From NCBI RefSeq assembly GCF_016862575.1, contig NZ_BONF01000006.1, positions 1-45,214 of the forward strand: 45,214 nt of DNA, read 5' to 3'. Shown here one piece after another: positions 1-45,214 of this stretch. Both the position numbers and the translations under genes were made by a program. This DNA is from Catellatospora bangladeshensis (GTDB taxonomy: Bacteria > Actinomycetota > Actinomycetes > Mycobacteriales > Micromonosporaceae). Within the stretch, counting starts at the first letter, position 1. Every line of letters starts with the position of its first letter. The notes below the pieces were generated by a model, which was given only the letters and a program-made list of their open reading frames with translations, searched no databases and was not told where the DNA came from.

Positions 1-4
1 GAAT

Positions 5-30
5 AGCGTTAAGAAGGTGCCCTTCCTTAC
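5..30 (-). repeat. Repeat family A, copy A1 (partial)
   Basis: A single copy of the 20-base unit AGGAAGGGCACCTTCTTAAC, read on the minus strand, lies at the window edge. Flanking bases resemble the spacer seen in the complete tandem copies at 4353, 15221 and 39267, so a second unit may lie outside the window. The unit contains a small hairpin, GAAGG-GCA-CCTTC. It sits upstream of rimO. Confidence 0.75.
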
Positions 31-66
31 AGGGAAGGCACTACCCGGTATGTCGTGCGCGCCCGG

Positions 67-72
67 TAGCCT
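67..72 (+). promoter_or_regulatory. Putative -10 box of rimO (leaderless start)
   Basis: TAGCCT fits the actinobacterial TAnnnT -10 pattern and ends exactly 6 bases before the GTG at 79. Transcription would begin at or next to the start codon, giving a leaderless mRNA. No clear -35 is seen and no ribosome binding site precedes the GTG. The same geometry occurs at tetR, recA and miaA. Confidence 0.5.
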
Positions 73-78
73 GGTCGG

Positions 79-1590
79 GTGCCAGTAACCTCCCCGTCAC
101 CCCACGAATCGTCCGGGTCGCCGCGCCGGGTCGCGCTGCTGACGCTGGGCTGTGCCCGCAACGAGGTCGACTCGGAGGAGCTGGCCGCGCGCCTGGCGGC
201 CGACGGCTGGCAGGTCAGCACCGACGGCGAGGGCGCCGACGTGGTCCTCGTGAACACCTGCGGGTTCGTCGAGAAGGCCAAGCAGGACTCCATCGAGACG
301 CTGCTGGCCGCCGCCGACACCGGTGCGAAGGTGGTCGCGGCGGGCTGCATGGCCGAGCGGTACGGCAAGGAGCTGGCCGAGAGCCTGCCCGAGGCCGCCG
401 CCGTGCTCGGCTTCGACGACTACCCGTCGATCTCCGCCGCGCTCAACGGCGTGATGCGGGGCGACAAGCACGACGCGCACACCCCGCGTGACCGGCGTGA
501 GCTGCTGCCGATGGCCCCGGCCAAGCGGCGCGACACGGGCGTGATCGTGCCGGGGCACGCGGCGTTCACCAACGACGAGCACACCCCGGCGCACCTGCGG
601 CCCGTGCTGCGGCACCGGCTCGACAGCAGCCCGGTGGCCTCGCTGAAACTGGCCAGCGGCTGCGACCGGCGCTGCTCGTTCTGCGCGATCCCGGCGTTCC
701 GCGGCTCGTTCGTCAGCCGTACGCCGGACGAGCTGCTCGCCGAGGCGGAGTGGCTGGCCGGCACGGGCGTACGCGAGCTGGTCCTGGTCAGCGAGAACTC
801 GACGTCGTACGGCAAGGACCTGGGCGACCCGCGGGCGCTGGAGAAGCTGCTGCCGCAGCTCGCCGCGATCCGGGGCCTGGTCCGGGTGCGGGTGAGCTAC
901 CTGCAGCCCGCCGAGACCCGGCCGGGCCTGGTCGAGGCGATCGCCACCACGCCGGGCGTCGCGCCGTACTTCGACCTGTCGTTCCAGCACTCGGCCGAGC
1001 CGGTGCTGCGCCGGATGCGCCGTTTCGGCTCCACCGAGCGCTTCCTGGAGCTGCTGGACAGCGCCCGGAAGCTGGCCCCGGAGGCGGGCGCGCGCAGCAA
1101 CTTCATCGTCGGCTTCCCGGGCGAGACCCGCGCCGACTACGAGGAGCTGGTGCGCTTCGTCAGCGAGGCGCGGCTGGACGCGATCGGCGTGTTCGACTAC
1201 TCCGACGAGGACGGCACCGAGGCCGCGACCATGGACGGCAAGATCGGCGCGGCGACGGTCCGGCGCCGCTACGACCGGATGCTGTCGCTGGTCGAGGAGC
1301 TGTGCGCGCAGCGCGCCGAGGAGCGCCTGGGCAGCCTGGTGGAAGTGCTCGTGGACACCGTCGATGAAAACGGGGTCGAGGGGCGCGCGGCGCACCAGGC
1401 GCCGGAGGTGGACGGCTCGACGACGCTGGTGAGCGGGGACGGCGGGGTGGACCTGACCGCGCTGCACCCGGGCGACCTGGTCCGCGCGAGGGTGACCGGC
1501 ACCGAGGGGGTCGACCTGGTCGCGGTGCCGGTGGAAATGATCGACGCGGCTCCGGCCGGTCGGCCCGCACTGGCCGTGGTGGCTGGTTAG
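79..1590 (+). CDS. rimO: Ribosomal protein uS12 methylthiotransferase RimO
   Basis: RimO adds a methylthio group to the conserved aspartate of ribosomal protein S12 using radical SAM chemistry. The 503-residue protein has an N-terminal MTTase domain with three cluster cysteines (C25 in [11 protein letters not shown]61 in NTCGF, C90 in AAGCM). It also has a radical SAM motif CDRRCSFC (C195, C199, C202) and a C-terminal TRAM-like region. The [11 protein letters not shown] signature separates it from MiaB, which is also in the window at 30211. It is slightly longer than usual because of a short tail before residue 17 and an insert around 135-185. The GTG at 79 lacks a Shine-Dalgarno sequence but sits 6 bases after a TAnnnT box, so it is probably leaderless. 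pgsA follows after 1 base, implying one operon. Confidence 0.95.
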
Positions 1591-1591
1591 C

Positions 1592-2185
1592 GTGTCCGCC
1601 GTGCAGGAACGTTCACGCCGAGTGCCACCGCTGCTCAACGCCGCCAACGTCCTGACGGTGGTGCGCATCGTGCTGGTGCCCGTCTTCGTGGCACTGGTGA
1701 TCGTTTCTGGGATGACCGACGAGCGCTGGCGGATCGCGGCCGCGATCACGTTCGGCGTGGCGTCGTTCACCGACTACGTCGACGGCTGGATCGCCCGCCG
1801 CTTCGAGCTGGTGACCTCGTTCGGCAAGGTGGCCGACCCGATCGCGGACAAGGCCCTGACCGGCTCCGCGCTGGTGCTGCTGAGCTGGTACGACGCGCTC
1901 CCGTGGTGGGTCACCGTGGTGATCCTGGTGCGCGAGTGGGGCATCACGCTGCTGCGCTTCTGGGTCATCCGGTACGGCGTCATCGCGGCCAGCCGCGGCG
2001 GCAAGCTGAAGACCGTGCTCCAGATCGCCGCCATCGCGTGGTACCTGTGGCCGTTCGGGCAGCCGTGGGCGGCCGTCGGGCCGTGGCTGATGGGTGCGGC
2101 GCTGCTGGTCACCGTGGTCACCGGGATCGACTACGTGATCGCCGCGATCCGCCTGCGCCGCGGCGCGACCGAGCCCGCCTCGTGA
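1592..2185 (+). CDS. pgsA: CDP-diacylglycerol--glycerol-3-phosphate 3-phosphatidyltransferase
   Basis: This integral membrane CDP-alcohol phosphatidyltransferase of 197 residues most likely makes phosphatidylglycerophosphate from CDP-diacylglycerol and glycerol-3-phosphate, the committed step to phosphatidylglycerol and cardiolipin. The family signature is complete: D64-G65-x2-A68-R69-x8-G78-x3-D82-x3-D86. Hydrophobic segments fall around residues 20-40, 50-62, 90-125 and 140-190. The gene starts with GTG one base after rimO and shares the GTGA overlap with the next gene. A PgsA paralogue beside cinA and clgR is common in actinobacteria. The exact acceptor alcohol (glycerophosphate rather than inositol phosphate) is inferred from overall resemblance and context. 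Confidence 0.88.
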   Translation: MSAVQERSRRVPPLLNAANVLTVVRIVLVPVFVALVIVSGMTDERWRIAAAITFGVASFTDYVDGWIARRFELVTSFGKVADPIADKALTGSALVLLSWYDALPWWVTVVILVREWGITLLRFWVIRYGVIAASRGGKLKTVLQIAAIAWYLWPFGQPWAAVGPWLMGAALLVTVVTGIDYVIAAIRLRRGATEPAS

Positions 2186-3207
2186 TCGAGGAGTACCTGC
2201 GCCGCCTCGGCCTGCCCAGGCGCGCGCCTTCGGCGGAGTACCTGCACGAGCTGCACCGGGCGCACGTGGCCCGGATCCCGTACACGAACCTGGAGATCCT
2301 GCTGGGCCGGCCGGGCACGGTCGCGCCGGAGCACGCGCTGCGCCAGATCACGACCGGCCGGGGCGGCTACTGCTTCCAGCTCAACGGCGCGTTCAGCGAG
2401 CTGCTGCGGGAGCTGGGCTTCACGGTCACCCTGCACCGCGGGTACGTGGTGAGCGACCCGGCGGTCGCCGACGCCGACCTGAACCACCTGGCCCTGCTGG
2501 TGCACGGCCTGCCCGACCCGGCCCACCCGGACGGCACGTGGCTGGCCGACGCGGGGCTCGGCGACGCGCTGCACGACCCGCTGCCGCTGCGCGCCGGTGA
2601 GCACCCGCAGGGGCCGTTCTCGTACGCCCTTGGCGAGACGCTGCGGGCGGAGCCGGGCTGGCGGCTGCGGCACGACCCGTCCGGCTCCTTCGCGGCCTGC
2701 GACATCGCTGCCGCACCGGCCACGCTGGGCGACTTCGCGGGCGCGCACGAGCACCTGTCCACCTCGCCGCGCTCGCCGTTCACCGGGCTGTTCTCGGCCC
2801 AGCGCCGTACGGCCGCCGGGGTGCAGATCCTGCGCAGCTGCGTGCTGACCACCCATGACGCGGCCGGCCGCCGCGAGGAGCACCTCGTGACCCGCGCCGC
2901 GTGGCGAGAGGCACTGGCCGACGTGTTCGGCCTGGCCGACGACGAGCTGGACCGGCTCTGGCCGTCCGTCGCGGCCGCCTATGACGAGTGGGCCGCGCAG
3001 CGCGCCACCAAGGGTGCCGAAAGCGGCGACGCCGCCTCCAGCGCTCCCGGCGGCGGTGTGCCGGAGGCTCCCAGGGGTGGTGTGCCCGGAGCCCTCGGCG
3101 GCGCTGAGGAGGAGCCCCAGGCCGTGGCTGGGCGCCGCCCTGGGCCGGGGGCGGCTGCCGTGCCCGCGCCGCGTGCGGGGGACGTCTCCGTGGCGGAGGC
3201 GGCGTGA
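2182..3207 (+). CDS. Arylamine N-acetyltransferase (NAT)
   Basis: The protein resembles arylamine N-acetyltransferases, which move an acetyl group from acetyl-CoA to aromatic amines or hydrazines via a cysteine-linked intermediate. All three catalytic positions are visible: C64 in RGGYCFQLNGAF, H102 in LNHLALLV and D123 in WLADAGLGD. The GTG start overlaps the pgsA stop as GTGA, and the stop overlaps cinA in the same way, so translation is probably coupled. The catalytic fold should end near residue 275. The last 65 or so residues (about 275-341) are a Gly/Ala/Pro-rich tail with no recognisable domain and short internal repeats, which is unusual for the family. The natural substrate cannot be predicted. 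Confidence 0.9.
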   Translation: MIEEYLRRLGLPRRAPSAEYLHELHRAHVARIPYTNLEILLGRPGTVAPEHALRQITTGRGGYCFQLNGAFSELLRELGFTVTLHRGYVVSDPAVADADLNHLALLVHGLPDPAHPDGTWLADAGLGDALHDPLPLRAGEHPQGPFSYALGETLRAEPGWRLRHDPSGSFAACDIAAAPATLGDFAGAHEHLSTSPRSPFTGLFSAQRRTAAGVQILRSCVLTTHDAAGRREEHLVTRAAWREALADVFGLADDELDRLWPSVAAAYDEWAAQRATKGAESGDAASSAPGGGVPEAPRGGVPGALGGAEEEPQAVAGRRPGPGAAAVPAPRAGDVSVAEAA

Positions 3208-3677
3208 CCGGGCTCGCTGCGCTGGTGGAACAGCTGGCCGCGCGCGGTGAGACGGTCGCCGCGGCCGAGTCGCTGACCGGCGGCCTGCTCACCGCGACCC
3301 TGGTGACCGTGCCGGGGGTGAGCAGGGTGCTGCGCGGCGGGCTGGTGGTGTATGCCACAGACCTCAAGCACAGCCTCGCCGGGGTGGACGCGGACCTGCT
3401 CGCCGCGCGCGGGCCGGTCGACCCGGACGTGGCGCTGGCGCTGGCCAGGGGCGCGCGCGAGCGCTGCGGTGCCGACTGGGGCCTGGCCACGACCGGAGTG
3501 GCCGGTCCCGGTCCGCAGGACGGCGTGCCCGCCGGGACCGTGTACGTGGCGCTGGCCGGGCCGGGTGGCCTCGGCCGGGTACGCGCCCTCGACATCGATG
3601 GTGACCGTTCTCACGTTCGGCTCGCGGCTGTGGAAAGCGCCCTTGACCTGCTGCGCGAGGCTGTCGCCGTACCGTGA
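3204..3677 (+). CDS. cinA: CinA C-terminal family protein (nicotinamide-nucleotide amidase, PncC-like)
   Basis: This 157-residue protein matches the stand-alone CinA C-terminal domain. Characterised members deamidate nicotinamide mononucleotide to nicotinate mononucleotide in NAD salvage. Typical motifs are visible: AAESLTGGLL near residues 20-29, GGLVVYATDLK near 46-56, and TTGVAGPGPQDGVPAGTV near 97-114. The N-terminal MoCF domain of full-length CinA is absent, as in most actinobacterial copies. The start overlaps the NAT stop (GTGA), placing it last in the rimO-pgsA-NAT-cinA operon. Biochemical activity is inferred from the family. Confidence 0.9.
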   Translation: MTGLAALVEQLAARGETVAAAESLTGGLLTATLVTVPGVSRVLRGGLVVYATDLKHSLAGVDADLLAARGPVDPDVALALARGARERCGADWGLATTGVAGPGPQDGVPAGTVYVALAGPGGLGRVRALDIDGDRSHVRLAAVESALDLLREAVAVP

Positions 3678-3810
3678 TCTGATTATTGGCCGGGCGAGGT
3701 TTGGGGTCACTGCCGTAGTGTGTATTCCTATGGCGCCGGCCGCCGAGCAAGTTCCGCACCGCCCCGGCGGGGCGGGGTGTCGAAATGGCATTAAGAGAGT
3801 ACGGTTCTTC

Positions 3811-3852
3811 TCAGCCGTCGGTGACAACCGGCGGCTGACGGCATATCAGCCG
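3811..3852 (+). promoter_or_regulatory. Three-half-site inverted repeat upstream of clgR
   Basis: The heptamer TCAGCCG occurs at 3811-3817 and 3846-3852, and its reverse complement CGGCTGA at 3832-3838. The last two form a perfect inverted repeat with a 7-base spacer. The first two form an alternative one with a 14-base spacer. The array ends 35 bases before the clgR ATG. It could be a regulator-binding site or mutually exclusive leader hairpins. It does not match the ClgR operator consensus I know. Confidence 0.45.
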
Positions 3853-3887
3853 ACAGTAGTTACGGGGCACAGTACAGGGGGTGCGAC

Positions 3888-4346
3888 ATGGTGCTTCTGC
3901 GTCGAGTGATCGGTGATGCCCTCCGTGCCCGCCGCCAGGGCCAGCACCGCACCCTGCGCGAGGTCTCCACGGCCGCGAACGTCAGTCTCGGATACCTGTC
4001 CGAGATCGAGCGAGGGCAGAAGGAGGCGTCCAGCGAGCTGCTGACCTCGATCTGCGACGCGCTCGGCGCTCGGCTGTCCGAGGTGCTGCGCGAGGTCAGT
4101 GACACGATGGCGGTCGCCGAGCAGGTCGAGGGTGTGCTGACGCCCCCGGCGCCGCGCGGCGTCGACCAGGCGGCCGAGGCGATGGTGCCGCTGCCGCACC
4201 GCCCGCGCACCGAGGTGGCCACCGACGGCCAGGTCTCGGTCACGGTCCGGCGCGAGAACCCGCTGCGCACCACGCTGCGGACGACCCGCAACATCCGCCC
4301 CGGCAACACGGGCAACACCCGCGGCCGCGAGGTCGTCAGCGTCTGA
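3888..4346 (+). CDS. clgR: ClgR/PopR-type HTH transcriptional regulator
   Basis: This 152-residue protein has an XRE-like helix-turn-helix at about residues 8-65 ([20 protein letters not shown] then [12 protein letters not shown]), the hallmark of ClgR. In streptomycetes, corynebacteria and mycobacteria ClgR activates clp protease genes and, in mycobacteria, stress and DNA-damage genes including a LexA-independent recA promoter. The rest is Arg/Asn-rich and probably flexible. The ATG at 3888 follows a GGGGGTG stretch. The 210-base upstream gap, with an inverted-repeat array, suggests its own promoter. The location after pgsA-cinA and upstream of recA fits the usual actinobacterial order. A possible recA target promoter is at 21883. 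Confidence 0.88.
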
Positions 4347-4352
4347 CCCGAA

Positions 4353-4403
4353 AGGAAGGGCACCTTCTTAACGGTTTCCGTAGAGGAAGGGCACCTTCTT
4401 AAC
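4353..4403 (+). repeat. Repeat family A, tandem copies A2
   Basis: Two perfect copies of AGGAAGGGCACCTTCTTAAC lie at 4353-4372 and 4384-4403, separated by 11 bases ending in CCGTAG. The element starts 6 bases after the clgR stop codon, in the convergent gap between clgR and the SCO6745-like gene. Its position directly after a stop codon is shared with the copies at 15271 and 39267. A role in 3'-end formation is an inference. Confidence 0.85.
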
Positions 4404-4468
4404 GCAGGGGGCGACGGTTTGCCTTTCGGCGTGTTCGCGTGTCTCGGGACGAACGCCCGATGGAGCGC

Positions 4469-4548
4469 GATCAAGCAGCGGGCCTGATGCCCGTCATCCT
4501 GGCGAACAGCCGCCCGCTGTGGCGTGATCAAGCGCGGGGCTTGATGCC
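4469..4548. repeat. Imperfect 57-bp-spaced direct repeat at the 3' end of the SCO6745-like gene
   Basis: A 23-base segment at 4526-4548, which encodes the last residues and stop of the neighbouring minus-strand gene, recurs at 4469-4491 with 19 of 23 bases identical. The offset is 57 bases, or 19 codons, so the second copy is in frame beyond the stop and carries its own TGA. It may be a remnant of a tandem duplication of the gene's tail. Confidence 0.5.
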
Positions 4549-5391
4549 GAGCGTGCTCTGCGCCGGCAGGATGCCCGAACGGACCACGCCCAGCATCGCG
4601 GGCATGACCAGCTGCGCCAGCCGCCCGGTGGCAGCCTGGCCGAGCGCCTGCCACGGTCCTGTGGCCAGCTCGTCGGTGCGCGCCTCGACGGCGTCGCGGC
4701 CCTCGCGCCCGAGCGGCGTCGCCAGCCCGTCCGGGCCGATCCAGCCGCGTTCGGCGAGCCGCTCGCGGGCGGCCGACCACTCCTCGGCGGTCCAGCCACG
4801 CGAGGCGAACACCTCCACCGGCGCCGCGCCGACCGCCGCGAACGACACCAGCGCCTCGACCGGGTCCAGCCCGGCGGCCAGCAGTGCCGCCACGTGGCCG
4901 TCGCCACGGTGCTCGCGCAGCACCGTTGCGGCGTGCCAGAGCGCCAGGTGGGGCTCGTCCGGACAGGGCAGGTCGGCGTTGGCGGCGGCCAGCGGCCGTC
5001 CCGCGGTGACCGCGGCCTCGGCGGCGCGGCGGGCCAGCGCGGCGGCTTCGGCCAGCTCCGGGCTGCCGATCAGGTCGCCCAGCCGGGCGCGCAGGGTGGC
5101 ATCCACGGCGCGCTGCCGGGCGGCCAGGACGTCGCCGGGCGTGGCGGTGTCCCAGATCGACGGCACGTGTTGGCCGATCATGGCGGGGCTGAAGCTGAAG
5201 TACGTTGCGGCGACCAGCTCGGGTCCGGCTGCGCCGAGCGGCGCCGAGCGCCAGGCGAAGTAGCTCGGCCAGCGGGTGTTCACGTCGAAGCCGAGCGCGG
5301 CGGCTTCCGCGTGGGCCTCGGGGGCGTAGTACAGGCTCGCGTGGACCGGCTCCAGCAGGTGCCAGATCTGGCGGACCAGGGCGGGGTTCAT
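4528..5391 (-). CDS. SCO6745 family protein (unknown function)
   Basis: This 287-residue, Ala-rich, probably helical soluble protein looks like the actinobacterial SCO6745 family, whose function is unknown to me. The N-terminus has the family-like stretch RQIWHLLEPVHASLYYAPEA, and a later stretch ALGFDVNTRWPSYFAWRSAP. No catalytic motif or signal peptide is obvious. The ATG at 5391 is preferred because GGGAG lies 6 bases upstream; an in-frame ATG at 5403 has no ribosome binding site. It is divergent from a TetR regulator, and its -35 and -10 elements lie inside the two palindromes at 5406-5428 and 5444-5458. It is therefore probably repressed by that regulator. Confidence 0.72.
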   Translation of the reverse strand: MNPALVRQIWHLLEPVHASLYYAPEAHAEAAALGFDVNTRWPSYFAWRSAPLGAAGPELVAATYFSFSPAMIGQHVPSIWDTATPGDVLAARQRAVDATLRARLGDLIGSPELAEAAALARRAAEAAVTAGRPLAAANADLPCPDEPHLALWHAATVLREHRGDGHVAALLAAGLDPVEALVSFAAVGAAPVEVFASRGWTAEEWSAARERLAERGWIGPDGLATPLGREGRDAVEARTDELATGPWQALGQAATGRLAQLVMPAMLGVVRSGILPAQSTLGIKPRA

Positions 5392-5405
5392 CTCGGCTCC
5401 CATCA

Positions 5406-5428
5406 CTATCTTGTCAGTGCCAAGATAG
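5406..5428. promoter_or_regulatory. Operator O2 in the tetR / SCO6745 divergent region
   Basis: An inverted repeat with 10 of 11 pairs matching is centred on 5417, with core CTTGTCAGTGCCAAG at 5410-5424. It resembles the perfect palindrome at 5444-5458, with centres 34 bp apart. It contains the likely -10 (TATCTT on the minus strand, 5427-5422) of the SCO6745-like gene. It is probably bound by the adjacent TetR protein. Confidence 0.65.
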
Positions 5429-5443
5429 GTGGGCGCGGCGAAA

Positions 5444-5458
5444 CTTGTCAATGACAAG
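5444..5458. promoter_or_regulatory. Operator O1 and bidirectional -35 region
   Basis: CTTGTCAATGACAAG is a perfect 15-base palindrome. On the plus strand it covers TTGTCA (5445-5450), a -35 spaced 16 bases from TACCGT (5467-5472) in front of tetR. On the minus strand it holds a consensus TTGACA (5452-5447), 19 bases from TATCTT in O2. One bound dimer would therefore block both promoters, consistent with autoregulation. Confidence 0.7.
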
Positions 5459-5466
5459 ATTTGGCG

Positions 5467-5472
5467 TACCGT
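5467..5472 (+). promoter_or_regulatory. -10 box of tetR (leaderless geometry)
   Basis: TACCGT ends exactly 6 bases before the GTG at 5479. With the -35 in operator O1 it forms a complete promoter. The GGAGG just upstream of the GTG is too close (1 base) to act as a normal ribosome binding site, so a leaderless start is likely. Confidence 0.55.
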
Positions 5473-5478
5473 GGAGGG

Positions 5479-6051
5479 GTGACCGATACCGCGCGCGCTT
5501 ACCACCACGGCGACCTGCGCCGGGCCATCCTCGACGCCGCGCTGGAGGTGCTCGCCGAGGACGGGCCGGGCGCGCTCAGCCTGCGGGAACTGGCCAGGCG
5601 GGCGGGCGTCTCGCACGCCGCTCCCGCGCACCACTTCCGGGACAAGGCCGGGCTGCTCACCGCCGTCGCCGTGGACGGTTACCGCCTGCTCGCCGAGGCG
5701 CTGGCCGAAGCGCCCGACATGCGCGAGCGCGGCGTGGCGTATGTGCGCTTCGCGCTGGCGTACCCCGCCCACTTCGGGGTGATGTTCCGGCCAGACCTGT
5801 ACCACGCCGACGCGCCGGAGCTGATCGCGGCGCGCGAGGAGAGTGGTCGCCTGCTGCACGGCGGCCTGGCGGCGATGCCCGCGACCCGGACCGGCGACGA
5901 CCCGGTCGCCGCCGCGACGGCCGCCTGGTCCCTGGCCCACGGCTTCGCCACCCTCTGGCAGTCCGGGGGCCTGCGCAACCTCGCCGGCGACACCGACCCC
6001 CTGACCGCCTTCCGCGCCGCCGCCACCCTCCTCTTCCCCGCCCGCCCCTGA
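5479..6051 (+). CDS. TetR/AcrR family transcriptional regulator
   Basis: This 190-residue TetR-type repressor has its helix-turn-helix at about residues 10-55 (YHHGDLRRAILDAALEVL, then SLRELARRAGVSHAAPAHHF). A C-terminal WHG-like ligand domain follows, starting with the typical FRDKAGLLTAVAVDGY turn. The YHHGDLR opening is characteristic of one TetR subgroup. The GTG at 5479 is 6 bases after a TAnnnT box and appears leaderless; a TTG at 5461 would extend the protein by 6 residues and is less likely. The divergent SCO6745-like gene and the two palindromes between them suggest local autoregulation. The inducer is unknown. Confidence 0.85.
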   Translation: MTDTARAYHHGDLRRAILDAALEVLAEDGPGALSLRELARRAGVSHAAPAHHFRDKAGLLTAVAVDGYRLLAEALAEAPDMRERGVAYVRFALAYPAHFGVMFRPDLYHADAPELIAAREESGRLLHGGLAAMPATRTGDDPVAAATAAWSLAHGFATLWQSGGLRNLAGDTDPLTAFRAAATLLFPARP

Positions 6052-6317
6052 CCTCCCCACCCGACCTCGCCCCGCGCCCACGGCCCGCCCGCGCCCACAG
6101 CCCGCCCCGCGCCCACAGCCCGCCCCGCGTACTCGCCCGGACCCACTCGGCCTGGCTCGCTCTTCTCCCGCCCTCTGCTCCTGCGCTCGGGCGTCTCTCG
6201 AACTCGGGCCGCTCGCGCGCTCCCGCTGCTCCTGCGCTTCGGCCGCTCTCGCGTTCCGGCCGTTCCTGCGCGCGGGTGGCTCGCGCGCTCGCGCCGCCTT
6301 TCGTCCACGCGACGGCC

Positions 6318-6400
6318 CCAAGATCGTCCGTCTTGCCAGGCACATGGGCGTATCTTGACCGCCCATTCGCCCATGTGCCTGGCAACTTCGACGATCTTGG
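6318..6400. repeat. Repeat family C, copy C1
   Basis: This 83-bp imperfect palindrome is bounded by CCAAGATCGT and ACGATCTTGG, with inner arms TTGCCAGGCACATGGGCG and CGCCCATGTGCCTGGCAA around the centre. Related copies are at 31753-31830 and 45022-45104. It lies in a convergent gap and could act as a bidirectional terminator or be a miniature mobile element. Confidence 0.75.
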
Positions 6401-6434
6401 CGCGCGACGGTGGCCCGGCGGCGGCCGCGCGCGT

Positions 6435-6503
6435 CGATCTTGCGCGAGGTGTTGCCCTTTTGCCCGGAAAGGGCGTGTCGCACCCACAGTTCGCGCAAGA
6501 TCG
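6435..6503. repeat. Inverted repeat with 13-bp arms
   Basis: CGATCTTGCGCGA (6435-6447) pairs perfectly with TCGCGCAAGATCG (6491-6503). A second nested hairpin, GCCCTTT with AAAGGGC, sits inside. The overall size resembles the family B elements but the internal sequence differs. Confidence 0.6.
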
Positions 6504-6590
6504 GCGCGGCAGAGGTGGTGGCGGCTGAGGGTGGCGCGGGAGAGGGTGGCGCGGGAGGGGGGCGCGGGAGAGGGGGTGGGAAGGGTGGGG

Positions 6591-7370
6591 TTAGGAGATG
6601 CGGATTATGTCGCCGGGGGTTACGGCGAGCATTACGGCGGCGCGGCCGCCGTTGACGGCGATGGCTACGCGGTCGGCGGAGTCGGCGTAGACGACCAGGC
6701 CGCCGGAGGGTGCGTCGGCGAAGGTGGAGCCGCGTACGGCGCGGCAGCCGCCGACGGTGAGGCGGTCGGGGAGCTGCTCCAGGGCGGCCCCGGCGGCGGC
6801 GAGCTGTACGTTGCCGAAGCGGTCGACGGTGAGCACCTCGGCCTCCAGCCAGCCGTCGCCGAGGGCCACCACCGGGTCGGGGAGCTGGACGAGCTCGTCG
6901 AGGGCGAGCGCGGGGCCGGCGTCGGCGGGGTCGGCGCCGCGGGCCAGCCGGGCGGCGACCGGGGCGAACACGTCGCGGCCGTGGAAGGTGCGGGACACGT
7001 CGGGGGCGAACCAGTCGGCGCTGGCCAGCTCGTACGCCGCGGTGATGCCGCCGAGCGCCTGGGCGGCCCATACCAGCAGGCCGTTGTCGGGGCCGACGAG
7101 GAGGCCGCGCGGGGTCCGCAGCAGCACGGGACGGCGGACCGTGCCGACGCCGGGGTCGACGACGGCCAGGTGTACGGCGTCGGGCAGGTACGGCACGGTC
7201 TGGGCGAGCACGGCCGCGCCGCGGGTGATGTCGCCGGGCGCGATCAGGTGGGTGACGTCGATGATCCGGGTTTCGGGTGCGCCGCGGGCGATCATCCCGT
7301 GGCAGGCCGCGACGAACCCGTCCGACAGTCCGTAGTCGGTCGTGAACGAGATGTAGTCGTATCCGGGCAT
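6591..7370 (-). CDS. SAM hydroxide adenosyltransferase (DUF62 family)
   Basis: This 259-residue protein belongs to the DUF62/SAM-hydroxide adenosyltransferase family, related to fluorinase and chlorinase. Members hydrolyse S-adenosylmethionine to adenosine and methionine. The N-terminal motif FTTDYGLSDGFV (9-20) and the VDPGVGT motif (71-77) are present. The hydroxide-activating Asp-Arg-His triad known from archaeal members fits D72, R79 and H130 by spacing. The halogenase-specific insertion is not evident. The ATG at 7370 is used. The gene lies 35 bases downstream of the acyltransferase on the same strand and could be cotranscribed. Its physiological role is unclear. Confidence 0.85.
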   Translation of the reverse strand: MPGYDYISFTTDYGLSDGFVAACHGMIARGAPETRIIDVTHLIAPGDITRGAAVLAQTVPYLPDAVHLAVVDPGVGTVRRPVLLRTPRGLLVGPDNGLLVWAAQALGGITAAYELASADWFAPDVSRTFHGRDVFAPVAARLARGADPADAGPALALDELVQLPDPVVALGDGWLEAEVLTVDRFGNVQLAAAGAALEQLPDRLTVGGCRAVRGSTFADAPSGGLVVYADSADRVAIAVNGGRAAVMLAVTPGDIIRIS

Positions 7371-7405
7371 GCCTACGAAGGTAGACCGATCCGGGCCGTT
7401 GTCCA

Positions 7406-8632
7406 CTATGGCCGGCGCGGCGCGCTCGCCTCCTCGGCCGAGGTGTCCTCGACCGCCGGCTCGCGCGGGGCGGGCACCGCCGCGGGCTGCGTACCCGCCG
7501 CCTTCTCCGCCTCGGCGGCGCGCCGGGCGGCGGCCGCCGCCGTGCCGCGGCGGTGCAGGTTGCGGAACAGCAGCAGCACCGGGATCGTGCAGATCAGCGG
7601 GCCGATGATGGCCAGCGGCCGGGTCAGCCACCAGCCCAGGTCCACGTCGGCGGGCTTGTCCATGTCGTAGCGCAGCCACAGCCAGGTCAGGAACAGGAAG
7701 ATGGCCATACCGGTGGTGTGCACCAGGTAGAGCGGCAGCGAGAACTCGTTGATCAGCTCGTTGGCCCGCTTCCAGCGGGGGCGCTCCAGCAGCACCTGCA
7801 TGCGCGGGCGGAGCAGCTCGGCGAATCCGATCTGGAACGCCAGCAGCGCCACGATGACGAAGGTGGGCGGGGCCATGTTGGAGAAGCGCTCGCCGGGTAC
7901 GCCGACCATGGAGCCCGGATACAGGCCGGAGCCGACGAGGCCGACCAGCCCGAACAGGCCGGTCCAGAGCAGGGCCCAGTCGTTGCGCCGGGGTGAGTCG
8001 ACCACGTTCTGGTAGAAGAAGCCGGCCTGGTGGGCCAAGCCCCACACCAGCACCATGTTCAGCCAGCCGATGTCCTCCAGGTCGCTGCCGAAGCGCAGCA
8101 CGTCGACCATCATCGACGCGCCCGCCAGCCAGACCAGGGCCAGCACCCCGGCCTTGCGGTGCAGCCACAGGCTGACCGGCAGCAGCGCGATCAGCATCAG
8201 GTACACCCCGAGGAACCACAGCGGGCTGACCACCAGCTTCACCGCGCGGCCCACGCCGGTGAGGTTGAAGTAGGCCCCGATGAGGGAGCCGAGGCCGATC
8301 CACAGCAGCAGGACGATCCCGGCCGGGATGAGCAGCTGGCCCATGCGCCGCCCGATGAACGCGCCCATGGTCACCCCGCGTGAGCGGGCCTTCTCCCAGG
8401 TGCGCAGGTGCACGAAGCCGCCGATGAAGAAGAACAGCGGCATGACCTGCAGCAGCCAGGTGGCCAGCCACAGCCCCCGGGTGAAGCCGAGCGGGCTGGT
8501 GGCGTGCGGGCCGTCGTCGCGCCAGTCGAGGATGGTGAACGCCCAGTGCCACAGCACCACCACGATCAGGCTCAGCGCCCGGAGGAAATCCACATAGGAG
8601 TCACGGCGCGTGGGGGCGGCGGCGACGGTCAT
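7406..8632 (-). CDS. Acyltransferase 3 family membrane protein
   Basis: This polytopic membrane protein of 408 residues belongs to the acyltransferase-3 family, whose members O-acylate extracytoplasmic sugars, lipids or antibiotics. The start has the family pattern RDSYVDFLRALSLIVVVLWHW, with the conserved early Arg and a catalytic-type His. About ten hydrophobic segments follow, including a LPLYLVHTTGM-like block typical of the family's late helices. The final 45 residues are an Ala/Glu/Pro-rich cytoplasmic tail. Two ATG starts are possible (8644 and 8632); 8632 is chosen because it begins nearer the conserved region, but the case is weak. The acyl acceptor is unknown. Confidence 0.82.
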   Translation of the reverse strand: MTVAAAPTRRDSYVDFLRALSLIVVVLWHWAFTILDWRDDGPHATSPLGFTRGLWLATWLLQVMPLFFFIGGFVHLRTWEKARSRGVTMGAFIGRRMGQLLIPAGIVLLLWIGLGSLIGAYFNLTGVGRAVKLVVSPLWFLGVYLMLIALLPVSLWLHRKAGVLALVWLAGASMMVDVLRFGSDLEDIGWLNMVLVWGLAHQAGFFYQNVVDSPRRNDWALLWTGLFGLVGLVGSGLYPGSMVGVPGERFSNMAPPTFVIVALLAFQIGFAELLRPRMQVLLERPRWKRANELINEFSLPLYLVHTTGMAIFLFLTWLWLRYDMDKPADVDLGWWLTRPLAIIGPLICTIPVLLLFRNLHRRGTAAAAARRAAEAEKAAGTQPAAVPAPREPAVEDTSAEEASAPRRP

Positions 8633-8752
8633 GACCCGCAGCATGCCACCGCTCAGACGCGGCTCGCCAGCCCGTATCCGGCATCCGGCTCCCTGGTCTT
8701 TCCCTGACCTTCATCTCCGGGCACCGTGGCGCGGCTGAGGCCGTCCCGGCGG

Positions 8753-8820
8753 GATGATCGCGATCTCATGTCCGAACCTGCGGTCGGGCCGCACATCTGG
8801 ACACGAACCCGCGATCATCG
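8753..8820. repeat. Repeat family B, copy B1
   Basis: An imperfect palindrome of about 68 bp with outer arms GATGATCGCG and CGCGATCATC and core bases related to CGTGTCGGAA/TTCCGACACG. It sits between lhr, whose stop is 9 bases away, and the acyltransferase gene. Position after the acyltransferase start and before the lhr end fits a role at the lhr 3' end. Confidence 0.75.
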
Positions 8821-8828
8821 CGGGGCGG

Positions 8829-11800
8829 TCAGCCGCGGATGCGCAGGCCTCGGGGGGTGATGCGGAAGCCGGCCGCTTCCAGGGCCGCGCCCAGGGCGCT
8901 GCCGGTGACGGCCTCGCCGTCGGCGCGCTCCACGGTCAGCGCGCCGAGCGCCCCGCTGGACACGGCCCCGGTCAGGGCCGCGGCCGCGGCGGCGAGCGCG
9001 GTCTCGTCGTCGGTGAAGGAGAGGAGGGTACGCCCACCGCGCTCGACGTACAGCGTCAGCGCTCCGCCGACGAGCACCACCAGCGCGCCCGCCTTGCGGC
9101 CGGGCCGGTGACCCTCGGTGGTGTGCGGCCACGGCAGCGCCGCGCCGTAGGGGTTGGCCGGGTCGGTGGCCGCCAGCACCAGCGCTTTGGCGGCCCCGTC
9201 GCGCTCGGAGTAGGAGCGCAGCCGGTCCACCGCCCCGGGCAGTGCGAACTGGGCCGCGCCCAGCCCCTCGACGAAGTAGCCGCGCCGGGCCGCGCCGCGC
9301 TCCTCCAGCGCGGACAGCACCGGGTACACGGCGGCGAACCCGCCGGGCTGGTTCTCGGCGGCGACCGCGCCGCGGGTGACCACGCCGTGCCGTTCCAGCA
9401 GGGCGTCGGCGAGCGCGGCGGCGCGGGCGGTGGGGTCGGTGTCCCGCGCGCCTAGCACGTGCCAGCGGCCCGCCGAGCTGGGCAGATGCGCCATGCCGCC
9501 GAGCGCGGAGGAGAGGGAGCGCCCGCCGGTCAGGCCCGGCCGCCGGTAGCGGGCGCGGCCCGGGGTCGGTTTGGCCCGGTGGGCGCCCCCGCCGCCGGAC
9601 AGCAGCGCCCGCACCGGGGCGAGGGTGTCGTTGCTGACCAGCCCGGCCCAGACCAGGTCCCACACGGCGGCCAGCAGGTCGGCGTGCTCGGCCTCGGCCC
9701 GCTCGGCGAGCTGCCGGAAGAACAGCGCCCCGCCGCCCAGCCCGTCGAGCACGGCCTCGTGCACCGGGGTCAGGGCCAGCTCGGACGGGGGCGGGAGCAG
9801 CAGGGGAGCCACGTCGGCGAAAGCGAGCACCACCCAGCCGTCGCTGCCGCCGATCGCGCCCGCGCCGGCCCACACCACCTCACCGGTGGCGCACAGCTCG
9901 TCCAGGTAGGACGGCGTGTAGTCGCCCACGCGCGCGGGCAGCACCAGGCGCTCCAGCGCCGAGGCGGGCACCGGCACGCCCTGGATCTGGTCGACGACGG
10001 CGGCGACCGCGTCGACGCCCTCGCTGCGCCGCCCCACGTGCTGCCAGGCCGGGAGGAAGCGTCCCAGCACGTCCGGCGGGACCGGCTCGATCTCCTTACG
10101 CAGCGCGGCCAGGCTGCGGCGGCGCAGCGTACGCAGCACCTCCGCGTCACACCACTCGACGAAACCGCCGTCGGAGTGCGCGGTGAACTCGCCCGAGACG
10201 AGGCGCCCGGAGGCGGCCAGCCGGTGCAGCGTGTGCTCGACCACGGCCACGCCCAGCCCGAACCGGCGGGCGCAGTCGTCGGCCCGGAACGGGCCGTTGG
10301 TGCGTGCGTACCGCCCGATCAGGTCGAGCAGCGGGTCGGCGACCGGCGCGGCGTACGCGGCGGGCAGGCCGGGCGGCAGGGCCACACCGAGCGCGTCCCG
10401 ATAGCGGCCCGCGTCCTCGGCGACGATCCAGCGCTCCTCGCCCGCCACCCGGATGGACAGCACCCGCCCCGCGCGGGCCAGCTCCACGACCCAGTCCGGC
10501 TCGGCGCCCCGCTCGGTCATCTCGTCGTGGGTCAGGTCACCGAGTCGGCGCAGCATCTCCACGGTGTCCTCGGCGTCGCGGACCCGCCGGTCGGCCCAGC
10601 GCAGCCGCAGCGCCGTCTCCGCGATCACCGCCGGATCGAGCAGCTCGCGCAGCTCCACCCGGCCCAGCAGCTCGGCCAGCAGCGTCGGGTCCAGCGCCAG
10701 CGCGGCGGCCCGGCGCTCGGCCAGCGGGACGTCCTCGCCGTACAGGAACGCGCCGACGTAGCCGAACAGCAGCGAGCGGGCGAACGGCGACGGCTGCGGG
10801 GTCGACACCTCCACCATGCGGATCTTCCGGGCGGCGATGTCGCGCATCATCGAGGCCAGCGACGGCAGGTCGAACACGTCGCGCAGGCACTCCCGCGCCG
10901 CCTCCAGCGTCACCGGGAAGTCGGGGTAGTCGCGGGCCACGTCGAGCAGCTGGGCGGCGCGCTGGCGCTGCTGCCACAGCGGCTGCCGCCGGCCCGGATC
11001 GCGGCGGGGCAGCAGCAGCGAGCGCGCCGCGCACTCCCGGAACCGCGACGCGAACAGCGCCGACGTGCCGACCGTCTCGGCCACCAGCGACTCGATCTCG
11101 TCGGCGTCGAAGGCGAACACGTCCGCCGCGGGCGGCTCGTCGGCGGTCTCCGGCAGCCGCACCACGATGCCGTCGTCGGCGGCGTGCACCTGCGCGTCGA
11201 CGCCGTACCGCTCGCGCAGCCGCTGCCCGATGGCCAGGCCCCAGGGCGCGTTGACGGGCGCGCCGAGCACGTTGTGCAGCACGATGCGCCAGTCGCCCAG
11301 CTCGTCGCGGAAGCGCTCGACCAGCACCGTCCGGTCGTCGGGCAGGTGCCGGGTGGCGGCCCGCTGCTCCTCCAGGTATGCCGTCAGGTTGCTCTTCGCG
11401 GCCTCGTCGAGACTGTCCAGGCTGGACGGGTTGCGCAGGAACGCTCCCAGCGCCTTGCCCAGCGCCACCGGGCGTCCCGCCTGGTCGCCCTTCCAGAACG
11501 GCAGCCGGGCGGGCTGGCCGGGGGCGGGGGAGACCAGCACCCGGTCCGGCGTGATGTCCTCGATGCGCCACGAGCTGGTGCCCAGCGCGAACACGTCGCC
11601 GACACGGGACTCGTACACCATCTCCTCGTCCAGCTCGCCGACCCGGGACGCCTTCTCCGAACCGGCGAGGAAGACGCCGAACAGGCCCCGGTCGGGGATG
11701 GTGCCGCCGGAGGTGACCGCCAGGCGCTGGTTGCCGGGGCGGCCGGTGAGCAGGTCGGCCGCGCGGTCCCAGACGATGCGCGGGCGCAGCTCGGCGAACG

Positions 11801-13286
11801 CGGTCGACGGGTAGCGCCCGGCCAGCATGTCCAGCACCGCGTGCAGCGCCGACTCGGGCAGCGCGGCGAACGGCGCGGCCCGGCGCACCAGCGCGGCCAG
11901 GTCGGCGACGGTCCACTCGTCCATCGCGGTCATCGCCACGATGTGCTGCGCCAGCACGTCCAGCGGGCTGTGCGGGAAGTCGAGCGGCTCCAGCCGCCCG
12001 GCCGTCATGCGCAGCGACACCACCGCGCAGGACAGCAGGTCGCCGCGGTGCACCGGGAACACCACGCCGCGCGAGACCGCGCCCACCTGGTGCCCGGCCC
12101 GGCCGACGCGCTGCAGCCCGGCCGCCACGCTCGGCGGCGCGCCGACCTGCACCACCAGGTCCACGGCGCCCATGTCGATGCCGAGCTCGAGGCTGGAGGT
12201 GGCGACGACGGCGGGCAGCCGCCCCGACTTCAGCTCCTCCTCGATCTGCTTGCGCTCCTCCTTGGACACCGAACCGTGGTGTGCCCTGGCGAGCTGCGGC
12301 GGTGCGCCGTACCCGGTGCCGGACTGAGCCATGATCTGGGCGGGGGGCGGCACGGGCTGCACCGTCCGCTCGGCGGCCAGCTCGTTGAGGCGCGCGCAGA
12401 GGCGCTCGGCGCCGCGGCGGGAGTTGGCGAAGACGATCGTCGAGCGGTGCGCTTTGATCAGCTCGTAGACCCGCTCCTCGACGGCGGGCCAGATCGAGGC
12501 GCGGCGCGGGCCCTCGTCCTCGGCGTGGCCCTCGTCCAGCGCGGTCATGTCCTCGACCGGGACCTCGACGCTGACCTCGATGGTCTTGGCGGTCTTCGGC
12601 TGCACGACGGTGACCGGGGCCGCCCCGCCCAGGAAGCGGGCCGCGGTCTCCACCGGCTCGATCGTGGCGGACAGGCCGATGCGCTGCGCGGGCCGCTCCA
12701 GCAGCGCCTCCAGCCGCTCCAGGGACAGCGCCAGGTGCGCGCCGCGCTTGGTCGCGCTCACCGCGTGCACCTCGTCGACGATCACCGTCTCCACGCCCCG
12801 CAGCGACTCCCGTGCCTGCGAGGTGAGCAGCAGGAACAGCGACTCCGGGGTGGTGATCAGGATGTCCGGCGGGCGGCGCTGGAACGAGCGCCGCTCCTCG
12901 GCGGGGGTGTCGCCGGTGCGCATCCCGACCGAGATGTCCGGCTCCGGCAGGCCCAGCCGGGCCGCGGCGTGCCGGATGCCGGTCAGCGGGGTGCGCAGGT
13001 TGCGCTCGACGTCCACGGCCAGCGCCTTCAGCGGGCTGACGTAGAGGACGCGGCAGCGGCGGGTCGGGTCCTCCGGCAGCGGCTCGTGGGCCAGCCGGTC
13101 CAGCGCCCACAGGAACGCCGCCAGCGTCTTGCCCGAGCCCGTCGGGGCCACGACCAGTGCGTTCGCGCCCGCGCTCACGGCCTGCCAGGCGCCTGCCTGG
13201 GCGGCGGTGGGCGCGGCGAAGGCGGCGTCGAACCACGCCCGGGTGGCGGGCCCGAACTGTGCGGCGGCGAGCGCGGGAGCATTCAT
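8829..13286 (-). CDS. lhr: Lhr-type ATP-dependent helicase
   Basis: Lhr is a very large superfamily 2 DNA helicase, described in mycobacteria as a DNA-damage-induced 3'-to-5' translocase. The 1485-residue protein starts with the helicase core: Walker A APTGSGKT (47-54), then SPLKALAVDVERNL, TTPESL, DEVH (171-174) and motif VI-like QRVGRAGHQ. The DEAD/H-associated winged-helix domain follows and then the long C-terminal Lhr domain. The length is near the family norm, so the gene looks intact. The ATG at 13286 is preceded by CAGGA about 10 bases upstream. It is monocistronic in appearance, with family B repeat B1 just beyond its stop. Confidence 0.93.
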   Translation of the reverse strand: MNAPALAAAQFGPATRAWFDAAFAAPTAAQAGAWQAVSAGANALVVAPTGSGKTLAAFLWALDRLAHEPLPEDPTRRCRVLYVSPLKALAVDVERNLRTPLTGIRHAAARLGLPEPDISVGMRTGDTPAEERRSFQRRPPDILITTPESLFLLLTSQARESLRGVETVIVDEVHAVSATKRGAHLALSLERLEALLERPAQRIGLSATIEPVETAARFLGGAAPVTVVQPKTAKTIEVSVEVPVEDMTALDEGHAEDEGPRRASIWPAVEERVYELIKAHRSTIVFANSRRGAERLCARLNELAAERTVQPVPPPAQIMAQSGTGYGAPPQLARAHHGSVSKEERKQIEEELKSGRLPAVVATSSLELGIDMGAVDLVVQVGAPPSVAAGLQRVGRAGHQVGAVSRGVVFPVHRGDLLSCAVVSLRMTAGRLEPLDFPHSPLDVLAQHIVAMTAMDEWTVADLAALVRRAAPFAALPESALHAVLDMLAGRYPSTAFAELRPRIVWDRAADLLTGRPGNQRLAVTSGGTIPDRGLFGVFLAGSEKASRVGELDEEMVYESRVGDVFALGTSSWRIEDITPDRVLVSPAPGQPARLPFWKGDQAGRPVALGKALGAFLRNPSSLDSLDEAAKSNLTAYLEEQRAATRHLPDDRTVLVERFRDELGDWRIVLHNVLGAPVNAPWGLAIGQRLRERYGVDAQVHAADDGIVVRLPETADEPPAADVFAFDADEIESLVAETVGTSALFASRFRECAARSLLLPRRDPGRRQPLWQQRQRAAQLLDVARDYPDFPVTLEAARECLRDVFDLPSLASMMRDIAARKIRMVEVSTPQPSPFARSLLFGYVGAFLYGEDVPLAERRAAALALDPTLLAELLGRVELRELLDPAVIAETALRLRWADRRVRDAEDTVEMLRRLGDLTHDEMTERGAEPDWVVELARAGRVLSIRVAGEERWIVAEDAGRYRDALGVALPPGLPAAYAAPVADPLLDLIGRYARTNGPFRADDCARRFGLGVAVVEHTLHRLAASGRLVSGEFTAHSDGGFVEWCDAEVLRTLRRRSLAALRKEIEPVPPDVLGRFLPAWQHVGRRSEGVDAVAAVVDQIQGVPVPASALERLVLPARVGDYTPSYLDELCATGEVVWAGAGAIGGSDGWVVLAFADVAPLLLPPPSELALTPVHEAVLDGLGGGALFFRQLAERAEAEHADLLAAVWDLVWAGLVSNDTLAPVRALLSGGGGAHRAKPTPGRARYRRPGLTGGRSLSSALGGMAHLPSSAGRWHVLGARDTDPTARAAALADALLERHGVVTRGAVAAENQPGGFAAVYPVLSALEERGAARRGYFVEGLGAAQFALPGAVDRLRSYSERDGAAKALVLAATDPANPYGAALPWPHTTEGHRPGRKAGALVVLVGGALTLYVERGGRTLLSFTDDETALAAAAAALTGAVSSGALGALTVERADGEAVTGSALGAALEAAGFRITPRGLRIRG

Positions 13287-13525
13287 CACCGACCATCCTG
13301 CCCGCCCCCACCGACATTCGCCCGGTGGGAACAGCAGGCCCCGCCGAGAGCGTTTTACCTGGCACCGACGGGTGACTCCGCCGGCTGTGGCGTTTGCCAC
13401 GCAGGCGCGGGGGTAGGCCCAGAGGATGAGACGGATCGGATGTGAGGGTTGCCCGGATGCGCCCGAATCACGTACCGTCTTGCTCACGATGAGTAACACA
13501 TCGAACACGGTGTGCGGAGGGTGAA

Positions 13526-13900
13526 ATGACCGAACGACAGACCGCACCGGCAGTCGACAGGAAGAACAGCCGCCACGAGTCCGACGTGCTGCTGCGCCAG
13601 CTCGACGGGCACCTCGCCCGCCTGCAGGCAGACCAGCCCGGCCACTCCGGCCACGAGTTCGCGCTCGCCGAGCGCATCGCTCACCACCTGCGCGCGCTGA
13701 TCCGCGAGACGGTGCGCGCCAGCGCCGTCGACCGGGCGCGGGTCCGGGCGGCCGTGCACTACTTCGTGGTCCGCAACCGCGACGCCCGGCACCCGCACAG
13801 CCACGCGCGCCCGGCGCACGTGGACATCTGGGTGGTCAACGACATCATCCGCGACCTGGGGCGCCACGACCTGCTCATCCCTGAGCCGTCCATCGCCTGA
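13526..13900 (+). CDS. Hypothetical protein (124 aa)
   Basis: I do not recognise this small protein. It is His/Arg-rich, lacks a signal peptide or membrane segment, and is probably helical in its first two thirds (residues 15-70). A compact region HYFVVRNRDARHPHSHARP with several histidines follows, then HVDIWVVNDIIRDLGRHDLL. The histidine spacing could suit metal binding, but no known motif fits. The ATG at 13526 has an excellent GGAGG six bases upstream, and a U-tract terminator follows the stop, so it looks like a real single-gene unit. The upstream gap of about 240 bases should hold its promoter. Confidence 0.75.
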   Translation: MTERQTAPAVDRKNSRHESDVLLRQLDGHLARLQADQPGHSGHEFALAERIAHHLRALIRETVRASAVDRARVRAAVHYFVVRNRDARHPHSHARPAHVDIWVVNDIIRDLGRHDLLIPEPSIA

Positions 13901-13922
13901 CCCTGCCTGCCTCCAGCGTTTT

Positions 13923-13949
13923 CGGCCGGCTTCGACGCCGACCGTTTTT
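13923..13949 (+). terminator. Rho-independent terminator after the 124-aa gene
   Basis: CGGCCGGC (13923-13930) and GCCGACCG (13937-13944) pair with one mismatch around a TTCGAC loop and are followed by TTTTT. It lies 22 bases after the stop codon of the plus-strand gene. A T run is rare in this GC-rich window, which supports the call. Confidence 0.65.
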
Positions 13950-14107
13950 GCTGCCCGGGGGTGGGGGCGGGGCTGGGTTTGCGGCTCCCGAGCTTTATTG
14001 ACGTTGGCCTATCACGTCGACTTCGGTCTCGGCCGGATCGATGTGGTGGGCCGACGTCTATGTGTGGCGGTCTGGTGGGGGTGCCTTTAGAACCGGCGCC
14101 GAGGATG

Positions 14108-14170
14108 GAGATCGGTGCCTCGTGTCGTTAGGTGCGGTCATGCCACAGGTTTCGACACGAACCGGCGATC
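14108..14170. repeat. Repeat family B, copy B2
   Basis: The first and most diverged of three tandem copies. Its arms are GATCGGTGCCTCGTGTCG and CGACACGAACCGGCGATC. Confidence 0.7.
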
Positions 14171-14221
14171 ATCTGCCGCGCGGCTGGGGTGCGGGTGTCG
14201 CTGCGGCGTTGGCCTGGTCGT

Positions 14222-14287
14222 GAAGATCGGTGTTTCGTGTCGGGAAGTGGGGCTGGGCCTCAGGTTTGGACACGAACCCGCGATCTT
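14222..14287. repeat. Repeat family B, copy B3
   Basis: The second tandem copy, beginning GAAGATCGGTGTTTCGTGTC and ending CGATCTT. The sequence before it (CTGCGGCGTTGGCC at 14201) recurs 115 bases later at 14316, so a unit larger than the palindrome was duplicated. Confidence 0.75.
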
Positions 14288-14336
14288 GCGCCGCGCGGCG
14301 GGCTTGGCGGCCTTGCTGCGGCGTTGGCCCGGTCGT

Positions 14337-14403
14337 GAAGATCAGTGTTTCGTGTCGGGAAGTGGGGCTGGGCCCCAGGTTTGGACACGAGATCGCGATC
14401 TTC
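14337..14403. repeat. Repeat family B, copy B4
   Basis: The third tandem copy, nearly identical to B3 over its left arm and centre (TCGGGAAGTGGGGCTGGGCC), differing mainly in the right arm. Confidence 0.75.
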
Positions 14404-14485
14404 GCGGGATGAGGGCCGCTGCGGGGGCGCGTCGGGGTGGATAAGTCGGGTGCGGTCGAGGACTCGCGGGTGCTCAGGGTTCCGG

Positions 14486-15139
14486 TTATAGGGACGACGT
14501 GGCGAGTTTGACGCCGAAGCCGACGAACAGGGCGCCGATGGCGCTGGTGCCGGCGGCGGCCAGGCGGCGCCTGCTGCGGAAGGTGGCGGCGAGCCGGTTG
14601 CCGCTGAAGATGAGCAGGCTGAGGTAGAGCGCGCTGCAGAGCTGCACGATGATCGCCAGTAGTACGAACGACGCGGCGGGGTAGGCGTACCCGGGGTCGA
14701 CGAACTGGATGAAGAACGAGACGAAGAACAGGATCGCCTTCGGGTTCATCAGGCTGATGGTGAAGGCGCGGCGGAACGCGTTCTCGGCCTTGGGCTCCGG
14801 CTGGGCGGCGGCCGCGTCGGGGCGGCCCGCGGCCAGGTCGCGCCAGCCGCGTACGGCGCTGACGACCATGCGGACGCCGACGTAGCCGAGGTATGCGGCG
14901 CCGGCGTACTTGACGACCATGAACAGGGCGGGCACGGCGCGCAGCAGCGAGGCCATGCCGGCCGCGGAGACGAGCATCAGCACGCCGTCGCCGCAGAACA
15001 CGCCGAGCGCGCCGCGGTAGCCCTGGCGTACGCCGCGGCGGGCCGCGACGGCGAGCACGTACATCGAGTTCGGTCCGGGCAGCAGCACGATGGCGATGGT
15101 GCCGAGCACGAAGGTCCACAGGTCGGTGACGCCGAGCAT
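14486..15139 (-). CDS. LysE/RhtB family translocator (LeuE-like)
   Basis: This is a small amino-acid exporter of 217 residues with about six membrane segments. Its opening, LWTFVLGTIAIVLLPGPNSMYVL, carries the LysE-family PGPN motif and resembles the leucine exporter LeuE more than LysE itself. A basic cytoplasmic loop (about residues 105-130) separates the two membrane halves. The ATG at 15139 has GAGAGGA upstream. The flavin/GNAT fusion gene ends 132 bases upstream on the same strand with a family A repeat between, so the two are probably separate transcripts. The transported substrate is inferred only to family level. Confidence 0.85.
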   Translation of the reverse strand: MLGVTDLWTFVLGTIAIVLLPGPNSMYVLAVAARRGVRQGYRGALGVFCGDGVLMLVSAAGMASLLRAVPALFMVVKYAGAAYLGYVGVRMVVSAVRGWRDLAAGRPDAAAAQPEPKAENAFRRAFTISLMNPKAILFFVSFFIQFVDPGYAYPAASFVLLAIIVQLCSALYLSLLIFSGNRLAATFRSRRRLAAAGTSAIGALFVGFGVKLATSSL

Positions 15140-15220
15140 GTGGCCATCCTCTCTCGTAAGGAGCGAAATGCGTGTCGGCCGTTAGGTCGAGATGCCCGTG
15201 TGCTGCGTCACCTGGGAGGC

Positions 15221-15271
15221 GTTAAGAAGGGCACCTTCTACTACGCATAGCGTTAAGAAGGTGCCCTTCCT
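15221..15271 (-). repeat. Repeat family A, tandem copies A3
   Basis: Read on the minus strand, AGGAAGGGCACCTTCTTAAC (15271-15252) is followed by the spacer GCTATGCGTAG and a second, slightly degenerate copy. The spacer is identical to the one at 39287-39297. The element begins at the base after the TAA of the PPOX-GNAT gene. Confidence 0.85.
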
Positions 15272-16504
15272 TTATTGAAGGCGGGCGCGGGCGGTGGGCC
15301 AGTCGGCGGCGAGCATGCTGAAGGTGACGGTGTCGCGCCAGGTGCCGTCGGGGCGCAGGCGGTGGTGGCGGTGTACGCCCTCGCGGGTCGCGCCGAGGCG
15401 GGCGATGGCGGCCTGCGAGCGCTCGTTGCGGTGGTCGGTGTGCCATTCGACGCGCTCGCAGCCGAGGACGTCGAAGGCGCGTTCGAGCAGGAGCAGCTTG
15501 GACTCGGTGTTGACGCCGGTGCGCCAGGCCTTGCGGGCCAGGAAGGTGTGGCCGATGCCGAGCTGGCGGTGCTTCGGGTCGATCGCGTAGTACGACGTGG
15601 TGCCGAGGATCTCGCCGGTGGCGGTGGCGCGCTGCACCCAGGGGACGCGCTCGCCGCGGTGCTGCATGTCCAGCGCGATCTCGACGAACGGGGCCAGCTC
15701 GGCGGGGGTGTGGGGGGTGCTGCGGCTTAGCCAGCGCCACACCTCGTCGTCGCCGCCGGCAGCGGCGAACAGGCCGTCCACGTGGGACAGGTCCAGCGGT
15801 TCCAGGGTCACCCGCTCGCCGCGCAGGACCACCGGCTCGAACCACGGGCCGCGCTCCAAGCCCAGGTAGTCGGGGACGGGCACGGTGACGCCGGGGGCTG
15901 GCTCGGCGCGGCCGGGCTCCACGCGCAGGGGGAGCACGCCCGCCCAGTACGGCAGGTCGAGGTCCTCCTCGTCGTCGCCGGCGGTGCCGGTGCGGGCGCG
16001 CACCGAGACCTCGTCCAGCGGCAGTGCCAGCAGGGCGGTCTGGGCCAGCTCCTTCGCCGACGGGGGCCGGGTGCGTGCGGCGTGGCCGGGGCCGATCTTC
16101 TCGGCGAGCGCGGTGAACACGCGCAGCTTCTCGGCCTCGTCGGTGACCAGCTCGGCGGTGCCGTGGGCGATCACAGAGCGGTAGTTGGCGCTGTGGTGGA
16201 ACTGCGAGCGGGCCAGCACCAGCCCGTCCAGGTGGGTCACGCAGGCGGCGACGCGCAGCCCGCCGCGGGCGCCCAGGCCCATCCGGCCGCCGCTGGAGCC
16301 GTGCAGGTAGAGCGTGTCGCCGACGCGCACGTGCAGGGTGGGCAGGACTCGGGGCTCATCGTCGAGCACGAAGGAGAGGGTGCAGTGCCACGCCTCGTCG
16401 AGGATCGCGTGCGCGGCGGCGCGGTCGTAGGACATGCGCTCGCGCATCCGCAGGGCGGTGGTGCGCGGGGTCCGGGGGTACGCGGACGGCTCGGTGCCGG
16501 CCAT
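15272..16504 (-). CDS. Pyridoxamine 5'-phosphate oxidase-like / GNAT acetyltransferase fusion
   Basis: This 410-residue protein joins two domains. Residues about 20-170 look like a split-barrel flavin-binding protein of the pyridoxamine-phosphate-oxidase superfamily, with TLHVRVGDTLYLHGSSGGRM and FHHSANYRSVIAHGTAELV. Residues about 225-400 form a GNAT acyltransferase of the RimJ/RimL type (RGERVTLEPLDLSHVDGLF, then LGIGHTFLARKAWRTGVNTE, the acetyl-CoA region). A strong AAGGAGG 5 bases before the ATG fixes the start. It is divergent from a MocR regulator with only 47 bases between, so it is probably the regulator's target. Either domain could be non-catalytic. A role in B6 or amine metabolism is inference. 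Confidence 0.85.
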   Translation of the reverse strand: MAGTEPSAYPRTPRTTALRMRERMSYDRAAAHAILDEAWHCTLSFVLDDEPRVLPTLHVRVGDTLYLHGSSGGRMGLGARGGLRVAACVTHLDGLVLARSQFHHSANYRSVIAHGTAELVTDEAEKLRVFTALAEKIGPGHAARTRPPSAKELAQTALLALPLDEVSVRARTGTAGDDEEDLDLPYWAGVLPLRVEPGRAEPAPGVTVPVPDYLGLERGPWFEPVVLRGERVTLEPLDLSHVDGLFAAAGGDDEVWRWLSRSTPHTPAELAPFVEIALDMQHRGERVPWVQRATATGEILGTTSYYAIDPKHRQLGIGHTFLARKAWRTGVNTESKLLLLERAFDVLGCERVEWHTDHRNERSQAAIARLGATREGVHRHHRLRPDGTWRDTVTFSMLAADWPTARARLQ

Positions 16505-16528
16505 GTCCGCCTCCTTGACTCGTAGTTC

Positions 16529-16540
16529 TGTACTAGTACA
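16529..16540. promoter_or_regulatory. Palindrome in the MocR / PPOX-GNAT divergent promoter
   Basis: TGTACTAGTACA is a perfect 12-base palindrome midway between the two start codons, 24 bases from the ATG at 16504 and 11 bases from the GTG at 16552. It lies where both promoters must sit, so it is the best candidate operator for the MocR protein. TACTTG at 16541 may be the -10 of the MocR gene. Confidence 0.5.
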
Positions 16541-16551
16541 TACTTGGCTTT

Positions 16552-17892
16552 GTGACAGTACGATATCCGATCACCGGTGGCTCGGCAACGGCGATAGCCG
16601 CGTCCGTGGAGGAGGGGGTGCGCGGCGGCGGCCTGGCCCCCGGCGACGCGCTGCCCAGCGTGCGGTCGCTGGCCACCGAGCTGTCGGTCAGCCCGGCCAC
16701 CGTCGCGGCGGCCTACCAGCGGCTGCGCGACCGGGGCATCGTGGTCACCGCCGGCCGCAACGGCACCCGGGTCCGCCCGGTCACGCCGATCGCCACGGGC
16801 CGCGCGCGCCGGGCCGTGCCGCTGCCCGCCGGGGTGCGCGACCTGTCCGACGGCGAGCCCGATCCCGCGCTGCTGCCCGGTCTCGCGCCGGTGCTGCACG
16901 CCGTCGCCGCCGAGCTGGCCGCGGGCGAGGCCGCCCCGCTGCGGTACGCCGACGGCGGGCCGCTGCCCGAACTGCTCACGCACGCCCGCACCCGGCTCCC
17001 GGAGCTGCCCGGCGATGCGGCGTACAGCCTGGTCAGCGGGGCATTGGACGGGCTGGACCGGCTGCTGGAGGCGCGGCTGCGGCCCGGCGACCGGGTCGCC
17101 GTCGAGGACCCCGGCTGGGCCGCGCTGCTCGACCTGGTCGCCGCGCGCGGGCTGGTGCCGGTGTCCATGCCGGTCGACGACGAAGGGCCCACCGAACAGG
17201 GGGTGCGCGCCGCGCTGGCCGCCGGGGCGCGCGCCGCCATCGTCACGGTGCGCGCGCAGAACCCGACCGGCGCCTCGGTGAGCGCCGCCCGGGCCGCCGC
17301 GCTGCGGCCGCTGCTGCGCGACGTGTTCGTGATCCAGGACGACCACGCCGGGGAGCTGGCCGCGGTGCCGCTGCATCCGGTCGCGGCCGGGCCGGCCTGG
17401 GCGTTCCTGCGCAGCGCCAGCAAACCCTACGGGCCCGACCTGCGCTGCGCGGTGCTCGCCGGGGACGCCGAGACCGTCTCCCGGGTCGAGGGGCGGCTGC
17501 GGCTCGGCGCGGGCTGGGTCTCCGGGCTGCTGCAGCGCACCCTGCTCGGGCTGTGGACCTCACCCGCGGTGGCCGCGGAGATCGCCGCCGCCGGCCGGGC
17601 GTACGACGAACGCCGCGGCGCCCTGCTCGCAGCCCTGCACGCGCGGGGGGTGGCGGCGACCGGGCGCACCGGCATCAACGTGTGGGTGCCGGTGCCGGAC
17701 GAGACCGGCGCGGTCGCGTCGCTGCGCGACGCCGGGTACGCCGTCACTCCCGGCCACGTCTTCCGCACCGCGACCGGCCCCGCCGTCCGCGTCACCATCG
17801 CCACCCTGCTCCCGCACGAGGCGGAGCCCCTCGCGGACGCCGTCGCGGCCGCCGCCCACCCGCACTCCGCCGCCCGCCCCGCCTTGCGATAG
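16552..17892 (+). CDS. MocR family (GntR-aminotransferase) transcriptional regulator
   Basis: MocR proteins fuse a GntR winged helix to a fold-type I aminotransferase-like domain that senses pyridoxal phosphate or its adducts. In this 446-residue protein the winged helix is at about 15-75 (GDALPSVRSLATELSVSPAT, then VAAAYQRLRDRGIV). The aminotransferase part covers about 85-440. K291 in RSASKPYGPDLR is the expected PLP-binding lysine, and IQDDHAGEL matches the cofactor-binding Asp region. The GTG start has no ribosome binding site and lies 5 bases after TACTTG, so it may be leaderless. Pairing with a PPOX-like neighbour fits control by B6 status, as in PdxR-type systems; this is inferred. Confidence 0.88.
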   Translation: MTVRYPITGGSATAIAASVEEGVRGGGLAPGDALPSVRSLATELSVSPATVAAAYQRLRDRGIVVTAGRNGTRVRPVTPIATGRARRAVPLPAGVRDLSDGEPDPALLPGLAPVLHAVAAELAAGEAAPLRYADGGPLPELLTHARTRLPELPGDAAYSLVSGALDGLDRLLEARLRPGDRVAVEDPGWAALLDLVAARGLVPVSMPVDDEGPTEQGVRAALAAGARAAIVTVRAQNPTGASVSAARAAALRPLLRDVFVIQDDHAGELAAVPLHPVAAGPAWAFLRSASKPYGPDLRCAVLAGDAETVSRVEGRLRLGAGWVSGLLQRTLLGLWTSPAVAAEIAAAGRAYDERRGALLAALHARGVAATGRTGINVWVPVPDETGAVASLRDAGYAVTPGHVFRTATGPAVRVTIATLLPHEAEPLADAVAAAAHPHSAARPALR

Positions 17893-17910
17893 ACGGGGTG
17901 GGCCGGGCGG

Positions 17911-18234
17911 TCAGCCGAAGAGGTCCTCGAGGAAGGACTCCTGGCGCTTGTGGTGGCCGTGCCCGTGCTTCTGGTGCTTGTCGTAGCGGGGGTACTCGCC
18001 CGAGTCGTGGTCGCGGTAGCCGTGCTGCTGCTGGGGGTAGTGCTGCTGCTGCGGGGGCGGCGGGGCGGCGTGCTGCTGGTGGGCGCCGTGCCAGGCGTTC
18101 TCGGCCTGGGTGAGGCGCTCCAGCTCGCCGCGGTCGAGGAAGATGCCGCGGCACTCGGTGCACTGGTCGACGGTCACGCCGTTGCGCTCGTACTGCCGCA
18201 TCTGGCCATGGCATTTCGGGCATGTCATCTGCAT
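17911..18234 (-). CDS. TFIIB-type zinc-ribbon protein
   Basis: This 107-residue protein has an N-terminal zinc ribbon with C5-x2-C8 and C25-x2-C28 (CPKCHGQM and DQCTECRGIFLDRGELERL), the pattern of the zf-TFIIB domain family. The second half is a disordered Gln/His/Pro/Tyr-rich tail ending in SFLEDLFG. Similar small proteins are common in actinobacteria and their function is unknown. The start could be the ATG at 18234 or the one at 18228. The 3' end is convergent with the MocR gene, 18 bases apart. Confidence 0.78.
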   Translation of the reverse strand: MQMTCPKCHGQMRQYERNGVTVDQCTECRGIFLDRGELERLTQAENAWHGAHQQHAAPPPPQQQHYPQQQHGYRDHDSGEYPRYDKHQKHGHGHHKRQESFLEDLFG

Positions 18235-18318
18235 ACGGCCGAGCCTAGCGAGCGCTGTCCAGAGTCGATCATGGGTAATCCGGCGGCCGGGACCCGGGCC
18301 GGGCCGTACCGTGGCGGC

Positions 18319-18825
18319 ATGACGACGTTGCACGGCGAGCGGGTGGCGCTGCGTCCCGCCGAGCCCGCGGACGTGGACCGGCTCGCCGAGATCCGCGCCG
18401 CTCCGGAGGTGCGCGTGCGCTGGCAGGGCGACGACCTCGCCGCGGAGATCGCCGCCGACCTCGACGACCCCGATCTGGAGCTGCTGGTGGTCGAGCACGA
18501 CGGGCAGGTGGTCGGCGCGATCCAGTGGACCGAGGAGAGCGACGCCATGTACCGGCACGCGGGCATGGACCTCTACCTCGACCCGGCCGTGCACGGGCGG
18601 GGCCTGGGCTCCGACGCGGTACGCACGCTGGCCCGGCACCTGATCGGCGAGCTGGGGCACCACCGGCTGGTCATCGACCCGGCGGCGGACAACACCGCCG
18701 CGATCGCCTGCTACGCCAAGGTGGGCTTCCAGCCCGTGGGCGTCATGCGCCGCTACGAGCTGGGCCCGGACGGCACCTGGCACGACGGCCTGCTCATGGA
18801 CCTGCTCCCGGAGGACCTGCGCTGA
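18319..18825 (+). CDS. GNAT family N-acetyltransferase (AAC(6')-like)
   Basis: This 168-residue acetyltransferase starts with LHGERVALRPAEPADVDRLAEI and has the acetyl-CoA loop HGRGLGSDAVRTL near residues 93-105. The segment VIDPAADNTAAIACYAKVGF is typical of the aminoglycoside 6'-acetyltransferase branch of GNATs. That similarity does not prove drug resistance, because many environmental members act on other amines or ribosomal proteins. The ATG at 18319 follows GTGGCGG. It is divergent from the zinc-ribbon gene and convergent with the dioxygenase, with a family B-like hairpin beyond its stop. Confidence 0.82.
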   Translation: MTTLHGERVALRPAEPADVDRLAEIRAAPEVRVRWQGDDLAAEIAADLDDPDLELLVVEHDGQVVGAIQWTEESDAMYRHAGMDLYLDPAVHGRGLGSDAVRTLARHLIGELGHHRLVIDPAADNTAAIACYAKVGFQPVGVMRRYELGPDGTWHDGLLMDLLPEDLR

Positions 18826-18845
18826 CGCGTACCGGCGGAAATGAA

Positions 18846-18889
18846 GATCGCCGTCTCGAGCCCGCACCTGCGGACCCGAGACGGCGATC
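18846..18889. terminator. Bidirectional hairpin between convergent genes (short family B element)
   Basis: GATCGCCGTCTCG (18846-18858) pairs perfectly with CGAGACGGCGATC (18877-18889). The outer arms match family B copies such as 26499-26565 but the centre is shorter. It lies between the stop codons of the GNAT and the dioxygenase gene, so bidirectional termination is likely. Confidence 0.65.
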
Positions 18890-18901
18890 GACGTCTGACG
18901 G

Positions 18902-19789
18902 CTAGCGGCGCAGCCAGGGGAACGACGAGTCGAGCAGACCGCGCTCCTTGAGGTCGGTGTAGAGCGGGACCTCGTCGGGGAAGTAGCCCCACGCGTGGTC
19001 GCCGCCGTCGACCGGGTCGTCGATCCGGCCCTCGAGCGCGCCGACCAGCTGGCGCTGGACCGGGTTCAGCCGCGCCACGTGCTCCGGCGCCGGGCGCTCG
19101 TCGCGGGTGGCGATCCAGCGGAACGTGTAGCCGAAGAAGACCGCCTTGCGGGTGATCTCCGAGTAGTTGTTCGAGCGCGCGTGCCAGATGCGGCGGTCGA
19201 AGAAGACCGCGTCACCGGGGTGCACGCAGACCTCGATGGCGCCGGCCGGGTCGGGCCACTCGATGTCGCGGCTCGGCGGGCCGTCGATCCGGTTCATCTT
19301 GTGGCTGCCGGGCACGACCTTGAAGTTGCCGCGGCCGGGCTCGGACACGTCGGACAGCCAGAAGGCCAGCTTGACCGACAGGCGGGGGCGCGGGTCGGTC
19401 TCCAGCTCGCCGTTCTGGCGGCCGCCGTCCTGGTGCCACTCGAAGCGGTAGGGCTTCGTCTGCTTGATCGGCGGGTGCACGTCGAGGTGCGAGTGGTACA
19501 CGTGCACGTTCCAGCCGATCATCGACCAGACGAGCGGGAACACCGCGGGGTGGTCGACGAGGCCGTTCAGCTCGGGGCAGCTGGCGACCGCGCTGAGCTT
19601 GTGCAGCGAGGCGTCCGCCCCCAGCTTGCCGACGGCCTCGTGCTCGGCGTACACACGGTCGACGGCGGCCGCATAGTGGGCGACCTCGTCGGGCGACAGC
19701 ACGTTGCGGACGATCAGGTAGCCGTCGCGCTCGAACTGCTCACGCTGCTCGGCGGTCATCGCCTGAGGCGTGACGGGGGTGATGGTCAC
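18902..19789 (-). CDS. Phytanoyl-CoA dioxygenase family protein
   Basis: This 295-residue protein resembles PhyH-type Fe(II)/2-oxoglutarate oxygenases, a group that includes ectoine hydroxylase and many tailoring enzymes. The metal triad is visible as H119-x-D121 (EWHQDGG) and H203 (RRIWHARSNN), with R214 placed to bind 2-oxoglutarate. The opening TAEQREQFERDGYLIVRNVL is typical. The GTG at 19789 has GGGGAGGA 7 bases upstream and is preferred over the internal ATG at codon 11. The gene is divergent from an MFS transporter over about 310 bases. The substrate is unknown and no biosynthetic cluster surrounds it. Confidence 0.85.
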   Translation of the reverse strand: MTITPVTPQAMTAEQREQFERDGYLIVRNVLSPDEVAHYAAAVDRVYAEHEAVGKLGADASLHKLSAVASCPELNGLVDHPAVFPLVWSMIGWNVHVYHSHLDVHPPIKQTKPYRFEWHQDGGRQNGELETDPRPRLSVKLAFWLSDVSEPGRGNFKVVPGSHKMNRIDGPPSRDIEWPDPAGAIEVCVHPGDAVFFDRRIWHARSNNYSEITRKAVFFGYTFRWIATRDERPAPEHVARLNPVQRQLVGALEGRIDDPVDGGDHAWGYFPDEVPLYTDLKERGLLDSSFPWLRR

Positions 19790-20098
19790 GGGATGGTCCT
19801 CCCCGATCGGCTGGACGGCGCGGCGACGCGTCGCCCAGTGGCTCTTTCCGAAGGGGGCAGCGGCGCTGCCTCCTTCACAGGACGTTCCAGCGGGGCCGGG
19901 AGTTGCCAAACGTGCCGCGGTCTGACCGGACGGTTGAGGCCTGGTCGGGGGTCCCGGCGGACGTGGCCCGTACTGGGGGTTTTTGTTCGGGGACGACGAT
20001 ACCCGAGTCCTTCTCATCCGGCCGGGCCGGTGCGAGCGACGTCGATCAGGCAAGGTAGGTGTTGCGTCCCCGCCCCTTACCCCCCCGGGAGCCCCCTC
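19790..20098. other. Divergent intergenic region, PhyH-like gene / MFS gene
   Basis: This region must hold promoters for both divergent genes, but I see no convincing -35/-10 pair. It lacks repeats of families A to C. TAGGTG at 20056 is a weak -10 candidate for the MFS gene. Confidence 0.4.
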
Positions 20099-21559
20099 AT
20101 GGCGCCGAACGTCGCCGCGTACGCCGCGGTGCAGGCCAGAACCATCCGGCTGCTCATGATCGTCGAAGTCGTCAGCGGCCTCGGCGTGGCCATGGGCATC
20201 TCGGTGGGCGCCCTGCTCACCCGCGAGATGGCGGGCACCGCGCTGTCCGGCGTCGCGCAGAGCGCCGCAGTGGTGGGCGGCGGCGTCCTCGCGCTGCCTG
20301 CCACCGCCCTGATGAGCCGGTACGGCAGGCGCCCCGGCCTGGCCCTGTGCTACCTCACCGGCGCGGTGGGCGGGCTCGGCGTGCTCGGGGCGGCGCTGCT
20401 GGACTCGATCCCGCTGCTGTTCGTGGGCTTCTTCCTGTTCGGCGCGGGCAGCACGGCCAAGCTGCAGTCCCGCTACGCCGCCACCGACCTCGGCGAGCCG
20501 CAGCGCCGCGGCCGCCAGCTCTCGCTGGTCGTCTGGGCCACCACGCTCGGCGCGGTGGTCGGGCCGAACCTGGCCGCCCCGCTCGGCGGCGCGCTCGCCG
20601 GGACCGGCATCCCCGTGCTGGCCGGGCCGTTCGCCTTCGCCGCCGCGTCCTTCGCGGTCAGCGCGCTCCTGCTGACCCTGTTCCTGCGCCCGGACCCGCT
20701 GCTGCTGGCCCAGGCGGCGGCGTTGGCACCCGCTGCCCGCGCCGCCGCGCCAGGGACGGCCGCGGTGCCCGAGCAGGCGGCCGGGCCGGAGGTGGCGGCA
20801 GGGCCCCGGACCGGGGCCGCCGGGCCTGCGGCGGCACGGGCGCCCGGCGGGTCGCGACCAGGGGAGGTGACGGTTGTCACCGCCGTGGCCGCCCCGGCGC
20901 CGGCGGAGGCGCGGACCGGTGCGGACGGCGCCCGGCACGGGCAGACGCTGGGCGCGGCGGCGCGGGCGGTGCTGGCGTCGCCGCCGGCCCGGCTCGGCAT
21001 GACCGCGGTGGCGCTCGGGCACCTGGTGATGGTCGCGGTCATGGCGATGACGCCGGTGCACATCGGCGAGAGCCACAACGCGCCGGACACCCTGCGCATC
21101 GTCGGCTTCGTGCTCAGCCTGCACGTGGCCGGCATGTACGGCCTGTCCCCGGTGGTGGGCTGGCTGGCCGACCGGGCCGGGCGGGTGCCGGTGATCCTGG
21201 GCGGGGTGGCGCTGCTCGTCGCCGCCTGCGCGGTGGCGGGCACCGCCGGGCACGACACCGCCCGGCTCACCGTGGCGCTGGTCATGCTCGGGCTGGGCTG
21301 GTCGGGCACCATGGTCGGCGGCTCGACGCTGTTCACCGAGTCGGTGCCGATGGCCGTCAAGGCCCGCGCGCAGGGCCTGTCCGACCTGGTCACCGGCCTG
21401 GCCGGGGCGGGCGCGGGGGTGCTGTCCGGGGTGGTGGTGGAGCTGTCCGGGTACGCCGTGCTGACGCTGCTCGCCGGGCTGAGCACGATCCCGCTGATCG
21501 CGCTGGCGCTGCGGCCGAACACGCTGTCCGCCGTGACCGACCTGAAGGTGGCAGACTAG
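20099..21559 (+). CDS. MFS transporter
   Basis: A 486-residue major facilitator with about twelve membrane segments in two halves. The MSRYGRRPGLAL motif (loop 2-3, about residues 74-85) and WLADRAGRVPVIL (loop 8-9) are the conserved MFS loops. Between the halves is an unusually long cytoplasmic linker (about residues 200-290) made mostly of Ala, Pro and Gly. The ATG at 20099 has GGGAG about 8 bases upstream. DUF3046 follows after 4 bases. The substrate is unknown; the fold resembles drug or metabolite exporters. Confidence 0.85.
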   Translation: MAPNVAAYAAVQARTIRLLMIVEVVSGLGVAMGISVGALLTREMAGTALSGVAQSAAVVGGGVLALPATALMSRYGRRPGLALCYLTGAVGGLGVLGAALLDSIPLLFVGFFLFGAGSTAKLQSRYAATDLGEPQRRGRQLSLVVWATTLGAVVGPNLAAPLGGALAGTGIPVLAGPFAFAAASFAVSALLLTLFLRPDPLLLAQAAALAPAARAAAPGTAAVPEQAAGPEVAAGPRTGAAGPAAARAPGGSRPGEVTVVTAVAAPAPAEARTGADGARHGQTLGAAARAVLASPPARLGMTAVALGHLVMVAVMAMTPVHIGESHNAPDTLRIVGFVLSLHVAGMYGLSPVVGWLADRAGRVPVILGGVALLVAACAVAGTAGHDTARLTVALVMLGLGWSGTMVGGSTLFTESVPMAVKARAQGLSDLVTGLAGAGAGVLSGVVVELSGYAVLTLLAGLSTIPLIALALRPNTLSAVTDLKVAD

Positions 21560-21563
21560 CCCG

Positions 21564-21764
21564 ATGCGACGGACCGACTTCTGGGAACGGCTGCGCGAGG
21601 TGTTCGGGCCCGCGTACGCGTCCAGCGTCGCCGCCGACCAGGTGCTGCCGCAGCTGGGCGGGCGGACGATCGACAGCGCCCTGGCCGACGGCGAGGAGGT
21701 GCACCTGATCTGGCGCGCCGTGTGCGACCACTACTCCGAACGGGTGCCCGCACGCCTGCGGTAA
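21564..21764 (+). CDS. DUF3046 family protein
   Basis: A 66-residue protein of the actinobacterial DUF3046 family, nearly always found just upstream of recA (as Rv2738c in Mycobacterium tuberculosis). The stretch MRRTDFWERLREVFGPAYA and the later LIWRAVCDHYSERVPARLR are typical. Function is unknown. It begins 4 bases after the MFS stop and is likely cotranscribed with it. Confidence 0.88.
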   Translation: MRRTDFWERLREVFGPAYASSVAADQVLPQLGGRTIDSALADGEEVHLIWRAVCDHYSERVPARLR

Positions 21765-21800
21765 GCCTGCGGACACGCCTACGGCGTGGCAGGATGGCGC

Positions 21801-21816
21801 TCGTACACATGTTCGG
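21801..21816. promoter_or_regulatory. LexA (SOS) box upstream of recA
   Basis: TCGTACACATGTTCGG matches the actinobacterial SOS box TCGAACRNRYGTTCGA at all but two defined positions. The following bases GCTATCGT resemble the mycobacterial recA P2 region. It lies 156 bases before the ATG at 21972, so recA is expected to be LexA-repressed from this promoter. Confidence 0.8.
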
Positions 21817-21882
21817 CTATCGTCCTGACCAGTGCTCCGGATAACGCGTCCTTGTCCACAGCCTGGCGTGCCCGCATCGCCT

Positions 21883-21905
21883 TTGTCGGACCCAGCGCCT
21901 AGCGT
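21883..21905 (+). promoter_or_regulatory. LexA-independent DNA-damage promoter of recA (RecA-NDp type)
   Basis: TTGTCGGAC, 8 bases, then TAGCGT: this matches the mycobacterial RecA-NDp motif tTGTCRGTg-N8-TAnnnT in spacing, with 7 of 9 bases in the upstream element. In mycobacteria such promoters depend on ClgR. The -10 ends exactly 6 bases before the GTG at 21912. Confidence 0.65.
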
Positions 21906-21971
21906 GTCCGCGTGACGAAGAAGGCTGCGAAGTCGGCGACTGACAGTGCCCTAAAAGAGGTGGCGACGAAG

Positions 21972-23021
21972 ATGGCGACCAACCCCGATAAGACCAAGGC
22001 CCTAGATCTGGCGCTCGCCCAGATCGACAAGCAGTTCGGCAAGGGCTCGGTGATGCGCCTCGGCGAGCGCCCGGTGCAGCAGATGGCGATCATCCCGACC
22101 GGCTCCATCGCGCTCGACGTGGCGCTGGGCATCGGCGGCCTGCCGCGCGGCCGCATCGTCGAGATCTACGGCCCCGAGTCCAGCGGTAAGACCTCGCTGG
22201 CCCTGCACGCGATCGCGAACGTGCAGCGCAACGGCGGCATCGCCGCGATCGTCGACGCCGAGCACGCCCTCGATCCGGAGTACGCGCGGGCTCTCGGCGT
22301 GGACACCGACGCCCTGCTGGTCTCCCAGCCGGACACCGGTGAGCAGGCGCTGGAGATCGCCGACATGCTGGTGCGCTCCGGCGCGCTGGACCTCATCGTG
22401 ATCGACTCGGTGGCGGCGCTGGTGCCCCGTGCCGAGATCGAGGGTGAGATGGGCGACAGCCACGTCGGTCTGCAGGCCCGCCTCATGAGCCAGGCGCTGC
22501 GCAAGATGACCGGTGGCCTGAGCAGCTCCAACACCACCGCGATCTTCATCAACCAGCTGCGCGAGAAGATCGGTGTGATGTTCGGCAGCCCCGAGACCAC
22601 CACCGGTGGCAAGGCGCTGAAGTTCTACGCCTCGGTGCGCCTGGACATCCGCCGCATCGAGAGCCTCAAGGACGGCACCGAGGTCGTCGGCAACCGGACC
22701 CGCGTCAAGGTGGTCAAGAACAAGGTCGCCTCGCCGTTCAAGCAGGCCGAGTTCGACATCATGTACGGCAAGGGCATCTCGCGCGAGGGTTCGCTGATCG
22801 ACGTCGGCGTCGAGCAGAACATCATCCGCAAGGCCGGCGCCTGGTACACGTACGAGGGCGACCAGCTCGGCCAGGGCAAGGAGAAGGCGCGCGAGTTCCT
22901 CAAGGAGAACCCGGACGTCGCCGCCGAGATCGAGAAGAAGATCCTGGAGAAGCTCGGCGTGGGCCAGTCGACGGCCGGCGACGCGGCCGGCGGCCCGGCG
23001 CTGCCCCCGGTGGACTTCTGA
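21972..23021 (+). CDS. recA: Recombinase RecA
   Basis: RecA forms ATP-dependent filaments on single-stranded DNA for recombination and triggers LexA self-cleavage. The core is complete, with Walker [10 protein letters not shown] and Walker [11 protein letters not shown]. From the ATG at 21972 the protein has 349 residues and starts [18 protein letters not shown], which matches the normal actinobacterial N-terminus; AAAAGAGG lies 11 bases upstream. The frame stays open to a GTG at 21912, which would add 20 Lys/Ala-rich residues. That GTG sits 6 bases after the TAGCGT box, so a leaderless longer form from the stress promoter is possible. No intein is present. recX follows 23 bases downstream. 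Confidence 0.96.
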
Positions 23022-23044
23022 TCGGCCTGCCCGAGAGCTGACCG

Positions 23045-23767
23045 ATGGCGGGACGAAGGCGCGGTGCGCGCACCGGCCGGGGATGGGACGCGAAGCCGCC
23101 CGCCCCGGCCCGGTCCGCGCGCCCCGGCCACGACCCGGATGCCCACCTCGGCCAGCCGGGGGACGAGATCGACCGGCACGGCCGCGACGGCGGGCGGGAC
23201 ACCGAGCCGCGCTCGCGGCGGGCCGAGCGGGAGCAGGCCGCGAAGGATCCTTACGAGCTGGCGCGGGAGATCTGCCTGCGCCAGCTCGCCGTGCGCCCGC
23301 GGACCCGGGCGGAGCTGGCGGCGGCGCTGGCCAAGCGGGACGTGGCCGCCGACGTCGCCGAGACGGTGCTGGACCGGTATGACGAGGTCGGCATCATCGA
23401 CGACGCGGCCTTCGCGCGGGCCTGGGTGTCCAGCCGCCATCACGGCCGGGGGCTGGCCTCGCGGGCGCTGAGCCAGGAGCTGCGCCGCAAGGGCGTCGAC
23501 CAGGAGGTCGTCACCGAGGCGCTGGCCGAGCTGGATGACGAGACCCAGGAGCAGACCGCGTACGAGCTGGCCGTGCGCAAGCTGCGGACCACGCGCGGGG
23601 AGCCGGACGCGGTGTTCCGGCGGGTGGTGGGGGCGCTGGCACGCAAGGGCTATCCGGGCGGCGTGGCGGTGCGTGCGGTCAAGGCCGCGCTGGCGGCCCG
23701 CAGCGCCGAGGACGCGGAGCTGGCCGAGCTGATCGACCCGGACACGTTCGACCTCCCGGACCAGTGA
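23045..23767 (+). CDS. recX: Regulatory protein RecX
   Basis: RecX binds RecA filaments and limits their activity. The RecX domain covers about residues 70-235, a series of three-helix repeats (REICLRQLAVRPRTRAELAAAL, then YDEVGIIDDAAFARAWVSSR, then ALSQELRRKGVD). The first 70 residues are a charged Arg/Gly/Pro-rich extension with no recognisable domain, which is common in actinobacterial RecX. The ATG at 23045 follows a GAGAG stretch. It lies 23 bases after recA and is almost certainly cotranscribed. Family B repeats follow downstream. Confidence 0.92.
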   Translation: MAGRRRGARTGRGWDAKPPAPARSARPGHDPDAHLGQPGDEIDRHGRDGGRDTEPRSRRAEREQAAKDPYELAREICLRQLAVRPRTRAELAAALAKRDVAADVAETVLDRYDEVGIIDDAAFARAWVSSRHHGRGLASRALSQELRRKGVDQEVVTEALAELDDETQEQTAYELAVRKLRTTRGEPDAVFRRVVGALARKGYPGGVAVRAVKAALAARSAEDAELAELIDPDTFDLPDQ

Positions 23768-23842
23768 AGTTCGACACCCGCGCCGGAGGGGCGCGGGTGG
23801 GCTTCCGGTGGGTTGCCGCGGTCCCGGTGGAGTGGTCGCCGC

Positions 23843-23908
23843 GATGATCGCGATCTCGTGTCGACTTGTGCGGTCTGGCCAGGTATTTCGACACGAACTC
23901 GCGATCTT
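23843..23908. repeat. Repeat family B, copy B5
   Basis: A palindrome with arms GATGATCGCGATCTCGTGTC and GACACGAACTCGCGATCTTC, 75 bases after the recX stop. Confidence 0.75.
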
Positions 23909-23946
23909 CCCCTGTGCGGCCTCGGCTGGGGGTGGGGCGTCTCGTG

Positions 23947-24013
23947 CAAGATCGCCGTCTCGTGTCGGAATGCAGCGTCAGAGCGCAGATTTCGACACGA
24001 GACCGCGATCTTG
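23947..24013. repeat. Repeat family B, copy B6
   Basis: A palindrome starting CAAGATCGCCGTCTCGTGTC and ending GACACGAGACCGCGATCTTG, 38 bases after B5. The pair may separate the recA-recX transcript from rny. Confidence 0.75.
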
Positions 24014-24498
24014 GCCTGGCCCAGCCCGGCCCGGGAGTCGGGTTGGCGACACGCCGGGGGCGGGGGAGTGTCTTCGGGTGTGTCACGGTTCGGCAACGGT
24101 GGTACGCCGGACAACCGGACACAATGGGCGATGCGTCCTTCTTGGTGTCCGATCATGAGTTCTTGACCGGACCGCCATCGGGCACCTAGCCTCGCAGGAG
24201 AGGTATCACCGACCAGTACGTGTTAAACCACACAACATAGAACGTGTAACAGTACGACAACAGTTTTGCCTGGTGAGGACACGCGCAGCCGCCGTACCCC
24301 TGCGGCTGCTTACATGTAGTCGCAGCTCAGAGCCGTTGTAGCGGTTCGAGGGTGATGGTGCGCAGGCGCACCCGGCCGATTCCGGCAGGGTGGGCCGATC
24401 CGTGCCGTGCGCGTCGTGTGCGGGTCCACGCACCTGGTCGGTCTGCCTCCGCGCCGGCACCACCGTGTCGGCGGATCGGAAGCGTCAGGAGGCAGGCC
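24014..24498 (+). other. Upstream region and long 5' leader of rny
   Basis: Beyond the B6 repeat this holds a good promoter (24163-24192), and then about 300 bases before the first start codon. An 8-bp hairpin (GCAGCCGC with GCGGCTGC, 24285-24309) and an AT-richer segment (24205-24270, unusual for this window) are the only landmarks. I could not match any known riboswitch class. Confidence 0.45.
24163..24192 (+). promoter_or_regulatory. Promoter of the rny transcript
   Basis: TTGACC (24163-24168), an 18-base spacer and TAGCCT (24187-24192) make the best sigma-70-like promoter in the window. The predicted start near 24199 leaves a leader of about 300 bases before the short ORF at 24499. Confidence 0.6.
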
Positions 24499-24528
24499 AT
24501 GAGCGAGTACGACGGGCGAACGGCATGA
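24499..24528 (+). CDS. 9-codon upstream ORF coupled to rny
   Basis: The ORF MSEYDGRTA has an ideal AGGAGG six bases before its ATG, the strongest ribosome binding site in this part of the window. Its TGA overlaps the proposed rny start as ATGA. It could load ribosomes for rny by termination-reinitiation or act as a regulatory leader peptide. Alternatively rny could be longer and start elsewhere. Confidence 0.5.
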   Translation: MSEYDGRTA

Positions 24529-26381
24529 CCCCGATGGAAGGGGCGCTGCTCGCGGCGATCATCGTCCTCGCCCTCCTGGTCGCGGGGACGCTGGCGCTGG
24601 GCGTACGGCTGATGCGCCGCCTGAGCGCCCCCACCGCACCGACCGGCCTGCCGCTGAGCGTGATCGTCGACGACCCGGAGGCGGTGGCCGAGCGCGAGCG
24701 CCAGCGCCAGACCCTCACCGAGCTGCAGAACTCCGTCGCCGACGCGCAGGCCGCGCTGGAGAACGAGCGCCGTTCCGTGGCCTCCGCCCGCGCCGAGGCG
24801 ACCGCCGTACGGGCCGAGAACGCCGCGGCCAAGGCCGAGGTCACCACCGCCCGCGCCGAGGCGCAGCGGGTGCTGGACGGGGCGCACGCCGAGGCCGACA
24901 CCGTGCTGCAGCGGGCGCACCGCCAGGCCGAGGAGGACGCCGAGCAGGTCCGGGCCACCGCCCGGCGCACCGGCGAGCGCGAGATCGCGATGCTCACCTC
25001 CACCGCCAAGGAGCAGGCCGCCGAGGCCGAGCGTCGGCTGCAGCGGCTGGACGAGCGGGAGCGGCTGCACACGGCCGAGGCCGAGCGGCTGGCCGAGCGC
25101 GAGCGCCAGCACGTCGAGGAGGCCGAGCGGCTGGCCGAGCGGGACCGGCGCATCGCCGCGGCCCAGGCCGAGCTGGCCAGGTGGGAGCAGGCGCTGCAGG
25201 CCAAGGAGCAGGAGCTGGCCCAGGCCCAGGAGCAGCGCCGCAAGGAGCTGGAGCGGGTCGCCGGGCTGACCGCGGACGCGGCCAAGCACGAGCTGGTGGA
25301 GAGCATCGAGGTGCAGGCCAAGCGCGAGGCCGCGCTGCTGGTCCGCGACATCGAGAACGACGCCCGCGCCACCGGCGAGCAGCGGGCCCGGCACATCGTG
25401 GTCGACGCGATCCAGCGGGTGGCCAGCGAGCAGACCGCCGAGAGCGTGGTCAGCGTGCTGCACCTGCCCAGCGACGAGATGAAGGGCCGGATCATCGGCC
25501 GCGAGGGCCGCAACATCCGGGCCTTCGAGACTGTCACCGGGGTCAACCTGATCATCGACGACACCCCCGAGGCGGTGCTGCTGAGCTGCTTCGATCCGGT
25601 GCGCCGGGAGGTCGGCCGGCTCACCCTGGAGAAGCTGGTGCTCGACGGGCGGATCCACCCGCACCGTATCGAGGAGGTCTACGACGTCGCCCGGTTCGAG
25701 GTGGAGCGGATGTGCCAGCGCGCTGCGGAGGACGCGCTGGTCGAGGTCGGCATCACCGACATCCACCCGGAGCTGGTGACCCTGCTGGGCCGGCTGCGCT
25801 ACCGGACGTCGTACGGGCAGAACGTGCTCAAGCACCTCGTCGAGACCGCGCACATCGCCGGGATCATGGCGTCGGAGCTGAAGCTGGACCCGGATCTGAT
25901 CAAGCGCTCGGCGTTCCTGCACGACATCGGCAAGGCGCTCACCCACGAGGTGGAGGGTTCGCACGCGCTCATCGGCGCCGACGTGGCCCGCCGGTTCGGC
26001 GAGAGCGACGAGGTGGTGCACGCGATCGAGGCGCACCACAACGAGGTGCAGCCGCAGACCATCGAGGCGGTGCTCACCCAGGCGTCGGACGCGTGCTCGG
26101 GTGGGCGGCCAGGGGCGCGGCGGGAGTCGCTGGAGGCGTACGTCAAGCGGCTGGAGCGCATCGAGGAGATCGCCGGGGCCAAGAGCGGCGTGGACAAGGT
26201 GTTCGCGATGCAGGCGGGCCGGGAGATCCGGGTCATGGTGCGCCCGGAGGAGGTCGACGAGATCGGCGCCGCGGTGCTGGCCCGGGACGTGGCCAAGCAG
26301 ATCGAGGAGGAGCTGACCTACCCCGGCCAGATCCGCATCACGGTCGTCCGCGAGTCCCGCACCACGGAGATCGCCCGCTGA
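24525..26381 (+). CDS. rny: Ribonuclease Y
   Basis: RNase Y is a membrane-anchored endoribonuclease that initiates mRNA decay. The 618-residue protein has one N-terminal membrane helix (about 4-26, MEGALLAAIIVLALLVAGTL), a long Ala/Glu/Arg coiled coil (about 45-300), a KH RNA-binding domain with KGRIIGREGRNIRAFE, and an HD domain with the metal-binding HDIGKALTHE. All family parts are present and in order. The ATG at 24525 puts the membrane helix at the very N-terminus and overlaps the stop of a 9-codon ORF with a strong ribosome binding site. The frame is open further upstream to 24390 but without family-like sequence. Two family B repeats lie between its end and gluD. Confidence 0.92.
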   Translation: MTPMEGALLAAIIVLALLVAGTLALGVRLMRRLSAPTAPTGLPLSVIVDDPEAVAERERQRQTLTELQNSVADAQAALENERRSVASARAEATAVRAENAAAKAEVTTARAEAQRVLDGAHAEADTVLQRAHRQAEEDAEQVRATARRTGEREIAMLTSTAKEQAAEAERRLQRLDERERLHTAEAERLAERERQHVEEAERLAERDRRIAAAQAELARWEQALQAKEQELAQAQEQRRKELERVAGLTADAAKHELVESIEVQAKREAALLVRDIENDARATGEQRARHIVVDAIQRVASEQTAESVVSVLHLPSDEMKGRIIGREGRNIRAFETVTGVNLIIDDTPEAVLLSCFDPVRREVGRLTLEKLVLDGRIHPHRIEEVYDVARFEVERMCQRAAEDALVEVGITDIHPELVTLLGRLRYRTSYGQNVLKHLVETAHIAGIMASELKLDPDLIKRSAFLHDIGKALTHEVEGSHALIGADVARRFGESDEVVHAIEAHHNEVQPQTIEAVLTQASDACSGGRPGARRESLEAYVKRLERIEEIAGAKSGVDKVFAMQAGREIRVMVRPEEVDEIGAAVLARDVAKQIEEELTYPGQIRITVVRESRTTEIAR

Positions 26382-26396
26382 GCGCCGCTGGCAGGG

Positions 26397-26462
26397 GAAG
26401 ATCGCTGTCTCGTGTCGAAACCTAAGGTCGACCTCAGGTTTCGACACGAAATAGTGATCTTC
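26397..26462. repeat. Repeat family B, copy B7
   Basis: A palindrome starting GAAGATCGCTGTCTCGTGTC, 15 bases after the rny stop. Inner arms CTAAGGTCGACCTCAGGT extend the stem. Confidence 0.75.
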
Positions 26463-26498
26463 AGGCCGGGCACCGCGGCCAGGGAGCCACGTAAAGAA

Positions 26499-26565
26499 CA
26501 AGATCGCCGTCTCGTGTCGGAACCTGAGCTTAGACCTCAGGTTCCGACACGAGACGGCGATCTTG
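26499..26565. repeat. Repeat family B, copy B8 (perfect 30-bp arms)
   Basis: Positions 26499-26528 pair with 26536-26565 without a mismatch around the 7-base loop CTTAGAC. This is the most regular family B copy and a very stable hairpin. It sits in the convergent gap between rny and gluD. Confidence 0.9.
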
Positions 26566-26593
26566 CACTCTGTCCCCGGACCGGGCCAGCCGG

Positions 26594-26645
26594 GCCACCG
26601 AGCGCGGCCACCGAGCGCGGCCACCGAGCGCGGCCACCGAGCGCG
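26594..26645. repeat. Four perfect tandem copies of a 13-mer
   Basis: GCCACCGAGCGCG is repeated four times without a mismatch, ending 31 bases before the gluD stop. Perfect identity suggests recent slippage expansion and likely length variation between strains. Confidence 0.9.
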
Positions 26646-26676
26646 GGTCGGCGGGCCAGTGGGCCAGCCGGGCGGA

Positions 26677-27579
26677 TCAGGCGCCGGCGCCGCCGCCCAC
26701 GCCCGAGGCGGCCGCGTTCGCAGCGGCGATCTTGGCCGGCGCGGTGGTCACGCCGCGCCGGTCGGCCCGGCGCTTGAGCAGGTGCGCGATCGCGGTCAGG
26801 GTCGCGTTGATCACGATGTAGATCAGCGCGAGCACCATGAACGTCGGCACCACGTTCGCGAAGACCGCGTAGCTCTTGCTGCCCTCCAGCATCAGCTCCG
26901 GGTAGGCGACGATGTAGCCGAGGGCGGTGTCCTTGAGCACGACCACGAGCTGGCTGACGATCACCGGCAGCATGGTCCGCGCCGCCTGCGGCACCAGGAT
27001 CATCCGCATGACCTGCGACTTCACCAGGCCCAGGCTGTAGGCGGCCTCCGACTGGCCCTTCGGCACGGCCTGGATGCCCGCCCGGAACGCCTCGGCCAGC
27101 ACCGAGCCGTTGTAGAAGGTCAGGCCGATGACGACCGACCAGAACGGCTCGACATAGGTGCCGAAGACCCAGAAGCCGCCGAACGACAGGAAGAAGATCA
27201 TCAGCAGCACCGGCACGGCGCGGAAGAACTCCACGATCACCCCGGCGGGCACCCTGATCCAGACGTGGTCGGAGAGCCGGGCGGCGCTGAACACCAGGCC
27301 GAACGCGAGCGCGAACACCATGGCCGTGGCGGCCGCCTGCAGTGTGCCCAGCAGGCCGACGAGCGCGTAGTCCCAGAAGTTGCCCTGCTCGCCGTTCGGG
27401 AGGGTGACGTCCTGGAAGAACGGCTGCCACTTCGCCCAGGTCCACTGCTCGGTGCTGTCGAACGCCCGGTAGATGCCGTACAGGCCGGCCAGCAGCAGCA
27501 CCGCGAAGACGGCGCTGAGCACCCGGTTGCGCATACGGGCGCGGGGTCCGGGGTGGTCGTAGAGGACGCTGGCGCTCAT
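26677..27579 (-). CDS. gluD: Glutamate-type amino-acid ABC transporter permease GluD
   Basis: The second permease of a GluABCD-type importer, with 300 residues. A short cytoplasmic N-terminus is followed by one helix (about 20-38), a loop rich in aromatic residues, and then the HisM-type permease domain (about 75-270) with the EAA-like loop EAAYSLGLVKSQVMRMILVP that docks on the ATPase. The C-terminus is Ala/Gly-rich. The ATG at 27579 has GGAGG 4 bases upstream and overlaps the stop of a 16-codon ORF bridging it to gluC. Glutamate as substrate is inferred from the gluABCD gene order known in corynebacteria. Confidence 0.88.
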   Translation of the reverse strand: MSASVLYDHPGPRARMRNRVLSAVFAVLLLAGLYGIYRAFDSTEQWTWAKWQPFFQDVTLPNGEQGNFWDYALVGLLGTLQAAATAMVFALAFGLVFSAARLSDHVWIRVPAGVIVEFFRAVPVLLMIFFLSFGGFWVFGTYVEPFWSVVIGLTFYNGSVLAEAFRAGIQAVPKGQSEAAYSLGLVKSQVMRMILVPQAARTMLPVIVSQLVVVLKDTALGYIVAYPELMLEGSKSYAVFANVVPTFMVLALIYIVINATLTAIAHLLKRRADRRGVTTAPAKIAAANAAASGVGGGAGA

Positions 27580-27626
27580 CGGGCCTCCAACCAGGCGGCG
27601 CGGGACGGGTTCGGGATGCGGCTCAT
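27576..27626 (-). CDS. 16-codon mini-ORF bridging gluC and gluD
   Basis: The ORF MSRIPNPSRAAWLEAR begins with an ATG that overlaps the gluC stop (ATGA) and ends with a TGA that overlaps the gluD start (ATGA). It has no ribosome binding site of its own and would rely on ribosomes finishing gluC. The gluD ribosome binding site lies inside it. It may simply be a translational bridge. Confidence 0.5.
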   Translation of the reverse strand: MSRIPNPSRAAWLEAR

Positions 27627-28297
27627 CGGCGCACCATCAGGCGGTTGGCCAGCGCGGTGAAGCCGTAGCCGACCGGCACGAGCAGGGCCACGAAGGTCAG
27701 CGCGAACACCAGGAAGATCGCGATCGTCTGGTCGCCGCGTGCCTCGATCAGGCCCTTCATCGCGTTCGAGGCCTCGGCGACGCCGATGACCCCGGCGATG
27801 GTGGCGTTCTTGGTGAGCGCGATCAGGATGCTGCCCAGCGGGGCGACCACCGAGCGCATGGCCTGCGGCAGGATGATCAGCCGCAGGTTCTGGGTGAAGG
27901 TGAGCCCGAGCGCGCGGGCCGCCTCGGCCTGGCCCAGCGGCACGGTGTTGATGCCGGAGCGGATCGCCTCGCAGACGAACGCCGCCGTGTACGCCGACAG
28001 GCCGACGACGGCCAGCCAGTAGTTGTTGACGTGGATGTCCTCGGAGAACTCGACGCCGACGGCGCTGTAGAGCCCGAAGTAGCAGAACAGGATGACCAGC
28101 GTCAGCGGGGTGTTGCGGAACAGGTGCACCCAGCCCGCACCGAAGGCCCGCAGCACCGGCACCGGGGCCACCCGGCACGCCGCCAGCAGCAGCCCCAGCA
28201 CCAGCGCGAGCAGCGAGGAGGCGCCGGTCAGCTTCAGGATCATCAGGAAGCCGTCGATGTAGAGCTGCAGGTTCGCCGGATCGGAGAAGACGTCCAT
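27623..28297 (-). CDS. gluC: Glutamate-type amino-acid ABC transporter permease GluC
   Basis: A 224-residue permease of the HisM/GluC type with about five membrane helices. The docking loop AEAARALGLTFTQNLRLIIL is clear. WVHLFRNTPLTLVILFCYFG is the typical second-helix region of polar amino-acid permeases. The ATG at 28297 follows GGGCGAGG. It lies 78 bases downstream of gluB, separated by a strong hairpin, and is bridged to gluD by a mini-ORF. Confidence 0.9.
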   Translation of the reverse strand: MDVFSDPANLQLYIDGFLMILKLTGASSLLALVLGLLLAACRVAPVPVLRAFGAGWVHLFRNTPLTLVILFCYFGLYSAVGVEFSEDIHVNNYWLAVVGLSAYTAAFVCEAIRSGINTVPLGQAEAARALGLTFTQNLRLIILPQAMRSVVAPLGSILIALTKNATIAGVIGVAEASNAMKGLIEARGDQTIAIFLVFALTFVALLVPVGYGFTALANRLMVRR

Positions 28298-28331
28298 CCT
28301 CGCCCTTCAGAAAACTCGGTCGTCACGACAA

Positions 28332-28369
28332 GCGGGTGGGACGGGCGGCGAAACGCCCGTCCCACCCGC
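28332..28369 (-). terminator. Intercistronic hairpin between gluB and gluC
   Basis: GCGGGTGGGACGGGCG (28332-28347) pairs perfectly with CGCCCGTCCCACCCGC (28354-28369) around GCGAAA. On the transcript it starts 6 bases after the gluB stop. There is no T run. It is probably a partial terminator or mRNA-stabilising stem that raises gluB expression relative to the permease genes. Confidence 0.75.
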
Positions 28370-28375
28370 CGATGA

Positions 28376-29236
28376 TCACGCGGGGCAGTTGGTCAGCTTG
28401 CTGACGTCCAGGGTCGGCGCCGGGGTGCCGCTCTTGCCGAGCGTCGCGTCCCAGGCCGCCTTGTACGAGCCGTCGGCGACCGACGCCTTCAGGATGTCGT
28501 TGATCTTCGTGCAGCCGGCCTTGTCCTCCAGCTTCAGGCCGATGCCGTACGGCTCCGACGAGAACGGCTTGCCGACGACCTTGAACTTGCCCGCGTACTG
28601 CGCCTGCGAGGCGTAGCCGGCGAGGATGATGTCGTCGGTGGTCACCGCGTCGACGGTGCCGTTGGCCAGCGCCTCGACGCACTTGGAGTACGCGTCGAAC
28701 TCCTGCAGCTGCGCCTGCGGGTACTTCTCCTTGATCCGCTTGGCCGGGGTCGAGCCCGCCACCGAGCAGACCTTCTTGCCGGCCAGGTCGTCCGGGCCGG
28801 TGATCGCGGACGCGGTCGGCACCAGCAGGTCCTGGCCCGCGGTGTAGTACGGGCCGGCGAAGTTGACCTTCTTCTTCCGGTCGTCGTTGATGGTGTAGGT
28901 GGCCACCACGATGTCCACCTGGCCGGACTGGATGAACGGCTCACGGTTGGCCGACACCGTCGTCACGTAGGTGTTCTTCGCCGGGTCGCCGCCGAGGCCC
29001 TTCGCGATGATCTTCGCGATCTCGATGTCGAAGCCCTCGTAGGTGCTGCCGGTCTGCAGGCCGAGGCCGGGCTGGTCCGCCTTCACGCCGAACTTCAGCG
29101 TGCCGGCGGTCGCCTTGCCGACCAGCGGGCTCTCGCCCGACGGGGTGCCCGGGGTCTCGCTCTCGCTGCCGCACGCGGCGACGCCGAGCGCGAGCACGGC
29201 CACGGCCGCGACGGCGGCCAGACGCTTCATACGCAT
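28376..29236 (-). CDS. gluB: Glutamate-binding lipoprotein GluB
   Basis: The extracytoplasmic substrate-binding protein of the importer, 286 residues. A lipoprotein signal is obvious: a basic start, a hydrophobic stretch and the lipobox LGVAAC with C22 as the lipid anchor. A Ser/Gly/Pro linker is followed by a type-2 periplasmic-binding fold (LKFGVKADQPGLGLQTGSTY, then GFDIEIAKIIAKGLG, then CSVAGSTPAKRI). The ATG at 29236 has GGGAGGGA about 10 bases upstream; a second ATG at 29230 is also possible. The strong hairpin beyond the stop probably protects this mRNA. Confidence 0.92.
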   Translation of the reverse strand: MRMKRLAAVAAVAVLALGVAACGSESETPGTPSGESPLVGKATAGTLKFGVKADQPGLGLQTGSTYEGFDIEIAKIIAKGLGGDPAKNTYVTTVSANREPFIQSGQVDIVVATYTINDDRKKKVNFAGPYYTAGQDLLVPTASAITGPDDLAGKKVCSVAGSTPAKRIKEKYPQAQLQEFDAYSKCVEALANGTVDAVTTDDIILAGYASQAQYAGKFKVVGKPFSSEPYGIGLKLEDKAGCTKINDILKASVADGSYKAAWDATLGKSGTPAPTLDVSKLTNCPA

Positions 29237-29320
29237 GGAAATAGTCCCTCCCTCATCAGCCCGGCCCCACGGTCAGCGGCGCCGGAGTTCACAGCCGCCG
29301 TCGGTCACGACGACGGAGTC

Positions 29321-30064
29321 TCAGTGCTGCAGGACCTTCGACAGGAAGTCCCGCGCCCGCTCGCTCCTGGGGTTGCCGAAGAACTCGGCGGGCGGCGCCT
29401 GCTCGACGAGCTGGCCGTCGGCCATGAAGGCGACCCGGTCGGCCGCGGCGCGGGCGAAGCCCATCTCGTGGGTCACCACGATCATGGTCATGCCCTCCTT
29501 GGCCAGCGAGGTCATCACGTCCAGCACCTCGCCGACCATCTCCGGGTCGAGCGCGCTGGTCGGCTCGTCGAAGAGCATCGCCTTGGGCTGCATCGCCAGG
29601 GCGCGGGCGATCGCGGCCCGCTGCTGCTGGCCGCCGGACAGCTGCACCGGCAGCTTGTCGGCCTGGCTCGCGATGCCCACCCGGTCGAGCAGGGACAGGG
29701 CGCGCTCGCGGGTCACCGCCTTGCTCTCCTTGCGCACCTTGACCGGCCCGAGCATGACGTTCTCGAGGATGCTCATGTGCGCGAACAGGTTGAACGACTG
29801 GAAGACCATGCCCACCTCGCTGCGCAGCCGCGCCAGCGCGCGGCCCTCCGCGGGCAGCTCCTTGCCGTCGAAGCGGATGGAGCCCGAGTTGATCGTCTCC
29901 AGCCGGTTGATCGCGCGGCACAGCGTCGACTTGCCGGAGCCGGACGGGCCGATCACCACGACCACCTCGCCCCGGTCGACGGTGAGACTCACCTCGCGCA
30001 GCACGTGCAGGTCTCCGAACCACTTGTTCACCGCGTCCAGCACAATGAGCGGTTCGTGGGACAT
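29321..30064 (-). CDS. gluA: Glutamate-type amino-acid ABC transporter ATP-binding protein GluA
   Basis: The 247-residue ATPase of the importer. Walker [10 protein letters not shown] (39-47), the Q-loop in VFQSFNLF, signature LSGGQQQR (142-149), Walker [15 protein letters not shown] and the H-loop in VTHEMGFA are all intact. The sequence closely follows the GlnQ/GluA group of polar amino-acid ATPases. The ATG at 30064 is used; the frame is open upstream to 30148 without family-like sequence. It is the first gene of gluABCD and divergent from miaB across a 146-base promoter region. TAAGGT on the minus strand near 30110 is a possible -10. Confidence 0.92.
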
Positions 30065-30193
30065 GCCACCGTCCTTTCGGCGTCCGTACATCGTCGTCTC
30101 AGTGACCTTAGAACGGCCGACACGACAGGCAGGCTGCTGGATGGTCACGAGCGGGTAACTCTCCCGGATTCCCTACCCGCGCGCGGCACCGGA

Positions 30194-30199
30194 TACCCT
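30194..30199 (+). promoter_or_regulatory. Putative -10 box of miaB
   Basis: TACCCT lies 11 bases before the miaB ATG, leaving a leader of only about 5 bases. No -35 is evident and no strong ribosome binding site is present. Confidence 0.4.
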
Positions 30200-30210
30200 G
30201 GTCGGTTGAG

Positions 30211-31743
30211 ATGACTACCCAGCCTGAAACCCAGCTCACACCCGCCCGCACCTACGAGGTGCGCACGTACGGGTGCCAGATGAACGTGCACGACTCCGAG
30301 CGCATCTCGGGCCTGCTCGACGGCGCGGGCTACGTCCGGCTGGACCCCGCCGCCGACCCCGGCCGCACCCCCGACGTGGTGGTCTTCAACACCTGTGCGG
30401 TACGCGAGAACGCCGACAACCGCCTCTACGGCAACCTCGGCCACCTGCGCCCGGTGAAGGACAAGCACCCGGGGATGCAGATCGCCGTCGGCGGCTGCCT
30501 GGCCCAGAAGGACCAGGGCGAGATCGTCAAGAAGGCGCCCTGGGTCGACGTGGTGTTCGGCACCCACAACATCGGCTCGCTGCCGGTGCTGCTGGAGCGC
30601 GCCCGGCACAACGAGCAGGCGCAGGTCGAGCTGCTGGAGTCGCTGGAGGTGTTCCCCTCCACGCTGCCGACCCGGCGCGAGTCGACCTACTCCGGCTGGG
30701 TGTCGATCTCGGTGGGCTGCAACAACACCTGCACCTTCTGCATCGTGCCCAGCCTGCGCGGCAAGGAGAAGGACCGCCGCCCCGGCGACGTGCTCGCCGA
30801 GGTCGAGGCGCTGGTCGCCGAGGGCGTGCTGGAGGTGACCCTGCTCGGCCAGAACGTCAACACGTACGGCGTCGAGTTCGGCGACCGGCTCGCGTTCGGC
30901 AAGCTGCTGCGCGCCACCGGGCAGCTGCGCGAGAAGGGCCTGGAGCGGGTGCGCTTCACCAGCCCGCACCCGGCCGCGTTCACCGACGACGTGATCGAGG
31001 CGATGGCCGAGACCGAGAACGTGTGCCACCAGCTGCACATGCCGCTGCAGTCGGGCTCCGACGCGGTGCTGCGGGCGATGAAGCGCTCGTACCGGTCCGA
31101 CCGCTACCTGTCGATCATCGAGAACGTGCGGGCGGCCATGCCGGACGCGGCGATCACCACGGACATCATCGTCGGCTTCCCCGGCGAGACCGACGCGGAC
31201 TTCGAGGAGACGCTGCGGGTGGTCCGCGAGTCGCGGTTCGCCAGCGCGTTCACCTTCCAGTACTCGATCCGCCCCGGCACGCCCGCCGCCACGATGGAGA
31301 ACCAGGTGCCCAAGGCGGTGGTGCAGGAGCGGTACGACCGGCTCATCGCCACCCTGGAGGAGATCACCTGGGCGGAGAACAAGAAGCTGGTCGGCCGCGA
31401 GGTCGAGGTGCTCGTCGCGGTCGGCGAGGGCCGCAAGGACCAGGCCACCGGCCGTATGTCCGGCCGGGCCCGCGACGGCCGCCTGGTGCACTTCGCGGTC
31501 TCCCCGGAGCAGGCCGCGGCGGTCCGCCCCGGCGACATCGTGCACACGGTCGTCAGCTACGCCGCCCCGCACCACCTGAACTGCGACGGCGCCCTGGTCT
31601 CCCACCGCCGCACCCGCGCGGGCGACGCCTACGAGGCCGGCCGCGCCGTCCGCACCCCCGGCGTCCTCCTCGGCCTCCCCACCATCGGCAAGCCCCCCAC
31701 CCAGCCCGCCCCCACCGGCGGCGGCGCCTGCGCCACCTGCTGA
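30211..31743 (+). CDS. miaB: tRNA-2-methylthio-N6-dimethylallyladenosine synthase MiaB
   Basis: MiaB adds a methylthio group to i6A37 of tRNAs using two iron-sulfur clusters. The 510-residue protein has the MTTase cysteines C22 ([12 protein letters not shown]), C62 (NTCAVREN) and C96 (GGCLAQKD). It also has the radical SAM motif C170-x3-C174-x2-C177 ([12 protein letters not shown]) and a C-terminal TRAM region ending near 455. The [10 protein letters not shown] motif distinguishes it from RimO. The tail beyond 470 is Pro/Gly-rich and ends GGACATC. The prenyl group it needs is made by MiaA, encoded at 42882. Confidence 0.95.
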
Positions 31744-31752
31744 CCCGCCCCT

Positions 31753-31830
31753 AGATCATCCGACTTGCCTGGCACATGGGCGTATCTTGACGCCGCATTC
31801 GCCCACTTGCCAGGCAAGTCGAGCGATCAT
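31753..31830. repeat. Repeat family C, copy C2
   Basis: A palindrome related to 6318-6400, with inner arms CGACTTGCCTGGCA and TGCCAGGCAAGTCG. It starts 9 bases after the miaB stop and separates miaB from the Ebo-like operon. Confidence 0.75.
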
Positions 31831-31860
31831 GGGCCGGTGGACACGCGGGGTTGAGCTGCG

Positions 31861-31888
31861 TAGACATTTCGTAAACGGGCATTAGGGT
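31861..31888 (+). promoter_or_regulatory. Putative promoter of the Ebo-like operon
   Basis: TAGACA (31861-31866) and TAGGGT (31883-31888) are separated by 16 bases in an AT-richer stretch. The predicted start would leave a leader of about 65 bases before the ATG at 31960. The -35 differs from TTGACA at one position. Confidence 0.45.
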
Positions 31889-31959
31889 TGAATCCCGGTA
31901 TTGTTGGCGAAATCAAGTAATCTGTCTTGGTTTCTCCTTCATCTCCCCGGGAGACTGGC

Positions 31960-33093
31960 ATGCGAACTGGTGTTTGGCTGGTCGGAGGGCGGGGGTCGGT
32001 CGCCGTCACCAGCATGGCCGGAGCCGTCGCGCTGCGCGCGGGGCTCGCCGAGCCCACCGGATGTGTCACGGAACTGCCGCAGCTGCACAGCCCCGCCCTG
32101 CCGGGCCTAGCCGATCTCGTCTTCGGCGGGCACGACGTGATCGCGACGCCGCTGTCCAAGCGGGCCGAGGCGCTCGCCGACGCCGGGGTGCTGCCCGGCC
32201 GCCTGGTCACCGCGGTGCAGCCGGACCTGGCCGCGCTCGACGCCGAGGTGCGCCCCGCGCCCCGGGGCGCGACACAGGCCGAGACGGCCGCGCTGATCGC
32301 CGCCGACCTCGACGACTTCCGCCGGCGGCACGAGCTGGGCCGCGTCGTCATGATGAACGTGGCCTCCACCGAGGCCGCCGCCGCGCCGCACGAGGCGCAC
32401 GCCGCGCTCGACCTGCTGCACAAGGCCCTGCGCGGCGACGCGGCCGTGCTGCCGCCCAGCTCGCTGTACGCGTACGCGGCGTTCACGGCGGGCTGCTCGT
32501 ACGTCGACTTCACCCCGTCCACCGGGGCGCGGCTGCCCGCGCTGGCGCAGCTGGCCTACGAGCGCGGGGTGCCGTACGCCGGGCACGACGGCAAGACGGG
32601 GGAGACCCTGGTCAAGTCGGTGCTCGCGCCGATGTTCGCGATGCGCAACCTGCACGTGCGCAGCTGGTCCGGGGCGAACCTGCTCGGCGGCGGGGACGGC
32701 GCCAACCTGGCCCAGCCCGCGCCGAACGCGGCCAAGGCCGCCAGCAAGCAGCGGGTGCTGGCCGAGACGCTGGGCTACCAGCCGCAGGGTGACACGCGCA
32801 TCGAGTACGTCGCCGATCTCGGTGAGTTCAAGACCGCGTGGGACCTGGTCACGTTCACCGGGTTCCTGGGCACGCCGATGCGGCTCGACTTCACCTGGCA
32901 CGGCTGCGACTCGGCGCTGGCCGCGCCGCTGGTGCTGGACCTGGTCCGGCTCACCGCCGCCGCGCACCGGGCCGGGCGCACCGGCCCGCTGCCGGAGCTG
33001 GCGTTCTTCTTCAAGGACCCGCTGGGCGACGTGCCGCACGGCCTCGCCGCGCAGTGGGACGCCCTGGTCGGCCTCGTGGAGGGCCTCGCGTGA
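31960..33093 (+). CDS. Inositol-3-phosphate synthase-like cyclase of the Ebo-like operon
   Basis: This 377-residue protein resembles myo-inositol-phosphate synthase, which uses NAD to cyclise glucose 6-phosphate to inositol 3-phosphate. An N-terminal Rossmann start (VWLVGGRGSVAVTSMAG) is visible. The GAPDH-like domain motifs follow: GHDGKTGETLVKS near residue 209, LGGGDGANLAQ near 245, and DSALAAPLVLDLV near 317. It belongs to the short actinobacterial group rather than the long eukaryotic form. The ATG at 31960 follows GGGAGAC. It is the first gene of six with overlapping ends (GTGA with the next gene). It occupies the cyclase role played by EboD in classical Ebo clusters. The true substrate could be another sugar phosphate. 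Confidence 0.85.
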   Translation: MRTGVWLVGGRGSVAVTSMAGAVALRAGLAEPTGCVTELPQLHSPALPGLADLVFGGHDVIATPLSKRAEALADAGVLPGRLVTAVQPDLAALDAEVRPAPRGATQAETAALIAADLDDFRRRHELGRVVMMNVASTEAAAAPHEAHAALDLLHKALRGDAAVLPPSSLYAYAAFTAGCSYVDFTPSTGARLPALAQLAYERGVPYAGHDGKTGETLVKSVLAPMFAMRNLHVRSWSGANLLGGGDGANLAQPAPNAAKAASKQRVLAETLGYQPQGDTRIEYVADLGEFKTAWDLVTFTGFLGTPMRLDFTWHGCDSALAAPLVLDLVRLTAAAHRAGRTGPLPELAFFFKDPLGDVPHGLAAQWDALVGLVEGLA

Positions 33094-34331
33094 GCGCCGT
33101 GCCCGAGGCGGGACGCCCGCCGTCCGCCCGCGCCCTGCGCGTGGCCGAGGGCCAGCGCGTCCCCGCCCGCCCCGGCAACCGCCACCAGGCTGCCGCCCGC
33201 CACGCCGCCGCACAGGCACCGCGCGCGGTCTCGCGCGCGGGCGCCCGGCCCTCGCCCACAACCACCGCGCACCCGACGTCACTGGACCGTGCGGCCGCGC
33301 TGCCCCCCACCTGCCGCGACCAGAGCACACCCGCGAACACCGCGTCAGCAGACCGGTTGCCCGTCCCACCCCGCAGTTTCGGGGAAAGTGCACTCTCGAG
33401 CCCGGCGACAGCCGCAGTTTCCCCGAAACTGCAACCCGGAGCGGGGACGGAGCGCCGGGCGGCGGGGTGGAAAGGCACGCTGCGGGCGGTGGCGGAGTTG
33501 GTGCGGGCGCCGGCGGCGCTGTCGGTGCCGGGGGACGTGATCGCGGGGGCCGCCGCGGCGGGCACGCTCGATCGGCGTACCCCCGGATTGGCCGCGGCTT
33601 CGGTGTGTCTGTATTGGGCGGGGATGGCCGCCAACGACTGGGCGGACCGGGAGCTGGACGCGGTGGAGCGGCCGGAGCGGCCGATCCCGAGCGGGCGGAT
33701 CTCGCCCGGGGCCGCGCTGGGTCTCGCGGCGGGGCTGACCGCCGCGGGGGTGGGGCTGGCCGCGTGGGCGGGTGGGCGCCGCGGCCTGGCGACGGCCGCG
33801 CCGCTAGCCGCCATGGTGTGGGCGTACGACGTCAAAGCGAAGAACACCGCCGCCGGTCCCGCCGCGATGGCCGCCTGCCGAGGGCTGGACGTGCTGCTCG
33901 GCGCGTCGTCCGGGCCGGTCGCGAAGGCGGTGCCCGCGGCGCTGACCGTCGCCGCGCACACCTACACGGTCACGGAGCTGTCGCGCCGGGAGGTGTCGGG
34001 CGCGGACGCCCGGCTGCCGCTGGCGACGCTGACCGGCACCGTCGCCGTCGCCGCGACCGCGGCCGGCCTGAGCACCCGCCGGGGCCTGCGCGCGTGGCTG
34101 CCCGCGGCCCTGGCGGGGTGGTACGTCTCGCACTACGGCCGGGCGCAGGCCCGCGCCGCCGCCGAGCCGAGCGCCGCGCGCGTGCGCGAAGCCGTCGGCT
34201 CGGGCATCACCGGCCTGCCCACGCTGCAGGGCACGCTGGCCGCCCGGCACGGGTCCGGCCTGGCCGGGCTCGCCCTCGCCGCCGCCGCGCCGCTGGCCCG
34301 GCGCCTGGTCCGGAGGATCTCCGCCACATGA
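33090..34331 (+). CDS. SCO3242-like UbiA family prenyltransferase (EboC-like)
   Basis: This multi-helix membrane protein belongs to the UbiA prenyltransferase superfamily and resembles the SCO3242/EboC group. The Asp-rich motif ND-x2-D-x3-D is at residues 182-190 (NDWADRELD), followed by RPIPSG, as expected for prenyl diphosphate and Mg binding. About eight hydrophobic segments follow. The GTG at 33090 overlaps the upstream stop (GTGA), but the conserved domain starts only near residue 130. The first 130 residues are Ala/Arg/Pro-rich, lose the high GC3 pattern after about codon 70, and contain two palindromic repeats. The true start may be a GTG near 33489. The prenyl donor and acceptor are unknown. 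Confidence 0.82.
   Translation: MSAVPEAGRPPSARALRVAEGQRVPARPGNRHQAAARHAAAQAPRAVSRAGARPSPTTTAHPTSLDRAAALPPTCRDQSTPANTASADRLPVPPRSFGESALSSPATAAVSPKLQPGAGTERRAAGWKGTLRAVAELVRAPAALSVPGDVIAGAAAAGTLDRRTPGLAAASVCLYWAGMAANDWADRELDAVERPERPIPSGRISPGAALGLAAGLTAAGVGLAAWAGGRRGLATAAPLAAMVWAYDVKAKNTAAGPAAMAACRGLDVLLGASSGPVAKAVPAALTVAAHTYTVTELSRREVSGADARLPLATLTGTVAVAATAAGLSTRRGLRAWLPAALAGWYVSHYGRAQARAAAEPSAARVREAVGSGITGLPTLQGTLAARHGSGLAGLALAAAAPLARRLVRRISAT
33373..33432. repeat. Paired 19-bp palindromes inside the 5' part of the UbiA gene
   Basis: GCAGTTTCCCCGAAACTGC (33414-33432) is a perfect palindrome with 8-bp arms. A near copy of the reverse orientation, GCAGTTTCGGGGAAAGTGC, is at 33373-33391. The two can also pair with each other into a longer stem. 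They lie in the poorly conserved N-terminal coding stretch. Confidence 0.75.
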
Positions 34332-35824
34332 ACCTGCGTTTCGGGTACGGCACCAACGGCTTCGCCAACCATCGTCTCGGCGACGCGCTGGCCGTGCTCG
34401 CCGAACAGGGCTACGACGGCGTCGCGCTGACGCTGGACCACCACCACCTGGACCCGTACGCCCCCGGCCTGGCCCGCCGCGTGTCCGGCCTGGCCACCCG
34501 GCTGATCGAGCTGGGGCTGTCCGTGGTCGTCGAGACGGGCGCCCGCTACCTGCTCGACCCGCGCCGCAAGCACGCGCCCACGCTGCTGCACGACGACCGC
34601 GAGGTGCGGCTGGACTTCCTGCTGCGCGCCGTGTCGATCGCATCCGACCTCGGCGCGGAGGCGGTGTCCTGCTGGTCGGGAGTGCGGCCGCCGTCGGTCG
34701 ACCCGCAGCTGGCCTGGGACCGGCTGGTGGACGGCTGCGCCCGGCTCACCGAGGCCGCGTCGAAGGCGGGCGTGCCGGTCGGCTTCGAGCCCGAGCCGGG
34801 CATGTTCGTGCAGGACCTGGCGGGCTGGCGCACGCTGCACCGGGCGCTGGGCATGCCGCGCGCCTTCGGGCTGACCCTGGACATCGGGCACTGCCGCTGC
34901 CTGGAGCCGGAGCCCATCCCGGAGTGCATCGCGACCGCCGCGCCCTACCTGGTGAACGTGCAGATCGAGGACATGCGGCGCGGGGTGCACGAGCACCTGG
35001 AGTTCGGCGAGGGCGAGATCGACTTCCCGCCGGTGCTGCGGGCGCTGTCCGCGGCCGGATACCGCGGGCTGATCGGGGTGGAGCTGCCACGGCACTCGCA
35101 CGCCGCGCCTGAGGTCGCCCGGCGTTCGCTGGCGTTCCTGCGCAAGGCCGCCGGGCAGCCCATCACGGCAGCGGCCAAGACGGCCGCCCCGCCCGGACAG
35201 CGCCGCCCGAGCGGCACCGTGCCCGGACCCGACGTGCTGCGCGCCGCGCTGGCCTGCGTGGACGACGGCGGGTGGCTGGACGAGGCGCTGCGCCGGGTGG
35301 CCGCCGACCCGTCCGTGATCAGCCGGCTGTTCCCCGCCGCCGCGCGCCGCTGCGGGCGCGGCCCGGTCGGGGTGCCCGGCTGGACCGCCGACGAGGCGGC
35401 GCGCGCGGTGCTGCTGGCCACGCTGCCCGCCGAGCACACCGCCGGGCAGGCGCGCGCCCTCTACCGGCACGGCGACGCCGCCGAGAAGCGCGCCGTGCTG
35501 CGCGCCCTGCCGCTGCTGCCGCTCGGCCCGAGCGCCGTCGAGCTGCTGCACGACGCGATCCGCACCAACGACACCCGGCTGGTCGCCGCGGCGCTGGGGC
35601 CGTACGCGGTGCACCTGGACGCCGCCGCCTGGCGGCAGGCCGTGCTCAAGTGCGTGTTCATGGGCATCCCGCTGTCCGTCGTGGACGGGCTGGAACACCG
35701 GGCCGACGCCGAACTCGCCGCGATGCTCGCCGGGGTCGCCGACGAGCGCGACGCCGCCGGGCGCCAGCTGCCCGCCGACGCCGCGGCGCTGCTGGACCGC
35801 CTCACCGCCGAGAAGGGGATCTGA
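34328..35824 (+). CDS. Sugar isomerase/epimerase-type TIM barrel fused to an EboA domain
   Basis: This 498-residue protein has two parts. Residues 1-275 form an AP-endonuclease-2/xylose-isomerase-like barrel with probable metal ligands in FEPEPGM (153-159), TLDIGHC (183-189), the EGEIDF region (228-233) and VELPRHSH (251-258). Residues about 295-498 look like an EboA domain: a helical repeat-like region with RHGDAAEKRAVLRALPLLP, then FMGIPLSVVDGLEHRADAEL. In other Ebo clusters these are separate proteins, so the fusion implies a direct partnership. The ATG at 34328 overlaps the UbiA stop (ATGA), and the stop overlaps the next start (TGATG). The function of EboA is unknown, and isomerase activity is inferred from fold only. 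Confidence 0.82.
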   Translation: MNLRFGYGTNGFANHRLGDALAVLAEQGYDGVALTLDHHHLDPYAPGLARRVSGLATRLIELGLSVVVETGARYLLDPRRKHAPTLLHDDREVRLDFLLRAVSIASDLGAEAVSCWSGVRPPSVDPQLAWDRLVDGCARLTEAASKAGVPVGFEPEPGMFVQDLAGWRTLHRALGMPRAFGLTLDIGHCRCLEPEPIPECIATAAPYLVNVQIEDMRRGVHEHLEFGEGEIDFPPVLRALSAAGYRGLIGVELPRHSHAAPEVARRSLAFLRKAAGQPITAAAKTAAPPGQRRPSGTVPGPDVLRAALACVDDGGWLDEALRRVAADPSVISRLFPAAARRCGRGPVGVPGWTADEAARAVLLATLPAEHTAGQARALYRHGDAAEKRAVLRALPLLPLGPSAVELLHDAIRTNDTRLVAAALGPYAVHLDAAAWRQAVLKCVFMGIPLSVVDGLEHRADAELAAMLAGVADERDAAGRQLPADAAALLDRLTAEKGI

Positions 35825-36675
35825 TGCGCATCTTCGACCCGCACGTGCACATGACCTCGCGCACCACCGACGACTACGAGGCGATGGCCGCCGCCGGGGT
35901 GCGCGCCGTGGTGGAGCCGTCGTTCTGGCTGGGCCAGCCGCGCACCAGCCCCGGCTCGTTCGCCGACTACTTCGACGCGCTGATCGGGTGGGAGCCGTTC
36001 CGGGCCGGGCAGTTCGGCATCCGGCACTTCGCCACCATCGCGCTGAACCCGAAGGAGGCCAACGACCCGCGCTGCCGCGAGGTCCTGGAGCTGGTCCCGC
36101 GCTACCTGGACAAGGACGCCGTGGTCGCGGTGGGGGAGATCGGGTACGACTCGATGACCCCGCAGGAGGACGAGGCGTTCGCCGCGCAGCTCGGGCTGGC
36201 CGTCGAGTTCGACCTGCCCGCGCTCGTGCACACGCCGCACCGGGACAAGCAGCGCGGCACCCAGCGCAGCCTGGCCGTGGTGCGCGAGTCCGGCATCGAG
36301 CCGGGCCGGGTGGTCATCGACCACCTGAACGAGGTGACCGTGGAGCTGGTCCGCGACAGCGGCTGCTGGCTGGGCTTCTCCATCTACCCGGACACCAAGA
36401 TGTCGCCGCCGCGCATGGTGGAGCTGCTGCGCCGGTACGGCACCGAGCGCATGCTGGTGAACTCCGCCGCCGACTGGGGCCGCTCCGATCCGCTGCTCAC
36501 GCTGCGCACCGGTGAGGCGATGCTGGCCGCCGGGTTCGGCGAGGACGACGTGGACCGGGTGCTGTGGCGCAACCCGGTCGAGTTCTACGGCGCGTCCGGC
36601 AAGCTCGACCTGTCCGACGACGAGGCGCCGGCCGGCGAGTTCGCCGGGAACTCGATCAAGCGCGGGGGCGCCTGA
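35824..36675 (+). CDS. TatD family metal-dependent hydrolase (EboB-like)
   Basis: A 283-residue amidohydrolase-fold protein of the TatD type. The metal ligands are in place: H7 and H9 (FDPHVHM), E105 (GEIGYD), H136/H139 (VHTPH), H167 (IDHLNE) and D217 (AADWG). TatD proteins are usually nucleases, but in Ebo clusters this member is thought to act on a metabolite. Its start overlaps the preceding stop by one base (TGATG), and it overlaps eboE in the same way. No signal peptide is seen, so it acts in the cytoplasm. Confidence 0.85.
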   Translation: MRIFDPHVHMTSRTTDDYEAMAAAGVRAVVEPSFWLGQPRTSPGSFADYFDALIGWEPFRAGQFGIRHFATIALNPKEANDPRCREVLELVPRYLDKDAVVAVGEIGYDSMTPQEDEAFAAQLGLAVEFDLPALVHTPHRDKQRGTQRSLAVVRESGIEPGRVVIDHLNEVTVELVRDSGCWLGFSIYPDTKMSPPRMVELLRRYGTERMLVNSAADWGRSDPLLTLRTGEAMLAAGFGEDDVDRVLWRNPVEFYGASGKLDLSDDEAPAGEFAGNSIKRGGA

Positions 36676-37892
36676 TGCGGCTGGCACACCCCGACGGGCA
36701 GACGGTGCACCTGAGCTACTGCACCAACGTGCATCCCGCCGAGGACCTCGACGGCATCGTCGCGCAGCTCGACGCGTACGGCAGCGCGATCCGGCACCGG
36801 CTGGACGCCGACGTGCTGGGGCTGGGCCTGTGGCTTGCCGCCCCGGCCGCCTCGGCGCTGGCCGCCGAGCCGCACCTGCGCCGCCGCCTGCGCCGCGAGC
36901 TGGACCTGCGCGGCCTGGAGGTGGTCACGCTCAACGGCTTCCCGTACCAGTCCTTCCAGGCCGAGGTGGTCAAGCACGCGGTCTACCACCCGGACTGGAC
37001 CACGCCGGAGCGGCTGCGCTACACCCTCGACCTCGCCCAGGTGCTCGCCGACCTGTTGCCCGACGACGCGGTGCGCGGCTCCATCTCGACGCTGCCGCTG
37101 GCCTGGCGCGAGCCGTGGGGCCCGGACCGGGCGGGGGCCGCCCAGCGGGTGCTGGACGAGCTGGCCGACGGCCTGGCCGGGATCGCGGGCACCACCGGCC
37201 GTACCGTGCAGGTCGGCTTCGAGCCGGAGCCCGGCTGCGTGGTCGAGACGACCGAGCAGGCCGCCCGGCTGTGGGCCGGCATGGACGGCGACTGGCTCGG
37301 CGTCTGCCTCGACCTGGCCCACCTGGCCTGCGCCTGGGAGGAGCCCGCCGAGGCCCTCACCAGGCTCGCGAAGGCGGGGCTGCCGGTGGTGAAGGTGCAG
37401 GTGTCGGCCGCGCTGACCGCCGACGACCCGGTCGCCGCCGAGGCGGCGCTGCGCGGCTACGACGAGCCGCGCTTCCTGCACCAGACCCGGGGTTCGCGCG
37501 GCGAGGCCGCCGACGACCTGGGCGAAGCGCTGGACCGGCTGCTGCCCCGGCCGCGGCGCACCCCGCAGCCCTGGCGCGTGCACTACCACGTGCCGCTGCA
37601 CGCCGAACCGGCTCCGCCGCTGGGCAGCACCCTGCCCGAGCTGCGGATGGCGCTGAAGGAGCTGTTCGGCGGCCCGGTCGCCGGGTGCGACCACGTGGAC
37701 GTGGAGACGTACACCTGGCAGGTGCTGCCCCCGGCGCAGCGGCCCACCACGCCGGAGCAGCTCGCCGCCGGGATCGCCGCCGAGCTGGCGTTCGCCCGGG
37801 ACGAGTTGTGCGCGCTGGGGCTGGCGCCGTGCCCGCCCGCCGCGCCGCTGGGCACCATGGAGCTGCAGGAGGTCCGCCCGTGGACGCCGTGA
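36675..37892 (+). CDS. eboE: Metabolite traffic protein EboE
   Basis: A 405-residue TIM-barrel protein of the EboE family. The opening LSYCTNVHPAEDL (13-25), the LNGFPYQSFQ segment (86-95) and FEPEP (182-186) are characteristic. The same FEPEP motif occurs in the barrel of the upstream fusion protein, suggesting related metal or substrate sites. C-terminal residues 320-400 (VHYHVPLHAEP, then VDVETYTWQVLP) match the family's end. The start overlaps the EboB stop (TGATG). In cyanobacteria, loss of ebo genes impairs export of the scytonemin precursor to the periplasm. The chemical role of EboE is unknown. Confidence 0.85.
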   Translation: MRLAHPDGQTVHLSYCTNVHPAEDLDGIVAQLDAYGSAIRHRLDADVLGLGLWLAAPAASALAAEPHLRRRLRRELDLRGLEVVTLNGFPYQSFQAEVVKHAVYHPDWTTPERLRYTLDLAQVLADLLPDDAVRGSISTLPLAWREPWGPDRAGAAQRVLDELADGLAGIAGTTGRTVQVGFEPEPGCVVETTEQAARLWAGMDGDWLGVCLDLAHLACAWEEPAEALTRLAKAGLPVVKVQVSAALTADDPVAAEAALRGYDEPRFLHQTRGSRGEAADDLGEALDRLLPRPRRTPQPWRVHYHVPLHAEPAPPLGSTLPELRMALKELFGGPVAGCDHVDVETYTWQVLPPAQRPTTPEQLAAGIAAELAFARDELCALGLAPCPPAAPLGTMELQEVRPWTP

Positions 37893-39265
37893 CCCCGCTG
37901 GTCGTGCTGGACGTGGTCGGGCTGACCCCGCGCCTGCTGGAGCACATGCCCCGGCTGCGCGCGCTGGCCGGGTCCGGCTTCGCCGCGCCGCTGGGCACGG
38001 TGCTGCCCGCGGTGACCTGCTCGGCGCAGGCGACGTTGCTCACCGGGGTGTCCCCGGCCGAGCACGGCATCGTCGGCAACGGCTGGTACTTCCGCGACCT
38101 GGGCGAGGTGCTGCTCTGGCGGCAGCACCACGCGCTGGTCGGCGGGGAGAAGGTCTGGCAGGCGGCCCGCCGGGCCCGGCCCGGCTACACCGTGGCGAAC
38201 ATCTGCTGGTGGTACGCCATGGGCGCGGACGTGGACTGGACCGTCACGCCCCGGCCGGTGTACCGGGCGGACGGGCGCAAGGAGCCCGACTGCTACACCG
38301 ACCCGCCGCAGCTGCACCGGGCCCTGTCCACCGAGCTGGGCACGTTCCCGCTGTTCCAGTTCTGGGGGCCGGGTGCGGGGATCGCGTCCAGCCGCTGGAT
38401 CACGGGCGCCGCGCGTTACGTGATGCGGGTGCACCAACCCGACCTGACCCTGGTCTACCTGCCGCACCTCGACTACGACCTGCAGCGTTTCGGCCCGTAC
38501 GGCCCCGAGGCGGCGGCCGCCGCACGTGAGCTGGACGGCGTCATCGGGCCGCTGCTCGACGATGCGACGGCGCGCGGGGCGACCGTGGTGGCCCTGTCGG
38601 AGTACGGCATCACGCCGGTGCGCCGCCCCGTGGACGTCAACCGGGCGCTGCGCGCCGAGGGCCTGCTCCGGGTGCACACCCAGGCCGGCATGGAGTACCT
38701 CGACCCGTGGACGTCCCGCGCGTTCGCGGTCGCCGACCACCAGCTCGCGCACGTGTACGTGAAGGACCCGGCCGACCTGCGCACCGTCGCCAAGGTCTGC
38801 GCGAACCTGCCCGGCGTGGCCGAGGTGCTCGACGAGGCGGGCAAGGCCCGGCACGGCCTGGACCACCCGCGCTCCGGTGAACTGGTGCTGGTCGCCGAGC
38901 CGGAGTCGTGGTTCACGTACTACTACTGGCTCGACGACGCCAGGGCCCCCGACTTCGCGCGCCTCGTGGAGATCCACCGCAAACCCGGCTACGACCCGGC
39001 GGAGCTCTTCTTCGACCCCGCCGCCCCGCTGGCCGCCAAACGCCGCGCCGCCACCGCCCTGCTCCGCAAGAAGCTCGGCATGCGCTACCTGATGAGCGTC
39101 GTCGGCCTCGACGCCGGCGCCCTGGCCGTCCGCGGCTCCCACGGCCGCCTGCCCGACCACCCCGCCGACGGCCCCCTGCTCATCTGCTCCGACCCCACCG
39201 CCGCCCGCGGCTCCTTCGCCGCCACCGACGTCAAACCCCTCCTCCTCCACCTAGCCGGGATTTGA
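37880..39265 (+). CDS. Alkaline phosphatase-fold phosphodiesterase/pyrophosphatase (EboF-like)
   Basis: A 461-residue protein of the nucleotide pyrophosphatase/phosphodiesterase group. Metal-site positions are visible: an early Asp in LVVLDVVG, a Thr nucleophile region PAVTCSAQATLLTG, SPAEHGIVGNGWYFRD, LPHLDYDLQRFGP and the late ADHQLAHVYV. The GTG at 37880 is preferred because AGGAGG lies 7 bases upstream (37867-37872); it overlaps eboE by 13 bases. A GTG at 37889 overlaps the stop as GTGA but is 16 bases from that site. There is no signal peptide, so it is probably cytoplasmic and could release a phosphorylated headgroup or diphosphate. A family A repeat follows the stop at once. Confidence 0.85.
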   Translation: MDAVTPLVVLDVVGLTPRLLEHMPRLRALAGSGFAAPLGTVLPAVTCSAQATLLTGVSPAEHGIVGNGWYFRDLGEVLLWRQHHALVGGEKVWQAARRARPGYTVANICWWYAMGADVDWTVTPRPVYRADGRKEPDCYTDPPQLHRALSTELGTFPLFQFWGPGAGIASSRWITGAARYVMRVHQPDLTLVYLPHLDYDLQRFGPYGPEAAAAARELDGVIGPLLDDATARGATVVALSEYGITPVRRPVDVNRALRAEGLLRVHTQAGMEYLDPWTSRAFAVADHQLAHVYVKDPADLRTVAKVCANLPGVAEVLDEAGKARHGLDHPRSGELVLVAEPESWFTYYYWLDDARAPDFARLVEIHRKPGYDPAELFFDPAAPLAAKRRAATALLRKKLGMRYLMSVVGLDAGALAVRGSHGRLPDHPADGPLLICSDPTAARGSFAATDVKPLLLHLAGI

Positions 39266-39266
39266 A

Positions 39267-39317
39267 AGGAAGGGCACCTTCTTAACGCTATGCGTAGAGG
39301 AAGGGCACCTTCTTAAC
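39267..39317 (+). repeat. Repeat family A, tandem copies A4
   Basis: Two perfect copies of AGGAAGGGCACCTTCTTAAC (39267-39286, 39298-39317) with the spacer GCTATGCGTAG, starting one base after the stop codon of the EboF-like gene. The spacer is identical to that at 15241-15251 read in reverse. Confidence 0.88.
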
Positions 39318-39351
39318 CTGCGGCTCGCTTGACCTGCGGCGGGCCGAGGAC

Positions 39352-39391
39352 CTCGCCGGTCCGGCGCGACGTACGCGGCCGGACCGGCGAG
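39352..39391. terminator. Hairpin with 14-bp arms downstream of the Ebo-like operon
   Basis: CTCGCCGGTCCGGC (39352-39365) and GCCGGACCGGCGAG (39378-39391) pair perfectly around a 12-base loop. A further inverted repeat, CCTGGCACCC (39392-39401) with GGGTGCCAGG (39433-39442), follows directly. Together they probably end the convergent transcripts. Confidence 0.7.
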
Positions 39392-39503
39392 CCTGGCACC
39401 CGCTCCGGCGGCTGCCGGTGGGATCGATGCAGGGGTGCCAGGTGCCCACATGACCGGCCGCGCCGGGCGGGAAACCCTCCGGCGTGTCCGATGCGGACGG
39501 TTG

Positions 39504-39563
39504 CTTTGCTCTGCACACATATACGCGACAGCAGCCGGGTGCGTATATGTGTGCAGAGCAAAG
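39504..39563. terminator. Perfect 23-bp-arm hairpin downstream of the cellulase gene
   Basis: Positions 39504-39526 pair without mismatch with 39541-39563 around a 14-base loop. The arm includes GCACACATATACGC, AT-richer than its surroundings. On the minus strand it begins 4 bases after the cellulase stop codon. There is no T run, so it may be an mRNA-protecting stem, a terminator or a small mobile palindrome. Confidence 0.75.
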
Positions 39564-39567
39564 CCGG

Positions 39568-41259
39568 TCAGGAGCAGACAGCTCCGTTGAGGCGTACGTT
39601 GCTCGGCGCGGGCGAGGACGGACCGGTCGCGGTGTAACCGATGGTCACGCTGCCGCTCGCGGCCAGCGAGGGAGACCAGCTCGGCGCGGCCGCGGTGATC
39701 GTGGTCCCGCTCTGGGTCACCGTGGCGTTCCAGCCGCTGCTCAGCGTGACGCCGCTGGGCACCGTCCAGGTCGCGTTCCACGGGTTCAGCGCGCTCGTCC
39801 CGGTGTTGGTCACCTTGATCTCGGCCTGGTAGCCGCCCGGCCACGAGTTGATGATCGTGATCACCCGCGTGCAGCCGCCACCCGGGTTCGGCGAGGCCGA
39901 CGGCGAGATCGACGGGGACGGCGACGCCGACCGCGAGGGCGACACCGACGGTGACGGCGAGGCCGAGCGCGACGGGGAGGGCGACAGCGTCAGCGAGACC
40001 GTCGGCACCGGTGACGGGTTGCCCGACGGCGGGTTGAGGTACGGCTGGAGGATGTTGTACTTCGTCTGGTTGATCGAGTACCAGTCGTCCAGCGCGACGC
40101 CGCCGGTGTCACCGGAGTTCGGGTTCCACGACCAGTACGTGAACGACAGCCCGTTCTCGCCGATGTAGCCCATCAGCTTGGTCAGCCACTGCGTGTCCAG
40201 CGGGTTGGCCAGCGTGCTGCCGAACTCGCCGACCAGGATCGGGGCCACGTTCTGCTTGGCGAGCTTGCCCCAGAAGTGGTCCCACACCGCGGGCAGGTTG
40301 TTCGGGAAGTTCGGGTCGTTGAACCAGCTCTGCCGGTCGTACACCGAGATGCCGTACTCGTGCGGCGAGTACACCAGCCGGTTGGCGACGTTGAGGCGTA
40401 CCGGCTTGTCGATCGCGGCGGACAGGTTGCCGCCCCACCAGTCGCAGGACATCGGGTCGTCCGGGATGTTGTCCCACACGTTCGCCACGCCGCCGGACAG
40501 GCAGCTCACGCCCTCGACGAAGATCAGCCAGTTCGGGTTCGCCTGCAGGACCGCGTTGCCGATCCGCTCGGCGGCCAGCCGCCAGTCCCGGGCCTGCACG
40601 TCGCAGCCCCAGCAGGCGCCGGTCGCGTTCGGGTCGGTGCCCTCGGCGTGCGGCTCGTTGAACAGGTCCGCCCCGATCACGGTCGGGTTGCCGGCATACC
40701 GCTGGGCCAGCATCTGCCAATCCGCGATCATGCTGGCCTCGGAGACCGTCGCGGTGTACCAGAGCGGCGTCTGCCCGGCCGCGGTCGGCCGGTGCCGGTC
40801 CAGGATGACCCGCATGCCCTTGGTGCCCGCGTAGTCGATGACCTTGTCCAGGATCTGCAGCGGGGACAGGCCGATCAGATCCGGGTTGGTGTAGTCGTTG
40901 ATCCCGGTGGCGGTCGCGCCGGGCTTCAGGGCATCGCCGGAGTACGGGACGCGAAGGGTGTTGAAGCCGAGCGAGGCCATCCGGTCGAGCTGCCCGCGCC
41001 AGGTGGCCGGGGCGCTGGCCCACAGGCCGTGGAACGTGCGGTTGTCGGTCTCCATGCCGAACCAGTTGATGCCGGTCAGCCGCACCACCCGGCCCTGGCT
41101 GTCGACGATGTTGCGGCCGCTGGTGCGCAGGTAGCCGGTGCCGGTGTCGGCGCTGGCCGGGACGGCGGTGAACGTGATCGCCACGAGGGCGGTGGCCGCG
41201 GCGGCGAGGGCCGCGGAGACGGCCGCGACCAGCGCGGTCGTGCGGGTCTTCCAACGCAT
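39568..41259 (-). CDS. Secreted GH5 endoglucanase with CBM2
   Basis: This 563-residue secreted cellulase has a signal peptide (1-37, cleavage expected after PASA), a GH5 catalytic domain (about 40-410), a Ser/Pro linker (about 412-460) and a family 2 cellulose-binding module (463-563). The acid/base glutamate is E202 in DLFNEPH and the nucleophile is E345 in ILVGEFGS; LDRHRP (153-158) is also conserved in the family. The CBM starts and ends with cysteines expected to form its disulfide, and has the exposed aromatics NPWNATW and SSGWNATV. The linker is a run of SPSPS-type repeats. The ATG at 41259 has GGAG about 8 bases upstream. I see no CebR-type operator upstream. Confidence 0.93.
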   Translation of the reverse strand: MRWKTRTTALVAAVSAALAAAATALVAITFTAVPASADTGTGYLRTSGRNIVDSQGRVVRLTGINWFGMETDNRTFHGLWASAPATWRGQLDRMASLGFNTLRVPYSGDALKPGATATGINDYTNPDLIGLSPLQILDKVIDYAGTKGMRVILDRHRPTAAGQTPLWYTATVSEASMIADWQMLAQRYAGNPTVIGADLFNEPHAEGTDPNATGACWGCDVQARDWRLAAERIGNAVLQANPNWLIFVEGVSCLSGGVANVWDNIPDDPMSCDWWGGNLSAAIDKPVRLNVANRLVYSPHEYGISVYDRQSWFNDPNFPNNLPAVWDHFWGKLAKQNVAPILVGEFGSTLANPLDTQWLTKLMGYIGENGLSFTYWSWNPNSGDTGGVALDDWYSINQTKYNILQPYLNPPSGNPSPVPTVSLTLSPSPSRSASPSPSVSPSRSASPSPSISPSASPNPGGGCTRVITIINSWPGGYQAEIKVTNTGTSALNPWNATWTVPSGVTLSSGWNATVTQSGTTITAAAPSWSPSLAASGSVTIGYTATGPSSPAPSNVRLNGAVCS

Positions 41260-41351
41260 TTCGATGCTCCATCCACAACGGACGAGATGATCGGGAAATG
41301 CGTGCCTGCCCTGGCTCCGGGGTACATCGTGCACCCCTGACCGGGTACACA

Positions 41352-41387
41352 GCAAGGGGGCGGCCGCGCGTGCGACCGCCCCCTTGC
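41352..41387 (-). terminator. Terminator hairpin downstream of the DUF349 gene
   Basis: GCAAGGGGGCGG (41352-41363) pairs perfectly with CCGCCCCCTTGC (41376-41387). It lies 47 bases beyond the DUF349 stop on its transcript. No T run follows, as is usual in high-GC actinobacteria. Confidence 0.7.
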
Positions 41388-41434
41388 TTCAGCTGGTGAA
41401 ACTCAGCTCGACTTCTCCGCCAGGGCGAGGCAGA

Positions 41435-42643
41435 TCAGCTGGACTTCTCGGCCAAGGCCAAGAAGTTGCGCTTGCCGGCCAGGGCCTGCTCGGCCTCCTT
41501 GATGCGCTTGGCGTCGCCGGCGGCCTGCGCCCGCTCCAGCCGCGCCTCCGCCTCGGCCACCTGCTCGCGCATCTGCTTGAGCAGCGGGTTCGCCGACGGC
41601 TCGGTGCGGCGCCAGGCGGCGTCCATCGCGTCGCGGACCTTGTCCTCGACGGCGCGCAGGCGGCGGTCCAGGCCCGCGACGTTCTCGCGCGGCACCCGGC
41701 CGGTGTCGTGCCACTGGCCCTGGATCTCGCGCAGCACGTTCTGGGCGGCCTTCGGGTCGGCGTCCACGTCGATCGCCTCGGCCTGGGCGAGCAGCTCCTG
41801 GCGGCGTACCAGCGCGGCCTTCTGCTCGTTGTCACGGGCCGAGAAGACCTCGCTGCGGCGGGTGAAGAACGCGTCCTGCGCGGCGCGGAACCGGTCCCAC
41901 AGCTTCTGCTCCGCCTCCTTGGAGGCGCGCGGCGCGGTCTTCCACGCCGCCATCAGCTCCTTGAGCCGGGCCGCGGTGGCCGCCCAGTCGGTCGACTCGG
42001 CCAGCGACTCGGCCTCGGCGACCAGGTCGTCCTTCACCGACTGGGCCTGCTTGCGGGCGGCGTCCAGGGTGGCGAAGTGACCGCCGCGGCGGCGGGTGAA
42101 GCTGTCCCGGGCGACCGAGAAGCGCTTCCACAGCTCACCGTCGGTCTTCTTGTCGACCCCGCGGATGGTCTTCCACTCGTCGAGGATCTCCTTGAACCGG
42201 TCGCCGGTCGCCTTCCAGCTGGTGGACTCGGCGGCGAGCTTCTCCGCCTCCTCGACCAGGCCGGTCTTGCGGGCGACGGCCTCGGCACGCGCGGCGTCAC
42301 GGGCGGCCTTCGCGGCGCCCGCCTTCTCCTCGGACAGGGCCGTCAGCCGGTCGAGCCGGGCGGCCAGCCCGTCGATGTCGCCGACCACGTGCGCCTCGTC
42401 CAGGCCGGCACGCAGCCGCTTCACCGTGGCCAGGGACTGCGAGGCGTCGGCGGCCCCGGAGTTGAGCCGGGTCTCGATCAGGTCCACCTCGGTGACGAGA
42501 TCCTCGTACCGGCGGACGAAGTGCGCCAGCCCCTCTTCCGGGGTGCCGGCCTGCCATGATCCGACGGCGCGCTCGCCCGCGGCCGACTTCACCCAGACCG
42601 TGCCGTCCGCGTCCACCCGGCCATACGATGCCCAGTCGCTCAT
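41435..42643 (-). CDS. DUF349 domain-containing protein
   Basis: A 402-residue, highly charged, helical protein with several DUF349 repeats of about 70 residues. Each has a conserved Trp-containing core (FKEILDEWKTIRG, LKELMAAWKTAPR, LREIQGQWHDTG). The N-terminal 60 residues (SYGRVDADGTVWVKSAAGER) form a small beta segment seen in actinobacterial members. The function is unknown; related DUF349 proteins have been tied to ribosome or nucleic-acid processes, which is only suggestive. The ATG at 42643 is divergent from miaA, and a perfect 12-bp hairpin follows the stop. Confidence 0.85.
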   Translation of the reverse strand: MSDWASYGRVDADGTVWVKSAAGERAVGSWQAGTPEEGLAHFVRRYEDLVTEVDLIETRLNSGAADASQSLATVKRLRAGLDEAHVVGDIDGLAARLDRLTALSEEKAGAAKAARDAARAEAVARKTGLVEEAEKLAAESTSWKATGDRFKEILDEWKTIRGVDKKTDGELWKRFSVARDSFTRRRGGHFATLDAARKQAQSVKDDLVAEAESLAESTDWAATAARLKELMAAWKTAPRASKEAEQKLWDRFRAAQDAFFTRRSEVFSARDNEQKAALVRRQELLAQAEAIDVDADPKAAQNVLREIQGQWHDTGRVPRENVAGLDRRLRAVEDKVRDAMDAAWRRTEPSANPLLKQMREQVAEAEARLERAQAAGDAKRIKEAEQALAGKRNFLALAEKSS

Positions 42644-42869
42644 GATGTGCCCATCCTCGTTCTTCCCGACCGAACCCGCAGTCACCTGCGAGGTCGCCGC
42701 CAAAGCGCAGTTACCCGTGTGTCTGTCACCGGGGAGAGTACGTCGTCTCTCCTTCAGCATTGTCACAGGTCCGACTGGGCGCGCGGCACGCGCCCAGGAC
42801 AAGGTGACCTTACGGGGTCGCGGCGCGAGACGCACCTGGTCCACCCCGCTGTTCAGGGCACGATCCGAT

Positions 42870-42875
42870 TACGGT
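42870..42875 (+). promoter_or_regulatory. -10 box of miaA (leaderless geometry)
   Basis: TACGGT ends exactly 6 bases before the GTG at 42882, the same arrangement as at rimO, tetR and recA. No ribosome binding site is seen. Confidence 0.5.
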
Positions 42876-42881
42876 TGTGTC

Positions 42882-43811
42882 GTGCGGGTGAACGAGACGG
42901 CCGGGCGAGCGGCCGCGACGGTGATCGCGGTGGTCGGCCCGACCGCCGCAGGCAAGTCGGCGCTGTCGATCGCGCTGGCTCACGCCCTCGGCGGCGAGGT
43001 GGTCAACTGCGACTCGATGCAACTCTATCGGGGCATGGACATAGGCACCGCCAAGCTGACCGCCCTCGAACGGGAGGGGGTGCCGCACCACCTCCTCGAC
43101 ATCTGGCCGGTCACCGAGCCCGCCAGCGTCGCGGAGTACCAGCGGCTGGCCCGGGAGGCGATCGACGGCATCCAGGCGCGCGGGCGGGTGGCGCTGCTCG
43201 TCGGAGGGTCGGGGCTGTACCAGCGGGCCGTGCTGGAGGACTTCTCGTTCCCGGGGACCGACGCGGCCGTGCGGGCGCGGCTGGAGGCGGAGCTGGTCCG
43301 GGTCGGGCCCGCGGTGCTGCACGCGCGGCTGCGCTCGATCGATCCCGACGCGGCGGAGAAGATCCTGGACAGCAACGGGCGGCGCATCGTACGGGCGCTC
43401 GAGGTGATCGAGATCACCGGGGGGCGGTTCACGGCGTCGCTGCCCGATCCGGTGCCGGTGTACCCGGTGCTCCAGCTCGCCGTCGACCGGGGCGACCTGG
43501 ACGAGCGGGTCACCCGGCGGGTGGCGAAGATGTGGGGCGACGGGCTCGTCGACGAGGTCCGGGGACTCGTGCCGGAGGGGCTCGCGGGCGGGCTCACCGC
43601 GTCGCGGGCGCTCGGGTATCAGCAGGTGCTGGCGTACCTTGAGGGCAGGTGCACCGAGCAGCAGGCGTACGACGACACGGTCACCGGGACGCGCCGGTTC
43701 GTGCGGCGCCAGCGCTCATGGCTGCGCCGGGACCCCTCGGTACGCTGGCTCGACGGCGCCGCCCCGGATCTCGTGGAGCAGGCGCTGCGGATGGTGAGGG
43801 AGACGCCGTGA
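42882..43811 (+). CDS. miaA: tRNA dimethylallyltransferase MiaA
   Basis: MiaA attaches a dimethylallyl group to A37 of tRNAs reading U-starting codons, giving the substrate for MiaB (30211). The 309-residue protein has the P-loop GPTAAGKS (19-26), DSMQLYRGMDIGTAK, the VGGSGLYQRAVLE region and the late TRRFVRRQRSWLRRD segment. The GTG at 42882 is 6 bases after a TAnnnT box; an in-frame GTG at 42888 is also possible. The stop overlaps dapF as GTGA. Confidence 0.94.
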   Translation: MRVNETAGRAAATVIAVVGPTAAGKSALSIALAHALGGEVVNCDSMQLYRGMDIGTAKLTALEREGVPHHLLDIWPVTEPASVAEYQRLAREAIDGIQARGRVALLVGGSGLYQRAVLEDFSFPGTDAAVRARLEAELVRVGPAVLHARLRSIDPDAAEKILDSNGRRIVRALEVIEITGGRFTASLPDPVPVYPVLQLAVDRGDLDERVTRRVAKMWGDGLVDEVRGLVPEGLAGGLTASRALGYQQVLAYLEGRCTEQQAYDDTVTGTRRFVRRQRSWLRRDPSVRWLDGAAPDLVEQALRMVRETP

Positions 43812-44611
43812 AGTTCACCAAGGGGCACGGCACCGGGAACGACTTCGTGATCATCGAGGATCTCGAGGGGACCGTGGAGCTGACGCCGTCCCTGGTCGCG
43901 GCGCTGTGTGACCGGCGGTTCGGGATCGGTGGGGACGGGGTGCTGCGGGTGCAGCCGTCCGCCGAGCCGGGTGCGGCGTGGTTCATGGACTACTGGAACT
44001 CCGACGGGTCGCTGTCCGAGATGTGCGGCAACGGGGTGCGCGTGTTCGCGCGGTATCTGCACACCACGGGGCTGGCGGGGGACGTCATCCCGCTGTCGAC
44101 GCGGGGTGGGCTGCGGACGGCGTACGTCGAGGGGGACCTGATCCGGGTCGACATGGCGGCGCCGCGGCTGCTGGGTGACTCGACGGCGACGATCCACGGG
44201 GTGACCTACCCCGGGCTCGCGATCTCCATGGGTAACCCGCATCTGGTGTGTGACGTGCCTGCCGAGGTGGCGGCGGCGGTCGACCTGAGCCGTGCTCCGG
44301 ATACCGACGGCTCGCTGTTCCCCGCGGGGGTGAACGTGGAGTTCTCGGTGCGGGTGGCGGAGGACCACCGGCGGATGCGGGTGTACGAGCGCGGGTCTGG
44401 CGAGACGATGTCGTGCGGCACGGGGGCGACCGCGGTGGGCGTGGCCGCGCTGGTCACCTCGGGGCGGGACGCCGGGACGGTCACGGTGGACGTGCCCGGA
44501 GGGCGGCTTCAGGTCACGCTTGACGAGCAGACGTCCTGGCTGGCCGGGCCGGCTGTGCTGACCTTCACGGGGGAGATCGACCCGGGTTCGCTGGTACGTC
44601 GGCCGGGCTGA
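43808..44611 (+). CDS. dapF: Diaminopimelate epimerase
   Basis: DapF converts LL-diaminopimelate to the meso form for lysine and peptidoglycan synthesis. The 267-residue protein has both catalytic cysteines: C73 in EMCGNGVRVF and C203 in MSCGTGATAV. GHGTGNDFV near the start is the third family motif. The GTG start overlaps the miaA stop (GTGA), so the two are translationally coupled. The miaA-dapF pairing is standard in actinobacteria. Confidence 0.95.
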   Translation: MKFTKGHGTGNDFVIIEDLEGTVELTPSLVAALCDRRFGIGGDGVLRVQPSAEPGAAWFMDYWNSDGSLSEMCGNGVRVFARYLHTTGLAGDVIPLSTRGGLRTAYVEGDLIRVDMAAPRLLGDSTATIHGVTYPGLAISMGNPHLVCDVPAEVAAAVDLSRAPDTDGSLFPAGVNVEFSVRVAEDHRRMRVYERGSGETMSCGTGATAVGVAALVTSGRDAGTVTVDVPGGRLQVTLDEQTSWLAGPAVLTFTGEIDPGSLVRRPG

Positions 44612-44698
44612 TCGGCCGTTGACCGGAGTCCGGAGGTTCGGTGTCTGCTCCGGTAGGTGGCGTCTCCGAAACCCGCGCCGAGGTGGCGGGGTGGTGGT

Positions 44699-44762
44699 GA
44701 TCGTGGGTTCGTGTCAGTAGGCGGGCCTGGGCTCGGGGTCGTGGCACGGGTTGGCGATCATC
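44699..44762. repeat. Repeat family B, copy B10 (degenerate)
   Basis: Outer arms GATCGTGGGTTCGTGTC and GGCACGGGTTGGCGATCATC still pair partly. It is the most decayed copy in the window. Confidence 0.55.
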
Positions 44763-44807
44763 TTGACCCTCGCGTGGCGGGCGGCCGGGTGGGCTCGGCT
44801 TGGAGCT

Positions 44808-44872
44808 TGATCGCGGTCTCGTGTCCAAAGGTGGGGTCTGGCCATAGGTTTCGACACGAACCGGCGATCATC
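44808..44872. repeat. Repeat family B, copy B11
   Basis: Arms GATCGCGGTCTCGTGTC and GACACGAACCGGCGATC, with the centre GGGGTCTGGCC seen in related copies. Confidence 0.7.
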
Positions 44873-44910
44873 CGGGTGGGCTGGCGGCTCTTGGAGCTGG
44901 GTGACCGGGT

Positions 44911-44976
44911 GATGATCGCGAGTTCGTGTCGGAACCTGAGGTCTGGCCTCACATTCCGACACGAACTCGCGATCAT
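44911..44976. repeat. Repeat family B, copy B12
   Basis: A regular copy with 23-bp perfect outer arms, starting ATGATCGCGAGTTCGTGTCG and ending in its reverse complement. It differs from B8 at paired positions in both arms. Confidence 0.85.
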
Positions 44977-45021
44977 GGCCGGGGACGGCCCGGGAGGCGG
45001 GCCGGGGGCGGCCCGTCGGGG

Positions 45022-45104
45022 CCAAGATCGTTGGACTTGCCTGGCAGGTGGGGGAATCTTGGGTGGGGATTCGCCCGTCTGCCTGGCAGGTTGGGTGATC
45101 TTGG
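45022..45104. repeat. Repeat family C, copy C3
   Basis: Bounded by CCAAGATCGT and GATCTTGG, with TTGCCTGGCAGGTGGG on the left and CGTCTGCCTGGCAGG on the right. It ends 10 bases before the stop of the truncated minus-strand gene. Confidence 0.7.
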
Positions 45105-45114
45105 GGTGGGTGGG

Positions 45115-45213
45115 TCAGGACTCCGGGGTGGGGGTGGGGTCGGAGTCGAGGACGGGGGCCGCGGCGGACTGTTGGGCTACGGCGCGGACGGCGGCGGCTA
45201 CGGCGGGGGCCAC
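45115..45213 (-). CDS. C-terminal end of a gene cut by the window edge
   Basis: An open minus-strand frame runs from the right edge to a TGA at 45115-45117. It encodes 32 residues, Ala/Val-rich at first and ending SDPTPTPES. The GC3 pattern and the family C repeat just beyond the stop, as at other gene ends, suggest a real coding end. Too little is present to identify the product. Confidence 0.4.
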   Translation of the reverse strand: MAPAVAAAVRAVAQQSAAAPVLDSDPTPTPES

Positions 45214-45214
45214 G

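Follow-up and report, generated by a model that had tools for sequence, protein, structure and literature searches.

Many phyla of bacteria, as well as plastids of algae, have an ebo cluster. Its standard form includes EboD, a DHQS-type sugar phosphate cyclase for which sedoheptulose 7-phosphate is the substrate proposed so far. In cyanobacteria, Bacteroidota, and eustigmatophyte plastids (Yurchenko et al. 2016; Klicki et al. 2018), one operon, eboA to eboF, also encodes an EboA domain, the TatD-like EboB, the UbiA-type EboC, EboE, and EboF. Passages of these papers already put forward an isoprenoid-cyclitol product (PMC5133447, PMC6282210), describe ebo operons without eboD and mention an EboA-TIM hybrid of Actinobacteria as "data not shown" (both PMC5133447), and report that the Nostoc ebo cluster is responsible for excretion of scytonemin intermediates from the cytoplasm to the periplasm (PMC6282210). 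Parts of PMC9235831 describe Ubi-297, an EboC-type enzyme that prefers quinoline-type aromatic acceptors in vitro and farnesylates 8-hydroxyquinoline-2-carboxylic acid and quinaldic acid, as well as an ebo cluster, described as including EboD, in the actinobacterium Saccharomonospora.

Here we analyzed a 45,214-nucleotide window of the soil actinobacterium Catellatospora bangladeshensis (contig NZ_BONF01000006.1), in which an earlier note, made from the sequence alone, had placed an Ebo-like operon of six plus-strand genes at 31960 to 39265. All six genes are present there and form an ebo-type operon; the original observation is partly confirmed and stands, with corrections. Since EboD is absent and gene 1 matches only MIPS (myo-inositol phosphate synthase) families, we class the operon, from its predicted proteins, as a MIPS-type ebo variant distinct from the standard one. 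The isoprenoid-cyclitol idea is known; the exchange of MIPS for EboD, the haloarchaeal clusters, and the EboF site we did not find in print in open-licence PMC text.

Gene content of the Catellatospora operon

Features of the operon are listed in Table 1. Neighboring genes overlap at four of the five junctions (ATGA at 34328 to 34331, TGATG at 35822 to 35826 and again at 36673 to 36677, and 13 bases at 37880 to 37892); the claim that all gene ends overlap is doubtful for the first junction, GTGA at 33090.

Table 1. Features of the MIPS-type ebo operon (positions in the window).
Feature	Coordinates	Strand	Description
Gene 1	31960..33093	+	MIPS homologue, 377 aa; stands where other ebo operons have the EboD cyclase
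Probable spacer, genes 1/2	33094..33488	.	Codon-position composition, variable length in the genus, dispersed repeat
Gene 2	33489..34331	+	SCO3242/EboC-like UbiA-superfamily prenyltransferase; more likely start GTG 33489
Gene 3	34328..35824	+	Sugar-epimerase-like TIM barrel (~residues 1-280) fused to EboA domain (residues 355-488)
Gene 4	35824..36675	+	EboB-type TatD-family metal-dependent hydrolase
Gene 5	36675..37892	+	EboE TIM-barrel protein; NF035939 414 bits, cut-off 250
Gene 6	37880..39265	+	EboF-type PF01663 protein, canonical two-metal site altered

Gene 1 scores above the Pfam cut-offs for both MIPS domains, NAD_binding_5 (PF07994, 169 bits) and Inos-1-P_synth (PF01658, 104 bits), and retains the catalytic lysines; the closest solved structure is Archaeoglobus fulgidus MIPS (1u1i, E 2.4e-66). 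Residues N240, K259, K263, K291, and K352 are identical in 91/91 aligned homologues, haloarchaeal and Gemmatirosa copies included (92 were found; a length filter dropped the housekeeping copy, C38). Three of these five residues appear mutated in the aligned A. fulgidus chains, and the remaining two are presumably catalytic as well. Gene 1 reaches only 35 bits against the mycothiol INO1 equivalog TIGR03450 (cut-off 638), and a housekeeping INO1 that exceeds this cut-off (C38, 656 bits) lies elsewhere in the genome; we therefore regard the operon MIPS copies as extra and reject gene 1 as the housekeeping inositol synthase. In the MIPS tree, a very long branch leads to C38. "Sugar-phosphate cyclase," the earlier label, fits gene 1 loosely, but the protein belongs to the MIPS family, outside the DHQS-type superfamily of EboD; Pfam and NCBIfam profiles reject it as an EboD homologue.

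The claim of a UbiA prenyltransferase holds for gene 2, which scores 379 bits against the SCO3242 family (NF045897, cut-off 260) and 139 bits against EboC (NF035940), under the cut-off of 250. Its NDxxDxxxD motif (N182, D183, D186, and D190), D247, and K251 (numbered from GTG 33090) are at least 95% conserved among 96 sequences. A DGGGP synthase was rejected, as models so named give at most 53 bits against cut-offs of at least 278. Because the family profile begins only at residue 133 of the reading frame from GTG 33090, GTG 33489 (281 codons with the stop) is more likely the start, judging from sequence. The first 120 nucleotides downstream of GTG 33090 (33090 to 33209) are coding-like (GC of 0.93/0.70/0.95 at codon positions 1/2/3), followed by weak bias only at 33210 to 33329 and none at 33330 to 33449; an N-terminal extension into the first ~120 spacer bases would be compatible with this composition, with spacer the probable reading. 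The spacer contains an inverted pair (33373 to 33387 and 33418 to 33432) of a dispersed repeat that occurs 112 times in the genome (55 + 57) and 0 times in a reversed control. From the MIPS stop to the prenyltransferase core, the distance is 405 nt here, 183 to 423 nt in five other Catellatospora loci, and 11 to 77 nt in 10 of 11 other loci, among them the genome's own C19 copy; the eleventh (L126) has no usable core match.

Kinship with Ebo proteins was borne out by the EboA domain of gene 3 (155 bits, NCBIfam cut-off 50) and by EboE (Table 1), both over their NCBIfam cut-offs; the TatD and PF01663 proteins exceed Pfam cut-offs and are homologous to Azospirillum EboB and EboF. The TIM-barrel/EboA fusion is real, although as a typical arrangement it was rejected, being found in only 9 of the 87 loci that have both parts. 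Best fold matches of the gene 3 barrel are epimerases (the barrel takes up the match list of the fusion, which thus speaks for the barrel only); together with two Halobaculum barrels, it weakly resembles IolE, IolO, and hydroxypyruvate isomerase models. Gene 4 is TatD-like, as had been claimed (PF01026, 48 bits, over the cut-off), with AF_1765 (3guw) as its closest solved structure. Its residues H7, H9, E105, H136, H167, and D217, which we take to be metal ligands, are at least 95% conserved among 102 sequences.

The metal site of EboF is altered

Gene 6, which had been called a phosphodiesterase, belongs to PF01663 (228 bits). The AlphaFold model (mean pLDDT 81.8, with residues 362 to 383 and 400 to 414 below 50) matches the NPP fold with TM scores of 0.57 to 0.63 on the query among the 50 matches listed. 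With NPP and phosphonoacetate hydrolase (2gsn, 1ei6), EboF shares the fold, the nucleophile position T46, D198, and H421. The metal ligands of an NPP-type two-zinc phosphodiesterase are not intact, however, which weakens the label: taking the NPP set to be D, T, D, H and D, H, H, at positions read off alignments, four of the six non-nucleophile ligands are replaced, with V13, Q202, E241, and Y242 in EboF for D, H, D, and H. V13, E241, and Y242 occur in 103/103 sequences compared and Q202 in 101/103. EboF is thus probably not a classic two-zinc phosphodiesterase, although E241, a glutamate, could still bind metal and residual activity is possible. This site casts doubt on an annotation used by earlier pathway models.

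MIPS and EboD are exchanged across ebo loci

Comparison of gene neighborhoods across actinobacteria recovered one order on one strand, MIPS-UbiA-TIM-EboA-TatD-EboE-PF01663, in 84/84 loci with MIPS, TatD, and PF01663 genes, judged on the genes found (L108 has no barrel and L114 no detected prenyltransferase) and with some genomes possibly present twice. Because the same arrangement recurs in every one of these loci, it exceeds chance. Of 90 actinobacterial loci in which TatD and PF01663 genes both occur, 84 have MIPS and 0 have EboD; conversely, EboD is found in 8 non-actinobacterial loci (seven plasmid records and one genome-scan locus, L112), none of which has MIPS. Over whole records, the EboD-type family PF01761 is absent from 7/7 MIPS-type and PF01658 from 6/6 EboD-type ones, and no locus among those examined carries both cyclases. 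In Actinomycetota, Gemmatirosa, and haloarchaea, EboD is replaced by MIPS plus the sugar-epimerase-like barrel. Given the description of the Saccharomonospora cluster in part of PMC9235831, Actinomycetota may have EboD-type operons as well.

The exchange has exceptions: Fibrobacteria locus L112 has EboD plus a TIM barrel, with its EboE among actinobacterial rows (92/92), and Motilibacter (L108) has MIPS without a barrel. No cyclase is in view in L026 (a second operon in its genome, G128) or the broken L038, nor on the short contig of the non-actinobacterial genome-scan locus L113. In favor of the exchange, genes for the prenyltransferase, MIPS, and TIM barrel are adjacent in Gemmatirosa; the prenyltransferase groups with those of the MIPS type (a 100/100 split after removal of long rows), while EboE clusters with seven EboD-type rows (100/99) and EboF with EboD-type rows (94/98). 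Against it, EboD-type prenyltransferases of Aureibacter and Fibrobacteria, which are long-branched, group on the MIPS side. The TatD tree carries a long-branch warning on the haloarchaeal and Gemmatirosa/Deinococcus rows. Further in its favor, Methylobacterium and Roseomonas have non-ebo clusters that combine MIPS with a gene-3-like barrel. A ScyD/ScyE-like gene was rejected as a companion of actinobacterial ebo operons, as it was found at 1 locus only (L125). For the one EboD searched, from Azospirillum, the nearest solved structures are DHQ synthases, followed by 4p53 ("Cyclase," which we take to be ValA) and, after it, more DHQ synthases and a 2-deoxy-scyllo-inosose synthase.

A matching cluster of six genes (MIPS, EboF, TatD, UbiA, and two TIM barrels) is found on three haloarchaeal plasmids, and a fourth has the same cluster without MIPS; in Haladaptatus (L136), MIPS is absent from the entire plasmid. 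The haloarchaeal UbiA proteins score 178 to 197 bits against EboC versus 61 to 67 against the DGGGP synthase model, both below model cut-offs. EboA was not found on the four haloarchaeal records, an absence that is only suggestive, as control genomes were likewise silent. Haloarchaea with this version would be further hosts for testing ebo function.

A proposed cyclitol-isoprenoid pathway

We consider it fairly likely that the MIPS-type ebo operon directs synthesis of a polar isoprenoid lipid whose head is a cyclitol, most likely a prenylated cyclitol whose ring is of the inositol type. The earlier note's prenylated cyclitol or cyclitol lipid is a reasonable reading, previously published for ebo clusters. 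Gene 1 would cyclize glucose 6-phosphate to inositol phosphate, as its MIPS catalytic residues are conserved; the gene 3 barrel would epimerize or dehydrate the ring, perhaps aided by another enzyme. Gene 2, a membrane prenyltransferase with prenyl-transfer motifs, would then add a prenyl chain to the cyclitol or a derivative, and EboB, EboE, and EboF would tailor or handle the product. EboA, an all-helical domain, may serve in docking and is here tethered to a barrel enzyme. In other bacteria, the ring would come from EboD.

Ubi-297, the only assayed EboC-type enzyme that we met, counts against a cyclitol with its aromatic acceptors (PMC9235831, in part). They would suit a route in which MIPS and inosose-dehydratase-like barrels lead to a polyhydroxy-aromatic ring that gene 2 turns into a prenylated phenol or quinol rather than a cyclitol lipid, and the weak resemblance of the gene 3 and Halobaculum barrels to IolE-type models points the same way. 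We regard this route as unlikely: no gene of the operon matches an inosose-making dehydrogenase family (Pfam and NCBIfam), and barrel specificity is not readable from sequence, the best fold matches being epimerases. An apparatus that translocates metabolites, as database names imply, with enzymatic folds repurposed, would accord with the Nostoc report (PMC6282210, in part) and with the altered EboF site. It is improbable, since the catalytic residues of MIPS, the prenyltransferase, and TatD are either invariant or at least 95% conserved.

Most improbable is that the inositol phosphate feeds ordinary phosphatidyl- or archaetidyl-inositol synthesis beside five unrelated neighbors, even though the Haloferax MIPS homologue HVO_B0213 is placed under polar-lipid (inositol head-group) synthesis in part of PMC8305020. 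Against this stand the constant gene order, the separate housekeeping INO1, the lack of a Pfam CDP-alcohol phosphatidyltransferase among the six genes, and the company of EboF, EboB, and EboC that MIPS keeps in two domains of life.

On the prenylated-cyclitol reading, the MIPS and EboD versions should both supply a cyclitol-type ring to one shared pathway. MIPS is non-homologous to EboD and its founding activity, glucose 6-phosphate to inositol phosphate, is known, which gives a concrete, testable substrate other than sedoheptulose 7-phosphate. The EboD product may accordingly be a six-membered inositol- or inosose-type ring, not necessarily derived from sedoheptulose 7-phosphate, although this six- versus seven-carbon argument is one that we infer. 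More tentatively, and with the odds somewhat against it, a single cyclitol-isoprenoid pathway could span Bacteria and haloarchaea, with EboD exchanged for MIPS plus a TIM barrel around a retained prenyltransferase/TatD/TIM/EboF core. In that case, EboD would produce a ring of the inositol or inosose type, and EboF, acting on the prenylated cyclitol, would represent a new class of the NPP fold, either catalytic or binding.

Comparison with known systems

Gene 1 resembles A. fulgidus MIPS over nearly its full length, with counterparts of the five catalytic residues, but it is embedded in an operon, is additional to a housekeeping INO1, and scores far under the INO1 equivalog cut-off. The earlier note placed similar genes (SCO3243, SCO3242, and SCO3241) beside the CDA cluster of Streptomyces coelicolor; part of PMC3610822 does list SCO3242 and SCO3243 as CDA-cluster genes and describes SCO3243 as a myo-inositol phosphate synthase. 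Both regions thus share an SCO3242-family prenyltransferase and MIPS, whereas the Catellatospora operon adjoins, by eye, a miaB-like gene upstream. Open-licence PMC text yielded no function for these S. coelicolor genes. With the standard ebo operon, Catellatospora shares the EboA domain, TatD-like EboB, a UbiA-type prenyltransferase, EboE, and EboF; unlike it, Catellatospora has MIPS and an additional sugar-epimerase-like barrel instead of EboD, and its EboA is fused to that barrel.

Operon organization

Six plus-strand genes had been placed by the earlier note at 31960-39265, and they are present and fill that interval. Their Ebo assignment was borne out by HMM searches (NCBIfam/Pfam), which matched the EboA domain in gene 3, the EboE equivalog in gene 5, and the SCO3242 equivalog in gene 2. 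The note's claim that the genes overlap at every junction stood at four of them, but the overlap of genes 1 and 2 is doubtful because the ~390-base interval between them is coding-like in its first 120 bases, has little codon-position bias in its middle third and none in its last third, varies in length across the genus, and holds an inverted pair of a repeat with 112 genome copies.

The nearest relatives of the window are found in Catellatospora, with EboE identities of 91 to 92% in five species. The 8.8-Mb genome, in which the window is contig C6, has a second complete operon copy on contig C19 and three MIPS-type genes. The housekeeping MIPS is the one on contig C38, which reaches 656 bits against the mycothiol INO1 model (cut-off, 638); gene 1 scores 35 bits against this model, and the C19 MIPS gives no match at 1e-5. 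Catellatospora genomes also carry an extra, distant EboE-like gene; near four distant genes of this kind (L115 to L118), no other ebo gene was found.

Features of the operon, its surroundings, and related loci (genes and repeats in window positions; genes assigned with Pfam/NCBIfam)
Feature	Position	Strand	Description
Gene 1		+	MIPS; PF07994, PF01658
Gene 2	Likely start, GTG 33489	+	SCO3242 equivalog within the UbiA family
Gene 3		+	Fusion of a sugar-isomerase-like TIM barrel to an EboA domain
Gene 4		+	TatD
Gene 5		+	EboE equivalog
Gene 6		+	PF01663
Dispersed direct repeat GAAGGGCACCTTCTTAAC	39269-39286, 39300-39317		Directly after gene 6; genome copies, 125 + 136; reversed control, none
Inverted repeat GCTTTGCTCTGCACACATAT, 20-base arms	39503-39564		Downstream of gene 6, adjoining a cellulase-like gene (by eye); no other occurrence in the genome
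Distant EboE-like gene, own genome	G000:C1:91829-92563		59 bits, below cut-off
L026, second ebo operon of genome G128	13912-15333	-	No MIPS; carotenoid-oxidoreductase-like FAD gene upstream
L125, Streptomyces camelliae plasmid	1040-2242		ScyD/ScyE-family-annotated gene directly upstream of MIPS-type ebo operon
L135, Ketogulonicigenium EboD-type operon	4771-6817, 13223-14134		Flanking genes: two Gfo/Idh/MocA oxidoreductases, sugar phosphate isomerase
L132, Methylobacterium plasmid	5980-7173, 12106-12951		MIPS and gene-3-like barrel; no ebo genes nearby
L133, Roseomonas plasmid	5977-7182, 12502-13113		MIPS and gene-3-like barrel; no ebo genes nearby

MIPS in place of EboD in the actinobacterial operons sampled

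Of 296 Actinomycetota genomes, 14 gave an EboE match, 13 of them above the cut-off. Within the family to which the window belongs, 150 genomes were searched and 88, including all 11 of the window's genus (own genome counted), had an SCO3242 prenyltransferase above the model's cut-off. We collected 97 actinobacterial loci, the window and 3 of 28 Streptomyces plasmid records included; 7 with only an EboE-like gene were set aside, leaving 90 with both TatD and PF01663 genes. MIPS is present in 84 of these and EboD in none; the other 6 show no cyclase: four lie on contigs cut upstream (L053, L056, L058, and L088), L038 is a broken operon, and L026 is intact, in a genome whose second copy (L027) has MIPS. 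The FAD gene at L026 scores 144 bits against the CrtO model (cut-off, 1000). Across all 84 MIPS loci, the detected genes share a single order and orientation; EboA and the barrel are fused in 9 loci and separate in 78. The ScyD/ScyE family is kin to the scytonemin cluster by name, and a gene like that of L125 was unmatched in the remaining loci of the same search.

Published ebo operons, a few exceptions aside, have EboD of the DHQS-type superfamily (PMC5133447). We found EboD on plasmids of Deinococcus, Roseivivax, Azospirillum, Salipiger, Mycetohabitans, Aureibacter, and Ketogulonicigenium and in one Fibrobacteria genome; none of these 8 loci has MIPS. In Gemmatirosa (Gemmatimonadota), the prenyltransferase, MIPS, and gene-3-like barrel are adjacent and EboD is lacking. 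Across 11 whole records, PF01658 occurs on four, three haloarchaeal and Gemmatirosa, and is absent from six EboD records and Haladaptatus; PF01761 matches only the two EboD records among 10 whole records searched. The gene-3-like barrel accompanies MIPS in 83 of 84 actinobacterial loci, Gemmatirosa, and three haloarchaeal clusters, and is found in 1 of 8 EboD loci. EboD and MIPS are thus mutually exclusive in this sample, whose cyclase counts are dominated by one phylum and whose MIPS-bearing lineages number three. EboD-type operons may also occur in Actinomycetota, judging from the portion of PMC9235831 that describes an ebo cluster in Saccharomonospora.

Genes flanking the Ketogulonicigenium operon could supply ring-oxidizing steps. 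The Methylobacterium and Roseomonas clusters possibly represent a separate cyclitol pathway; the latter, as annotated, also holds a methyltransferase, a Gfo/Idh/MocA oxidoreductase, an MBL-fold protein, and a YcaO protein.

Haloarchaeal clusters and a proposed module exchange

Plasmids of Halobaculum, Halocatena, and Natronococcus carry MIPS and a PF01663 gene adjoining TatD, barrel, UbiA, and barrel genes, and their PF01663 protein also has the EboF signature. The UbiA proteins reach neither the EboC cut-off (178 to 197 bits; 250) nor that of SCO3242 (161 to 170; 260), and score 61 to 67 bits against a DGGGP synthase model. Of 7998 scored candidates, 478 matched the haloarchaeal UbiA; among the best 120 of these, all organism-named ones are haloarchaeal. 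Both Halobaculum barrels went unrecognized by the EboE model (20 to 22 bits; cut-off, 250). MIPS is absent from the plasmid bearing a fourth cluster, in Haladaptatus, and is present without a cluster in Halomarina.

Gemmatirosa EboE and EboF cluster with EboD-type bacteria (100/99 and 94/98), and its TatD clusters with Deinococcus (100/100) in a tree that carried a long-branch warning. Its prenyltransferase falls on the actinobacterial/haloarchaeal side (split 100/100, three long rows left out); with these rows kept, the split holds and Aureibacter, Fibrobacteria, and Thiotrichales join Gemmatirosa's side. We interpret these results as an exchange of ring synthesis and prenyl transfer, as one module, in Gemmatirosa. 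The EboE of EboD-bearing Fibrobacteria, which sits among actinobacterial rows (92/92), counts against so neat a picture.

Proposed pathway

Five MIPS residues (N240, K259, K263, K291, and K352) are identical in all 91 aligned sequences, of which L129, L132, and L133 are not ebo genes; a 92nd sequence, the C38 hit, was too short to be kept. The aligned A. fulgidus chains include mutants at three of the five positions; the remaining two we take to be catalytic. In 96 prenyltransferase sequences, the NDxxDxxxD motif and further residues are conserved at 95% or more, as are six presumed ligands in 102 TatD sequences.

For the pathway we propose, the data show family membership, conserved residues, operon conservation, and cyclase exclusivity in this sample; its substrates, step order, and product we infer. 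MIPS would form the ring, the barrel enzyme would remodel it, and gene 2 would transfer a prenyl group, with tailoring by EboB, EboE, and EboF. The strongest evidence against this scheme is that Ubi-297, an assayed EboC-type enzyme, favors aromatic quinolines (PMC9235831). An isoprenoid-cyclitol product and the lipid-carrier idea already appear in PMC5133447 and PMC6282210; our searches of open-licence PMC text turned up no description of the MIPS variant, of the haloarchaeal cluster, or of the EboF site.

EboF and the NPP metal site

The earlier note took gene 6 for a phosphodiesterase. The gene 6 protein (EboF) belongs to PF01663, and its structure model has the NPP fold, with residues 362 to 383 and 400 to 414 poorly predicted. 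When EboF was aligned to the solved Xanthomonas NPP and two plasmid-borne NPPs, the ligands in IDG, D-x3-H, and SDHG corresponded to V13, Q202, and E241-Y242. V13, T46, D198, E241, and Y242 occur in 103 of 103 sequences, Q202 in 101, and H421 in 102, with one gap. E241 could still be a metal ligand. NPP and EboF thus have the fold in common, whereas the canonical metal ligands are replaced in EboF, which is therefore probably not a classic phosphodiesterase.
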